Source: Thalassobius sp. Cn5-15 (GTDB lineage Bacteria; Pseudomonadota; Alphaproteobacteria; Rhodobacterales; Rhodobacteraceae). From it: a stretch of DNA of 52,575 nt. A program made the position numbers and the translations under genes. Location of the stretch: assembly GCF_022347685.1 (NCBI RefSeq), contig NZ_JAKRGF010000012.1, positions 1-52,575 of the forward strand, given 5' to 3'. The notes below the pieces were generated by a model. It was not told where the DNA came from, ran no database searches, and worked only from the letters and a program-made list of their open reading frames with translations. Below are positions 1 through 52,575 of this stretch, one piece after another. Numbering within the stretch: the stretch's first letter is position 1; each line of letters opens with the position of its first letter.

Positions 1-1
1 G

Positions 2-2458
2 TCTAACAATGAACAAGCTCAAAACAATGAAGAAATAAGAAAATTCAACGGCTCAACGGCGGATGATCAATTGGTTGACGGTGTGCAAAATGATCAGGGT
101 CAAACGCTGCGTGAACGCCTCGCGAATGTGGACAAGGTCAATGGACATGCCGGTGATGACACGATCAGCACAGGACAAGGCAATGATCTGGCCGCTGGTG
201 ACATGGTCGGGGATGAATGGGCCTATGTAGACGGCAAATGGGTCTATAACCCTGCGGCTGTTCAGGTCAGCGATGTCGGTCTGCTGCGATCATATGACGA
301 TGATATTCGCACTGGTGATGGTGATGACGTGCTGCTGGGCAATGGCGGCAATGATACCCTTGCCGCGGGGCGTGGGGCTGACACGATCAATGCCGGTCGC
401 GGTGATGATGTGGCCTACGGTGGCGATGGGAATGATCTGCTGAATCTGGAACAGGGCAACGACACGGCTGAGGGCGGGTTGGGGGCTGATACGATCAATG
501 CTGGCGACGGCGACGATGTCGTCTATGGCGATTTGCGTGGTGGTAATATCCTGGCTGGTGATGATCAGGGGCTGACCAGTTTCTCGCAATATGGTCAGAG
601 TGCTGGCTGGGTGATGGAGGACGAGGATGGTGTTGAAACCATTTCTCAATCCGCGAACACGGTCGCCGGGGAAAGCTACACTATCTCGTTTGAACTGGCT
701 GCGAACCTCTCTGGTGGGCATGGCTGCGGTCAGGTTGAGGTGCTGTGGAACGGCGAAGTGGTCAGCGTGGTTGAAACCACAACGGGCGTCTATGAAACCC
801 ATCAAGTAGAGGTGACCAGCACAGGCGAAGAAGGGCAGCTAAGCTTTCGCGCAGTGCCGCCAGAGGGCGCAGTTGTCTATGACTTTAGCGGTCCGGTGGC
901 CAGTTATGAAACCACCACTAGCCTCAATGGTCAGGAGGTTGAGGTTGCTGGTTTTGCGCCAGGGCAATCGACGCTTTATCAGGTGATTGATGGCCACCTG
1001 AAAGCCTTTGACCCAGAGGAGCGCAGCTATGTCGACGTTGGCGATGCGCCAGGGTTCAAGATCAATGCCGTTGGCTTCAACACTGAAGATGACCTGATCT
1101 ACGGCGTGGCGAAATCCAATGGGGTGGATGCCCTTGGCAATTCGGTGAATAGCAACGACATCGTGATGATTGACGCTAAGGGAGATGCCTACCGCGTGGG
1201 CGATGGTTTTTACGGCGATTATGTGGGCGATTTTGACGACAGCGGCAATCTTTGGACCTTCCACAGCACGTTGGACCGGATCAGTGTCGTCGATGTGGAC
1301 AACCGCGATGCCGAGGGCAATCCAGAAATCCAGCATTTCCACCTGCCGCGCGGGCTGTTCAACGACCGGACCTATGATCTGGCCTACAACAGTGAGGACG
1401 GTCATTTTTATGCAGTCGTTTCCCCCGGTCGCAATGGCGAGGCGGGTAAGGTTGTGCAGATCGACATCAGCGAGGTCGCAGGCGGCGGTCACCCGACCTT
1501 TAACGAAGTGGCAATTACTGGCACACTCTATGGCGACACGATGGAAAGCGGCATGGCCAAAGGCGCCTATGGGGCCGTCTTCGTTGATGGGGATGGCAAC
1601 CTCTATTATGGGCTGAACAGCGGTGATCATGATCTGGATGCCAGCACTGATGCACAGGGGGCGATCTTCCGTGTAGAGGTGGATTGGGACACAGGTCAGG
1701 CCTATTCAGAGTTCATGTCTGAATCGCAAACGACCGGGTCCAATGACGGTACTGTGGATCCGCGATCTGCAGATGCGTTCACTGAAATCGACGCTGACTC
1801 TCCTGTGCTGCTGCGCAATCCTCAGCTGATCCAATCCGATGGCGGCAATGACGATCTGCGCGGTGGTGCTGGTAACGACCAGATGTTTGGCAATGCTGGT
1901 GATGACACCTTGCATGGTGGCGAAGGTGCTGACCGGCTGTCTGGGGACCAAGGCAATGATAATATCAGCGGTGGCACTGGTGATGACACCATGTCGGGCG
2001 GGACCGGAGACGACTCCTTACGGGGCCAAGAGGGGGCAGATGCGCTTAGCGGCGGCGAGGGGCGGGACTACATAAACGCGGGCAGTGGGGATGACACACT
2101 TTCTGGCGGTGCAGGAACGGACAAGCTGGTCGGTGGCACTGGCGCGGATACGCTGGAAGGTGGCGCAGGCAATGACCACCTTTGGGGCGGCAATTGGCGC
2201 GGGGATGGGACAACGGATACTTTTGTGGTCTCTCAGAATGCCGGTCGCGATATCATCCATGACTTTGAAGCCGATCACGACCGTATCGACCTGTCGGCAT
2301 ATGGGCTGGAGTTCAGCGATGTTGAGGCGGCGCTGACCGATCGTGGCTGGGCCGCCGAATTGGATCTGAGCGCACTGGCTGGTGATGGCAGTGGTGACAA
2401 GCTGCTTCTGAAATCCGTTGATGTTGACGACCTGGATGAAGGTAACTTCATTCTCTGA
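2..2458 (+). CDS. RTX-type calcium-binding secreted protein, 5' end outside the window
   Basis: A large secreted protein built on glycine/aspartate-rich RTX nonapeptides (GGxGxDxLx) that bind Ca2+ and mark type I secretion substrates. The frame is open to base 2, with no stop or convincing start, so the N-terminus lies upstream. Visible layout: a first RTX block (about bases 150-530, with units such as GNGGNDTLAAG), a beta-sandwich-like stretch (about 560-890), a propeller-like region resembling DUF6923 (about 960-1700, with DLIYGV and NLWTFHS), then a second block of about ten RTX units (1840-2200). The end has the usual secretion-signal look: DTFVVSQNAGRDIIHDFE, then an acidic/hydrophobic tail ending in NFIL. 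The exporter and adaptor genes follow directly, so this is probably their substrate. No protease HExxH or other enzyme motif is visible, so function beyond secretion is unknown. One cysteine (GGHGCG) is unusual for an RTX protein. Confidence 0.9.
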   Translation, partial: SNNEQAQNNEEIRKFNGSTADDQLVDGVQNDQGQTLRERLANVDKVNGHAGDDTISTGQGNDLAAGDMVGDEWAYVDGKWVYNPAAVQVSDVGLLRSYDDDIRTGDGDDVLLGNGGNDTLAAGRGADTINAGRGDDVAYGGDGNDLLNLEQGNDTAEGGLGADTINAGDGDDVVYGDLRGGNILAGDDQGLTSFSQYGQSAGWVMEDEDGVETISQSANTVAGESYTISFELAANLSGGHGCGQVEVLWNGEVVSVVETTTGVYETHQVEVTSTGEEGQLSFRAVPPEGAVVYDFSGPVASYETTTSLNGQEVEVAGFAPGQSTLYQVIDGHLKAFDPEERSYVDVGDAPGFKINAVGFNTEDDLIYGVAKSNGVDALGNSVNSNDIVMIDAKGDAYRVGDGFYGDYVGDFDDSGNLWTFHSTLDRISVVDVDNRDAEGNPEIQHFHLPRGLFNDRTYDLAYNSEDGHFYAVVSPGRNGEAGKVVQIDISEVAGGGHPTFNEVAITGTLYGDTMESGMAKGAYGAVFVDGDGNLYYGLNSGDHDLDASTDAQGAIFRVEVDWDTGQAYSEFMSESQTTGSNDGTVDPRSADAFTEIDADSPVLLRNPQLIQSDGGNDDLRGGAGNDQMFGNAGDDTLHGGEGADRLSGDQGNDNISGGTGDDTMSGGTGDDSLRGQEGADALSGGEGRDYINAGSGDDTLSGGAGTDKLVGGTGADTLEGGAGNDHLWGGNWRGDGTTDTFVVSQNAGRDIIHDFEADHDRIDLSAYGLEFSDVEAALTDRGWAAELDLSALAGDGSGDKLLLKSVDVDDLDEGNFIL

Positions 2459-2550
2459 ACCTGGGCAATATAGCCTGCTTCTTCACTGCTCTTCCCTATC
2501 CTGTGTGCCTGCGTTGCATGGCTTGGGCACCGCCAAAAATGGAGGGTGCA

Positions 2551-4665
2551 TTGACCGCACTCCAGACCATTCACCGTGCCTTGCCACCGCTCTTGCTGTT
2601 TTCATTGATCAGCAATCTGGCGGTGCTGATCAGCCCTTTGTTCATGATGCAGGTGTTGGACCGTGTGGTCCCCAGCGGCAATACAGCGACCCTTTTGTTG
2701 CTTGGCTTGCTGGCGCTTGGGGCACTGGCGTTGCAGGCGCTGGTAGAGTGGGGGCGTGATCTGGCGCTGCGCCGCCTCGGTATATGGCTGGAGGCGTCGG
2801 GCAGTCAGCAGGCCGTCGCGCTGAGCGCCGATGTGGACAACAGATACCACGACGGTAGATCTGAAGGAGCAGAGGTCAGCCAGCGTGTTGCGCGATTGGT
2901 ACAGGCGTTGCGTGGGCCGGTGGCGCAGGCCGGGCTGTCGCTGCCATGGTTGCCTGTCTTTGTATTGGTGTTGTTGTGGATACATGTTGGGTTTGTCGGC
3001 CTGCTGCTGGCTGGCGTGTTGGCGATGGTTGTGTTGGATCAGGCGATGTCGCGTTGGGCGGGGGCGCGCAACGTGCAGGCGCATCATTTGCAAAACCGCG
3101 AACAGTCTCTGTTTCGCACGGCGCCAGCGCAGGGCAGTCGGTTGGGCATGCCGGTGGCCACGGTGCATCTGCTGCAGCAAGCCCTGCAGCTGCAAGGGCA
3201 ACGTCACAGTCTGATGGCCGATGTGGATCGGCATCAGGTGCTGGCATCTTCTGGCAGCAGCTTCTTACGCAGCACCGCGCAGATTATGGCGCTTGGCCTT
3301 GGCGCTTATCTGGTGACGCTGAACCAGTTAAGCGCTGGCGGTATGATTGCGGCTTCTCTGTTGCTTAGCCGGGCTTATGGCAGTTTTGAGACAGTGATGA
3401 AACAGTCCGCCCCGTTGAAGGAAGCACTGGCGGACTACCGCGCCCTGCGCAGCTATCGCCATGCTCCTGAGGGCCCGCCAATGGACACGCCGGATTTCAG
3501 CGGTGCGCTTCGCGCGGAAACCCTGACCTTTCCGCGTGGCGGCGGCGCGATGCCCTATCTCGATCGGGTTGGATTTGCCCTTGCTCCGGGGGAGTGTCTT
3601 GTCATTGTCGGCGCTGCCGGATCAGGTAAGAGCAGCCTTCTGCACGCTCTGTCCGGCCAGCGGATGGCCCCCATCGGATCGGTGTTTTATGACGAAAGCG
3701 TCCTGCGCAGTCTGTCGCCCGCGGCACTGTCGCATTGGGTGGGAACTTTGCCCCAGCGCGCGGATCTGATCGCTGGATCGCTGGCTGACAATATCGCCTG
3801 TTTCGACCCTGACCGGCAGGATGGCCAAGTGATTGCAGCGGCGACGGCGGCAGGGGTGCATGGGCTGATTGCGGCGCTGCCTGAAGGGTACGAAAGCGAC
3901 CTCAGCGTGTCCCCACATTTGTTGTCTGCTGGACAGGTACAACGGGTGGCGTTGGCGCGGGCTCTCTACCGTCAGCCGCGCTATTTGTTTCTGGATGAAC
4001 CCAATGCGCTCCTGGATGGGGACGGAGAGCGGGCTTTGCTACAGACGCTGCTGCGATTGAAAGCGGCGGGAACGACTATTGTGATGGTGTTGCACCGATC
4101 TGGCCTGATGGGGATGGCGGATAAGATCCTGCAGTTGGACCAGGGGCGGGTGGTTGATTTCGGGCCTCGGGCCGAGGTTCTGGCGCGTCTCAGTGGCAAT
4201 CACCGGCGTTTGCGTGTGCCGCCTCTGGCCACCTCATTGCATGATCTGCGCGATTGGGTTGCGGCACAGTTCACGCGGGCTAGTGATGAACCGTTTAGTC
4301 AGAAAGCGCAGATTGTTGCGCAGGAGCTGTTTCATTTGGCGCTGGAGGTCAGTGCGTCACAATCAAGCCCACCGCAGGAGCTGGAGTTTTCGCTGAAGTT
4401 CCTTAATGACCTCGAGTGTGAGCTGCGCATGGTTGGGGATGCGTCGTTGGATCTCGGGGAAAAAATGGTAAGCGTTCGCAAATACTTGGCGGCGGGGCAC
4501 GCGCCGCAGGGCGGGTTGTCGCGTGATGAACAGGCTCTGGCGGCGCTGGAACAGATAGGGCGGTCGGTGACATTGCAACGTCAGGAAGAATTTTGCGCCT
4601 ATCAGGTTGCGGTTAGCGCAACTGAGGAGGGCAGCGTGCCCGCAAATATGTGGAGAGCACAGTAA
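2551..4665 (+). CDS. Type I secretion ABC transporter (PrtD/LapB-like permease-ATPase)
   Basis: Inner-membrane ABC exporter that powers secretion of the upstream RTX protein. The N-terminal half is the membrane domain, with hydrophobic helices beginning at LLLFSLISNLAVL and the PrtD-like LFMMQVLDRVV. The ATPase domain shows Walker A GAAGSGKSS, signature LSAGQ, Walker B YLFLDEP and an H-loop histidine (VMVLHR). I chose the TTG at 2551 because GGAGGG (2541-2546) sits 4 nt ahead and the product then begins like PrtD proteins. An ATG at 2539, an ATG at 2518 and a GTG at 2503 are in frame but lack a ribosome site. Odd feature: about 145 residues follow the ATPase domain (from about base 4220), rich in predicted helix, where PrtD relatives normally stop. 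The gene lies 92 nt after the RTX gene without an obvious terminator and overlaps the adaptor gene by 1 nt. Confidence 0.9.
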   Translation: MTALQTIHRALPPLLLFSLISNLAVLISPLFMMQVLDRVVPSGNTATLLLLGLLALGALALQALVEWGRDLALRRLGIWLEASGSQQAVALSADVDNRYHDGRSEGAEVSQRVARLVQALRGPVAQAGLSLPWLPVFVLVLLWIHVGFVGLLLAGVLAMVVLDQAMSRWAGARNVQAHHLQNREQSLFRTAPAQGSRLGMPVATVHLLQQALQLQGQRHSLMADVDRHQVLASSGSSFLRSTAQIMALGLGAYLVTLNQLSAGGMIAASLLLSRAYGSFETVMKQSAPLKEALADYRALRSYRHAPEGPPMDTPDFSGALRAETLTFPRGGGAMPYLDRVGFALAPGECLVIVGAAGSGKSSLLHALSGQRMAPIGSVFYDESVLRSLSPAALSHWVGTLPQRADLIAGSLADNIACFDPDRQDGQVIAAATAAGVHGLIAALPEGYESDLSVSPHLLSAGQVQRVALARALYRQPRYLFLDEPNALLDGDGERALLQTLLRLKAAGTTIVMVLHRSGLMGMADKILQLDQGRVVDFGPRAEVLARLSGNHRRLRVPPLATSLHDLRDWVAAQFTRASDEPFSQKAQIVAQELFHLALEVSASQSSPPQELEFSLKFLNDLECELRMVGDASLDLGEKMVSVRKYLAAGHAPQGGLSRDEQALAALEQIGRSVTLQRQEEFCAYQVAVSATEEGSVPANMWRAQ

Positions 4666-5972
4666 TGCGACCATCATCACCCTCAAACGGCACGCCCTCG
4701 TCGCTGCCACCACAGATCGGCCGGTTTCTGTTGCGCGGCTGCATTTTGGTGGTCCTGTTTCTCATTGGGTTTGCGACTTTGGCGGGGTTTGCGCCGATGG
4801 CCTCGACCTTGCAGCTTACTGGGACGGTGGTGTCGCAGCGGCCAGAGGTGTTGTTGCAGCACCGTTATGGCGGGCCGGTCGCGGCTGTCAGGGTGGTGCG
4901 TCATGATCTGGTGGCGCAGGGTGCGGAGTTGTTGCGCCTGGACACGCGTCTGGAACAACAGCAACGCGATCACTTGCTGGCGCAACAGGCTAGACTGTTG
5001 TCGGAAAACAGCGTCTTGGAGGCGCTGATCGACGGATCAACGGATGCAGATGATGGGGGGAACGTGCCCTTGCCACAGGGGCAGCCGGGGGCAGAGTATC
5101 TGCTGCAGGCGGAAATGGCGCGCATTGACCAGCGGGGAAAACGTCAGACCGTCCAGAGCCTTGGCGAACAGATTGCCCGATTGGAAGATAAGGTCGCTTT
5201 GGTCGACCAACAGCGGGCCGGCATGATTGAGCGGGCGGAACGGCACGCGCAGCTTATTGCGAAGAAACTGCAGAAACGCGACGTGGGCGACACGCTTGCG
5301 GAACAGATCCTGATGGTCGAAGCCGAGTTGCAGACAGATCGCGGTGATCTGGAGGCGTTACAGGATCGCCGTCAGCAAATCGCAACACAGGCAGATCTGG
5401 TTATGGTGAAACTGCGCGAACGGCTGATCAGTCAGCGGGCGCGCAACAAACGCCAGTTGGAGGAGGTGGGCAACACTCTGCTGTCCCTAGAAGATCGCAT
5501 TGCACATGCGGTGATCCGCGCACCGATGCCGGGTATGATCACCCAACTACAGCTGGAGGCGGAGAACAGCTATGCCCAGCAGGGCAAGACATTGATTGCC
5601 TTGGCTCAACCTCTGGCACATCCGCATTTGGATCTGATGGTGCCACCGATCTATATTGATCAGTTGCAGGTGGGTATGGCTGGCCGTCTGGTGTTGCCCA
5701 GCCTGCCGCAACGGGCCATGCCGCAAATAATGGCACAGATCACCGCTATTTCGCCGCGTGCGGATCTGGATGAATATGGACAGCCGCAGGGCTACAGCGT
5801 GCGGGCCGACCTAACACCGGAGGCGGCCGCGACGTTGCAAGCGGCGCTCGCTGATCTGCGCCTGTCCGAAGATATGCCGGTCCAGCTGATCGTAGAGGTG
5901 CGGCAGGTAACACTGGCGCAATATGTGTGGCGCCCATTTGCGGCGGCACTCAGCACTGCCTTGCAGGACTGA
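4665..5972 (+). CDS. HlyD-family periplasmic adaptor of a type I secretion system
   Basis: Membrane-fusion protein that would link the ABC exporter to an outer-membrane TolC-type channel. One N-terminal membrane helix (RGCILVVLFLIGFATLAGF) is followed by a lipoyl half (GGPVAAVRVVRHDLVAQGAE), a long coiled coil (about residues 80-270, rich in Q, E, R and L), the second lipoyl half (VIRAPMPGMITQLQLE) and a beta-barrel region, the usual HlyD/PrtE order. The ATG at 4665 forms TAATG with the stop of the exporter gene, and GGAGAG lies 7 nt upstream, which settles the start and implies coupled translation. No outer-membrane channel gene is in the window; a shared TolC encoded elsewhere is likely. 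The gene ends 15 nt before a convergent chemoreceptor gene. Confidence 0.92.
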   Translation: MRPSSPSNGTPSSLPPQIGRFLLRGCILVVLFLIGFATLAGFAPMASTLQLTGTVVSQRPEVLLQHRYGGPVAAVRVVRHDLVAQGAELLRLDTRLEQQQRDHLLAQQARLLSENSVLEALIDGSTDADDGGNVPLPQGQPGAEYLLQAEMARIDQRGKRQTVQSLGEQIARLEDKVALVDQQRAGMIERAERHAQLIAKKLQKRDVGDTLAEQILMVEAELQTDRGDLEALQDRRQQIATQADLVMVKLRERLISQRARNKRQLEEVGNTLLSLEDRIAHAVIRAPMPGMITQLQLEAENSYAQQGKTLIALAQPLAHPHLDLMVPPIYIDQLQVGMAGRLVLPSLPQRAMPQIMAQITAISPRADLDEYGQPQGYSVRADLTPEAAATLQAALADLRLSEDMPVQLIVEVRQVTLAQYVWRPFAAALSTALQD

Positions 5973-5987
5973 ACCGCCGACTGGATC

Positions 5988-7715
5988 TTAGGCAGCGTTG
6001 CTACGGTTGGGGATGAAATCGGGTTCTGCATCGTCTGCGGCCAGCAGAGCGTCGAAATCCAGAACCGGTTCTTTCTCGCGGCTGTGTTTGGTAGGATGCA
6101 GTGTGTCAGGCAGTGCCCCTTCGGACCGAGCTTGTGGCAGTTGCTCTGCGGGCTGAGCTGTGGCGACGTTGGACGCCGCTGCAGGCGCGGGCCCTGTGGT
6201 CGAAACTTTGCCAGCGGTAGCACCAGTGCCAAGATCAAAGAACTTAATCGCATCTTGTAACACCCGTGCCTGACTGGCCAGTTCTTCTGCGGTGGCGGCC
6301 AGCTGTTCCGATGCGGCGGTGTTGGTTTGCGACCCATTATCGACTTGACCAACCACAACGCCAATTTGCTCGATGCCTTTGGTGATTTCGTCATTGGCTT
6401 TGGCGATATTGGAAATCAGACCAGAGGTGGTGGTAATGCTGGGGACCAATTCGTCCATCATTTGCCGCGCTTTATCGGATGAAGAGGCCGTGACAGTGGT
6501 CAGCGCATCAATTTCCGCCGCTGCGTCCTGACTGCGTTCGGCCAGTTTGCGCACTTCGGCTGCGACGACGGCAAAGCCGCGCCCGTGTTCACCTGCGCGT
6601 GCGGCCTCCACTGCAGCATTTAACGCCAGCAGGTCCGTTTGCCGGGCAATCTCCTGAATTATGTGAATTTTTTCCACAATCTGCCCCATGTGTTTGGTGG
6701 CGTCCTGCACTACATCTGCGCCTTTGCGGGCCAGAATGGCGGAGGATGCTGCAGTGCGCTCGGTCTGATGCGCATTGTCCGCGGTGCTGGCGATGCTGGC
6801 AGAGATCTCTTCGACCGAGGCAGAGGTTTCTTCGGTCGCGGCTGATTGGTTGATCGCCACCTCCTGCAGCTGGGTTGAGGTCGAGGAAATCTGGATCGCC
6901 CCAGCAGCCACATTGGCAGCAGAGTGGGTGACATCGCCAACGGTGCGGCGTAGTTCCTGCACCATTGTCTGCAGATCAGTCAGCAAGACACCGAATTCAT
7001 CCCGGCGACCGTGGGCTTCCGGTTGGGAGAGGTTCCCATTGGCCACCTCACGGCTCAATCCTGTTGCAGCCTGCAGACCATGATTCAGCGAACGCAGCAT
7101 CAGGGTTGCCACCAGTGCCGAGAAGATAAGTGCCCCGACGCTGAGAGCGATCAGCTCAAAGCGCGCGATTTCATATTCATGTTGGGATTTCGCAACCTCA
7201 CCGTCGAGATATGCGGTTTCCGCCTCTGAAAAATCGTGAATGTGGCGCAAGATCGCCTTGTCTAAGGTTCCTCCTTCCTGCACCAGCGTCAGCGCGGCCT
7301 TTTCTAGTTCGTTCGACTTGTAGAGACTGATCACCCGTGTGTTCACGGCCTCGATCTGCTGACGCAAGGACTTAAACTCATCCAGCACTTTCTTCTCTTT
7401 GGCGGATGCATGGGCGTAGGCGCTAGATAATAGCGCCTCCTCCTCATGTTCCAGTTTGATCAGCTCTGCCTCTATTTCAGCGTGCAGGGGACCGGGGGGA
7501 ATGAGTACATAATCGCGCATCAGGTTTTGGATCCGCTCCTGTGTGATCGCCAATTCGTCCAGATCGCGTAAAGCGCGAAAATCTTCATGCACGATTTTGT
7601 CGGTGCGATCTTTCAAAATGGCCATTTCTTTCAGCGACAGCCAGCTGGTAATAATAAGAAGGGTGCACAGTAATGCATACGATGCGGCCAGTCGGCCTTT
7701 GATTGAAAATAGCAT
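5988..7715 (-). CDS. Methyl-accepting chemotaxis protein, 4HB-type sensor
   Basis: Transmembrane chemoreceptor. An N-terminal membrane helix ([17 protein letters not shown]) leads to a periplasmic helical domain of about 150 residues (four-helix-bundle type), a second helix ([20 protein letters not shown]), a HAMP-like linker and a cytoplasmic signalling coiled coil. The highly conserved hairpin tip is present ([17 protein letters not shown]...[16 protein letters not shown]). The C-terminus is a proline/alanine-rich and then acidic tail without the NWETF pentapeptide that tethers adaptation enzymes in some receptors. Start: the ATG at 7715 has GAG about 7 nt ahead; a GTG four codons upstream (7727) is possible but has no ribosome site. 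Ligand unknown. It lies on the same strand as the haem uptake operon, behind that operon's terminator, so it probably has its own promoter in the AT-rich 7716-7929 gap. Confidence 0.93.
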
Positions 7716-7929
7716 TGGGGTACTCACACGGAACAGGGTTTGGGGTCGTTAGATTACTACGCCGCTATCCAAGGCAGCGGCGCGCATATCTGCGTCATAA
7801 TCAACTACGGCACGCGGACTTCCTGTTGTAGATCGCGCATAGATAGATTTCAGGTATAGTTGAGTGATATTTGTATAGATTTGAATTTAAGTTTTTGAAT
7901 TCTACGAACTAATTTTTCGATAAAAAAAT

Positions 7930-7959
7930 AAGCCCCTACCTGAAATCAGATAGGGGCTT
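7930..7959 (-). terminator. Rho-independent terminator of the haem uptake operon
   Basis: A perfect 9-bp inverted repeat, AAGCCCCTA / TAGGGGCTT, with a 12-nt loop. Read on the minus strand it is followed by ATTTTTTTA, the U-tract expected of an intrinsic terminator. It lies 29 nt past the hmuV stop. Confidence 0.85.
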
Positions 7960-7988
7960 CATCATGTTTTTAAGTGATTTTGATGCGG

Positions 7989-8786
7989 TTATTGTACCGT
8001 TGCGGCCTGTGGTAGGATCCATGCACCACCCTGCGGAGGGGCGGTGTTTACCTGAAGGGCACAGTGGTAGGCGCGGCTGAGGGTATCGTTGGTCATCACC
8101 TGTGCCGGTGTGCCTGTCGCGCAAATTTCACCCGCGTCAATTAACGTCACTTGGTCGGCGAACATCGCCGTCAGGTTGAGGTCATGCATCACTGCGATCA
8201 CCCCACCGCCTGCGCGGGCGTAGTCCTGCGCCAGCTGCATCACCACCAGCTGATGCCCGATATCAAGGGCCGACACGGGTTCATCCAGAAACAGCCAGCG
8301 CGGCTGGCCGTCTAGCACTGGCTCCCAGATTTGTACCAGCACGCGTGCCAACTGCACGCGCTGTTTTTCGCCGCCCGAAAGGTCGTGGAAATAACGTCCC
8401 TCAAACCCCGTCAGGCCGACACGGGCCAGTGCCTGCAGGGGCAGGGCATCGGTGTTGTCGGGCTGGGTGCTGGCCAGACCAGCGGTTAGGCCAAGGCGCA
8501 CTACCTCCAATACGGTGAAGGGAAAGGCAAGGTTGGCTGCCTGTGGCAGTACTGCGCGGGTCATTGCCAGCTCGTGAGGCTTCATTGCGGCGCAGTTTTT
8601 CCCGTTGATCTGCACCTGACCTGTATACGCCAATTCACCGGTGATGGCGCGCAGCAGTGTGGTCTTGCCCGATCCGTTAGGCCCGACAATTGCGGTGACG
8701 TCGCCTGCTTGTGCGGTGAAGTCGACGCCGTGCAGGATTTCTTTGCGGCCCAGTTTGACGTGGATGTCTGTGGCGGTCAGCTGCAT
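7989..8786 (-). CDS. hmuV: Haem ABC transporter ATP-binding protein HmuV
   Basis: Cytoplasmic ATPase of the haem importer, 265 residues, the usual length. Walker A GPNGSGKTT near residue 35, signature LSGGEKQRVQLARVL, Walker B WLFLDEPVSALD and a switch histidine (VMHDLN) are all present. It is the last gene of the operon: it begins 1 nt after the hmuU stop and ends just before the terminator at 7930-7959. By family knowledge two HmuV subunits drive two HmuU permeases to bring haem from HmuT into the cytoplasm. Siderophore or B12 importers share this fold; the HmuS, HmuT and HmuR neighbours make haem the much better assignment. Confidence 0.95.
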   Translation of the reverse strand: MQLTATDIHVKLGRKEILHGVDFTAQAGDVTAIVGPNGSGKTTLLRAITGELAYTGQVQINGKNCAAMKPHELAMTRAVLPQAANLAFPFTVLEVVRLGLTAGLASTQPDNTDALPLQALARVGLTGFEGRYFHDLSGGEKQRVQLARVLVQIWEPVLDGQPRWLFLDEPVSALDIGHQLVVMQLAQDYARAGGGVIAVMHDLNLTAMFADQVTLIDAGEICATGTPAQVMTNDTLSRAYHCALQVNTAPPQGGAWILPQAATVQ

Positions 8787-8787
8787 C

Positions 8788-9861
8788 TTACATCTCCACC
8801 AGATTGCGGTTTTTGAGGAGGATCCACAGGAAGAACGGCCCGCCGATGGCCGCCATCACGATCCCGATGGGTAGTTCCGCAGGCGCAATGAGCACGCGCG
8901 ATATTGCGTCAGCAAACAGCAGGATAATCGCGCCCAAGAGCGCGCCATTGACCAACAGACCACGGTGATCCGGCCCCTGCACCAGACGCAGCAGGTGCGG
9001 GACAACGATGCCGACAAACCCGATGCCACCGGTGATTGCAGTGGAGGCACCGATGGAGGCGGCGACGGTCATGATCGCGATGAACTTCATCTTTTGCACG
9101 TCGATGCCAAGGTGATGCGCGGCAGCCTCGCCCAAGGTCAGCGCGTTCAGTGCGCGGGCAAGGAAGGGCGCGGCGATCAGGGTGATAATGATCAGCGGGG
9201 CGGAGGCGCCAAGTTTTTCCCAGCTTGCGCCAGCCACCGATCCCATGCTCCAGAAGGTCAGATCACGCAGTTGGTTGTCATCGGCGTAGTAAATCATTAA
9301 CCCCATGAAGGCGCCAATCAGCGCGCCCAATGCGATGCCTGCCAGTAGCATCGTCGCCACAGAGGTGCGCCCGCCACGGGTGGCAATCGCGTAGAGCAGA
9401 AGCGTGGTGACCCACCCCCCGACGAAGGCCGCAAAGGGCACGGTGAATTTTCCCACCGCTGCGGCGACGGCAACGGGCAGGTAGCTGCCCAGTACAATCG
9501 CCATCACCGCGCCAAAACCGGCGCCAGCGCTGACGCCGACCAGACCGGGATCGGCCAGCGGGTTGCGAAACAGCCCCTGCATCACTGCACCTGATACCGC
9601 GAGGGAGGCGCCAACCAGCACAGCAGTCAACATGCGCGGCATGCGGATGTCCCAGATGATGATCTGATCGCGCAAAGAGCCTTCGCCGATCAGGGCCGCA
9701 AGAACATCTGTCTGATCCGCCGCCCCCCAGCCAAGGCTGAGGAGCATCGCCAGCGCCAATGCCACGGCCAAAACGCCCGTCAGCAGACGCGAAAACCGGC
9801 GGCGATCGCCTGCCACGCGCGATGCGCCCGCCCGCAGGTTGGTTGCATCCGCGACGGCCAT
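8788..9861 (-). CDS. hmuU: Haem ABC transporter permease HmuU (FecCD family)
   Basis: Polytopic inner-membrane permease of 357 residues, FecCD/BtuC family. After a basic N-terminus come about nine to ten hydrophobic segments. The family stretches IRMPRMLTAVLVGASLAVSG, NPLADPGLVGVSAGA and GFVGIVVPHLLRL are readily recognised; the last includes the coupling region to the ATPase. The start codon overlaps the hmuT stop by 1 nt (TGATG), so translation is coupled. It should form the membrane channel through which haem delivered by HmuT is passed. Confidence 0.95.
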   Translation of the reverse strand: MAVADATNLRAGASRVAGDRRRFSRLLTGVLAVALALAMLLSLGWGAADQTDVLAALIGEGSLRDQIIIWDIRMPRMLTAVLVGASLAVSGAVMQGLFRNPLADPGLVGVSAGAGFGAVMAIVLGSYLPVAVAAAVGKFTVPFAAFVGGWVTTLLLYAIATRGGRTSVATMLLAGIALGALIGAFMGLMIYYADDNQLRDLTFWSMGSVAGASWEKLGASAPLIIITLIAAPFLARALNALTLGEAAAHHLGIDVQKMKFIAIMTVAASIGASTAITGGIGFVGIVVPHLLRLVQGPDHRGLLVNGALLGAIILLFADAISRVLIAPAELPIGIVMAAIGGPFFLWILLKNRNLVEM

Positions 9862-10742
9862 CAGTTCAGCGCCTCATCCGCGCCGTAAAGCACCTGATGT
9901 AGCTCGCTCACAAAGGCGGCTGTGCGCGGGCCAAAGCCAAGCGCGGCACCGTCGATGCTGTAAAACCCGCCGTTTGCCGCCGCCGGTGTAGGGGCCAGCG
10001 CGGGCAGGGCCAGGATTTCCTCGGCGCGGCCTTCGTGATCGGTGCGGCCGGTCATCATCAGCACCAGATCGGGCTTTGCCTCTATCACCGCCTCGTCGTT
10101 GACAAGTTTGTAGCCAACGTAATCTTCGGCCATGACATTGATGCCGCCAGCCAGTTCGATCAGCCCGTTCGCACCTGTGTCACGACCTGACACATTCAGG
10201 CGACCGCCGTCATTGGACAGCACAAACATCACGCGCTTTTTGGTTTCCACTTTGGCCACCTTGGCGGCGAGTGTTGCCAGTTCCGCCTCAACCTTACCGG
10301 CCAGTGCATCTGCCTGCGCGTCCTCGCCGATGGCGTGGCCGACGGTGCGGATCGCGTCTGTGACGGCTTCGGCGCTGAAACCGTCATGGATCAGCACGAT
10401 CGGGACAGAGGCTTCGCGCAGCAGGTCCATGGTTTCCACGGGGCCGGAGGTATGGCGCGCGATGATCAGATCGGGGGCAACGGACAGAACGCCCTCAGGC
10501 GACAGGCGGCGCATGTAGCCGACGTCGGGCAGGTCGTTCACCATCGCCGGATATGTCGATGTGGTGTCGCGGGCGACAATGCGGTCCTGGGCGCCAAGGG
10601 CGAAGAGGATTTCAGTGATCGGCCCACCGACAGAGACGATGGATTTTGCCTCTGGGTAGCTGTGGTCGTGGTCATCGGCAGCGAAGGCAATGGCAGAGAG
10701 GCTAAGCGCGGTCACCGCGCCAAGGGTGAGGGAGCGGATCAT
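9861..10742 (-). CDS. hmuT: Periplasmic haem-binding protein HmuT
   Basis: Substrate-binding protein of the haem importer, 293 residues. The start at 10742 gives a clean signal peptide (MIRSLTLGAVTALSLSAIAF, cut near AFA-AD) and has AGGAGG 7 nt upstream; its ATGA overlap with the hmuS stop confirms it. The mature protein shows the type III binding-protein fold motifs SIVSVGGPITEILFALGA, DLPDVGYMRRLSPEGVLSVA and PDLIIARHTSGP. A His/Asp cluster (DDHDHS) follows the cleavage site. It should capture haem in the periplasm and deliver it to HmuUV. Confidence 0.94.
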   Translation of the reverse strand: MIRSLTLGAVTALSLSAIAFAADDHDHSYPEAKSIVSVGGPITEILFALGAQDRIVARDTTSTYPAMVNDLPDVGYMRRLSPEGVLSVAPDLIIARHTSGPVETMDLLREASVPIVLIHDGFSAEAVTDAIRTVGHAIGEDAQADALAGKVEAELATLAAKVAKVETKKRVMFVLSNDGGRLNVSGRDTGANGLIELAGGINVMAEDYVGYKLVNDEAVIEAKPDLVLMMTGRTDHEGRAEEILALPALAPTPAAANGGFYSIDGAALGFGPRTAAFVSELHQVLYGADEALN

Positions 10743-11812
10743 GCAGAAACCTCCTCTTTCGTCAGGGTGGGCAGGTCGGCGATGATCTGATGCCACTGAG
10801 CCAGATCGTCAGAATCATTGTTCGGGTCGCGCATGCCAAAGATCTGCATGATGGTCATTCCACGGCTGTCAAAGCACTCTAGCGATACGGCTGGGCCGCG
10901 TTTGGTGGGTTTTTCGACGGCATAGACCTCGGCCACATGATCGTTGCGCAGGTGCAGGTCAAATCGGTCATCCAGCACGTTGACCCATGGCCCCATATTT
11001 TTGATGTTGTCCAGACGGCCCCAGTGGATCTGGATGTTGCCGGGGTTGCCGACAAAGAGGATGGTGCGCTGCTTGAGTTCGGACACGCGGTTGATCAAGG
11101 TCTCCACGGCTGAGATTTCCAGCGGGCGCACCCATTTTTCGCCCGCCACCAGACGGTAGGCGCCCAAACGGTTCATGCCCAGTTTCGACGTCAGCCGCAT
11201 GAACTGGTGGGTGTCGGTCATCTTGCCCCATTCGTCCAGCAGGATGTCCCGTTTCGCCGGGTTCGATTTCGCCGGTTCAATTGGGGTGGCCGGGGCGACC
11301 TCGATACCTTCGGACTGGTCGGCAACGGTCAGCTCTGTGACGACTGCCTCCCATGCGTCGTGGTTTGATCCTTCGCGCATGAACACTTTGTGGACCGCGT
11401 CACCAGCGGCATCAAACACCTGCAAGGTGCGGCGCAGGCCGCGTTCGGTCTGTTGTTCAATGGCGAAACCATGCACCCAGTGTTTGGGGAAAATGCGCAG
11501 GTCAATCTCATGGCCCACAACCATCGCGGCATGGGCGCCGGAGGTGTATTTGCCATAGGTGCCAACGCGTTCATGCACGGCCGAGATGTTGCGCGTCAGT
11601 GCCATCACTTCGCCCAGTTTGCTGACAGCGGGCATCAGCTGATCGGGATGGGGATTGATGCGGGTGATCACCTCGCCTTCACGTGCGCCAAGGTGGGCGG
11701 CGACCAGTTCGGCCTCGGAGATGCCCAGCTGATCCGCCAGATCGCGGTCACGCATTTTGGGATTGTCGCGTTTGGCCTGACGAATGTCAGCGGGATTTGG
11801 TTTCTGGGTCAT
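10739..11812 (-). CDS. hmuS: Haem-degrading/chaperone protein HmuS
   Basis: Cytoplasmic haem-handling protein of the HemS/HmuS/ChuX family, 357 residues, made of two similar halves. The first half shows GEVMALTRNISAVHERVGTY and GHEIDLRIFPKHWVHGF, the second NRVSELKQRTILFVGNPGN, IQIHWGRLDNI and DDRFDLHLRNDHVAEVY. By family knowledge these proteins bind incoming haem and either release its iron by oxidative ring opening or pass haem on. The ATG at 11812 is preceded by AGAGG; a longer in-frame reading to 11902 has a non-family N-terminus and is unlikely. The stop overlaps the hmuT start by 4 nt (ATGA). A hairpin lies between this gene and hmuR. Confidence 0.94.
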   Translation of the reverse strand: MTQKPNPADIRQAKRDNPKMRDRDLADQLGISEAELVAAHLGAREGEVITRINPHPDQLMPAVSKLGEVMALTRNISAVHERVGTYGKYTSGAHAAMVVGHEIDLRIFPKHWVHGFAIEQQTERGLRRTLQVFDAAGDAVHKVFMREGSNHDAWEAVVTELTVADQSEGIEVAPATPIEPAKSNPAKRDILLDEWGKMTDTHQFMRLTSKLGMNRLGAYRLVAGEKWVRPLEISAVETLINRVSELKQRTILFVGNPGNIQIHWGRLDNIKNMGPWVNVLDDRFDLHLRNDHVAEVYAVEKPTKRGPAVSLECFDSRGMTIMQIFGMRDPNNDSDDLAQWHQIIADLPTLTKEEVSA

Positions 11813-11880
11813 CGGACTACCTCTGAGGCTGTGTGTGGGAAAAGGCCGCCAGTCGGGCCAGATCCCGAAAATAGGAAAGG

Positions 11881-11903
11881 GGTGGCCCGCAAGTGGGGCC
11901 ACC
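11881..11903 (-). terminator. Hairpin between hmuR and hmuS, possible partial terminator
   Basis: GGTGGCCC / GGGCCACC, an 8-bp GC-rich inverted repeat with a 7-nt loop, 22 nt after the hmuR stop and 68 nt before the hmuS start. On the minus strand it is followed by a weak pyrimidine run (CCCTTTCCTATTTT). It may reduce readthrough so that the receptor is made in excess of the importer, or stabilise the hmuR 3' end. Confidence 0.5.
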
Positions 11904-11924
11904 CGAAAGGATCCAAAGTGAGGA

Positions 11925-14000
11925 TCAGAAGGTTTTCGCCAAGGTGAACTTGATGTTGCGGCCCTTGGCGTTGCGGTTCGGGCTGGTCAGGAAGGGACGG
12001 TAGGTCTCATCAAACAGGTTTTCGATGCCCAGACGCAGTTCCGTACCTTCCAGTGCGCCATTGTCAGGCTTGTAGCCAACCGACAGGGCATAGGTGGTCC
12101 AATCCTCCGAAGGTGCGGTCGCACCGCTGGTGGAGGTGGTGCGGCTGTGGGCAAAGGCATGTTTCGCCTCAACCGCAACATCCAGCTGTTCATCGAGGAA
12201 TTTCTTACCAAGTGTCAGCTGTACGGTGTCCGCAGGGGTGTAGTTGAACGGAGCAGCGGTGCCGTTGATGTTGCCACGGGTCCGTGCGGCAGCAAAGTCG
12301 GCGTAGAACAGGTCGCTGGCGTAGTTCAGTTCCAGTTCAACACCTTCCAGATCGGTTTCATCGATACCGGAGTAGCTGGTGCCATCCCAGATCTCAGTGC
12401 GGAAGGCGGTCAGCTTGGCTTGCAGGTGGTCGCCTTCCATCACAACATCGGTGCCATCGTAGGATGCACCCAGTTCAAAAGTGGTGGCTTTTTCCGACTT
12501 CTCGCGGTTTGTGGTCGAACGCAGATCGTCAAGGATCGGCAGGTTCTCGTTGTAGGCAGCGCTACCGAAGACCGCGAATTCATCGGTCACAGCATATCGA
12601 GCCGACAGGGCACCGGTCCATGCATTTGCATCGTAGGTGGTGCCATCAGGCAGACCCAAAGAGGTGCGGCAGGAGGTCGGGCCGAAGCACTGCTGCATGT
12701 CGATGTTGTTTTGCGATTCCAGCTCTTGGCTTTCGTAGCGCAGCTGCGGGGTCAGGGTCAGCTTGTCGCCGATTTCCATCTTGTCCGCGATGTAGAAGCT
12801 GACACTGCGGTCAAAACCACCAGGGGCAGAGGCGTCGTTGCGGCCGGCATAGGTGCCAGACAGCAGTTCGGCAGAACGTTCACGGCGCTTCACCTCGATG
12901 CCGGTGGTGAATTCGTGATCAACCGCACCGGTGACAAAACGGGCAACGTTTTCCAGACGCAGGCCAAGGCTTTCGGTTTCGTGGTCGGCGTTGAAGATGC
13001 CGCTGGTCAGCGTCTCATGCGCGATCTTCAGCTTTTCGAACTTGTGGTACAGGAAGACCTCAAGGTCGATCAGGTTGTTGTCTACCGGATCATAGTTCAG
13101 CGACAGATAGGTCGTCCGGTCTTCGGTGTCGCGGTCTACGGTGACGCCATTCCAATCTGGATCTTGTGCGTTATAGGGCACATCGGTTTCAGGCAGGACG
13201 GTGCGTGTGTGGCCGAAAGTCAGCGTTGCGTCGTCGGTCAGTTTATAGTTCAGCTTTACCAGACCCGAGGGACCTTCGAAATCGGTGTTGCGGCGGGTTT
13301 CACCGTCACCATCTTCGCTTTCGCCTACATCGCGGTAACCAAAGAACGCCAGCGCATCAAAGCGGTCGTTCGGTGCAAAAGACAGGATGGTTGTCGACAG
13401 CAGGCCATCACCGTTGCTCTCATACCCGAACTTCTGCCGCAGCGAGAAGGTGTCGCCGTCTTGCAGGAAGTCGGTCGCATCCTTGGTTTCCGCTTCGATG
13501 GTGCCACCGAATGCACCGGAGGAGTAGCGGAAGCTTTCGGACGGGCCGCGGGTTACAGCAACCTCGCGGAACAGCTCAGGTTCCAGCGCCAGCAGCGAGC
13601 CATTGCGGTAAATCTCTTCTGCGCCGGAAGCAACACCGTCAACAACAACGGCGACTTTACCGTCGGTGCCATAAAAACCTGCCTGGCCGCCAAGGCCACG
13701 GATGTTGACAGCCGAACCCTGCGGCAGGGAGCCGTTGATCAGGTTCACGTTCGGGACAGAATCCAGCAGCTCACCAAAAGAGGTGGCCTGACGTGCCTCA
13801 ATCTCTTCTTGATCGATCACGGTCTTGGAGGTGGCGGTGTCTGTCTGCACGCCGCGGCGGCTGGCATTCAGTTGGATCGCGTCCAGCTGGATGACGTCGT
13901 CGCTCTCTTGGTTAATGTCTTGTGCCAGAACGGCACCCGAAAGGGCGGGTAGGGCGGTCAAGCCGGCAACGGCCACCGCAATGGTAGAATTACGCTTCAT
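11925..14000 (-). CDS. hmuR: TonB-dependent outer-membrane haem receptor HmuR
   Basis: Outer-membrane receptor of 691 residues. Signal peptide at residues 1-26 (ends GAVLA-QD), then a TonB-box-like stretch (DVIQLDAIQLNAS), a plug domain (SFGELLDSVPNVNLINGS, GSAVNIRGLGGQAGFYGTD, VDGVASGAEEIYRNG) and a 22-strand barrel ending in a terminal phenylalanine (FTLAKTF). It would import haem or haemoproteins using TonB energy. Haem specificity is inferred mainly from the hmuSTUV genes behind it. The FRAP/NPNL box of many haem receptors is not obvious; the corresponding strand seems to read SAAYNENLP. Two cysteines (QQCFGPTSCR) may form a disulphide in an outer loop. It is the first gene of the operon, with a sigma70-like promoter about 90 nt upstream. 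Confidence 0.92.
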   Translation of the reverse strand: MKRNSTIAVAVAGLTALPALSGAVLAQDINQESDDVIQLDAIQLNASRRGVQTDTATSKTVIDQEEIEARQATSFGELLDSVPNVNLINGSLPQGSAVNIRGLGGQAGFYGTDGKVAVVVDGVASGAEEIYRNGSLLALEPELFREVAVTRGPSESFRYSSGAFGGTIEAETKDATDFLQDGDTFSLRQKFGYESNGDGLLSTTILSFAPNDRFDALAFFGYRDVGESEDGDGETRRNTDFEGPSGLVKLNYKLTDDATLTFGHTRTVLPETDVPYNAQDPDWNGVTVDRDTEDRTTYLSLNYDPVDNNLIDLEVFLYHKFEKLKIAHETLTSGIFNADHETESLGLRLENVARFVTGAVDHEFTTGIEVKRRERSAELLSGTYAGRNDASAPGGFDRSVSFYIADKMEIGDKLTLTPQLRYESQELESQNNIDMQQCFGPTSCRTSLGLPDGTTYDANAWTGALSARYAVTDEFAVFGSAAYNENLPILDDLRSTTNREKSEKATTFELGASYDGTDVVMEGDHLQAKLTAFRTEIWDGTSYSGIDETDLEGVELELNYASDLFYADFAAARTRGNINGTAAPFNYTPADTVQLTLGKKFLDEQLDVAVEAKHAFAHSRTTSTSGATAPSEDWTTYALSVGYKPDNGALEGTELRLGIENLFDETYRPFLTSPNRNAKGRNIKFTLAKTF

Positions 14001-14087
14001 AGTCCCCTCAATGCGTTTGAGATCCCTGCGCAGGCAGAGCGCAGAATCGGTCTAGCTGGCTATGAAGCGTGCTGGTGTGCAGTGGCG

Positions 14088-14115
14088 CTTCTATTTGCTC
14101 GATAAAATTTGTCAA
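14088..14115 (-). promoter_or_regulatory. Candidate sigma70 promoter of the hmu operon
   Basis: On the minus strand TTGACA (14115-14110) and TAGAAG (14093-14088) are 16 nt apart, about 90 nt upstream of the hmuR start. The -35 box is a perfect match and the -10 matches 4 of 6 positions. Iron control by Irr, RirA or Fur would be expected here, but I could not identify a convincing operator by eye. Confidence 0.5.
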
Positions 14116-14157
14116 GAATTGGAGCGGCGCTTTTAGAGGTTGATATGGCGAAAAGCA

Positions 14158-14185
14158 CATAAGCGGCCCGAATGGGCCGCTTATG
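14158..14185 (-). terminator. Terminator-like hairpin after the second chemoreceptor gene
   Basis: CATAAGCGGCCC / GGGCCGCTTATG, a perfect 12-bp stem with a GAAT tetraloop, 28 nt past the stop of the gene at 14214-16253. Only a short T-run (GCTTTTC) follows on the minus strand. It separates that gene from the hmu promoter. Confidence 0.75.
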
Positions 14186-14213
14186 GTAGTATTTGATCTT
14201 TGATTATGTAGCC

Positions 14214-16253
14214 TTATAGGTGTTTTATCTTCTGCATGAACTCTTTGATCGCAGCGTTAGTGTTGGCGGCTGCATCATCTACCGAGAACATCTGATTCAT
14301 CACATCCGCCGCCGCTTTGGCCGCCACGGTAGAGCTTTCTTCGACCCCGATGATGTTGCGTGACACGTTATCGACGCGGTTCGATAGATCTGCCATCGAG
14401 TTTGACATCTCCAGCGTCACACCGCCTTGCTGTTCGGCGGCAGAGGACATGTTGGCCGCCTGCGCCTGCACTGCGGCCACTGCCTCGGAGATGTCGTTCA
14501 TCGCCATCACGTTGTTTTCCACCCCAGAGGTTACCGCCTCAATCTCCGTTCTGATTTGGACGGTGGATTCTGCGGTCTGTTCGGCCAATTTGCGTACCTC
14601 CTCTGCGACCACGGCAAAACCGCGGCCTGCCTCACCTGCGCGCGCGGCCTCAACCGCGGCGTTCAGCGCCAAGAGGTCGGTCTGGGAGGTGATGCCATTG
14701 ATGAAGCTAACCACGTTGGAAATCCGCGCAGTTGCGGCCTCTAGTTCTTGCAGGGTGGCGGTAGCGTGTTCGGCCTTAGTGTTGGCGTCCAGCGACAGAT
14801 TCGAGGTGCGGCTGACCCCGCCAGCGATTTCCTGAATGGAAGCGGACATCTGTTCCACAGCTGAGGCTGTGCCCGATACCTTATCCGCCGCAGCGATGGA
14901 GTTTTCTTTGACCAATGCCCCCTGCGCGCTGGCCTCTTCTGCCATCGAGGCAAGGGATTCCGCCGCAGCCTTGGAACGGTTGGCAGCCTCTGTCAGCGTG
15001 TCCATCGAGGTGATCACCATGTTCTGGAAATCAGCGGTCAGCCTGCGGATGGGGCGTAGTAGCGAGGTGCCGAGGATCAGGCCCACTGTCACAATCGCCG
15101 CAACCATAATGCCAAAAATCATCATGGTCTGATGAACGGCAGCATCCGCGCCGGCCAGCGCCTCTGCTGTGTGAACGCTGGTGACCAGATACCAATCGAC
15201 ACTTTGCAGGTTGAGTTTGCCGTAAGCGCTGAAACTTTCGGCGCCCTTGTGGTCACCGCCGCGCCGGAACCCGCTGTCTGCGGCCAGTGCGGCGTCGATG
15301 ACCTGACCATCGACTTCATCGCCGACCGTCAGTTCAGTAGACAGTGGTGGCGCGGCGCGCAGTCGTTTGTTGGCGCCTATCAGCAGGGATTCTGCGGTGT
15401 CAAACCCCTTTAGCGGGGCACCAATGATGGCGTTGATGCGATCAATCGGTGCCTGAAAGGCGATGATGCCGGTCAGCTTGCCGTTCTGTTGCAGTGGCTG
15501 CAGCAAAAACGCGGCATCTGCACCGTAGGAGGGTTCATAAGGTTCAAAATCCACAAAGATCGGAGTCCGAGTGTCACCTTTCAGGATGGTGCTGACCCCT
15601 TGGCCAAAGCCGGAGCCGCTATAGGGACCAGTGAGGAAAGAGGTGCCATAGTCGACCTCTTTGAACACGGAATAGACAACGCGCCCTTCAACAGGATCCA
15701 GCAGGAAGATATCGTAGAAGCCGAACTGTTCCTGTGTTTCTTTGAAATAGGGATGATATTCGGCGTGAAGCTCGCTGTAGCGGCTGCCGTCGGCGGCATC
15801 TTGCAGGTTTTGCTTCTCACCTATCTTTTCCGGATTGCCAGAGATGTAGAGACGCTGCAACTGGCGGGCCAGCGGGTCTAGTTCCTGCCAACGGGCCAGA
15901 TCTGCGTCACTGACACCCGGGGTGTTTTCGCCCTGATATTTATACCGCGCGTCCAGAGGTGGCAGGTCTGCCGCGATGTCGTTGCGATTGGCAAGACCGC
16001 GTGCGGCGTAAGTGAAATCTGTCACGGCCGAAAGCACAGTGCCATTGCTGGCCATGGTTTTTGCGATCCCGCTGAGAGATTTAAAATAATCTTCAATCGC
16101 GGTACGCTTCAGCTCAAACGCGCCTTCGACAGCGCTGGTCGCAGAGGCTTCGGACAGCCCATAGACGCGTTTGATGTTCAGATAGGTTAGCACCGCAGCA
16201 GGGGTGAGTCCGAGGATCAGCAGGGCAGCCAGGATCTTCGTTCTAAATCTCAT
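14214..16253 (-). CDS. Methyl-accepting chemotaxis protein with a large periplasmic sensor domain
   Basis: Transmembrane chemoreceptor of 679 residues. First membrane helix near residues 7-25 ([19 protein letters not shown]), then a periplasmic domain of about 350 residues of the double-Cache kind: [20 protein letters not shown] and [18 protein letters not shown] are typical Cache strands. A second helix follows ([20 protein letters not shown]), then a HAMP-like linker and the signalling coiled coil with the tip [17 protein letters not shown] and [20 protein letters not shown]. There is no C-terminal NWETF-type tether. The ATG at 16253 has AAAGG about 8 nt upstream. Ligand unknown; Cache receptors commonly sense small organic acids, amino acids or purines. 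It lies upstream of the haem operon on the same strand but is separated from it by a strong hairpin. Confidence 0.93.
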
Positions 16254-16480
16254 TACTCGTTACCTTTCAGTACAGGCGATAAATTACCTGCATCGCCTTT
16301 TGGAATGGGGCGCGGCAGGGGAAATGTCGAAAAACCGATGTTCTTCAGGTAGATGAACGGTGCTTAATCAGGCAGTTTTAGAAGTTTTGGCTAGAATGAA
16401 TTCAATCATATATTGCAATCGTGCCGCGATTATGGAGGATCTTCGCGCTTTACTTGTTCTGCTTGGCGAAAACTGCATAA

Positions 16481-16510
16481 AAAACGTGCGCTGAAATCAG
16501 CGCACGTTTT
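16481..16510 (-). terminator. Rho-independent terminator after the RNA helicase gene
   Basis: AAAACGTGCGCTGA and TCAGCGCACGTTTT form a long perfect stem around a tiny AA centre, in practice a 12-bp stem with a 6-nt loop, with flanking A- and T-runs on both sides. It starts 31 nt past the helicase stop and could also act on plus-strand transcripts. Confidence 0.85.
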
Positions 16511-16541
16511 TAGATGTTCTCGTTAAAACTGCAGGCAGAAA

Positions 16542-17915
16542 TTAATTTTGCGCTGGTGCAGGTTTGCGCCCACGCGGGCGCCGCCGCTTGGCGCTGGCTG
16601 GCTGGTCGGATTGGGGGCGATCAGATTGCGAACGCTCAGATTGGGACCGGCCCTTTGCTTTGTTGTCGCCACGGCCGCGACGGTTGCCCCCGCCGTTGCC
16701 AGCATTGCCGCCACAGCCTGTACCACCATTGCCACGACCACCGCGACGGCGGTTGCTGCCGGATTTCTTCGGCGCCTCTGTTGGCAGGAAGGGCGTGCCG
16801 GAGGCCACGGGGATCTCCAGCTTCATTACTTTTTGGATGTCGCGCAGCTGTTCGGCCTCATCCGCAGTGCAGAAGGCAATCGCTTCGCCCTCACGGCCTG
16901 CACGGGCGGTGCGGCCAATACGGTGGACGTAGTTATCCGGCGTGTCGGGCAGATCGTAGTTGATCACATAGGCGACGCCCGGAATATCGATGCCACGCGC
17001 TGCGACATCGGTGGCAACCAAAACCTTGATGCTGCCATCGCGGAAGCCTTTGATGGCGCGGTCGCGTTGGTTCTGGCTCTTGTTACCGTGGATCGAGGCG
17101 GCGTTGTAGCCATCACGCACCAGCGACTTCATCAGCTTTTCCGCGCCCCATTTGGTGCGGGCGAACACCAGCGTCAGCACGTTCAGATCACGCGACAGGA
17201 TGTCGCGCAGCAGTTTGGGTTTGGTGTCACGGTCAAGGAAATGCACCGATTGCGTGACCTTATCCGCCGCCTTACCGGGGGGCGAGACCTGCACGCGGCG
17301 GGGATTGTTCAGATAGGCCTGCGACAGCTCTTCCATCTGTTTGGGCATGGTGGCCGAAAACAGCATGGTCTGGCGCGGGGTGCCCAGTCTGGGCGCGATT
17401 TTGCGCAACGCATGGATAAAGCCCATGTCCAGCATCTGATCCGCCTCATCCAATACCAGATGGCGGGTTTTAGACAGATCGACTGCACCGCGATCCATTA
17501 GGTCAATCAGACGGCCGGGGGTGGCTACCAGAATGTCTGTGCCCCGGTTTAGCACCGCGATCTGGCGGTTGATCGATTGGCCCCCTACGACGGTGCGTAC
17601 GTGGATATTGGTGTGCTGGGCCAGCATGTTGAGGTTGTCAGCGATCTGGTTTACCAGTTCGCGCGTTGGGGCCAGCACCAGCGCTTTCACCGTCTTGGGG
17701 GCCGCTTTGGCGGGATCATTCAGCAGCTGTTCCATCAGCGGCAGGCCAAAGGCCAGCGTTTTCCCCGTGCCGGTCTGGGCCAGCCCCAGAACGTCGTGGC
17801 CTTCCAGTGCCAGCGGGATCGCCTGGTTCTGGATTGGGGTGGGTTGGGTCAAACCGGCCTTGGCCAGCGCCTTGTTCAGTGCCGGGCTTAGGCCCAGCAT
17901 GTCGAAATCAAACAA
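16542..17915 (-). CDS. DEAD-box ATP-dependent RNA helicase, RhlE-like
   Basis: RNA helicase with all core motifs in order: Q-motif (TQPTPIQNQAIP), I (AQTGTGKT), Ia (PTRELVNQ), II (DEAD in VLDEADQMLDMGF), III (SAT), IV (LVFARTK), V (ATDVAARGIDIPG) and VI (HRIGRTARAGREG). A basic, Gly/Arg/Asn-rich tail of about 90 residues follows, as in RhlE relatives that unwind rRNA or mRNA in the cold. I place the start at the TTG at 17915: AAGGA lies 6 nt upstream and the protein then begins MFDFDMLGLSP, as the family does. The ATG five codons in is the alternative. The tail contains a small serine/glutamine repeat (RSQSERSQSDRPQSDQP). The 297-nt gap to tamB holds no gene or terminator that I can support; it probably carries the promoter. 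Confidence 0.93.
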   Translation of the reverse strand: MFDFDMLGLSPALNKALAKAGLTQPTPIQNQAIPLALEGHDVLGLAQTGTGKTLAFGLPLMEQLLNDPAKAAPKTVKALVLAPTRELVNQIADNLNMLAQHTNIHVRTVVGGQSINRQIAVLNRGTDILVATPGRLIDLMDRGAVDLSKTRHLVLDEADQMLDMGFIHALRKIAPRLGTPRQTMLFSATMPKQMEELSQAYLNNPRRVQVSPPGKAADKVTQSVHFLDRDTKPKLLRDILSRDLNVLTLVFARTKWGAEKLMKSLVRDGYNAASIHGNKSQNQRDRAIKGFRDGSIKVLVATDVAARGIDIPGVAYVINYDLPDTPDNYVHRIGRTARAGREGEAIAFCTADEAEQLRDIQKVMKLEIPVASGTPFLPTEAPKKSGSNRRRGGRGNGGTGCGGNAGNGGGNRRGRGDNKAKGRSQSERSQSDRPQSDQPASAKRRRPRGRKPAPAQN

Positions 17916-18212
17916 ATCATATCCTTTCGCGCTGAGCCTTCTGAGGCACGCAGCGCAGGGGGGCCGCGTGAGGCGCGGCAGCACGAGGTTTCACACAACA
18001 CCGATGGTCCCGGCGCCACATGCGGCGGGCGGTTCTGCGTCAAGAACCCTGCGTGATGGGGAACTAAAGGTAGGGTCACTGGGGCCGGATGCGGATCGTC
18101 ATGCATCAGCCGGCTGGTCACGCGACAGCGCAGTGATCGCCTGCATATGACGCTGGCGCAAGGGAAAGTCAAGGAGCGCAGGGCGAAACGCCCCGCGACG
18201 CAGCGGCGTCGG

Positions 18213-21200
18213 TCAGTAATCGCGTTCGATGAACAGGCCGATTCCGGTATCCCCATCCGATCCCAACCGCCCTCGGGCGGTGATTGAGGGGCTGATTTGT
18301 AGGTTCAGATCGATGCGGGTGTTGCCGGCCGTGTCGGCGGTTACTTCTGTATAGATGTTGTCGCTGATGTATTTGCCAACACGGGCCTGTGCGCTGCCAT
18401 CCTCGGCGGTGGTGACGTCCAGATCATCCAGTGCCAACCCCTGACGCACCCCGTTGCCAAAACCACCCGATTGGCCAGAGAGCGTGGCAATCGCGCTGGC
18501 CAGCCGCACGGCCTGCAGCGGCGAAATCGATGTCAGATCGCGCCCGAAGAGCAGCAGCGAAAGCACTTCATCCTCTGGCAATTCCGGCGAAGAGGTAAAG
18601 CGCAGGCTGGGGGCGCTGGCGTTGCCTTCGATGGTGATCAGGGCGATTACCGCCTCAGCCGTGGTTTCGGCGACAAAGCGTATGAAGGGATCAAAAGCGC
18701 CCTGCAGTTGGATCAGACCCTCGGTCAGGGTCAACCGGTTGCCCAGGATATCCAGTCGCCCGCGGATCAGTTCAAACTGTCCCTCTGGAATGACCTGATG
18801 GGTGGTGCCTGAAAGCTGCAGGCGACCGCCCAACTCTGCGTCCAGTCCGCGTCCGCGCACAAACACCCGATCTGGCGCACTAAGCGAGATGTCGATGGCA
18901 ATCGCTGGCCCCTTTGGGCCTGCCTGTGTCTCCAGCAATCCTGCCCAGCGGCGCAGGCGACGCACGTCGGCAGGCTCATTGACGTGTTTTAGCCCCGGCA
19001 GACTGGCAAAGCGTGGCGCTGCGTTGGCGGGAATGCGCAGCTCTGTCGGACCCAGTTCCATTGTGCCGGTGATCGCCCCGCTTCCCTGTGCCAAGGCACC
19101 GTTGATGCTCAGCGCACCAGAGATGGAACTGCTGTAAAGGCTGGGATCCTCGGCCACAAAATCGCGCAGCGTCAGGGTGATATCGCTGTTAAGCGCAGGC
19201 GAAAGGTCCATCCCGCCCGTCACTGCGGCACTGCCGCCCAATGCAGGTTTCGCGTTGAGGTTCAGCGTGGCGCGACCACCGCTAAGGTTTGCCTGACCGG
19301 TTATCTCTTCAATCGACTGGCGCAATGTTGGCAGTGACAAGCGAGCCCCGCTGGTGCGGATTTGACCGCTCAGCGATTGGAGGCGCGGCGGCCCGTCAAG
19401 GCGCAGCGCCAACTGTGCATTGCCTTGCAGGTTGCGTGGTTGGATCAATGGGTTGAGCAGCCCCAGCGGGAATACACCGTCTGTGCTGAGTGACGCAGTG
19501 GTGAAATCCTGCGCAACGGTGCCGTTGGTCGCCAGACGTGTGTTACCCGGTCCCTGATGGCGGGTCGCGATGCGCCATTGACCGCCGCGCAGTTCTGCAC
19601 GGCCTTCGCTTTCGATGGCTCCACCGACGCCCGCACCCAGCCGGGCCAGATCGCGCAGGCGCGCTGTGTAGCGGATATCGGCGGTGGCATCCGTATTCTG
19701 TACGCCAGTCAGGGCAACGGTCAGTTCCGGCGTGGTCAGGTCCAACTGGCGCAGAAAGATCGGCTTGCCCGGATCCTTCTTGGCCGAGGCGGTGAGGCTC
19801 GCACGCCCCGCTATCAGCGCATCCAGTTGTGGATTTGCGATGGCAAGGTTTTGCGATGTCACGTCGGCGATGAGGTCAAACTGCTGGAGTTTGGGCTGGC
19901 TGCTGCCGCTAAGTGCGAGTGTCACCCCACCTGATACGGGTGGCAGATCCGGAAGGGCCTGACGCAATACGGTGGCGTATGGTTTCAGATCGCGCAGAGC
20001 CGCGCTTGCGGTGCCGCTGAGGGTGACGCTTTCTTCAGTGAGGTCGCTGAGGGTGAGCTGCGCGGTGAGAGTACTATCACGCGGACCGCTGAAGTCCGTG
20101 TTGACCTGCCAAATTTGCGCTGTTTCTTCGGTGTCGCCTTGCTTTGCAGTGAGCGTCAGGCTTGCGCCACCTTGCAGGCCGGGATCAAGTGTACTGGCAT
20201 CTTGCAGCACGACGTCCAGTTCAGCGCGACTGCCTTGGGATTTGATCTGCGCGCTGGCGTTCATATTGGCGCTGGGCGCTGACAGGATGAGCTGCGATAG
20301 GTTCAGGCCTGCGCTATCGCGGCGAACCTTCATATCCAGCTGCGTACGATCAGCCAGTAGCGAATCCAATGTTGGTAGGCCAAGGCCAAGATCCTGCGTT
20401 TCACCTGCGATGGTCAGGTCAAACCCGCCATTAAGTGGCGTGATTGGTCCTTTGATGCGCAGATCGCCGCGGCCTTCCAGATCGCTGCCGCTGAGCCCCT
20501 CAAACCGGTTGAGGTCCGCAGCCTTGAGCTGCAGATCTGGCGTCACGGTCAGCGGCTGACCTGCGCCCGCGTGAATGCGCACCCCGCCGTTTACCCCGTA
20601 GTCCACGCCGCTGAGGGACAGGTTCGATAAGGTAAAGCCCGTCGCTTGATCACCTGTGAATCGTCCCGCACCACGCAAAGTCGGACCAATGGCGGTTTGC
20701 AGCGCAGGGTCGGTTGCGGTGATCCCCTCGGCTGCAATTTGGAACGTCCCGGCAACCGCGGCGGCGTTGATCTGTCCTTCGCCGGTCAACTGTGCAGTTG
20801 CCAATGATAGTGCGGGCGTTTGCAACTGGGTGAGCGTTGCATCCAGCGCCCAGTTTGGTCCGCGTGTCGCATCGTGGGTGATTTGGAACGCGGCCTTTGC
20901 CACACGGGTGTCAGCGCCGGGCAGGGGTAACAATACGCTATCGTATGGTTTGCCTGTCGGTGGCTGCATCTGACCGCTGAGATCAATGAGCCGTGGCCAA
21001 CCGTTCTCCAGCGTGACCTTGCCACCTAGGTTTAGCGCATCGCTGCGCAGGCTAAGGTGGTCCAGCCGAAGGGTTGCACCCTGCTTTATTCCCGAAACTT
21101 GCACGGCGGTGTCGGGGCCAAAGAAGGCACGATACTCCGGTGCAAACAGCGGTGTCAGATCACCGCCAAGATCGGCCTCAAACCGTTGTACATCCGCCGT

Positions 21201-22016
21201 CTTTGGATCCTGTTGCAGGGACAGCGATCCGCCAACGCGCTGCGCCCCGTCGGTGCTGAGGCGGGTGGTGGCGTTGAAATCTGATAGCGGCCCTGCGCCG
21301 TTCAGGGCCAGCGTCAGCGCGGGGCTGTCGGGCAATCCCAGCGTCTGACTGATCAGCCCGCCTGCGCCTTCGTTTAGCAAAAGATCCAGCGTAAGGTGGC
21401 GGCTGGCGTTGTCAAAACTGCCCTGCAGATCGAAGTGGCCCGTGATGGTATCGCGCCTGTCTAGCCGCAGGCGCCCCTGTGCAGCGCCATCTGCCAGTGT
21501 CAGTGCACCGTCCAGTTGCATGACTGTAGCCTGCCCCAGAACATCCGCACCAATCGATGCCTCGCGGATGCCAAGACTGCCGATGTTGACCGAAACGGGA
21601 AGCTCTGGCAGGGCAAAGGCTGTGGTCTCTGGGCTTGGTGCACTTGGGGGTGTGACCGGAAGGCGCGGCAGATGCAGGCGGTCTGCGTTCAGGCTGTTGA
21701 CCTCCAAAGCGCCGCGCAACAAGGCGCTGCGGGTCCAGTCCAGTTCAACCCCCTCAAGACGCAGCCAAACACCAGTGTCATCGGAAATGCTGAGGCTGTC
21801 CAACTCAGCCTTTGAGGAGAGCGCGCCGCGAAAACCCGTGATCTCGACGTTGCGGCCAGCCTGTGACAGCGTGTCTTCCAGCAGGGTTTCCAGATAGCTG
21901 CCGTCCTCTGCCGTATCCTGCGCCCAGCCTTGTGGCAACGGTGTCAGCGCGACGATGACGGCAACACAGCAGCTGAGGGCCGATAAACGGGTTTGATGTC
22001 GCCAGATCTGTCGCAT
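18213..22016 (-). CDS. tamB: Translocation and assembly module subunit TamB
   Basis: A very long (1267 residues), beta-strand-rich protein anchored by one N-terminal hydrophobic segment (LSALSCCVAVIVALTPLPQG) and otherwise periplasmic. The repetitive amphipathic strands match the groove-shaped AsmA/TamB fold that bridges inner and outer membranes. The conserved C-terminal TamB (DUF490) domain is recognisable: GRLDILGNRLTLTEGLIQL, ELPEDEVLSLLLFGRDL and the final GDTGIGLFIERDY. By family knowledge it works with TamA in autotransporter or lipid delivery to the outer membrane. Its start codon overlaps the tamA stop by 1 nt (TGATG), showing a tamA-tamB operon. Confidence 0.94.
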   Translation of the reverse strand: MRQIWRHQTRLSALSCCVAVIVALTPLPQGWAQDTAEDGSYLETLLEDTLSQAGRNVEITGFRGALSSKAELDSLSISDDTGVWLRLEGVELDWTRSALLRGALEVNSLNADRLHLPRLPVTPPSAPSPETTAFALPELPVSVNIGSLGIREASIGADVLGQATVMQLDGALTLADGAAQGRLRLDRRDTITGHFDLQGSFDNASRHLTLDLLLNEGAGGLISQTLGLPDSPALTLALNGAGPLSDFNATTRLSTDGAQRVGGSLSLQQDPKTADVQRFEADLGGDLTPLFAPEYRAFFGPDTAVQVSGIKQGATLRLDHLSLRSDALNLGGKVTLENGWPRLIDLSGQMQPPTGKPYDSVLLPLPGADTRVAKAAFQITHDATRGPNWALDATLTQLQTPALSLATAQLTGEGQINAAAVAGTFQIAAEGITATDPALQTAIGPTLRGAGRFTGDQATGFTLSNLSLSGVDYGVNGGVRIHAGAGQPLTVTPDLQLKAADLNRFEGLSGSDLEGRGDLRIKGPITPLNGGFDLTIAGETQDLGLGLPTLDSLLADRTQLDMKVRRDSAGLNLSQLILSAPSANMNASAQIKSQGSRAELDVVLQDASTLDPGLQGGASLTLTAKQGDTEETAQIWQVNTDFSGPRDSTLTAQLTLSDLTEESVTLSGTASAALRDLKPYATVLRQALPDLPPVSGGVTLALSGSSQPKLQQFDLIADVTSQNLAIANPQLDALIAGRASLTASAKKDPGKPIFLRQLDLTTPELTVALTGVQNTDATADIRYTARLRDLARLGAGVGGAIESEGRAELRGGQWRIATRHQGPGNTRLATNGTVAQDFTTASLSTDGVFPLGLLNPLIQPRNLQGNAQLALRLDGPPRLQSLSGQIRTSGARLSLPTLRQSIEEITGQANLSGGRATLNLNAKPALGGSAAVTGGMDLSPALNSDITLTLRDFVAEDPSLYSSSISGALSINGALAQGSGAITGTMELGPTELRIPANAAPRFASLPGLKHVNEPADVRRLRRWAGLLETQAGPKGPAIAIDISLSAPDRVFVRGRGLDAELGGRLQLSGTTHQVIPEGQFELIRGRLDILGNRLTLTEGLIQLQGAFDPFIRFVAETTAEAVIALITIEGNASAPSLRFTSSPELPEDEVLSLLLFGRDLTSISPLQAVRLASAIATLSGQSGGFGNGVRQGLALDDLDVTTAEDGSAQARVGKYISDNIYTEVTADTAGNTRIDLNLQISPSITARGRLGSDGDTGIGLFIERDY

Positions 22017-23824
22017 CAGAACGCCTGCCCAATCCCGATGTAAAACTGAGTACCGGATCCTGTATTGCCCGATACTGGCACGCCGACATCAAAGCGGATC
22101 GGCCCGACAGAGGTGTCATAGCGCAGCCCCAGACCGGCACCTGCGTGCCATGCGCCGTCCTCAAAGGCGCTGCCAGCCCCGATAAAGCCTGCATCGGCAA
22201 AGCCCACCAGCCCCAGCCGCCTGCGCAGTTCGGCACGAATTTCACCGGACAGACCGATGAAACTGCGACCGCCGCTTTCCTCTGTGCCGTTGGTGACGCC
22301 AAGTGACTGAAAAGGTTGGCCGCGCACGGTGCCACCGCCGCCCGACTGGAACAACAGATCCGGCGAGGTGCCCGCCAACGAGGAGCCTGCGACCGATCCC
22401 AGCTGCACCCGTGCGGCGGCGATCACCCGGCCATCCATCAGAGGTTCGTAACGGCGGCCATCCACAACAAACTGGGTGCCACTTTCGCTGCCATCCAGAC
22501 CCAGATAGGGGGTTGCGATGGTTTCCAAAAACTGGCCTTTCTGCGGGTTCAGCGTGTCATCCCGGCGGTCCCAGCTAAAGCGCACAGGCGTGGACAAGAG
22601 GGTAAAGCGGCGGTTCCCGAAAGCGTCATTTGTCTGCGCACGTGAAAAGCGCAGTTGCGCCTCAGCGACGACATTGTCGGTCAGATAGCGGGTGGCACCG
22701 ATGCTCATGTCAATCTGGTCCAGATCAAATAGCGGTTCCTGTTCAGACCGCAGGTCCAGCGTTGCAAAGGCGGTTGTGTCGGCGCCGAAACTGGCGGGGC
22801 GATCAATGCGCACACCAAGGGCATAGTCCACTTCACCACCATCTAGTGCGAGGTCGCGCACCTCGCCCTCAACCCGCAGCCGTTCGGCCCCGCCGAGGAG
22901 GTTGCGGTGCATCCAGAATCCGCTGAGCTGCAGACCAGATTGTGTGGAAACCTCTACACCGGCACCAAAGCGGCGCGGGCGGGATTCAACCAGCGCGGCC
23001 TCAATATCCAATGTTGCCTCCGGGCCCAGCTCCTCTGCCTCGTTCAGCGCGACAGAACTGAAGACGCCACTGCGGCGCAGGCGGGTTGCGGCGCGCTCCA
23101 CCTCGGCGGGATTAAAGGGGGCGCCGGTGGGCAGGCCAGCGATTTCGGTGATCCTGCCGCCTCGCAAATTGGCACTGCCGCTGTGGCGCAACTCACCGAA
23201 GGTGACAGATGGACCAGGAGCGATCCGCAAAAGCGCATCCAGACGGGCGGCGGCGTGATCTGCGGTGACATCCTGTGTGGTAATGCGGGCCTTGGCGTGA
23301 CCGGCAGCGCGCCAAGCATTGATGGCGTCATTGGCCGCGCGGCCGATGGTGTCTGCGCGGGCAGGTGCGCCGGTGCGGAAGCGTTTGGGCAATTCTGTAC
23401 CCGGCGCCAGCGGGCTAAGGTCGGCGCGGCCGAACTTGAACCGTTTGCCGGGCTCAACATTCACGGTCACCTCGTGAATCTGGTTCGGCGCACTGCCCGG
23501 TGCGATCAGCGCAGCCTCTTGTCCGTCAATGCGGATGGAGATCACACCGGAATAATAGCCGTTGGCATATAGCACCTCCGTCAGGCGGCGGTAATCGGCC
23601 AGCGCGGCGGCCAAGGTGTCTTGCGGCTCTGTCAGGTCTTCGCGTTCGTTCTGGCGCAACAGTGATCCCGCCCGCAAGCGTCCGCGCAGCGTGTCCTGTG
23701 TGCCGTCAGGCACAGAAAACCGTAGACTGTCCATTGCATCAGCAGACTGGACATTCAGCGACAGGCCAAGGGTAAGCACGCAGGCAAAGACGCGCACAGG
23801 ACGATGATAGGGCTTTCGGGACAA
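22016..23824 (-). CDS. tamA: Translocation and assembly module subunit TamA (Omp85 family)
   Basis: Outer-membrane partner of TamB. A signal peptide (VFACVLTLGLSLNVQSADA) is followed by POTRA domains (one unit around LTEVLYANGYYSGVISIRID, another near FGELRHSGSANLRGGRI) and an Omp85 beta-barrel ending in an aromatic residue (FYIGIGQAF). Barrel landmarks include GGGGTVRGQPFQSLG (the conserved RGY/RGQ region) and LVGFADAGFIG. The start is uncertain: the TTG at 23824 gives a normal basic n-region (MSRKPYHRPVR). The TTG at 23851 and the GTG at 23797 are alternatives, and none has a strong ribosome site. Operon head, followed by tamB with a 1-nt overlap. Confidence 0.92.
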   Translation of the reverse strand: MSRKPYHRPVRVFACVLTLGLSLNVQSADAMDSLRFSVPDGTQDTLRGRLRAGSLLRQNEREDLTEPQDTLAAALADYRRLTEVLYANGYYSGVISIRIDGQEAALIAPGSAPNQIHEVTVNVEPGKRFKFGRADLSPLAPGTELPKRFRTGAPARADTIGRAANDAINAWRAAGHAKARITTQDVTADHAAARLDALLRIAPGPSVTFGELRHSGSANLRGGRITEIAGLPTGAPFNPAEVERAATRLRRSGVFSSVALNEAEELGPEATLDIEAALVESRPRRFGAGVEVSTQSGLQLSGFWMHRNLLGGAERLRVEGEVRDLALDGGEVDYALGVRIDRPASFGADTTAFATLDLRSEQEPLFDLDQIDMSIGATRYLTDNVVAEAQLRFSRAQTNDAFGNRRFTLLSTPVRFSWDRRDDTLNPQKGQFLETIATPYLGLDGSESGTQFVVDGRRYEPLMDGRVIAAARVQLGSVAGSSLAGTSPDLLFQSGGGGTVRGQPFQSLGVTNGTEESGGRSFIGLSGEIRAELRRRLGLVGFADAGFIGAGSAFEDGAWHAGAGLGLRYDTSVGPIRFDVGVPVSGNTGSGTQFYIGIGQAF

Positions 23825-23965
23825 GGGATAGCTACCGTAGCGACAAAACAAATCACGCGGTCAGGCCGCGTGCGATCACGCTAAAGGTAATTGTGAGGCA
23901 GAACCACGTTCTAACGGAAAATAAGCAGAAAAATGCCGGATTCGCAACGATGCCTGTGCCTTTGG

Positions 23966-23995
23966 GGTAGGGCCGGTTCAATGTTCGGCCCTACC
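23966..23995 (-). terminator. Terminator-like hairpin downstream of znuA
   Basis: GGTAGGGCCG / CGGCCCTACC, a perfect 10-bp stem with a 10-nt loop, 42 nt past the znuA stop. No clear T-tract follows on the minus strand, so termination strength is uncertain; it may mainly be a 3'-end stabiliser. Confidence 0.55.
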
Positions 23996-24037
23996 TGCAA
24001 CGTTTCAGTTGCTCTGACCTGGTGGTTGCTGCGAACC

Positions 24038-25186
24038 TTATTTCAGGCAGTCGGTGATTGCGTCAGCCAGTGATTTGATGATGGCTGGATAGCGTGCCGC
24101 ACCTTCGGATTGGTCGACGCCAAGGGGGTCCATTTGTGCGGTCTGGATATCAACGCCATCAAACACCGTCGCGATCAGATTGGCGTTCAGCTGCGGTTCG
24201 GAGAACGCACAGGTGATGCCATTTTCACGCACCGCGTGCTGGATCTCCGCCACGCGCGCGGGACTGGGGGAGGCACCATCGCCAAGGCTGATCGCGCCAA
24301 CCGCCTGCAGGTGGAAACGGCTCTCAAAATACTGATAGGCGTCATGGAATACGACGAACGGCTTGCCTTCGACCGGTTCCAGTTTGGCGTGAACCTGCGT
24401 GATCACATCGGCCAGTTCAGCCTGACCTGCAGCGGCATTGGCGCGGTAGATTTCGGCGTTTTCTGGATCCAGCTTGCTCAGTTCTGCGGCGATTACGCCC
24501 AGCCATACACGACCATTTTCCGGGTCTAGCCATGCGTGGGGGTCAACACCTTCGTGGGCGTGATCGTGGTGGTCGTCATGGCCGTGATCATCATGAGCTT
24601 CTTCTTTGTGCCCATGTTCTTCGTGATCATGCTCTTCGTGATCTTTATGCGCGTCCTTTTCATGGCCATGATCATCATGACCGTGCTCGTCGTGCCCGTG
24701 CTCTTTATCTTTGTGATTCCCGTGATCATCATGCGCATGCTCTTCGTGATCATGCGTGTCATGGTCTTTGTCATCATGACCGTCATGATCGTGCTCTTCG
24801 TGGCCATTCTCGTCGTCGCCGAATACCACGGTTTCACGGAATTCATGCAGAATGGTGCCTTCTGCCTCGAGCAGTTCCAGATGTGCGGCGCCACCGGCCA
24901 GCGTCTCCAGCGGGTCATGCAGCCACGGTGTCAGGGGTTCACCCAGCCAAACCACCAGACCGGCGCGTTCCAGCGCTACGGCCTGCGAGGGGCGCAGGCT
25001 GTAAAAATGCGGTGAGCTGCCGGGATCGACCAGCAGCTCCGGCTGGCCCAGATCGCCCATCACCTGTGAAACCAGCGCATGCACGGGCGCGATGTCAGTG
25101 ACGACCATAGGCACCTCTGCCACGGCGGTGCTGGCCGCAAGGCATGCGGCAGAAGAAAGGGTGAACCGGAACAGGGACTTCGCCAT
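24038..25186 (-). CDS. znuA: Periplasmic zinc-binding protein ZnuA with a very long His-rich loop
   Basis: Cluster A-I substrate-binding protein of the zinc importer, 382 residues. The ATG at 25186 gives a signal peptide (residues 1-23, ending AVA-EV) and has AAGGA 7 nt upstream; the longer frame to 25252 would run through the Zur box region and is rejected. Zinc-ligand motifs are visible: histidine in SSPHFYSL (about residue 60), VDPHAWLDP (about 217) and VVFHDAYQYF. Between the first two lies a His/Asp/Glu/Lys-rich insert of about 90 residues (about 124-213) holding some 30 histidines, much longer than in E. coli ZnuA. By family knowledge this loop scavenges or buffers zinc. znuA is divergent from zur-znuC-znuB and shares the operator region with them. 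Confidence 0.95.
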   Translation of the reverse strand: MAKSLFRFTLSSAACLAASTAVAEVPMVVTDIAPVHALVSQVMGDLGQPELLVDPGSSPHFYSLRPSQAVALERAGLVVWLGEPLTPWLHDPLETLAGGAAHLELLEAEGTILHEFRETVVFGDDENGHEEHDHDGHDDKDHDTHDHEEHAHDDHGNHKDKEHGHDEHGHDDHGHEKDAHKDHEEHDHEEHGHKEEAHDDHGHDDHHDHAHEGVDPHAWLDPENGRVWLGVIAAELSKLDPENAEIYRANAAAGQAELADVITQVHAKLEPVEGKPFVVFHDAYQYFESRFHLQAVGAISLGDGASPSPARVAEIQHAVRENGITCAFSEPQLNANLIATVFDGVDIQTAQMDPLGVDQSEGAARYPAIIKSLADAITDCLK

Positions 25187-25199
25187 CGGAGGATCCTTT

Positions 25200-25217
25200 G
25201 TTATCTTATAACATATC
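25200..25217. promoter_or_regulatory. Zur-box-like palindrome, znuA-proximal
   Basis: GTTATCTTATAACATATC matches the symmetric form GTTATGTTATAACATAAC at 16 of 18 positions. That is the pattern of alphaproteobacterial Zur operators. It lies 14 nt upstream of the znuA start and so probably overlaps the promoter or leader of znuA. Confidence 0.7.
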
Positions 25218-25237
25218 TTGAGAATGGGCTTGTAGAG

Positions 25238-25255
25238 TGTATAACATAACATTAC
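25238..25255. promoter_or_regulatory. Second Zur-box-like element, zur-proximal
   Basis: TGTATAACATAACATTAC has one good half-site (ATAACATTAC, i.e. GTAATGTTAT on the other strand) and a degenerate second half. It lies 29 nt upstream of the zur start and 21 bp from the first box, placed to regulate the zur-znuC-znuB operon and to make the control autoregulatory. Confidence 0.55.
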
Positions 25256-25283
25256 AAGTCCTTTGATCTAGAGAGGATTGATC

Positions 25284-25784
25284 ATGTCCAGTGATGCGCA
25301 ACCCGCAGATCCCGCAAAGAGCTTCCAGCCCCATAATCACGCCCACTGCGTAGCCGACACCGTCGCCGCATTGGAGGCATACTGCAGTGATAATGGGCTG
25401 AAACTGACGCCGGTGCGCCGACGCGTGGCGGAAATCCTTTTGGCTGAACATCGTGCGATGGGGGCTTATGAAATCCTTGATGTACTGCGTGCCGAAGGGT
25501 TGGGATCGCAGCCGCCGGTGGCTTACCGCGCACTGGATTTTCTCAGCACCCATGGGTTTGTGCATAAGGTCGAACGTTTGAACGCCTTTGTGGCCTGTAC
25601 CCATCCGGGCGCGGATCACAGTCCGGCTTTCCTGATCTGTCGCTCCTGCAACAAGGTCGCCGAGGCAGAGGCGCCCGGCACCGAAGGCCAACTGGGCCAG
25701 GCCGCCGCCGCTGTCGGGTTTCAGATTGAACAGGCGGTGGTCGAAGTCGAAGGGCTCTGCCCGGATTGCAACGACGGAGACTGA
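25284..25784 (+). CDS. zur: Zinc uptake regulator Zur (Fur family)
   Basis: Fur-family repressor of 166 residues. A winged-helix N-terminal half (LKLTPVRRRVAEILLAEHRA, GAYEILDVLR, PPVAYRALDFLSTHGFVHKV) precedes the dimerisation and metal-binding half. The structural-zinc cysteines are visible as CRSC and CPDC, and the histidine cluster NHAHC near the N-terminus is typical of Zur. With zinc bound it should repress znuA and its own operon through the palindromes just upstream. The ATG at 25284 has GAGAGGA 6 nt ahead. znuC follows after 1 nt, and this linkage to znu genes distinguishes it from Fur or PerR. Confidence 0.93.
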   Translation: MSSDAQPADPAKSFQPHNHAHCVADTVAALEAYCSDNGLKLTPVRRRVAEILLAEHRAMGAYEILDVLRAEGLGSQPPVAYRALDFLSTHGFVHKVERLNAFVACTHPGADHSPAFLICRSCNKVAEAEAPGTEGQLGQAAAAVGFQIEQAVVEVEGLCPDCNDGD

Positions 25785-25785
25785 C

Positions 25786-26598
25786 ATGACCCGCTTGATC
25801 GAGATTGAAGGCGCCGCTGTCCATCAGGGTGCGGTGGTCGCCTTGCGTGACGTTGATTTCCACATTGACCGTGGGGAGATTGTGACCGTAGTGGGGCCCA
25901 ATGGGTCGGGTAAGTCCACCCTGATGAAAACAGTGATTGGTGCGTTGAAGCCTATTTCCGGTCGCGTTGCCCGCGCGCCCGGTCTGCGCATCGGCTATGT
26001 CCCGCAAAGTCTGCAGATCGACCCGACGCTGCCCATCACGGTGGCGCGGTTCCTTGGCCTGCCGCGGCGTTTGCCGCGCAAGACGACCTGTGCCGTCTTG
26101 GAACAGGCGGGGGTGCCGGATTTGGCGGACCGCCAGATGGCGGCGCTGTCTGGTGGGCAGTTCCAGCGTGTCCTGCTGGCGCGGGCGATGCTGGAAAAAC
26201 CGGATTTGCTGATTTTGGATGAAGCGACGCAAGGCTTGGACCAACCGGGCTCCGCCGCGTTCTATCGTCAGATCGAAGAAATCCGTCAGCAAGAGGGCTG
26301 CGCGGTGCTGATGGTCAGTCATGAGCTGCATGTTGTCATGGCCGCCTCGGATCGGGTGATTTGCCTGAACGGCCATGTTTGTTGCCACGGGACGCCTGAA
26401 ATTGTCGCCTCTGCGCCAGAATACCGCGCGCTGTTTGGGTCCGGCACTGGTGGGGCGCTGGCGCTTTACCGCCATGACCACGATCATTCGCATGATAGCG
26501 AAGGCAATTGTCTGCACGATCATGACTGTGGCCATGAGGACAGGCATAACCATACGCACGCGCATGGTGTGGCTGTAAAACATGAAGAGGCTCACTGA
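25786..26598 (+). CDS. znuC: Zinc ABC transporter ATPase ZnuC with His-rich tail
   Basis: ATP-binding subunit of the zinc importer, 270 residues. Walker A GPNGSGKST, signature LSGGQFQRVLLARAM, Walker B LLILDEATQGLD and a switch histidine (VSHELH) are present. The start at 25786, with GGAG upstream, lies 1 nt after the zur stop. The last 45 residues or so are unusual: after the ATPase domain comes a tail dense in His, Asp and Glu (DHDHSHDSEGNCLHDHDCG, then HNHTHAHG). Such a tail on a cytoplasmic subunit could sense or buffer zinc; that is inference. The stop overlaps the znuB start by 1 nt (TGATG). Confidence 0.95.
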   Translation: MTRLIEIEGAAVHQGAVVALRDVDFHIDRGEIVTVVGPNGSGKSTLMKTVIGALKPISGRVARAPGLRIGYVPQSLQIDPTLPITVARFLGLPRRLPRKTTCAVLEQAGVPDLADRQMAALSGGQFQRVLLARAMLEKPDLLILDEATQGLDQPGSAAFYRQIEEIRQQEGCAVLMVSHELHVVMAASDRVICLNGHVCCHGTPEIVASAPEYRALFGSGTGGALALYRHDHDHSHDSEGNCLHDHDCGHEDRHNHTHAHGVAVKHEEAH

Positions 26599-27407
26599 TG
26601 GATCTGCTCGATAGTTTTATGATGCGCGCCATGCTGGCCGGTATCGGCGTAATGATCGCCGCTGCCCCTTTGGGCTGTTTCGTGGTCTGGCGGCGCATGG
26701 CTTACTTCGGCGACGCAACCGCGCATGCAGCCATTCTGGGGGTTGCGATTGCGCTGGGCTTTGAAATTTCGATCTTTGTCGGGGTGTTGGGCATGTCGCT
26801 GGCGATGGCAGTGACGGTCAGCACCCTGACTGGGCGTGGCTATGCGATGGACACACTTTTGGGGGTAGTTAGTCATTCGGCGCTGGCGTTTGGTTTGGTG
26901 GCGGTGTCATTCCTGCAGGGCGTGCGCATTGATCTGATGGCCTATCTGTTTGGCGATATTCTGGCGGTTAGCCGTGGGGATCTGGCGGTGATCTGGGGCG
27001 GGGCCTTGCTGGTTTTGGCGCTGGTTTGCTGGCGCTGGTCTGCGCTGCTGATGTCAACGCTGAACCCTGACATGGCCTATGCCAGCGGTATTGATCCCAA
27101 ACGTGAACAGCTGGTGTTGACCGTGGCACTGGCGGTTGTGGTTGCGGTGGCGATCAAAGTGGTGGGAGTGGTGCTGATCGCGGCCTTGCTGATTGTCCCT
27201 GCGGCTTCGGCGCGACCTCTGGTCAAAACGCCTGAGACAATGGCGGTTTTGGCGGCGATGATTGGCGTGGCCTCAGTCCTTGGCGGACTGCAGGGGGCGC
27301 TGGTGTTGGATACGCCCGCAGGGCCAAGCATCGTCTGCGTTGCCGCGATGATCTTTCTTGCCGTCTCTGTAGGTGGCGGTGTGCGGGGTGTACTGCGCGG
27401 AAAGTGA
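26598..27407 (+). CDS. znuB: Zinc ABC transporter permease ZnuB
   Basis: Inner-membrane permease (ABC-3 family) of 269 residues with about eight hydrophobic segments. Family stretches include GCFVVWRRMAYFGDATAHAA, VVSHSALAFGLVAVSFL, YLFGDILAVSRGDL and VGVVLIAALLIVPAASAR. It would form the zinc channel fed by ZnuA and powered by ZnuC. Last gene of the zur-znuC-znuB operon; the next gene is convergent, 37 nt away. Confidence 0.95.
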   Translation: MDLLDSFMMRAMLAGIGVMIAAAPLGCFVVWRRMAYFGDATAHAAILGVAIALGFEISIFVGVLGMSLAMAVTVSTLTGRGYAMDTLLGVVSHSALAFGLVAVSFLQGVRIDLMAYLFGDILAVSRGDLAVIWGGALLVLALVCWRWSALLMSTLNPDMAYASGIDPKREQLVLTVALAVVVAVAIKVVGVVLIAALLIVPAASARPLVKTPETMAVLAAMIGVASVLGGLQGALVLDTPAGPSIVCVAAMIFLAVSVGGGVRGVLRGK

Positions 27408-27444
27408 TGTGCTTTCCGTCGCTTCTTGCTGGATCAGAAAGGGT

Positions 27445-28386
27445 TTACGGTAACAGTTGTAGCCAAGCCCAGACTGTTAGGATACTGGCCGCCGTCCCGA
27501 TCAGGACAGACGATGCGGCAACCTTCTGCCCGACCCCATAGATTGAGGCAAAGAGGTAGGTGTTGATGCCCGGTGCCATCGCCGCCGTCACCACGGCTGA
27601 ACGAAGCGCCGCATCGCTCAGTCCCAGCACAGTGCCCAGGGTGATCACCAGCGCAGGATGTACGATCAGCGACATAGCCAAGACATAGCCCATCAGCCGC
27701 AGATCCCCGTCCAGCCTATAGCGTACCAACACACCGCCCAACCCGAACAGCGCCGCAGGCAGGGCGGTTCGCGCGATTAGATCCAGCGCTACCTGCGCTG
27801 GTTCCGGCATCACCAATCCGGTGAGATTTACGATGAACCCCAGCGCCAGCGCCACCACCAGCGCGTTTCTGAACATTGCGTTGCCGATGTTCAGGGCAGT
27901 ACGCCCCATGCCCTGACCGCCGCCATTGGCACGTCCGCGCACCACTTCCATCACTGTGATACCTAGGAAATAGCAAAACGGCGCGTGGATCGACACGATG
28001 GCGAAATTCGACGCCAGCGCTTCCATTCCATAGGCGCGTTCGGTAATGGCCAGTCCCAGAAGGACCGAGTTCGAGAACAGTCCGATAAAGCCGATTGCAA
28101 CGCTGTCCATCGCATTACGCTTGAACAGGAACCGTGTGCCCAGCATCGCAAGGGCAAAGCTGGTGCCAGCGCCAACGTAGAAAGAGGTGAGAAGTCGCCA
28201 GTCAAAGCTCTGGCTCAGATCCAGACGGGCGATTGCGGTGAACAACAGACAGGGGATGGCAAAGTTCTGGGTGTACTTCATCAAGCCGTCGATCTGTTCA
28301 CGGCTCATATAGCCGCTACGGGTGCCCCCGTAGCCCACCCCGATCACGAGGAAGACCGGCAGGATGATGTTGAACAGATCTTGCAT
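27445..28386 (-). CDS. AEC-family (auxin efflux carrier-type) transporter
   Basis: Polytopic membrane protein of 313 residues with about ten hydrophobic segments and the AEC/PIN-like halves: IILPVFLVIGVGYGGTRSGY at the N-terminus, FAIPCLLFTAIARLDL, then LPAALFGLGGVLVRYRL and MAPGINTYLFASIYGVG. Bacterial members are secondary carriers, some for malate/malonate, many with unknown substrate. No neighbour suggests a substrate: it converges on znuB and lies 50 nt downstream of the MBL hydrolase gene, so it may be co-transcribed with the housekeeping run. Confidence 0.88.
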   Translation of the reverse strand: MQDLFNIILPVFLVIGVGYGGTRSGYMSREQIDGLMKYTQNFAIPCLLFTAIARLDLSQSFDWRLLTSFYVGAGTSFALAMLGTRFLFKRNAMDSVAIGFIGLFSNSVLLGLAITERAYGMEALASNFAIVSIHAPFCYFLGITVMEVVRGRANGGGQGMGRTALNIGNAMFRNALVVALALGFIVNLTGLVMPEPAQVALDLIARTALPAALFGLGGVLVRYRLDGDLRLMGYVLAMSLIVHPALVITLGTVLGLSDAALRSAVVTAAMAPGINTYLFASIYGVGQKVAASSVLIGTAASILTVWAWLQLLP

Positions 28387-28436
28387 GGCTCAGGGGCTTT
28401 TCATGTTTGGCCCTCGCGCGGGCGGTGCCGCCGGTG

Positions 28437-29234
28437 TTAATCAGCTAATGTGATGATCATGCCGTCATAGGCGGCGTTGATGTGTTCGGGTGTCTCTGCC
28501 TCTACAGTGGCGTAGTCCAGATCCACATGCATGTTGGTCAAGATGCCGCGCCTGGGCTGCATACGTTCAAACCATTCCAACGCTGCATCATAGTGCAGGT
28601 GGGTCGGGTGCGGCGTGCGGCGTAGGGCGTCCAGAACCCAGACATCCAGATCCTTAAGGTGATGCACCACAGTCTCATCAATCTTGGCCACATCAGGCAG
28701 GTATGCCAGCCCACCGATACGGAACCCCAGCGCGTCAATGCTGCCGTGATTGACCGAAAACGGCGTGAAAGTGATTGGACCACCGTCGCCTTCAATCACC
28801 ACATCACCATCGATGGTGTGCATGTCGAGGATCGGGGGGTAAGAGCTTCCTTCGGGTTGCACGAAGGCGTAGCCGAAACGGTCAAACAGGTTCTTCTGCG
28901 TTGGTGCATCGGCCCAGACGGGCAGGCGCGCACGCATGTTGAACACCACCATGCGTAGATCATCCAGACCATGCACGTGATCGGCATGGGCATGGGTCCA
29001 CAGCACGGCGTCCAATTCACCGATGCCCGCATCCAGCAGCTGTTGGCGCATATCGGGCGTCGTGTCGATCAGCACGCGGGTTATGCCGTCGTCGGTCACG
29101 CGTTCCACCAGCATCGAACAGCGACGGCGGGTGTTTTTGGGGTTTTCGGGGTCACAATCCCCCCAGATGCCGCCCAGTCGCGGTACTCCGCCCGACGATC
29201 CACAGCCAAGTATGGTGAAGCGCAACTGAGCCAT
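28437..29234 (-). CDS. MBL-fold metal-dependent hydrolase (PhnP-like)
   Basis: Metallo-beta-lactamase-fold hydrolase of 265 residues. The metal-binding motif is THAHADHVHGLDD (HxHxDH); other family points are LGCGSSGGVPRLGG at the N-terminus, a histidine in NHGS and TNMHVDLDY near the C-terminus. A cysteine-containing loop (RRRCSMLV) after the first strand resembles PhnP-type phosphodiesterases and RNase Z-like members. The reaction is not fixed by sequence; a cyclic nucleotide or phosphodiester substrate is likely. The start overlaps the tatD stop by 1 nt, so it is part of the holB-tatD-MBL run. Confidence 0.88.
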   Translation of the reverse strand: MAQLRFTILGCGSSGGVPRLGGIWGDCDPENPKNTRRRCSMLVERVTDDGITRVLIDTTPDMRQQLLDAGIGELDAVLWTHAHADHVHGLDDLRMVVFNMRARLPVWADAPTQKNLFDRFGYAFVQPEGSSYPPILDMHTIDGDVVIEGDGGPITFTPFSVNHGSIDALGFRIGGLAYLPDVAKIDETVVHHLKDLDVWVLDALRRTPHPTHLHYDAALEWFERMQPRRGILTNMHVDLDYATVEAETPEHINAAYDGMIITLAD

Positions 29235-30040
29235 CAGGCGGCTACCTCATAGGCTGCGGCTTTCCAGAACAGCCGGTTGAAGTTTTCCTGCGTGCGTGCA
29301 GCGAAATCGGCGTAAGCCATGCCAAACACCTCGGCCCCCAGCTGCGCGGTATGGATACTATAGCCCGGTTCATTGCGTTTGCCGCGGAAGGGTTTTGGTG
29401 CCAGATAGGGACTATCCGTTTCCACCAGAATGCGGTCCACAGGCGCGGCTGCGAAGATGTCGCGCACGTCCTGCGATTTGGGGAAGGTGGCGATGCCGGA
29501 CATCGACAGGTAGAACCCCAGATCCAGTACGGATTTCGCCAGCTCAGGGCCCGAGCAATAGCAGTGCATCACGCAGGAATAGGCACCGTTGCGGTATTCC
29601 GAGGATAGAATATCTGCCATGTCCTCATCTGCTGCGCGGGCATGGATGATCAGCGGTAGCTTGGTCTGGCGTGCGGCCTCGATATGTACAAGCAGACTCT
29701 CTTTTTGAATCTCTGCGCTGTCGGCGGTGTAGTGGTAGTCCAGACCACTTTCACCAATGCCGACGAATTTCGGATGTGCGGCCAGTTTGACCAGTTCCTC
29801 GACCGTGACCAATGGTACTTCTGCGGCGGACATCGGGTGGGTGCCTGCGGCGTAGAACACCGGTTCATAGGCCTCTGCGATGGCGCGCACGCGCGGCTCG
29901 GCCTCCAGTTTGGTGCAGATGGTGACCATGCGGGTCACGCCCGCCTCAACCGCGCGGGCAACGATCAGGTCGCGCTCTTCGTCGAAGTCGGGAAAGTCGA
30001 GATGACAGTGGCTGTCGGTGATCTGGATGGTCTGGGTCAT
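29234..30040 (-). CDS. TatD-family metal-dependent deoxyribonuclease
   Basis: Hydrolase of 268 residues with the TatD TIM-barrel motifs: DSHCHLD (metal-binding HxH) at the N-terminus, GESGLDYHY, LIIHARAAD, MHCYCSG and VETDSPYLAPKPFRG. By family knowledge these are Mg2+-dependent 3'-5' exonucleases that process DNA, some active in oxidative-damage repair or fragment turnover. It sits between holB and the MBL hydrolase gene, overlapping the latter by 1 nt. Of the TatD paralogues it is most like YcfH, the one usually found next to holB. Confidence 0.92.
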   Translation of the reverse strand: MTQTIQITDSHCHLDFPDFDEERDLIVARAVEAGVTRMVTICTKLEAEPRVRAIAEAYEPVFYAAGTHPMSAAEVPLVTVEELVKLAAHPKFVGIGESGLDYHYTADSAEIQKESLLVHIEAARQTKLPLIIHARAADEDMADILSSEYRNGAYSCVMHCYCSGPELAKSVLDLGFYLSMSGIATFPKSQDVRDIFAAAPVDRILVETDSPYLAPKPFRGKRNEPGYSIHTAQLGAEVFGMAYADFAARTQENFNRLFWKAAAYEVAA

Positions 30041-30074
30041 TTATCGTCTCTGCCTGTCGCCTGAAACTGTGCCC

Positions 30075-31196
30075 TTAGGCGGATGCGGTTTTTTGTATCT
30101 TAAAAATCGTATCTAGGATGAGCGCGGCAGGGTCAAGATTGACAGACCGGCCATGTCTGCTGCGCGCGCCGACCTCTTGCGCCAGCTCGGCCCATGCGCG
30201 GGCCTTCGCAGGGTGAGGGCATAGGCGGGCGATCAGTTCTGCCTCGCCCCGCGCTACCTCGACCGTCGGCGGCATGCCGAGGGCGCCGAAACGGGCCAGC
30301 CGTGACAGCAGCAGGTCATTGAGAGCAAACAACAGGTCCAGCTTGGCTTCTGCGCCACGGGCGGTGGCGCTTTCGGCCAGTTGCAATGCGCGACCACGGT
30401 CCAGACGGGGCAGGGTTGCGTAGAGATCCACCAGCGATTGATAAATGCCAAGGCCGTTGAGGCTGGTCAGGCGGATCGCCTCACCGACCGATCCGGCGGA
30501 CAGTTCGGCCAGTGCGGCGGGCTGTTCCATTTCATGCACATCTGCCTGCGACAGGGCCCGTTCCATCGCTTCTTGGTTCAGCGGGGCCAGCCGTAATTCG
30601 CGACAGCGCGATCGGATCGTCGGCAGCAGGCGCGACGGCTGGTGGCAGATCAGCAGCATGGTTGTGTTTGCGGGGGGTTCCTCCAGCACCTTCAACAGCG
30701 CATTGGCGGCGGAGACGTTCATTTCATCCGCTGCATCCACAATGACCACGCGCCGCCCGCCATCTGCGGCCGACAGCGCGAAGAAGTTTTTTAGCTTGCG
30801 CACCTCGCCGACGAGGATTTCGGCGGCCAGCTTGTCGCCTTTGTCATTCGGACCACGGCGCAACAGAAAAAGGCCCGGTTCCGACATCGCCTGAATGCGG
30901 GCGTTCACGGGGTGGTCTTCGGGACTTGCAAGGTTGGTTGGCTTTTCCGGTGCCCCAAACAGGCCCGCGCCCTGATCTATGGGCTGGGTCAGCAGAAACC
31001 GTGCGATTTGCCAGGCCAGCGTGGCCTTGCCGATGCCCTTGGGACCGGTGATCAGCCAGCCGTGGTGCAGGCGGCCGGAATTGAAAGCCTGCAGAAATTC
31101 GGTCTGCGCAGCGTCTTGTCCATACAGGTGATGGGTTTCACGCGGATGCGGCGCGCCCTCTACGCGGTCAGGATCTGGCAGGTTCACCTCGGCCAC
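30075..31196 (-). CDS. holB: DNA polymerase III subunit delta-prime
   Basis: AAA+ clamp-loader subunit, 373 residues. The N-terminus carries LYGQDAAQTEFLQAFNSGRL, a Walker-A-like GPKGIGKAT and then RRVVIVDAADEMNVSAANAL, KVLEEPPANTTMLLI and the sensor-type LLPTIRSRCRELRLAPL, the sequence block shared by HolB and DnaX. It begins with GTG, 3 nt after the tmk stop, so tmk-holB are co-transcribed as in many proteobacteria. It helps open and load the sliding clamp at the replication fork. Confidence 0.94.
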   Translation of the reverse strand: MAEVNLPDPDRVEGAPHPRETHHLYGQDAAQTEFLQAFNSGRLHHGWLITGPKGIGKATLAWQIARFLLTQPIDQGAGLFGAPEKPTNLASPEDHPVNARIQAMSEPGLFLLRRGPNDKGDKLAAEILVGEVRKLKNFFALSAADGGRRVVIVDAADEMNVSAANALLKVLEEPPANTTMLLICHQPSRLLPTIRSRCRELRLAPLNQEAMERALSQADVHEMEQPAALAELSAGSVGEAIRLTSLNGLGIYQSLVDLYATLPRLDRGRALQLAESATARGAEAKLDLLFALNDLLLSRLARFGALGMPPTVEVARGEAELIARLCPHPAKARAWAELAQEVGARSRHGRSVNLDPAALILDTIFKIQKTASA

Positions 31197-31199
31197 GTA

Positions 31200-31853
31200 T
31201 CACGCCTCTGCCAATTTGGTGTTTACAGCCGCCAGAATGTCGGCAGCAACGCCGTCCATTTCCTGCGCGCCGTTGATGATGCGGAACCGGTCCGTGAATT
31301 CATCAGCCAGGGCCAGAAAACCCGCCCGCATCTGCCGCTGCAGATCCGCGCCAAAGCTTTCAAAGCGTTCCTCCACCCCCTGACGGGACAGGGCGCGGGA
31401 CAGGCCCACCTCCGGATCCATGTCGATGAGGATGGTCAGATCCGGTTCGCGCCCGATCATCAGGTCATGCAGTTGATCAACCGTGCCCCGCAGGTCCCCA
31501 CGGCTGAGGCCCTGATACATCCGTGTGCTGTCGGCAAATCGGTCGCAGATTACCACCTTGCCAGCGGCCAGCGCAGGCAGGATGGTGCGTTCCAGATGAT
31601 CGCGACGGGCTGCTGTGAACAACAGGATCTCTGTCTCTGCCGACCAGCGGTCAGCGTCGCCCTGCAGCACAAGTGCGCGGATTTCCTCTGCCCCCGGCGA
31701 TCCGCCCGGTTCACGGGTCAGCACCACCTCACGCCCCTGCGTTTCCAGTGCGGCGACAAGGCGGAGGCATTGGGTCGATTTCCCCGATCCGTCGATGCCT
31801 TCAAAACTGATGAACATGCCTTTTGGGGCGCTGTTTGATGTGGTGGTGGTCAC
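31200..31853 (-). CDS. tmk: Thymidylate kinase
   Basis: Makes dTDP from dTMP and ATP. 217 residues with the P-loop FEGIDGSGKSTQ, the dTMP-binding LTREPGG, the DR-type VICDRFADSTRMYQG and the final Asp-rich LTILIDMDPEVGLSRA. The GTG at 31853 overlaps the dacC stop by 4 nt (GTGA), a strong sign of coupled translation and of this start; an ATG 12 codons in (MFISFEG) is the alternative. Confidence 0.95.
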   Translation of the reverse strand: MTTTTSNSAPKGMFISFEGIDGSGKSTQCLRLVAALETQGREVVLTREPGGSPGAEEIRALVLQGDADRWSAETEILLFTAARRDHLERTILPALAAGKVVICDRFADSTRMYQGLSRGDLRGTVDQLHDLMIGREPDLTILIDMDPEVGLSRALSRQGVEERFESFGADLQRQMRAGFLALADEFTDRFRIINGAQEMDGVAADILAAVNTKLAEA

Positions 31854-33019
31854 GATGCCCCCTCAGGGCCTTGTTCCAGACGCCGCAGCAGGGTGGTTGC
31901 GGCTGTGGTGACGCGGGTCAGGAAACCACCTGCGGCCACAGCGCGATCTGCCACCAGCGGGAAGGAAAGCGGTTCCAACCCTTCAGGGGTGATGATCAGT
32001 TGCGCCAACTCTTGACCTTCGGCAATCGGGGCTTCGATCGGGCCTTGATACACCACCTCGGCGGCAACCTTTTCACTGTCGAGCGCGGGTAAGAGGGCAG
32101 AGACATCCGCCGCAGGTGTCAGTCCGACGCTGGGCGCATCGCCCATCCAGACATCGGCGTTCATGATCACCTCCCCCTGTTTGACCACATCACGCAGCAC
32201 AAACTGGCGGAAGGACCAGTTGACGATGGTTTCCGCCTCTTTGGCGCGTGCCCTGGCGGTTTCCAGACCGGAGATGACAAAAACCACCCGGCGGTCGCCC
32301 TGTAGGGAAGAACCAACAAGGCCATAACCTGCCTCTTGGGTGTGGCCTGTTTTCAGCCCATCGGCACCAATACCCAGACCCAACAGCGGGTTACGGTTGC
32401 GAGTGTTTTGCGGCGCGCGGCCGTCGAAGGCAAATTCGCGTTCGGCAAACAGCGGGTAATATTGTGGGAAATCCTCGATCAAGCGGGTGCCCAGAAGAGC
32501 CAGATCGCGCATCGACATGCGGTGACCAACAGCGGGCCAGCCGTTGGAATTGGCGAAGGTCGAATTGGTCATGCCCATTTTCTGCGCCCGCTGGGTCATA
32601 TAGCGGGCAAAGCCTGCTTCGGTCCCGTCGGGGCTCAGCGCCTCGGCAATCACGGCGCAGGCGTCGTTGCCAGAGAGGACAATGATCCCTCGGATCAGAT
32701 CCTCCACTCGCACGCGGTCGGTGGTGTCCAGAAACATGGTGGAACCGCCATAGTTCATCGCGTGCTCAGAGACCGGTAGCTTTTCATCCAGATTGAGACG
32801 TCCGTCGCGCAGCGCTTCGAAGGCGATATAGAGCGTCATTAGTTTGGACATCGATGCCGGCGGTAGCGGCACGTCGGCGTTTTTGTTCAGTAGAACTGTC
32901 CCGGTTTTGAGATCCACCACATAGGCGGATTTGGCCTGTGTATCAAACGCATGGGCGCCGGTCGCCATGAGCGCGGCGGCCAGAACACCGGTTGCGGATT
33001 TACGTAGCAGGGGGATCAT
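31850..33019 (-). CDS. dacC: D-alanyl-D-alanine carboxypeptidase (penicillin-binding protein 5/6 type)
   Basis: Periplasmic peptidase that trims the terminal D-Ala of peptidoglycan stem peptides, 389 residues. A signal peptide (VLAAALMATGAHA) is followed by the three active-site motifs: SxxK in PPASMSKLM, SxN in VLSGNDACAV and KTG in DGLKTGHTQEAG. A C-terminal beta domain and a short amphipathic end, as in PBP5/6, probably hold it to the membrane. The ATG at 33019 has GGAGG 7 nt upstream. It follows the SPOR lipoprotein gene, a frequent alphaproteobacterial pairing of two cell-wall functions. The symbol is by family; dacA or dacF would also be used. Confidence 0.92.
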   Translation of the reverse strand: MIPLLRKSATGVLAAALMATGAHAFDTQAKSAYVVDLKTGTVLLNKNADVPLPPASMSKLMTLYIAFEALRDGRLNLDEKLPVSEHAMNYGGSTMFLDTTDRVRVEDLIRGIIVLSGNDACAVIAEALSPDGTEAGFARYMTQRAQKMGMTNSTFANSNGWPAVGHRMSMRDLALLGTRLIEDFPQYYPLFAEREFAFDGRAPQNTRNRNPLLGLGIGADGLKTGHTQEAGYGLVGSSLQGDRRVVFVISGLETARARAKEAETIVNWSFRQFVLRDVVKQGEVIMNADVWMGDAPSVGLTPAADVSALLPALDSEKVAAEVVYQGPIEAPIAEGQELAQLIITPEGLEPLSFPLVADRAVAAGGFLTRVTTAATTLLRRLEQGPEGAS

Positions 33020-33070
33020 GGATCAACCTCCGTTAATCAGGATGCGAGTGGCAGCCAAGCCCCGAAGGGA

Positions 33071-33958
33071 TCAGTTGCGCACCGCGTATGCGTCGGTGAA
33101 ACCTTTGGCCTTGATCTTATCCAGCAGGCTGCTGCGCTGGGCACTGGATTGGGCGGGACCGACCAGAACACGCCAGTAGGTTTTGCCCTTCAGACTGGCC
33201 TCTTTGACCAGCGACGGCATGCCAGCCGCTTCCATCTGGTTGGCGGCCTTTTCAGCGTTCGCTTTAACCGAGAAGATGCCAAGCTGTAGGAACGGTTTCT
33301 CCAGGCTGGACGTTTTCGGTTTCGGCGCAGGTTTCACGGCCGGTTTCGGTGCGGCAACGGCCGCAGGTTTGGCGGCAGCTGCGTTGTCAATCGCAGCCGC
33401 AGCCGAGGCGATCGGATCGAGTGCGGTTTCTTCAATCGGTTTGGCGGCAGCCGCCACCTGATCTGCGGGCGGGGTGACAGGTGCCTCTGTCGGCACTTCT
33501 TCGCGGCGCAGGGCGGTGACGTTTAATTGCACTGGCTGACCGGCCAGCATCGACAGCGCTGCGGCGGCATCGGATGAGGTCTGGAAACGCGGCCCTGGAT
33601 TGGCGCGTTCACGGCGGAACAGGGCGCCGATGACGAATTTACCGTTTGCTTCATTGCGGATGATCACCCGCTCAGGCTCGCTGACATCGGGATGAGCGAC
33701 CCAGACCCCGCCCAGCGACGGGCGACCGTCCCAAAGGCCTGCTTCGGTCTGCTGGAACACATCCGGCGCCTCGATGTCGCGTTCAACAAGGGTGACCGTG
33801 TCCGCCGCCTCTTCGCGCGGCGCTGAAGGAAAGAGGGACCCGTTTGCACCTTCTTCGCAGGCGCTAAGGGTAAATGCAGCGCCCAAAACAATCAGTCCAG
33901 CTGCGCTGCGGGCTTTGACGCGGGCCAAGGGGCTGCGCCGTGCTGTTTTGTCGATCAT
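33071..33958 (-). CDS. SPOR-domain lipoprotein
   Basis: Envelope protein of 295 residues from the ATG at 33958. The N-terminus is a lipoprotein signal: basic residues, a hydrophobic stretch (AAGLIVLGAAFTL) and lipobox LSAC. A middle region (about 60-150) with GGVWVAHPDVSEPERVIIRN and GKFVIGALFRRER resembles the barrel domain of RlpA-like proteins. An Ala/Pro/Lys linker then leads to a C-terminal SPOR domain (FLQLGIFSVKANAEKAANQM, TYWRVLVGPAQS). SPOR domains bind denuded septal glycan, so a role in cell division or wall remodelling with the downstream carboxypeptidase is likely. A longer reading to 34090 lacks a signal and is unlikely. Confidence 0.88.
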   Translation of the reverse strand: MIDKTARRSPLARVKARSAAGLIVLGAAFTLSACEEGANGSLFPSAPREEAADTVTLVERDIEAPDVFQQTEAGLWDGRPSLGGVWVAHPDVSEPERVIIRNEANGKFVIGALFRRERANPGPRFQTSSDAAAALSMLAGQPVQLNVTALRREEVPTEAPVTPPADQVAAAAKPIEETALDPIASAAAAIDNAAAAKPAAVAAPKPAVKPAPKPKTSSLEKPFLQLGIFSVKANAEKAANQMEAAGMPSLVKEASLKGKTYWRVLVGPAQSSAQRSSLLDKIKAKGFTDAYAVRN

Positions 33959-34280
33959 GTCTCTTGCCTCTGTCCTTCGCTCAATCCGCTGCGTCGGTTT
34001 AGACCGATCTGTCCTGCCTGCTGAGCGGCCACATATGGCGAACCTTAGCCGCATGTTAGTGTCAAGAAAACCCACAAGCCCGCGACCCAAGCGACAATCG
34101 GCAATTTTCCCCGCATGTTGGCCGGTTTGGGTGCTACGTCATGTACGGCAACGATACGATTTTGATGCATTGAGAGAGGTCGATGCGCGTTGTCAGCGTC
34201 ACAGTTTGTTAATGTGACCGTATTTAGTGTGGAAATCAGTCTTTCAGAATCAATTCGTTATCGTTAAGTCCGTCTGCGTC

Positions 34281-34370
34281 GGAGGAGTGGCAGAGTGGTT
34301 GAATGCACCGGTCTTGAAAACCGACGTAGGTGAAAGTCTACCGTGGGTTCGAATCCCACCTCCTCCGCCA
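34281..34370 (+). tRNA. tRNA-Ser (anticodon UGA)
   Basis: A complete 90-nt class II tRNA: acceptor arms GGAGGAG / CTCCTCC, a D-arm with GCAGAGTGGTTGAATGC, an anticodon stem-loop CGGTCTTGAAAACCG with TGA at the centre, a long variable arm (about 34325-34342), the T-arm GTGGGTTCGAATCCCAC and an encoded CCA. It reads UCA codons and, by wobble, other UCN. Its 3' end marks the left edge of the genomic island and is read antisense by the recombinase tail. Confidence 0.96.
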
Positions 34371-34534
34371 CTTACGAACAAAAGTGGGAACTGTGGAAGC
34401 GATCGCTTCGCCGCTCACTATGGCTCGCTCTAATTGTGACCTGCGACCCAAAATCGTAATCTGATCAACACCTACTTTGATCTCGTCAATGATCGCCCGA
34501 AGGAATCCCGCTTTCCTGCTATTGATGGCTCCGC
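34338..34534 (-). pseudogene. Displaced C-terminal tail of the adjacent serine recombinase
   Basis: In a different frame from the recombinase at 34519-35940, the minus strand encodes the kind of ending seen in its relatives: GAINSRKAGFLRAIIDEIKV, DQITILGRR, then FVRKWRRRWDSNPR and a stop. The last eleven codons lie antisense within the 3' half of tRNA-Ser. A change of one base in the neighbourhood of 34530-34550 would join this tail to the upstream protein. Family knowledge: large serine recombinases of alphaproteobacterial islands often end in FVRKWRAR-like residues that run into a tRNA. Confidence 0.7.
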
Positions 34535-35940
34535 AAGGGCCTCTGGATCCCGGAAACAAACGCTGAGACCTTTTGGTGGCTGACGCGAGCTTCAGGTGCG
34601 AGTTCAGCGGCAACCTGATCCCGTTCTTTTTGGGCGCGCAGGTGATGTTCCTTCGCTGACAGGAATCTTTGCTTGAAGTCTTCTTCAGCAAGGTCCACCA
34701 GCCCGTGCTGGATCATGTCGTACAAGGCGTCGAGGCTCTTCTTGGCCGCTTGCACTTCGGCGTCACGAGTTGCCAGCCGCTCCGCTTGATCCTCTTCGGC
34801 TTTCTCTTGGCGTGTGCGCAATGGGTCGAGAAGTGCATTCGCTTTCTCGGAAGTAAGCAGATCTTCTCGAACATGCTGAAGAACCAGTTCGTCAAGTGCG
34901 CCCATGGGTACACGGTGAGCTTGGCAACCTGACTTGCCCGTACGCATATGATTGGAACAGGAGTAGTAGCGATAGCGACCACCCTTTCCTGTTTGCGTGG
35001 TCATCCCATTGCCGCAATGCGGACCCGTTAGGAGGACATCGCCGGTCACGACTCTCGGCGGGGTCTTCTTTGGATTCCTGGCTTCAAGGAAGTCGCGCAA
35101 CTGCAGGAATTCATCTTCGGATACGATGGTCGGCACCCGCAACGGGATTTCCACACCTCCATTTTCACCGCTGCGGAATGTAAACTCGCCAGTATATGTC
35201 CGATCGGTAAGGTGACGATGAACACCGCTCACGCCCCATTTATTGCCTCTTCTCGTGCGATACCCTCTCTCATTGAGCCAGCATGCGATTGCCTTGATGC
35301 CCATGGGGCCGGAGGACCCGTCACCCTTGAGAGCAAGATCGAACATGCGACGCACCACGCTTGCATCGCGTTCATCAATCACCAAACCTTTTTTCCGGGT
35401 CTTTCCGCGCCGTTCTACTTCCACGATTTTGTACCCGAAGGGCGTGTTGCCGCCGTTCCAGAAACCTTGCAGGGCGTTTTCGTGGAGGCTTCGCCTGACA
35501 TGTTTTGCTGTCTCCAGTGATTGATATTCATCGAAAATAGCCAGAATGCGCCGCATCAAATTGCCTTCAGGGCTTTCATCGGTTTGCTGAGTCAGGCTGA
35601 CCACACGCACACCGCGCTTGGCCAACGATCTGATGTAGAGTTCGCCGACGACCTGATCCCGGAAAAAACGGCTGTAGGAGTGGACGACAATAAGTTCACA
35701 CTCAAGTCCGCCATAAAGGATGGCATCGACCATGGCTTGAAAGCCTGGCCGCTTGTCGGTTGTGCCACTCTTGGCGTCTTTGAACTCACCGACGATGCTG
35801 TAAGCGCTATGCTTGCAATATGCCTTGAGCTGTTTGCGTTGATCTGGAATGGAAAGATCTTTTTGGGCCTGCTTGCCTGTCGAAACTCTCAGATAAATTA
35901 CGGCGCGGCTGCCTGGTGAGGCGACAAACTGCTTTTGCAC
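34519..35940 (-). CDS. Large serine recombinase, probably frame-shifted near its end
   Basis: Site-specific recombinase, the probable integrase of the island. The resolvase catalytic domain (VIYLRVSTGKQ with nucleophile Ser; SYSRFFRDQVVGELY) is followed by the recombinase domain (NGGNTPFGYKIVEVERRGKT) and a zinc-ribbon region (RYRYYSCSNHMRTGKSGCQ), then a coiled coil. Two defects appear. The first ribbon cysteine pair reads GPHCG where the second island recombinase has CGHCG, so one cysteine is lost. The last 60 or so residues are out of frame, leaving an odd end (SGIQRPLRSHQ). The GTG at 35940 has GGAAGGG 7 nt upstream; TTG codons near 36003 are less likely. It may be inactive. It points toward the tRNA, as integrases beside an attachment site usually do. 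Confidence 0.85.
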   Translation of the reverse strand: MQKQFVASPGSRAVIYLRVSTGKQAQKDLSIPDQRKQLKAYCKHSAYSIVGEFKDAKSGTTDKRPGFQAMVDAILYGGLECELIVVHSYSRFFRDQVVGELYIRSLAKRGVRVVSLTQQTDESPEGNLMRRILAIFDEYQSLETAKHVRRSLHENALQGFWNGGNTPFGYKIVEVERRGKTRKKGLVIDERDASVVRRMFDLALKGDGSSGPMGIKAIACWLNERGYRTRRGNKWGVSGVHRHLTDRTYTGEFTFRSGENGGVEIPLRVPTIVSEDEFLQLRDFLEARNPKKTPPRVVTGDVLLTGPHCGNGMTTQTGKGGRYRYYSCSNHMRTGKSGCQAHRVPMGALDELVLQHVREDLLTSEKANALLDPLRTRQEKAEEDQAERLATRDAEVQAAKKSLDALYDMIQHGLVDLAEEDFKQRFLSAKEHHLRAQKERDQVAAELAPEARVSHQKVSAFVSGIQRPLRSHQ

Positions 35941-36075
35941 GGCAATACCCTTCCATGGAATCGCGTTCGAGGCGAAAAATGTGTGCTGGATCGGCTCCAA
36001 CAATAGCCAGTGTAAGAATCAAGGTTCAAGCGAATGTTCGCGTTTGTTCCTGTTGAGCCCTTAGCGCTGGATGCA

Positions 36076-36113
36076 TTTTCTTGGTGCATTTCAATTTGAA
36101 CGCACCAAGAAAA
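36076..36113. repeat. Perfect 12-bp inverted repeat between the recombinase genes
   Basis: TTTTCTTGGTGC and GCACCAAGAAAA are separated by 14 nt, and the spacer holds its own palindrome TTCAATTTGAA. The nested symmetry suits a dimer-binding operator or a recombination crossover site. The AT-rich outer arms could also let it act as a bidirectional terminator. Confidence 0.75.
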
Positions 36114-36131
36114 AGCTCCAGGCTCAGTGCT

Positions 36132-36151
36132 CCAACGCGCGCGTGCGTTGG
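36132..36151. repeat. Second inverted repeat between the recombinase genes
   Basis: CCAACGC and GCGTTGG are separated by GCGCGT, an almost continuous 20-bp palindrome 18 nt from the first repeat. Its position in the divergent control region suggests a protein-binding site. Confidence 0.6.
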
Positions 36152-36376
36152 CCGAAATTACTAAATCCGAAGAGCAAAAACATAAAAAAACAGCTTGTTG
36201 TGGGGCTTGAACGGCTTGTAGCCTGAGGCCAACTAACTGGCGCACAACGGCGATGCCAATGTGTCCATCTCTTGAGCAGGGTTCTCCCTGCACTGGGGCC
36301 TGCCGATCGGTCGGTCTCATTAGTCAACTGCGAACCGGCTTCGGCTGGAACGCCAAAGCTATGGAGATGAGACACA

Positions 36377-36589
36377 ATGTCTGAATACACACATGATCTG
36401 TCGAAAGACGCGCTTTCGGCGGGCGCGAGTACACAGAAAAGCCGTTTCAGGGAAACGTCCCGGTTTTTTGTCGTGAACGAGCTCAAGTCGGTTCGGTTCG
36501 TGACAGAAGAGGAGATCCGCGCGCTCGAAACCTTTTACCAAAAGGATATGAGTGATCTGCTGAATGATAAGAAGGGGGGACGTAAATGA
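36377..36589 (+). CDS. Small protein coupled to a serine recombinase
   Basis: A 70-residue charged protein with no family that I recognise. It begins MSEYTHDLSKDALSAGAS and contains RFFVVNELKSVRFVTEEEIR. The ATG is preceded by GGAGATGAG, and its stop overlaps the start of the following recombinase by 4 nt (ATGA), so it is very likely translated and functionally linked. Candidates are a regulator or a directionality partner of that recombinase; neither is shown by sequence. A basic end (KKGGRK) and acidic centre are visible; there is no membrane segment. Confidence 0.65.
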   Translation: MSEYTHDLSKDALSAGASTQKSRFRETSRFFVVNELKSVRFVTEEEIRALETFYQKDMSDLLNDKKGGRK

Positions 36590-38160
36590 GTTTTCCCTTC
36601 GGTCAAGACTTCCCTGGTACCCAGCTTAACGCGATCCTTTACGCCAGAGTGTCATCAGCCGAGCAGGCTAAATCGGATCTATCCATTCCTGATCAGATGG
36701 AGAGCATGCGAAAACACTGTCGACAGGCGGGGATCACTGTCTCGCACGAGTTCTCTGATGCCCGTTCCGGACGTTCATTGGATGGGCGTTCTTTGGGGGA
36801 GATATTGGACATAATCAAGTCCGGTACTGTGACCATCAATCTGCTGATCGTGCATTCTTTCAGTCGTTTGGCACGGGAATCCTACGAAGCTGAATGGCTT
36901 TGGCGAGAGCTGGAAAAACTCGGTGTGCAGATCGTCAGCATTACGCAGCCCATCGAAGATTCACCTACAGGTGGCCTGCTTCGCCAAATGATCAATGTGT
37001 TCGATGAATATACATCGAACGAAATCGCCAAGCATGTCACGAGAACCATGAAGTTCAATGCCGAGCACGGCTTCTGGAATGGGGGTTTGCCGCCCTTTGG
37101 CTACGTCTCGGCTGTCGCCGGTATGCGCGGGAAGAAGGTAAAGAAAAAACTGGCGGTAGACCCTAACGAAGCTGAGGACGTGCGGCTGATCTTCACATTA
37201 TATCTCGACGGTGACGGCAAAACCGGCCCCATGGGCGTCAAGAAAGTAGCGCAATGGATGAACTCTCATGGTCATTCTCGGAGAGGGAGGAACTGGACCA
37301 CGGGTCAACTTCACCGGCTCCTGACCGATGCAGTATATGTAGGGGATTACCTCTTTGGGAAGAAGAAGCCAAAGGATTCACAGGTCATCGTGAAGGTGCC
37401 AGCGATTATAGATGCTCCTACCTTCGACAGGGTCCAAGCGCGACTGCGCGAACACCATCCAATCCTTAAGGCCCCCCGACAAGTCAGTAGCCCGGTCCTG
37501 CTCACCGACACAGCCCGCTGTGGCCACTGCGGGGGCAGCATGGTTTTGGCGACTGGAAAGAGTAACCGGTATCGATACTACACCTGCAGCAATCACAAGC
37601 GAAAAGGCAAATCTGTGTGCCAGGGACAAAATGTACCGATGGAGGAACTCGACAACATCGTGACTGATGCGCTGATCCTGGCACTCGATGATACCGAGCG
37701 AAGCCAAGCTGTGCTCGAGGCGCTGAATCAGCGGATGGATGCTCGGGACGTTGACGAAAAGTCACGAACAGCCGAGCTTCGGCGCGTTCTGAAAGACAAA
37801 GAACAGGCTGTGACTCGCCTTTTTCAGGGTGTCGAGAAGGGGCTGTTCGACCTCGACGACGAACTGTTCCAGGTGCAATACCAAACCGCCCGTTCAGAGC
37901 GGGATATTATAAAAGCTAAGATCGAGGCCCTGACCCGAAACCGGAGTATGCGCATGCAGATGTCCCCGGAGAAGGTGGCCCAGTTTGGCCACTTCCTCAG
38001 CGAGGTGCTGTTGGCTGGTCCCGTTGGTTTTCGAAAAAGATACATCCAAGCGTTTCTGGACAGTGTCGTGGTAAAAGATCGCGTGATCAACATCATTGCT
38101 CGTGAAAACAGTGCGCGGATCAGCATCGACTGCGGCAAAAGCCCGGAAAAGCTGATGTGA
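36586..38160 (+). CDS. Large serine recombinase, intact
   Basis: Site-specific recombinase of 524 residues with all expected parts: resolvase domain (AILYARVSSAEQAKSDLSIP with the nucleophile serine; HSFSRLARESYEAEWLW), recombinase domain (GFWNGGLPPFGYVSAVAG, GPMGVKKVAQWMNSHG), a complete zinc ribbon (CGHCGG and RYRYYTCSNHKRKGKSVCQG), a coiled coil (about residues 390-450) and a C-terminal end FRKRYIQAFLDSVVVKDRVI. It is related to the divergent recombinase at 34519-35940 but is not a recent copy of it. Either may be the integrase of this island; this one has no visible defects. Coupled to the 70-residue gene upstream. Confidence 0.92.
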   Translation: MSFPFGQDFPGTQLNAILYARVSSAEQAKSDLSIPDQMESMRKHCRQAGITVSHEFSDARSGRSLDGRSLGEILDIIKSGTVTINLLIVHSFSRLARESYEAEWLWRELEKLGVQIVSITQPIEDSPTGGLLRQMINVFDEYTSNEIAKHVTRTMKFNAEHGFWNGGLPPFGYVSAVAGMRGKKVKKKLAVDPNEAEDVRLIFTLYLDGDGKTGPMGVKKVAQWMNSHGHSRRGRNWTTGQLHRLLTDAVYVGDYLFGKKKPKDSQVIVKVPAIIDAPTFDRVQARLREHHPILKAPRQVSSPVLLTDTARCGHCGGSMVLATGKSNRYRYYTCSNHKRKGKSVCQGQNVPMEELDNIVTDALILALDDTERSQAVLEALNQRMDARDVDEKSRTAELRRVLKDKEQAVTRLFQGVEKGLFDLDDELFQVQYQTARSERDIIKAKIEALTRNRSMRMQMSPEKVAQFGHFLSEVLLAGPVGFRKRYIQAFLDSVVVKDRVINIIARENSARISIDCGKSPEKLM

Positions 38161-38303
38161 GATGATCGAACCTTAAGGGGTTTTGTTGTGAACCCCATGA
38201 AGGTTTCGCTCAATCACATCCTTATAGCGCCAGAAAGGAGAGAGACGGCGCTCTTGATAGAAGGCCACCAGTTGTTGGTGCGCCATAGGCACAGGAGAAA
38301 TTT

Positions 38304-38681
38304 ATGTGCTCAACCATTCCTCGTTCCCTCGTTGAACTCCAGGAGTATGCCCGCTTTCACTATGAGGGTCTTCAGAATGCAGCGCTTTTGCTTGCCGGGC
38401 CGTTTGCCCTCAAGCGTGTTCAATCGCTGTTGGACGATATCCTCAGTTCCCGAACAATCACTCGGCGGCTGCAGGTGGGCATCGTCGATATTCACAAGCT
38501 GCTGTCGCTTTATCATGGGCACGATCCGGATCGTATTGAAGCCGCGTATTTTGCTGAGATCGATTTTTGCGACCCCTTCATCGAAGATATCTGCCTGTTG
38601 ACCGAGGCACTTACGGATATTCTTTATCGGCTCGAACTCGATCCTGGTCAGCCTTTGGCTGAATACCTGATGGTTGCCTGA
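38304..38681 (+). CDS. Small helical protein of unknown function (island orphan 1)
   Basis: A 125-residue protein that I do not recognise. AGGAGA lies 8 nt ahead of the ATG. It looks all-helical, with SLVELQEYARFHYEGLQNAA, RVQSLLDDILSSRTITRRL and CLLTEALTDILYRLEL, and has no catalytic motif, signal or membrane segment. It follows the intact recombinase by 143 nt and precedes another small helical orphan, so the two may form a unit. An antisense frame covers much of it but lacks a ribosome site. Confidence 0.6.
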   Translation: MCSTIPRSLVELQEYARFHYEGLQNAALLLAGPFALKRVQSLLDDILSSRTITRRLQVGIVDIHKLLSLYHGHDPDRIEAAYFAEIDFCDPFIEDICLLTEALTDILYRLELDPGQPLAEYLMVA

Positions 38682-38761
38682 CGCAGGCACGGGCCAGCTG
38701 CGTTTTCGGCTGGCTTCTTGAGGGCAGGTCTTACGCCTGACCAATTGCGAAAGGAGTATCT

Positions 38762-39181
38762 ATGTTCGAGCAAACTTTGGAAGAATTGGCATTCAATTGC
38801 CTGCGTGTCGGTCGGCAACTCGCCAATGCCTGTGAGCAGGCCGACATATCAGTCCCGGACGAAATGGTTCGGGACTTCCATCATCTGATGGAACGCCTCC
38901 ACGAAGGCGAGATCCTGTGCATAAAGGAGCTTCAGTCACTCGAAGAGCTTTGTGTTCTGATCCGAGATGCCATGAACCGGCTGCGGCCCGGATTTGGTGA
39001 CCAGGAGTTCACCCGCTTTTCGGATGCACATGACATCATGGATCGTGAGCTGAGGCACCTGCATCATGCGATGGTCTGCTATGTAGAGTTGGCCTACCAG
39101 CACAGCCTGGTGCAGGATCGACTGACAGCCATTCGTTGGATGCGCTTCAAAGAACGACAGGCGCGTTCGTCCGCCAGTTGA
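38762..39181 (+). CDS. Small helical protein of unknown function (island orphan 2)
   Basis: A 139-residue protein without a recognised family. AAAGGAG lies 5 nt before the ATG, a strong ribosome site. Predicted helices dominate (TLEELAFNCLRVGRQLANAC, CIKELQSLEELCVLIRDAMN, ELRHLHHAMVCYVELAYQH). It has several histidines and cysteines but no metal motif that I can name. The similar size, fold and spacing to the preceding orphan suggest a pair, although no direct sequence similarity is evident by eye. Confidence 0.65.
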   Translation: MFEQTLEELAFNCLRVGRQLANACEQADISVPDEMVRDFHHLMERLHEGEILCIKELQSLEELCVLIRDAMNRLRPGFGDQEFTRFSDAHDIMDRELRHLHHAMVCYVELAYQHSLVQDRLTAIRWMRFKERQARSSAS

Positions 39182-39294
39182 CTGGTCTGCTCTGTCAAAC
39201 AGGCAGTGATTTCAACAAAACCCTCTCTTGAAGCATGTTGTCCCGACCACTCGGGCAGCTGCGTCAAGATATTTGCTATAGATGAGGTACATAA

Positions 39295-39651
39295 ATGTCA
39301 GACGAAATTCGTTACGCTGTGATTTACGCACGATCGGCCACAGAAACCCCTGCTGGTATCCAGGCTCAAATTTCGGAGTGCAAAGACAGAGCCGATGGTT
39401 CTGGGCTCCAAGTTGAGAGAATATTTCAAGACATAGGAAGCGGCGTAGAAGGCGACCGACCTGGCCTCCAGAGCATGATGGATTTCCTGAAGTCACGGCA
39501 AGGCCAGAAGATGGTTGTAGTCACTGCTGGGCTCAGCAGAATTGCACGATGCGTTGATCTGAGCCGGAAAATACGAGCTGAATTCGCCAACAGGAACGCA
39601 GTGTGTTGGTATGTTAATGCTCCCATCGATCAGCAGAATCTGATCGATTAG
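39295..39651 (+). CDS. Stand-alone resolvase-like domain, nucleophile serine apparently replaced
   Basis: A 118-residue protein covering just the catalytic domain of serine recombinases: YAVIYARSATE (strand 1), AQISECKDRADGSGLQVERI, GDRPGLQSMMDFLKS and VVVTAGLSRIARCVDLSRKI. It stops where the DNA-binding part would begin. Aligned to gamma-delta resolvase (YARVST), the nucleophile position holds alanine (YARSAT), with a serine one residue earlier, while the arginines of SRIAR remain. It could be a regulatory or inactive relative, or use the shifted serine. The ribosome site is weak. No truncation scar was seen, and it ends with its own stop. Confidence 0.7.
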   Translation: MSDEIRYAVIYARSATETPAGIQAQISECKDRADGSGLQVERIFQDIGSGVEGDRPGLQSMMDFLKSRQGQKMVVVTAGLSRIARCVDLSRKIRAEFANRNAVCWYVNAPIDQQNLID

Positions 39652-39740
39652 TTTCAGGGCTTTTTCGATCACTTCAATTCAGAGCCGACTGCCTTCAGGC
39701 GACCCAGGAAACCGCAAGGTAAAAACAGTCTAATTGACCT

Positions 39741-39760
39741 GCCCAGGGCCCAACCTGGGC
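39741..39760. repeat. Inverted repeat upstream of hsdM
   Basis: GCCCAGG and CCTGGGC with a 6-nt centre, about 90 nt before the hsdM start. There is no T-tract, so an operator for control of the restriction operon is at least as likely as a terminator. It lies in a 200-nt gene-free gap. Confidence 0.4.
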
Positions 39761-39851
39761 TGGCCCTCCAGGTCTGCACAGTCCCTGATTGCGAATGGCT
39801 GCCCCTGCCAATAGCTTGGGCGCCAACAAGAAATAGAGAAAACGTGATTCC

Positions 39852-41420
39852 ATGCTGACAGGCGCCATCCGCACTCAAATCGACCAAATCTGGAACGCCT
39901 TCTGGTCAGGGGGCGTGTCCAACCCGCTCTCGGTGATCGAGCAGCTGACCTTCCTGTTGTTCATCAAACGCTTGGACGAGCTTCATACCCGCGAGGAAAG
40001 CAAGGCAGAGACCCTTGGTGTCGAGATGGAGCGCAGGATTTTTCCCGAAGGGACGTTCAAATACAAACTGACGGATGATCCCGACCTGGATGACTACGAA
40101 GACCGCCCCTACAACGATCTGCGTTGGTCCCGGTTCAAGAACTTCGAGTCCCGCGAGATGTTCCGGATCGTGGACAAGCATGTTTTCCCCTTCATGGGCT
40201 CGCTTGGCCAAAAGGGCTCCTCCTTTGGCGCCCACATGGAAGGTGCGCGTCTGGGTATTCCGAGCGCTAAACTCCTCGATAAGGTGGTCCGGATGCTCGA
40301 CGAGATCGACATGGACGACCGCGACACCAAGGGCGACGTCTATGAATACATGCTCGGCAAGATCGCCAGTGCTGGGCAAAACGGCCAATTCCGCACCCCC
40401 CGGCACATCATCCAGCTGATGGTCCATCTGATGGCGCCAAAGCCTGAGGATGTGATCTGTGACCCAGCGGCGGGTACTTGCGGCTTCCTGGTCGCAGCCG
40501 GTGAATATCTTCGGGATACCTATCCTCAGATGCTGCGAAACAAGGAACAGCGCGCGCATTTCCACAATGGCATGTTCCATGGTTTCGACTTCGACACCAC
40601 CATGCTGCGGATTGGGGCGATGAACATGACCCTCCACGGGGTCGACAACCCGGATGTATCCTATAGGGACAGCCTGGCTGAGGAGAAGGGCAGCGATAAG
40701 GAAGCCTATTCGCTGATCCTGGCAAACCCGCCCTTTGCGGGCTCGCTGGACTATGACACTACCGCGAAGGACCTTCTGAAGGTGGTGAAGACCAAAAAGA
40801 CCGAACTGCTGTTTGTGGCGCTCTTCCTGCGCCTGCTGCGCACCGGTGGTCGGGCCGCGGTGGTTGTGCCGGATGGCGTGCTGTTCGGCTCTTCCAAGGC
40901 CCACAGAGACATTCGCAAGATGTTGGTCGAGGATCACAAGCTCGAGGCCATCATCAAGCTGCCCTCGGGCGTGTTCCGGCCCTATGCCGGGGTTTCCTGC
41001 GCTATCGTGATCTTCACCAAGACCACTATCGGCGGCACGGAAAACGTCTGGTTCTATGATATGGCGGCGGATGGGTTCAGCTTGGATGACAAGCGCACGT
41101 CGCTGTTGGATGACGACAAGCTGGGCGTTCAGGCGCAGTTGTCAGAAGATGAGCACACCAAGAACAACCTGCCGGACATTCTGGCGCGATGGGAAAACTT
41201 GGATGGCGAGGCAGAGCGTCCCCGTACGGCACAGAGCTTCATGGTGCCCAAAGAGGATATCATTGCCACCGGTAGCTGGGACCTGTCCCTGAATCGCTAC
41301 AAGGAGATAGAGCACGAAGAGGTCGAGCATCAGGCTCCTGCCGAGATCATCGCGGAGTTGCGAGAAATCGAAAGGGAAATTTCAGAAGGGCTGGAAACGC
41401 TCAAGGGGATGCTGGGATGA
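39852..41420 (+). CDS. hsdM: Type I restriction-modification DNA methyltransferase, HsdM
   Basis: N6-adenine methyltransferase subunit of 522 residues. The N-terminal HsdM helical domain (IDQIWNAFWSGGVSNPLSVI) precedes the methyltransferase core with SAM motif I (DPAAGTCGFLVAAG, about residue 204) and catalytic motif IV (NPPF, about residue 292). With HsdS it would methylate the recognition site and protect host DNA; with HsdR it forms the restriction complex. Its GC-rich codon use resembles the core genome more than the following genes do. The ATG at 39852 starts as HsdM proteins do, though its ribosome site is weak. The stop overlaps the hsdS start by 4 nt (ATGA). Confidence 0.95.
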   Translation: MLTGAIRTQIDQIWNAFWSGGVSNPLSVIEQLTFLLFIKRLDELHTREESKAETLGVEMERRIFPEGTFKYKLTDDPDLDDYEDRPYNDLRWSRFKNFESREMFRIVDKHVFPFMGSLGQKGSSFGAHMEGARLGIPSAKLLDKVVRMLDEIDMDDRDTKGDVYEYMLGKIASAGQNGQFRTPRHIIQLMVHLMAPKPEDVICDPAAGTCGFLVAAGEYLRDTYPQMLRNKEQRAHFHNGMFHGFDFDTTMLRIGAMNMTLHGVDNPDVSYRDSLAEEKGSDKEAYSLILANPPFAGSLDYDTTAKDLLKVVKTKKTELLFVALFLRLLRTGGRAAVVVPDGVLFGSSKAHRDIRKMLVEDHKLEAIIKLPSGVFRPYAGVSCAIVIFTKTTIGGTENVWFYDMAADGFSLDDKRTSLLDDDKLGVQAQLSEDEHTKNNLPDILARWENLDGEAERPRTAQSFMVPKEDIIATGSWDLSLNRYKEIEHEEVEHQAPAEIIAELREIEREISEGLETLKGMLG

Positions 41421-42616
41421 TTACGCGCAATGTCGTGCGCGCTGCTTTTCCAGTGCAGCCGTTAGGTGAAGTCGTCGAATTTCTGGATCACATGCGGAGA
41501 CCTGTAAAGCAAACCGATCGGATAGAGGGAGATTACCCGTACTTTGGGGCAAACGGACAACAAGGTACCATCGACGGATACATTTTCGACGAACCTCTGG
41601 TTTTGGTAGCGGAGGACGGTGGCCATTTTGCAAATCCTGATAGAGGAATAGCCTACCAAATTGAGGGCAAATCGTGGGTCAACAACCATGCTCATGTCTT
41701 GCGTCCCAAGCCTTGCGTGGACATTTCGTTTCTGACCAGGGTGCTCGAAAATTACGATCTGTCGCCCTACATTTCCGGCACAACGCGGGCGAAGCTAACA
41801 AAGGGGCAGGCCGCGAAGATCGAAATCCCACTACCCACACTGGAGGAGCAGAAGCGGATAGCGGGGATTCTGGATCAGGCGGACGCCCTGCGCCGTCTCC
41901 GCACCCGCGCCCTCGACAAGCTAAATACTCTCGGCCAGGCGATCTTTCATGAGATGTTTGGGGATCCTGGTTCCAATCCGTACGGGTGGGATGTTGGCTG
42001 CATCGGTGACCTACTTGAGGAAGCAAAGTATGGGACATCATCGAAGGCCAATGCAGAAGGAAATGGTTTGCCGATCCTTCGCATGGGAAATGTCACATAC
42101 GATGGGCGCATTGATCTAACAGACCTGAAACACATTGAACTGTCTGAACGAGATTTCGAGAAGTACACAACGAAGCGTGGAGACCTGCTTTTCAACCGCA
42201 CCAACAGTAAGGAACTGGTTGGAAAGTCGGCGGTTGTAAAGCAGGAGGAGCCGCTGGCCATTGCTGGATATTTGGTGCGTGCCAGAGCAAATGCTAACGG
42301 GAACACCGACTACATCAGCGGTTATCTGAATAGTCCTCACGGTAAGGCAACGCTGATGGGGATGTGCAAGAACATTGTTGGAATGGCTAATATCAACGCC
42401 AAAGAATTTCAAAGGATCAAAATTGCTCTGCCACCTAAAGACCTACAGGATCAGTACGCCAATAGGATAGACAAGCTGGAACCCCAGGGGGAAAGGTTAT
42501 TGTCGGCTGTCGCCAAAGCAGGTGAACTCTTCTTTTCGTTGCAACATCGAGCTTTCCGGGGAGAACTCTTACGTGCGCGGCGAGTTTTGCGGAGTTCGAG
42601 CCGAAATTCTCGATGA
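41417..42616 (+). CDS. hsdS: Type I restriction-modification specificity subunit HsdS
   Basis: Target-recognition subunit of 399 residues. Two variable domains (about 10-135 and 185-330) each end in a conserved helical spacer: LPTLEEQKRIAGILDQADAL after the first, LPPKDLQDQYANRIDKLEP after the second. The usual C-terminal phrase SLQHRAFRGEL is present, but a further 15 or so arginine/serine-rich residues follow, encoded by DNA that also carries the start of the next gene. Coding begins 4 nt inside hsdM. The recognised sequence cannot be read from the protein. The lower GC content of the variable domains than of hsdM fits domain swapping. Confidence 0.94.
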   Translation: MITRNVVRAAFPVQPLGEVVEFLDHMRRPVKQTDRIEGDYPYFGANGQQGTIDGYIFDEPLVLVAEDGGHFANPDRGIAYQIEGKSWVNNHAHVLRPKPCVDISFLTRVLENYDLSPYISGTTRAKLTKGQAAKIEIPLPTLEEQKRIAGILDQADALRRLRTRALDKLNTLGQAIFHEMFGDPGSNPYGWDVGCIGDLLEEAKYGTSSKANAEGNGLPILRMGNVTYDGRIDLTDLKHIELSERDFEKYTTKRGDLLFNRTNSKELVGKSAVVKQEEPLAIAGYLVRARANANGNTDYISGYLNSPHGKATLMGMCKNIVGMANINAKEFQRIKIALPPKDLQDQYANRIDKLEPQGERLLSAVAKAGELFFSLQHRAFRGELLRARRVLRSSSRNSR

Positions 42617-43565
42617 GATTTTCCTACCGCTCCAGGATCTGGAAGACGTTGATGATTCTCTGTTCCTGGATGTCTTACGCGATACGGTATCAGCGCCAAA
42701 GGCGCCTGTTGCACCCGTGCCATTAAGTCTCAATGAAGAAGGTCAAATTTACCTTCCAGGAGATATAGAGGCATTCGACGCCTACAAGCAGGCTCTTGCC
42801 CGGTATCAGGAACAAAAGGAGGCATTTAATGATGCTTCCTCGCAAGAAGATCTTGCATGGGAGTATCTGCGTAGCTTTTACCTCGACCCTGAAACGTCCG
42901 AGGCACAGCTTGTCAAAGCTCTGGAGGGTGCCTTTGAAGTTGTTGACGATTTTGGAGGAGGCGAGCTTTCAAATGCCTTCTTTGGCAACGTCGAAGCTTT
43001 CATGGAGAAATATAGTCTTCGATATGATCTTCGTAGGCCCTTCAGTTTGCACCCGACACTGCCTGGCATCTTCTCGCGCCTCGTGTCTAACCTTCGAGAT
43101 GCTACGGCGTCGGATCCTGATCTCGCTGAACTGATGCATGAATTCGAGGAGAGCGTACGAGACCTCAAGTCAGAAAGAACACCGCGAAAAATCAAGCAGT
43201 GCATTTCAGCCCAGTTCAACATCCTGGAGGCCTTGCTTCAGAAGTATCCGGATGTCGCTGAGCACAATCGAAAGGTCGATGCGCACAACGCAACAGCAAG
43301 TCGCAGTAAGCAGAGGAAGCATATCAACACTTTTGGGGCAATGTGCGCAAAGGCCGATGTTTGTCCACATGATGAGGTCCTGAATTCTGCCAAGTCGATC
43401 TACAAGTTCGCATCCGATTATCCTGGTCTGCGTCATGGAGGTACACCCGCCAGCAGAAAGCGCGAAATCGATATGCGGGACATGGTGGCGATGACCGTTG
43501 TCCTGGCCGGTTTCACACCATACCTGACCGATCTTTTGAACGCGGATGCCATCTTTGCGGAGTGA
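42573..43565 (+). CDS. Unknown protein X, overlapping hsdS in the restriction operon
   Basis: A protein of about 330 residues that I do not recognise. The frame must start with GTG or TTG: no ATG occurs until about residue 150. GTG 42573, with GGGGAG 9 nt upstream, is best (MRGEFCGVRAEILDE), giving a 44-nt overlap with hsdS; GTG 42522 is the alternative. Features: a leading acidic region (LEDVDDSLFLDVLRD), a Pro/Val linker (APKAPVAPVPLSL), then mostly helices (YKQALARYQEQKEAFNDASS). The C-terminal part has SAKSIYKFASDYPGLRHGG and EIDMRDMVAMTVVLAGFTPY, which recalls HEPN-like or abortive-infection helical domains. That resemblance is a guess. No catalytic motif is certain. The overlap shows co-translation with hsdMS. 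Confidence 0.8.
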   Translation: MRGEFCGVRAEILDEIFLPLQDLEDVDDSLFLDVLRDTVSAPKAPVAPVPLSLNEEGQIYLPGDIEAFDAYKQALARYQEQKEAFNDASSQEDLAWEYLRSFYLDPETSEAQLVKALEGAFEVVDDFGGGELSNAFFGNVEAFMEKYSLRYDLRRPFSLHPTLPGIFSRLVSNLRDATASDPDLAELMHEFEESVRDLKSERTPRKIKQCISAQFNILEALLQKYPDVAEHNRKVDAHNATASRSKQRKHINTFGAMCAKADVCPHDEVLNSAKSIYKFASDYPGLRHGGTPASRKREIDMRDMVAMTVVLAGFTPYLTDLLNADAIFAE

Positions 43566-43716
43566 TTGATGCTGGAACCAGAACCGCATTCCCTTTCGGT
43601 TCCTGGACCCATGTTGGAACGCGGCTTCCGACTTTACGTGTGACGGCAGCAGGTCGGCTCAGCCACTTTGCTCTAAGTTGGGCGGACTGGGGAAGAGAGT
43701 AGAGGAAGGATGACTG

Positions 43717-43944
43717 ATGGATGATAGAGCGCGGATGTACGAAATTAACAAGATTCTGAAGATGCACGGTATTGAACACGGCAAGCGAGAGGCAGCCTTT
43801 GGCCTCCTCTGGATCGTATTGCATCCTGAATCAAAATCGACATTAACCAGGACCATGTGTGACGATGGAAGCATCCTCAGATTTCAGCGCTGGACACTAT
43901 CTAACAATGGACGGGACAGCGAAATGAAGGTCGAACTCTCATGA
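43717..43944 (+). CDS. Small hypothetical protein between protein X and the GmrSD gene
   Basis: A 75-residue protein with no recognised family. AGGAAGGA lies about 8 nt before the ATG. It starts MDDRARMYEINKILKMHG and contains REAAFGLLWIVLHPESKS. No motif or membrane helix is evident. It could be a small regulator or the head of a decayed gene, since the 500 nt after it look broken. Kept because of its good ribosome site and protein-like composition. Confidence 0.45.
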   Translation: MDDRARMYEINKILKMHGIEHGKREAAFGLLWIVLHPESKSTLTRTMCDDGSILRFQRWTLSNNGRDSEMKVELS

Positions 43945-44449
43945 TCTGTCCCCCCGCGAAATCCCTCACCATGATGTAGAGTCTGCCACCCCTGGAAACC
44001 TGATATGCGTATTCTGCAAAACGGTGTGCTGGTGCCTGGTTTCAGAGAGCGATGTGAAAGACGACACTTTTTCAAAATGCGAGCTACGTGGATTTGGCAA
44101 TCATCGTCGCAATGGTGGTTGTGACCTTGGTGAGCCATAGGATCCTGTGCCATTTGCTGAACACAGCAGGAAGGGATTTCGACGACGATCCGGCGCTAAT
44201 CGACCATTGGGATTTCTCCTTCTATGGATCAATTTTTCCGAGGTGGATGACTTTGAGGCGCACTGACCAAGACGGGATGTCGTCGCTGCCCTGGAAAAGA
44301 AACTCGCCGATACGTTGAAAAGTGTCGATTATGATGTTCTGAATAAAGTGCATTGCAGGAGGCCGCTCGATGAGTCGTCATGGAAAAAGTGAAAGAGCAT
44401 TTCTGCCAGGAATTTCCTGATCTTAAGAACGGTATTTGAGACATTATTC
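43945..44449 (+). pseudogene. Gene-poor stretch with likely decayed coding remnants
   Basis: About 500 nt without an intact gene. From about 44088 a frame reads as protein (LAIIVAMVVVTLVSHRILCH, DHWDFSFYGSIF). One extra T in the TTTTT run near 44236 would continue it as SEVDDFEAH before a stop. A further frame (VVAALEKKLADTLKSVDYDV, LDESSWKK) would join VKEHFCQEFPDLKNGI if one A were added to the AAAAA run near 44393. Repeated homopolymer breaks suggest one or two dead genes, or sequencing slips. Function unknown. Confidence 0.4.
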
Positions 44450-46549
44450 ATGAAAGCAACTGACGCAAACCTCTTAGCCTTCATTAACGCGGCCCCACAG
44501 TTTGTGATTCCGATCTACCAGCGCACATATTCTTGGACAGAGAAAGAATGCCGACAGCTCTGGGATGATATCCTGCGTGCGGGGCGAAGCGACCATATCC
44601 CGGTCCATTTTCTGGGGTCAGTGGTGTACATTGAGGAAAGCCTTTCGAACGCATCCAGCCGGGCACCATTGCTGGTCATTGATGGTCAGCAACGGCTGAC
44701 GTCGGTTTCTCTTCTGCTTGCTGCGCTTGCGAATGCGCTTGGTGACAGCGAACCTGTTGACGGTTTCTCCAGGAAGAAAATCCGAAACCGATACTTGATG
44801 GATCCGGATGAGACTGGCGAAAGGCAGTTCAAGTTGTTGCTTTCCAAGACTGACCGGACAACCCTGAATTCGGTTGTTGCCGGCGATGAATTTCCCGAAC
44901 CGGCGTCGTATCGTGTGAAGGAGAACTTTCGACTGTTTTCGGATTGGTTGTCTGGGGACAACACGGTGGTGGCTGATATATGTGCAGGTCTGGCGAAGCT
45001 CATGATTGTCGATGTCGCCCTGAGCCGCGAACACGACAATCCTCAGCTGATTTTTGAAAGCATGAACTCGACAGGAAAGGAGCTGTCTCAGGCTGATCTC
45101 ATCAGGAATTTCATCCTTATGGGGCTTGAACCAAAACTGCAAACCCGACTCTACGAACAGTATTGGCGCAAGATGGAAGAGGGGTTTGGGCAAATCGCCT
45201 ACGCCAGCCACTTTGACAGCTTCATGCGTCACTATTTGGCCGTGGCCACCGGGAACCTGCCTCGCCGAGATGATGTCTACGAAGCATTCAAAGACTACTC
45301 GCGCCGCAAATCTGCGGAAGGCAAAGTGACAGAAGACCTTGTTCAGGAATTGCGAAAATTCGCTCGCTTTTATTGTGCGATTGCGTTGGGACAGGAGGCA
45401 GACCAAAAGCTCAATACGGCATTCAAGGACCTTCGTGAGCTTCGTGTGGATGTTTCATACCCATTTCTATTGGAAGTCTATGCCGACTTCGAAGATGGGC
45501 TGCTGGATGGCGAAGATTTTCACAAGATTGTTCGCTTGATCGAGTCGTATGTCTTCCGGAGAGCCGTCTGTGCGGTGCCAACAAACTCCCTGAACAAGAC
45601 TTTTGCCACTTTCAGCAGGTCATTGAAAAAGGACCGGTATCTTGAAAGTGTGATGGCTCATTTCATGAACATGAAGTCCTATCGCAGGTTTCCACGAGAC
45701 GAAGAATTTGCGTCGCGCTTGATAGAACGAGATTTGTACAATTTCCGGAGCAGATCCTACTGGCTACGCCGCTTCGAAAACTATGGCCGCAAGGAACGTG
45801 TTCACGTTGATGACTACACCATCGAACACATCCTTCCGCAGAACGATAACCTTTCTCCGGCTTGGCGCAGTTCACTCGGTGCAGATTGGAAATCAGTCCA
45901 GGAAAAATGGTTGCATACCATCGGCAACTTAACCTTGACGGGCTACAATTCAGAGATGAGCGATAGGCCATTCCAAGAAAAGCGGGACATGGAAGGCGGC
46001 TTCAAAGAAAGTCCACTTCGTGTGAACAAAGGCTTGGCCGGAATAGATTTTTGGAATGAAGCTGCCATCCTGGACCGCGCTAAACGCATGGTCCAGCACG
46101 CTGTCGTCGTTTGGACGGCACCCGAGCTGTCTCCCTCAATTCTTGAAAGTTACCAAAGCCAGCCCGAGAAATCGGAGAAGTATTCCATAGAAGATCACCC
46201 GAACTTGGCGGGAGGAGTAATCCGAGATCTATTCGAAGGATTTAGGCGAGAAGTGACAGCCCTGGATCCATGCGTGTCGGAAGAGTTCCTGAAGCTCTAC
46301 GTCGCCTACAAAGCGGAAACCAATTTTGTTGATGTCGTCCCGCAGGCCAAAGCTCTGAGGATTTCACTTAACATCGATTTGCCTGATCTGAATGATCCAC
46401 ACAATTTGGCGATGGATGTCTCAAGTGTCGGGCGGTGGGGAAACGGAAACACAGAGGTCAAAATGACATGCCTTGAGCAACTGCCATACGTGATTGGCTT
46501 GGTTCGCCAATCACTCGATCGGCAACTTGGAGAGGGTTCGGCGATATGA
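44450..46549 (+). CDS. GmrSD-type DUF262/HNH nuclease (modification-dependent restriction)
   Basis: A single-chain GmrS-GmrD fusion of 699 residues. The N-terminal DUF262 ParB-like domain shows IPIYQRTYSWTEKEC and the defining LVIDGQQRLTSVSLLL (DGQQR near residue 78). The DUF1524 HNH nuclease domain has DYTIEHILPQ (about residue 458) and IGNLTLTGYNSEMSDRPFQE. The C-terminal part (about 590-690) resembles DUF5655, with EEFLKLYVAYKAETNFVDVV and a DLPDLNDPHNLAMDVS region. By family knowledge these enzymes use nucleoside triphosphate and cut DNA with modified cytosines, such as glucosylated phage DNA. Its stop overlaps the hsdR start by 4 nt (ATGA), so it is translationally tied to the type I system. 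Confidence 0.9.
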   Translation: MKATDANLLAFINAAPQFVIPIYQRTYSWTEKECRQLWDDILRAGRSDHIPVHFLGSVVYIEESLSNASSRAPLLVIDGQQRLTSVSLLLAALANALGDSEPVDGFSRKKIRNRYLMDPDETGERQFKLLLSKTDRTTLNSVVAGDEFPEPASYRVKENFRLFSDWLSGDNTVVADICAGLAKLMIVDVALSREHDNPQLIFESMNSTGKELSQADLIRNFILMGLEPKLQTRLYEQYWRKMEEGFGQIAYASHFDSFMRHYLAVATGNLPRRDDVYEAFKDYSRRKSAEGKVTEDLVQELRKFARFYCAIALGQEADQKLNTAFKDLRELRVDVSYPFLLEVYADFEDGLLDGEDFHKIVRLIESYVFRRAVCAVPTNSLNKTFATFSRSLKKDRYLESVMAHFMNMKSYRRFPRDEEFASRLIERDLYNFRSRSYWLRRFENYGRKERVHVDDYTIEHILPQNDNLSPAWRSSLGADWKSVQEKWLHTIGNLTLTGYNSEMSDRPFQEKRDMEGGFKESPLRVNKGLAGIDFWNEAAILDRAKRMVQHAVVVWTAPELSPSILESYQSQPEKSEKYSIEDHPNLAGGVIRDLFEGFRREVTALDPCVSEEFLKLYVAYKAETNFVDVVPQAKALRISLNIDLPDLNDPHNLAMDVSSVGRWGNGNTEVKMTCLEQLPYVIGLVRQSLDRQLGEGSAI

Positions 46550-49500
46550 GCCAGTTTCGCTTTCTTGAAGCAGAATTTACCCAGTTGTTCGAGCTGTCCG
46601 GCAAGGCTGAAACGGCCGCACTTTCGGATCCTCGTGGCTCCTGTTTCTGGGCGCGGCTGACGCTTGAAACCGCCATGAAATGGCTCTACCGCCGGGATCC
46701 TGCATTGAGAAAGCCCTACAATGCTACTCTTGCAGCATTGATTGCCGAACCAAGCCTTGCAGCTCTGACTGGGCCAGGAATTGTCACCAAAGCGCGGTAC
46801 ATCAAAGATCAGGGCAACCGAGCGGCCCACGACAGCGGAAAAAAGATCAGCTCCCAGGATGCTGCTTCGACTGTCAGAGAGTTGTTCCATGTCTGTTACT
46901 GGATTGCGCGGACCTACTCCCAGGGTGCGAAACCAGACCCAGCTCTGAAATTCGATGCTGGGAAGCTGGAAAAAACGCTGACAATCACGGCGAGCACTGT
47001 TCGACAGATTAAGGAACTTGGTGACAAGCACGCAGCGGCCCAGAAAGCTCTGGAGGATGCCGAAGAAGCCCGTAGAGCCTCGGAGGAAGGGCGGAAGGCT
47101 CTTGAGGAGGAGCTGGCCTCCCTGAGGGCTGAGGTCGCTGCTGCACGTGCAGCCAATCAGGCAGTTCCTGATCCTCATGATTATGACGAAGCCGCAACAA
47201 GGGATGCTTTCATCGACCTTCTTCTCTCGGAAGCAGGCTGGCCTCTCGACCAGGAACGTGACCGTGAGTTTCCAGTTCTTGGCATGCCAAACCAATCTGG
47301 CAAAGGATTTGTTGACTACGTGCTATGGGGCGATGATGGAAGGCCCTTGGCGGTTGTTGAAGCGAAGAGGACCAGGAAAGACAGTCGAATTGGGCAACAG
47401 CAGGCAAAACTTTATGCAGATTGCCTTGAGAAGATGTATGGTCAGCGTCCGGCTATTTTTACGACGAACGGGTATGAGCACTGGTTCTGGGATGACAAAA
47501 TGTACCCGCCTCGACAGGTGTCGGGTTTCCTGAAGAAAGACGAGCTGGTCCTTCTTCAGCAACGGCGTGCGACCAGGAAAAACCTCGGGAAGATCGCTGT
47601 AGACGAGGATATCGCAGGCCGTTTTTACCAGCAGCGGGCCATACGTCGCGTCGGGGAGGCCTTCGAAAAAGACCGGCAACGCAAGGCCCTTCTGGTCATG
47701 GCTACCGGCAGCGGAAAGACCCGGACAGTCATCGCCTTGATTGACCAGCTTATGCGCGCGAACTGGGTGCGTAGGGTGTTGTTCCTTGCGGATCGGGTGG
47801 CTCTGGTCAAACAAGCTCATGGCGCTTTCAAGACCCATTTGCCTTCTGCACCAAGCGCGAACCTCTTGGAGCGCCATGATCCTTCAAAAAACGATCACGC
47901 CGGCGCGCGCGTGATGCTTTCGACCTATCCGACCATGATGGGATTGATCGATGAGGTGAAAGGGGGCGAAAAACGCTTCGGACCAGGGCATTTCGACCTG
48001 ATCGTCATCGATGAAGCCCACCGCTCAGTTTACCGGAAGTACCGAGCGATTTTTGAGTACTTCGATAGTCTGTTGGTTGGGCTTACTGCTACCCCAAGGG
48101 ACGAGATTGATCGGGATACATACTCACTCTTCCAGCTTGAGCGGGGAGTTCCTACGGATGCATATGATCTGGATGATGCGGTATCCGACGGTTACCTTGT
48201 CCCACCTAAATCAATTTCTGTTCCCTTGAAGTTCCAGAGAAGCGGCATTTCTTACGACGAACTTTCCGAAGAAGAAAAAGACGAGTGGGACAACCTTGAG
48301 TGGGACGAGGAAGGGAATGTTCCCGACCACGTTGATGCCGGAGATTTGAACGAATGGCTGTTCAACAAAGATACCGTGGACAAGGTCCTGGAGCACCTGA
48401 TGGTCAATGGTATCAAAGTTTCCGGTGGGGATCGGCTCGGAAAAACTATTGTCTTTGCCAAGAGCAGCAAGCATGCCCAGTTTCTCGTCGAAAGGTTCAA
48501 TGCCAATTACCCGCACTACCAGGGAAAATTTGCCCAGCTTATAGACTATAGCGTTCCCTATGCTCAGTCTTTGATTGACGATTTTTCCGAGGCTGAGAAA
48601 AACCCAAGCATCGCCGTTTCAGTCGACATGATGGACACCGGTATCGATGTTCCTGAAGTGTTAAACCTCGTATTCTTCAAGATTGTTCGCTCCAAGACGA
48701 AGTTCTGGCAGATGGTTGGCCGAGGTACACGCTTGTGTCCGGACTTGTTCGGGCCAGGGGAGGACAAGCAGGAATTTCTGATTTTTGACTTTTGCCAGAA
48801 CCTGGAATTTTTCCGCGAAAACCCGAAGGCGATGGACGCAGCGGTGGCAAGACCAATCGGAGAACGTTTGTTCACAGCAAGGGTCGACCTGATAGGCGAA
48901 ATTCAGGACCAGGACGAGCCGCACGAAGAGCTTGTTTCCGAGTTGAAATCCCGGTTGTCGGAAGAAGTACGGGGCATGAACACGGAAAATTTCCTGGTGC
49001 GCGCCAAAAGGCGTGCCGTCGAGGAATTCCAGAATTCAGAAAATTGGGAGCATCTCAGTTTCGACGATCGGATGACGCTCTGCGACGATGTCGCTGGGCT
49101 GCCAAGTTCTTTTGAGGATGATGGGCTACCCGCTAAACAGTTCGATTTGTTGCTTCTCAATGCCCAACTTATGCTTCTGCGTGCGGACACAGGGTTTGCC
49201 CGCCTCCAGGACCGGATTGTCAAGTTTGCGGCATCCTTGGCGACGCTGCCCAATGTACCTGCGGTTTCTCGGGAGATGGAGCTCATCCTGGAAATTCAGA
49301 CGGATGAATTTTGGGTCGATGTAACCGTTGAGATTCTGGAAGACATCCGGAGACGACTTCGCCTGCTTGCAGACCTTATCAAACCCCAGGAACGCAAAAT
49401 CGTCATCACGGACTTTGAGGACGAAATTGGGCGAGGCGATCAAATCGATTTGCCTGATGTCGGCAGCGGTTTTGACAAGGCTCGCTTCAAGATGAAGGTG

Positions 49501-49941
49501 CGGCGGTTCATCGAAGAACACTCCGATCATGTAGCTCTTCAACGGATCAGGAGAGCGATCCCAGTGACGGAACAGGATCTCAGTGAACTTGAGGGAATGC
49601 TTGTTGAGTTGGGAGTGGCAGAAGAAAGCCACTTGGAAGAGATTCGAACCGATACCGGTTTGGCGAACTTCTTGAGGTCTTTGACTGGACTGGATCGCTC
49701 AGCAGCCAAGGCAGCATTTTCCGAGTTTTCTGCTAACCATCAACTCAATGGGGACCAGGCCGAGTTCATTGATCTGCTGATCGATTTCCTGTGTGAAAAT
49801 GGGTCCGTCGATCCTAAGCTCTTCTACGACAGCCCGTTCACGGATCTTGACGATATGGGAATTGCAGGCGTTTTTTCCGTGTCTCAGGTGAAGGAAATTA
49901 TCGGGATTGTGCGCGCCATCAACCAAGCGGACGCGGCATAG
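46546..49941 (+). CDS. hsdR: Type I restriction enzyme R subunit, HsdR (EcoEI-like)
   Basis: Translocating endonuclease subunit of 1131 residues. An N-terminal helical DUF4145-like domain (FWARLTLETAMKWLYRRD, KDQGNRAAHDSGKKISSQD) leads through a coiled coil (about 155-205) to the PD-(D/E)xK nuclease (GFVDYVLWGDD near residue 254, VVEAKRTRK near 269). The SF2 motor follows: Walker A ATGSGKTR (about 386), DEAHRS (about 489), GLTATPRDEIDRDTYSLF and MVGRGTRLCPDLFG. The end matches EcoEI_R_C. It cuts unmodified DNA after ATP-driven translocation, together with HsdM and HsdS. Unusually, hsdR is not next to hsdMS: protein X, a decayed stretch and the GmrSD gene lie between. Confidence 0.94.
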   Translation: MSQFRFLEAEFTQLFELSGKAETAALSDPRGSCFWARLTLETAMKWLYRRDPALRKPYNATLAALIAEPSLAALTGPGIVTKARYIKDQGNRAAHDSGKKISSQDAASTVRELFHVCYWIARTYSQGAKPDPALKFDAGKLEKTLTITASTVRQIKELGDKHAAAQKALEDAEEARRASEEGRKALEEELASLRAEVAAARAANQAVPDPHDYDEAATRDAFIDLLLSEAGWPLDQERDREFPVLGMPNQSGKGFVDYVLWGDDGRPLAVVEAKRTRKDSRIGQQQAKLYADCLEKMYGQRPAIFTTNGYEHWFWDDKMYPPRQVSGFLKKDELVLLQQRRATRKNLGKIAVDEDIAGRFYQQRAIRRVGEAFEKDRQRKALLVMATGSGKTRTVIALIDQLMRANWVRRVLFLADRVALVKQAHGAFKTHLPSAPSANLLERHDPSKNDHAGARVMLSTYPTMMGLIDEVKGGEKRFGPGHFDLIVIDEAHRSVYRKYRAIFEYFDSLLVGLTATPRDEIDRDTYSLFQLERGVPTDAYDLDDAVSDGYLVPPKSISVPLKFQRSGISYDELSEEEKDEWDNLEWDEEGNVPDHVDAGDLNEWLFNKDTVDKVLEHLMVNGIKVSGGDRLGKTIVFAKSSKHAQFLVERFNANYPHYQGKFAQLIDYSVPYAQSLIDDFSEAEKNPSIAVSVDMMDTGIDVPEVLNLVFFKIVRSKTKFWQMVGRGTRLCPDLFGPGEDKQEFLIFDFCQNLEFFRENPKAMDAAVARPIGERLFTARVDLIGEIQDQDEPHEELVSELKSRLSEEVRGMNTENFLVRAKRRAVEEFQNSENWEHLSFDDRMTLCDDVAGLPSSFEDDGLPAKQFDLLLLNAQLMLLRADTGFARLQDRIVKFAASLATLPNVPAVSREMELILEIQTDEFWVDVTVEILEDIRRRLRLLADLIKPQERKIVITDFEDEIGRGDQIDLPDVGSGFDKARFKMKVRRFIEEHSDHVALQRIRRAIPVTEQDLSELEGMLVELGVAEESHLEEIRTDTGLANFLRSLTGLDRSAAKAAFSEFSANHQLNGDQAEFIDLLIDFLCENGSVDPKLFYDSPFTDLDDMGIAGVFSVSQVKEIIGIVRAINQADAA

Positions 49942-50153
49942 TCGACGATGTGCAAAAAAGCTCAAAAAACACGGACGTGCAGTTCGGAATTGCAGAAGAT
50001 GCAACCTCGATCACTCAACGAACCATGGGTTTCTTCAAGATCAGTTAGAACTGGGAGCCATAGGAAAGAGTAATGTCATTTTTTTCATCTTTGGGTTGCG
50101 CAGTGAAACGGTGATCACTACATTTTTTACAAATTTCTTGAAGGGGTTAGTGC

Positions 50154-52181
50154 ATGCAGTTGTCGTCTTTTCGGATTCAAAATTTTCGTTCCATCGCAGA
50201 TAGTGGCGAAATCATGGCGTCTCGAATTACTGCTCTTCTGGGGCGGAATGAGAGCGGGAAAACCAACCTACTTCGGGCACTGGCGAGTTTGAAGCCGCCT
50301 GAGGGGATCTCGGAACTGTCTAAAATTAAGGATTTTCCGCGAAATCGGCGCCTAAGTGAATGTACACCTGACACACCTGTGGTGGAGACCAGTTGGGAAC
50401 TCACGGAGCAAGAGTGGAACCTTTTGCAGGGAATCTGGCCGCGCGCAAAGGCTGGAGAGCCTGTCCGTGTTGGCCGCAATTACGCCAAGGGAAGATGGGT
50501 AAGTATTCCTGCGAACCCTATCGAATTCGATCAGAAGCACATTTCTTCGGTCGTCAAAAAAACTTCGTTGGCCGCCAAGGCAGTTGCAGACAAGCTGGAG
50601 GAGGGCGCCAAGTTGTCTCTTGTAGCTGCGGCTGACGCATTCGCGGAACAGTCTGCACCTGGAGATTGCGCCAAAACATGGGCTTCTGCATTGAAGTCCG
50701 CAACTGAGGCACTTGGCATTGCTTTGGCAGCTGCTGATGCAGAGCTTTCAGAAAAGCAGGATGACGCATTGTCGAGCCTTGCAGATCTTGCCGAACAGAT
50801 CCTGAATGATGAAACCGCGCACCAGTCTGCAAGAAACTGGGTAGGTCAACATCTTCCCACCTTCGTGTATCTTGCTGATTATCCTGAGATCGAAGGGCAC
50901 CAAGATATTTCCGCATTTCTTCAGCGGAAACAACAAGACCAACAAACGGATGCGGACATCAATTTCGAAAAGATGTGCAGAGTTGCCGACCTTGATCCGG
51001 AGCGCCTGCAAGAGTTGGTGAACTCGAACACCGAGGAGCGCAACCAGCTGGCGAACCGTGCAAGTGCCGTCATTTCTGGCGAACTTCAGAGCCTTTGGAC
51101 CGATAGAAAGCTCAAGGTCCGCTTCAATCCAGATGGCAATCACTTGGAAACCATGGTCTCCGAGGTAACCGATAACTATGACGTTGAGGTCAACCTTGAT
51201 GAGCGCAGTAGAGGTTTCCAGTGGTTCTTCGGTTTCTACATGATCTTCTCGGCCGACACTCAGGGCGGCGAAAAAGACGGCGCCATTTTGTTGCTCGATG
51301 AGCCAGGCCTCTATCTTCACGCCAAATCTCAAGGGGATCTGCTGCGACACTTGGAAAATGATTTCAAGAACCAGATCCTCTATACGACGCATTCGCCCTT
51401 TATGGTACCGACGCACCATCTCGACTGGGTGCGCACCGTAAATATCAGCGTCGACAAGGGCACGTCGGTTACGAACGATCCCACTGGAGATGCTCGTACG
51501 TTGTTTCCTTTACAAGCCGCGCTTGGATACGATCTGGCGCAAAGCCTTTTTCTTGGCGGTGCCAATCTGGTAGTTGAGGGCGTCACCGACTATTGGCTGT
51601 TGTCAGCAGCATCTGAATACCTTTCCGAGATTGGTGGCGTTGGGCTCGATTCCAGGCTCACTCTGACACCCGCAGGAGGTGCACAAAAGATCCCATACAT
51701 GGTCTCTTTGCTCGTCTCTGAAAACCTCGACGTCATAGTTCTCCTTGATCATGAAAAGGATGCCGCAGCGACCAAGAATGGCTTGATCAAAGGCAAACTA
51801 CTTAGAGATCAGAACGTCGTGTCGATCGCTGATGCATTCCTGGAAGAGAGCCGTCCGAATGAGGCAGACGTAGAGGATCTTCTGGATGCTGCAGTATATG
51901 AGGCCCTCGTTAGGGAAAGCTACGAGAAGGAACTTCAAGGAAAAACTCTGAAAATCAACGAGCGGATCCCTCGCTTGGCGAAACGAATGGAACAAGCCTT
52001 CCAGGAAGTTGGCCTGGAATTCAACAAAACCCGCCCCATGCGGCTCTTCCTAAGAAAAATGGGAACTGATCCGGGTGCCGTAATGACCGACGGTGCAAAG
52101 GATAGAATTGGAAGGCTATTCACCGCCACAAATGAGCGTTTTGAGCGACATGTCGCACGTGATGGTCAGCCGTTCGACTAA
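50154..52181 (+). CDS. OLD-family ATPase/TOPRIM nuclease
   Basis: Overcoming-lysogenization-defect type protein of 675 residues. The N-terminal ABC-type ATPase shows LSSFRIQNFRSIADSG and Walker A GRNESGKTN (about residue 29), a middle coiled region (about 150-290), and Walker B LLLLDEPGLYLHAKSQ (about 377). The C-terminal TOPRIM domain has LVVEGVTDYWLLSAAS (glutamate near 474) and VIVLLDHEKDA (aspartate near 530), the metal-binding residues of OLD nucleases. AAGGGG lies 8 nt before the ATG. The 212-nt gap before it is AT-rich and probably carries its own promoter. No UvrD-like helicase (GajB) or retron follows within the window, so it is a class 1-like OLD rather than a complete Gabija. Likely an anti-phage nuclease. 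Confidence 0.88.
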   Translation: MQLSSFRIQNFRSIADSGEIMASRITALLGRNESGKTNLLRALASLKPPEGISELSKIKDFPRNRRLSECTPDTPVVETSWELTEQEWNLLQGIWPRAKAGEPVRVGRNYAKGRWVSIPANPIEFDQKHISSVVKKTSLAAKAVADKLEEGAKLSLVAAADAFAEQSAPGDCAKTWASALKSATEALGIALAAADAELSEKQDDALSSLADLAEQILNDETAHQSARNWVGQHLPTFVYLADYPEIEGHQDISAFLQRKQQDQQTDADINFEKMCRVADLDPERLQELVNSNTEERNQLANRASAVISGELQSLWTDRKLKVRFNPDGNHLETMVSEVTDNYDVEVNLDERSRGFQWFFGFYMIFSADTQGGEKDGAILLLDEPGLYLHAKSQGDLLRHLENDFKNQILYTTHSPFMVPTHHLDWVRTVNISVDKGTSVTNDPTGDARTLFPLQAALGYDLAQSLFLGGANLVVEGVTDYWLLSAASEYLSEIGGVGLDSRLTLTPAGGAQKIPYMVSLLVSENLDVIVLLDHEKDAAATKNGLIKGKLLRDQNVVSIADAFLEESRPNEADVEDLLDAAVYEALVRESYEKELQGKTLKINERIPRLAKRMEQAFQEVGLEFNKTRPMRLFLRKMGTDPGAVMTDGAKDRIGRLFTATNERFERHVARDGQPFD

Positions 52182-52266
52182 AGCCTTGTGAAATTAGGTA
52201 TACCTTCTTCATTTTTCGATGCACCGAGTTCCTTCGGTTGAAGAAAGTAGGCGTGCGTTGCCGTGT

Positions 52267-52301
52267 TTTGAGGTTCGGTCCTGGAACGGTAGAACCTCAA
52301 A
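52267..52301. terminator. Hairpin between the OLD gene and the convergent remnant
   Basis: TTTGAGGTTC and GAACCTCAAA, a perfect 10-bp inverted repeat with a 15-nt loop, lies between two convergent reading frames. There is no long T-tract, but the position suits a shared transcription end. Confidence 0.45.
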
Positions 52302-52303
52302 GA

Positions 52304-52463
52304 TCACTTCGTTCCATTTGAACGTCCACGAACCACGTACAGCCAAGCCTTGTCCACCGCATTGAGAGCCTGTTTGTGGCTCACACCAGTCTTTTCTTGT
52401 ACAATCCCAATAACCTCCTTTCTGGGAAAGGTGTTTTCGCTCTTTGTCCTGAGCCTCCCCAAC
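52304..52463 (-). pseudogene. C-terminal remnant of a gene cut by an IS element
   Basis: The minus strand encodes about 50 residues, including FPRKEVIGIVQEKTGVSHKQ and KAWLYVVRGRSNGTK, ending in a stop. Upstream the frame runs straight into the IS3-type end at 52464, where its residues become IS sequence. No internal start fits, so the N-terminal part was probably separated by the insertion. Family not recognised. Confidence 0.5.
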
Positions 52464-52575
52464 TGAACTGGTCCGCCCCTATGTTTAGGAAACGGAGGAC
52501 CAAGAATGGCAAACAAGCGACCGAAGCCGGAAGAGATAGTTTCGAAGTTACGGCAAGTTGAGGTGTTGATGGGGC
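52464..52575 (+). mobile_element. IS3-family insertion sequence, left end only
   Basis: The end TGAACTGGTCCGCCCCT at 52464 resembles IS3-family inverted repeats (TGAACT...CCCC). It is followed 25 nt later by the start of an orfA-like transposase gene with its ribosome site. The element runs off the window; its right end and target duplication cannot be seen. Confidence 0.7.
52506..52575 (+). CDS. IS3-family transposase OrfA, N-terminal 23 codons only
   Basis: The frame begins MANKRPKPEEIVSKLRQVEV, the typical helix-turn-helix start of IS3-family OrfA proteins (R/K-PEEI-x-x-KLRQVEV). GGAGG lies 8 nt upstream. The gene continues beyond the window; by family knowledge OrfA and OrfB are joined by a -1 frameshift to make the active transposase. 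Confidence 0.75.
   Translation, partial: MANKRPKPEEIVSKLRQVEVLMG

Follow-up and report, generated by a model that had tools for sequence, protein, structure and literature searches.

A type I restriction operon of Thalassobius with an AbiJ-like HEPN protein behind hsdS and a GmrSD-type nuclease gene in an exchange slot

Here we describe a type I restriction locus in Thalassobius sp. Cn5-15 that appears to form a layered defence against phages, partly known in its design. The locus occupies positions 39852-49941 of the window (the whole analysed stretch of 52,575 nucleotides of contig NZ_JAKRGF010000012.1), all of its genes lie on the forward strand in the order hsdM-hsdS-X-(pseudogene)-GmrSD-hsdR, and by its domains it is a type I restriction-modification operon with an HsdR of the DUF4145 (EcoEI-like) kind, to which two genes have been added. 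HEPN proteins and type IV nucleases in restriction operons were already known in outline, and the GmrSD half of the locus is known biology; what is new is X, which belongs to a recurrent family set start-to-stop behind hsdS and absent from Pfam. We give an even chance to the reading in which the restriction complex guards X as a second line of the PrrC kind, while GmrSD is an independent cargo against modified DNA. Few restriction-enzyme guardians are understood in detail; the accessible part of PMC12707154 names two, PrrC and PARIS, and X offers a further testable case. The features of the locus are as follows.

39852..41420, + strand: hsdM, type I N6-adenine methyltransferase subunit, 522 aa (Pfam N6_Mtase 1.1e-57, HsdM_N 7e-16; NPPF)
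41417..42616, + strand: hsdS, specificity subunit, 399 aa (Pfam Methylase_S, two stretches; DNA alignment with three relatives)
42573..43565, + strand: X, 330 aa, with an N-terminal helical region, a RYDLRR beta-hairpin at aa 148-166 and a predicted AbiJ-like HEPN region at about aa 163-330 (M-x-G-E start; AF2; hhalign; fold comparison)
43566..44449, + strand: degraded, split pseudogene of a GIY-YIG-like slot gene of about 170 aa, in two recognisable parts about 0.5 kb apart (tblastn of intact copies)
44450..46549, + strand: single-chain GmrSD-type (DUF262 + DUF1524 + DUF5655) modification-dependent nuclease homologue, 699 aa (GmrSD_N 5e-34, GmrSD_C 2e-24, DUF5655 6e-8)
46546..49941, + strand: hsdR, translocase/nuclease subunit, 1131 aa (ResIII 1.5e-37, EcoEI_R_C 8e-21, N-terminal DUF4145 4.6e-7; EAK, DEAH)

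Membership in type I restriction-modification follows from the N6-methyltransferase, specificity and helicase-nuclease domains of HsdM, HsdS and HsdR, found by Pfam together with the NPPF, EAK and DEAH motifs, and the restriction operon is intact-looking; a strict Walker A pattern had no match in HsdR, whose MATGSGKT fits a looser form. Coordinates and Pfam matches bear out the gene order given in a preliminary description of this DNA, as well as its placing of a GmrSD gene inside the type I locus with a 4-nt overlap onto hsdR (46546-46549). The order is not a matter of chance, because hsdM-hsdS-X-GmrSD-hsdR was found again in other genera, with a tight operon in Ruegeria sp. TM1040, and because the 4-nt GmrSD/hsdR overlap is kept in 11 of 13 related loci (10 computed as -4, plus L030, whose GTG start was read by hand; the exceptions are L018 at +5 and L052 at +26).

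The nuclease gene has the marks of a type IV GmrSD enzyme, namely a DUF262 domain with DGQQR and a DUF1524 domain with EHxxP, here EHILP, and a PF03235 search of the whole genome gave one match. A DUF262 gene between hsdS and hsdR is also found in another host, Campylobacter jejuni, as the R-linked ORF RloF (cited in PMC4619093, accessible in part), and the window gene is of this R-linked type. TgvAB, as described in the accessible part of PMC11411939, is a GmrSD-type system embedded in a type I locus of V. cholerae VPI-2, and it shares with our locus a DUF262/DUF1524 protein within the hsd operon, DGQQR with a His-Me finger, and a proposed complementary defence. It differs in that TgvAB requires two DUF262 proteins together, whereas the window operon holds one, a single-chain GmrSD that ends in a DUF5655 tail, and in that the other embedded gene of the window encodes X, an AbiJ-like HEPN protein. 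The two-layer defence proposed earlier, HsdR against unmodified and GmrSD against modified DNA, fits both this anatomy and the TgvAB and RloF literature: GmrSD would cut modified-base DNA independently, from an exchangeable slot between X and hsdR, and would cover phages whose modification hides their DNA from HsdR.

What does not stand is the joining of X and GmrSD into one unit, because an intact GmrSD orthologue occurs in 10 of 48 X loci (some contigs stop before hsdR), because plasmid relatives of GmrSD (53-66% identity) lie outside hsd operons, in 6 records examined besides Ruegeria's, of 32 matching, and because, of the 16 loci in a HsdR-centred census, 7 carry X and 2 a GmrSD orthologue. 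Apart from the window, 19 genomes (9 and 10) entered this census, of which 16 were kept; L082, L102 and L103 (37-40% identity, without X) were left out, as was a second copy in G292 with 36% identity. One X of the census, in L101, is apparently frame-broken. In the same 6 plasmid records, whose gene table is incomplete, X was not seen beside GmrSD. It is also very improbable that X and GmrSD together form a two-protein nuclease for modified DNA, in the manner of TgvA and TgvB: the two do share the hsdS-hsdR gap in the window and 13 related loci, and are directly adjacent in 9 of the 13, but X has no DUF262, does not lie beside GmrSD in the plasmid records just named, and is the sole gene of at least 90 aa between hsdS and hsdR in 18 distinct loci. 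Since DUF262 genes have been described between hsdS and hsdR, and since GmrSD homologues are also plasmid-borne outside hsd operons, GmrSD is an interchangeable cargo.

In operons of the DUF4145-HsdR type, defence genes are exchanged in the gap between hsdS and hsdR, a place to seek new ones. Its cargo kinds comprise GmrSD, T5orf172, Schlafen-AlbA/HATPase, Fic, Ymh (in L033, L052 and L075 by Pfam, and in L032, L034 and L035 by alignment) and DUF429. The stretch at 43566-44449, reported at first only as a remnant, is indeed one, and can now be placed as a degraded, split gene that is intact in the same gap of four other loci, whose copies matched it in tblastn (L014 E 3.5e-12, L024 3.2e-10, L098 3.1e-10, L038 3.8e-9). 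Its GIY-YIG-like name is a motif reading, the L014 copy having no Pfam match. The same two-part remains, 94-95% identical to those of the window, lie in Tritonibacter (L017) and Pseudophaeobacter (L018). On a HsdR tree of 51 rows, at least 7 changes are needed for X and at least 9 for GmrSD; most X-bearing rows entered through X, so that the scatter is informative and the frequency is not.

The preliminary description recognised no family for X, which belongs with the AbiJ-type HEPN proteins, though without a Pfam or NCBIfam match. In hhalign, X 209-320 aligned with the C-terminal domain of three AbiJ-NTD4 proteins (probability 96.4, E 1.1e-9), and one pair aligned by BLASTP at E 3e-8, a value valid for that single comparison alone. 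The C-terminal domain of AbiJ is a HEPN domain according to the accessible part of PMC3710099, and X is thus a member of the HEPN superfamily by homology to a recognised family; in these alignments the homology to the HEPN domain lies in the C-terminal half of X. The AbiJ-NTD4 abortive-infection proteins (CBY_0614 type; PADLOC PDC-S32) share with X a C-terminal HEPN with a YG-x(6)-GIRH segment, whereas the N-terminal region of X, which includes the RYDLRR hairpin, is its own, and X is tied to hsdS; Pfam found no AbiJ_NTD4 domain (PF18863) in X of the window, L014, L038, L049 or L116. The AF2 model of X has a pLDDT of 89, and in a fold comparison a HEPN toxin ranked first; Foldseek against the PDB and viral models gave no match at E<=0.001. 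By sequence, the X profile had one PDB match under E 0.001, the designed repeat 5cwb (6.5e-5), which we took as a helical artefact, and the single sequence had none under 0.3. Ymh-family proteins (PF09509) of the slot are also HEPN proteins of the same hsd type, but they carry a canonical RNPLAH motif, and hhalign detected no relation of the X HEPN to them or to the DUF4145 region of HsdR. We found no published description of X in literature that mostly excludes subscription journals; AbiJ proteins without N-terminal domains, stated in the accessible part of PMC3710099 to be commoner in restriction-modification operons, may include its relatives.

X is a widespread family, with 48 loci from one genome scan that was built on patterns from the X start and hairpin and misses relatives without either. 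It stands next to hsd genes in all 48 (L036 having hsdR with hsdS undetected), in 2 of 2 viral contigs (L117 having hsdM and hsdR with hsdS undetected) and in the one phage record, and nowhere in these sets was it seen apart from them. The family spans several bacterial phyla and one archaeal assembly, several of the phylum labels being those of metagenome bins that may be wrong. L022, for example, is labelled 'Verrucomicrobia' but hardly differs from Celeribacter L025. This distribution speaks against the idea that X and GmrSD are unrelated defence genes in one operon, with X a free-standing abortive-infection gene expressed through hsdS without contact to Hsd proteins, for such a gene should also occur alone, as GmrSD does. 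A gap that accepts many cargos and the repeated changes on the HsdR tree are what that idea would have on its side, and we regard it as improbable.

The putative active site of X was read from an alignment of 47 rows (the window, L010 and 45 of the 48 scan loci; L048, L060 and L063 were left out as broken or truncated). The HEPN histidine, H288, is invariant in all 47, and an arginine precedes it directly (-1, R287) in 42 and lies upstream in 5 (Rx7H in 4, with R280 in the L059 type, and Rx6H only in L056), with both or neither in no row. This pattern, an invariant histidine with an arginine at either of two neighbouring positions but never at both, suggests an active site, and makes the histidine and the swapped arginine defined targets for mutation. 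The Rx4-6H motif of active HEPN ribonucleases is not matched, its canonical arginine being missing in 46 of 47 rows, but variant sites with the arginine replaced are allowed for (PMC3710099 section 6, accessible part). The upstream acidic residue, typically Ex3[KR], is present as [ED]192-x3-[RK]196 in 44 of 47 rows, the equivalence of the motifs being our own assignment. The best-conserved part of X is the RYDLRR hairpin rather than the HEPN motif, with a mean pairwise identity of 0.82 for aa 148-166 vs 0.54 for aa 261-325.

Because the HEPN motif is non-canonical, X might instead be no toxin but a non-catalytic adaptor or regulatory subunit, one that would modulate assembly, restriction or self-protection by binding to HsdS, HsdM or HsdR. 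The missing arginine, the better-conserved hairpin, the near-zero distance to the hsdS stop in most loci and the confinement to hsd loci throughout these sets, including L036 where hsdS went undetected, would all suit such a role. X is nonetheless missing from 9 of 16 loci of the same HsdR clade and is therefore no required subunit; the invariant H288 with its arginine and the kinship with abortive-infection proteins also point away from this reading, which we consider unlikely, if a serious contender.

X begins at GTG 42573 and not at 42522, the M-x-G-E start being common to the 47 aligned rows, and with this start hsdS and X overlap by 44 nt. In three relatives hsdS ends with CTC TGA, CTC TAA or GTG TAA, followed by one base and ATG, whereas the window reads CTC TTA C GTG, so that the usual stop after ...AFRGEL is lost and HsdS gains 15 additional C-terminal residues. 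The overlap thus exists only because of a lost stop, and is private to this genome. The hsdS/X overlap of the earlier description is therefore present, and the tests which that description set for itself have a split outcome: the gene order recurs elsewhere and the GmrSD/hsdR overlap is kept, but most loci of this hsd type lack GmrSD and the 44-nt X/hsdS overlap is specific to this genome. Across the family, 39 of 48 loci have the start codon of X at -1 to +3 nt relative to the hsdS stop, as called by a script that favoured any in-frame [RK]GE start.

With this spacing, X would be made by start-stop coupling straight after HsdS, probably in step with it, and would probably be held by the HsdMS or HsdMSR complex. 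A phage that blocks or overwhelms the Hsd complex would release or activate X, and the freed X might act on RNA, leading to growth arrest or abortive infection, as PrrC does in EcoprrI. PrrC, in the type Ic EcoprrI locus, is likewise a HEPN-fold protein within a type I hsd locus and a proposed second line once restriction is blocked (PMC3710099, PMC12707154, accessible parts); it differs in that an ABC-ATPase forms its N-terminal part and its HEPN motif is conserved, whereas X shows no Pfam ABC domain and a non-canonical motif. A bolder form of this guardian reading, which we put forward tentatively and somewhat short of even, is that X founds an undescribed family of HsdS-tethered guardians: AbiJ-like HEPN ribonucleases with a relocated active-site arginine, produced alongside HsdS in several bacterial phyla and in an archaeal assembly, and firing when the type I complex is disabled, with an exchangeable second effector beside them.

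A partnership of X with HsdS specificity was also considered and rejected. It was suggested by the window against Tritonibacter (L017) and Pseudophaeobacter (L018), where HsdM and HsdR are 94-97% identical, X 60-61% and HsdS 27-29%. Other pairs break it: X is not matched to target recognition, because L032/L034 (HsdS 35%, X 97%), L017/L018 (27%, 90%) and L020/L057 (30%, 90%) differ widely in HsdS and little in X. Over 37 loci (L028 and L076 being one genome, counted twice), the rank correlation of X identity was 0.14 with HsdS, 0.37 with HsdM and 0.53 with HsdR.

The restriction locus lies on one strand of the window (L-numbers denote the related loci compared with it):

39852-49941, + strand: hsdM, hsdS, X, a pseudogene, a single-chain GmrSD gene and hsdR, in that order

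The motifs found were NPPF in HsdM, EAK and DEAH in HsdR, and DGQQR and EHILP in GmrSD; the Walker A of HsdR, MATGSGKT, matched the looser form of the pattern and not the strict one. The window is an entire contig (52.6 kb); PF03235 matches only once across its 3.5-Mb genome. The operon's nearest relatives are in Tritonibacter aquimaris, Pseudophaeobacter sp. EL27 and Ruegeria sp. TM1040. The pseudogene is what is left of a GIY-YIG-like gene, which has decayed and been split here just as it has in L017 (Tritonibacter) and L018 (Pseudophaeobacter). Inside it, a 75-aa ORF (43717-43944) is open with few substitutions across the window and both of these loci, and is possibly a small gene brought by the insertion. 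Overlaps of 4 nt occur at two junctions in the window, hsdM/hsdS and GmrSD/hsdR; the latter, pointed out in the preliminary description, recurs in 11 of 13 loci (10 by computed output, and L030 read by hand), the exceptions being L018 (+5) and L052 (+26).

We place the start of X at GTG 42573, because the aligned X rows share an M-x-G-E start (47/47, with MRGE in at least 90%), the script having favoured an [RK]GE start wherever one was in frame. In three relatives hsdS ends in CTC TGA, CTC TAA or GTG TAA, followed by one base and then ATG, and the same junction in the window reads CTC TTA C GTG, so that hsdS has lost its stop and gained 15 residues. The X/hsdS overlap described earlier (44 nt) is private to the window. 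Among the 48 loci found by scanning genome contigs, 39 have an X start that falls between -1 and +3 nt relative to the hsdS stop. The distance is about 805 nt in L031-L035 and 579 nt in L026, frames are disturbed in L047 (352 nt) and L048 (124 nt), and hsdS was not detected in L036. Pfam identifies the insert of L033 as a Ymh gene and alignment does the same for L032, L034 and L035, as spacing would suggest for L031 too; the insert of L026 is the GIY-YIG-like gene. The Ymh-family protein of L032-L035 is itself a HEPN protein (RNPLAH), giving two per hsd operon; that of L033 has PD-Lambda-3_B as its best PADLOC match.

Although the preliminary description recognised no family for X, the protein is kin to the abortive-infection HEPN proteins (AbiJ-like). 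Active HEPN RNases carry an Rx4-6H motif, according to PMC3710099. In X, H288 is invariant (47/47), and an arginine adjoins it at 287 in 42 rows or stands at 280 in the other five (Rx7H in four, Rx6H in L056), never both and never neither; these five may go back to a single event or to two. The RH form is common to the AbiJ-NTD4 relatives (3/3), and 44 of the 47 rows have [ED]x3[RK] at 192/196. Since the histidine is invariant, the arginine is kept at one of two places, [ED]x3[RK] is present, the relatives share RH, and PMC3710099 allows an alternative active-site arrangement for other HEPN families, it is plausible from these alignments that X is active through such an arrangement.

According to PMC3710099 and PMC12707154, the EcoprrI hsd locus contains the gene for PrrC, a HEPN anticodon nuclease that the EcoprrI enzyme keeps silent and that is set free once phage T4 blocks EcoprrI; X is similarly placed, immediately behind hsdS. 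PMC3710099 proposes this mode for R-M-linked HEPN proteins generally, and reports AbiJ proteins without N-terminal domains as commoner in R-M operons. Given this position, the abortive-infection kinship and the general proposal, we favour by analogy a PrrC-like guardian role for X, and put its chances at about even; the main rival to it, that X is a non-catalytic subunit, we hold to be somewhat unlikely. A matching of X to HsdS specificity was rejected after pairwise identity comparison of loci. GmrSD would contribute a defence against modified DNA, the role that TgvAB has in V. cholerae; there, by PMC11411939, tgvAB was the source of protection from the phages tested, and this protection persisted in an hsdR nuclease mutant. 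GmrSD thus represents a kind already described. What is new is the X family, within a kind likewise known: its members are R-M-linked HEPN proteins of AbiJ type that have an N-terminal region of their own, strict hsdS spacing and a moved arginine.

Searches other than the 48-locus scan showed X in six genomes out of 390 from the order (window counted), one plasmid record, two viral contigs and, in three pieces, one unannotated phage scaffold record. Among the hosts named in record titles are Alpha-, Beta- and Gammaproteobacteria, Geothrix paludis (a named strain), a Nitrospira chromosome assembly, and Gemmatimonadetes and Methanoregula assemblies. An HsdR-first census drew on 10 matching genomes among 385 in the class and 11 among 295 in the family, the window in both. 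With three loci at 37-40% identity and the additional copy of genome G292 left out, it gave 16 loci of the same HsdR clade. Seven of these carry X (L014, L074, L076, L078, L080, L081, L101) and two a GmrSD orthologue (L080, L081); on a quick 51-row HsdR tree the minimum number of changes is 7 for X and 9 for GmrSD.

The hsdS-hsdR gap holds varied cargo: T5orf172 proteins (L015/L056, L029, L080), Schlafen-AlbA with HATPase (L037, L042, L059, L062), Fic (L049), DUF429 (L052), Ymh HEPN (L033, L052, L075), another GmrSD-type protein (L044) and a GIY-YIG-like protein of about 170 aa (L014, L024, L038, L098), together with additional ORFs that had no Pfam match. X is the sole gene of 90 aa or more there in 18 distinct loci, and GmrSD has lost its middle in L011/L017. 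Between L019 and L025, HsdM, HsdR and GmrSD are 95-98% identical whereas HsdS is 32% and X 41% identical; the hsdS-X section seems to have been exchanged between otherwise near-identical operons.

Plasmid GmrSD homologues stand outside hsd operons in the records opened, six besides Ruegeria's of 32 matching. No hsd operon adjoins those of Planktothrix (62.7%; an hsdR-annotated gene lies 7 kb off, at the edge of the stretch), Aminobacter (54.7%) and Arthrobacter (53.4%), and a different type I operon lies nearby on the opposite strand in Sulfitobacter (65.5%), Picosynechococcus (56.8%) and one E. coli record (58.6%), whose GmrSD gene is in two frames. Another type I locus, in Picosynechococcus PCC 7003, carries a HEPN-MNT-like pair, DUF86 and nucleotidyltransferase (L107, 4416-5059), between its hsdM and hsdS genes.

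Just upstream of the window's operon are two divergently transcribed large serine recombinases (34519-36003, -; 36586-38160, +). The second, two small ORFs (38304-38681 and 38762-39181) and a resolvase fragment (39295-39651) are found together with the hsd operon in L011 at 97-99% identity, and in L012, without the fragment, at 95-97%; because they are jointly kept at such identity, operon and recombinase may move together. Directly downstream of hsdR is an OLD/GajA-like AAA ATPase (50154-52181) with a TOPRIM match under the Pfam cut-off, and its 59%-identity homologues lie upstream of hsdM, on the opposite strand, in L031 and L035.
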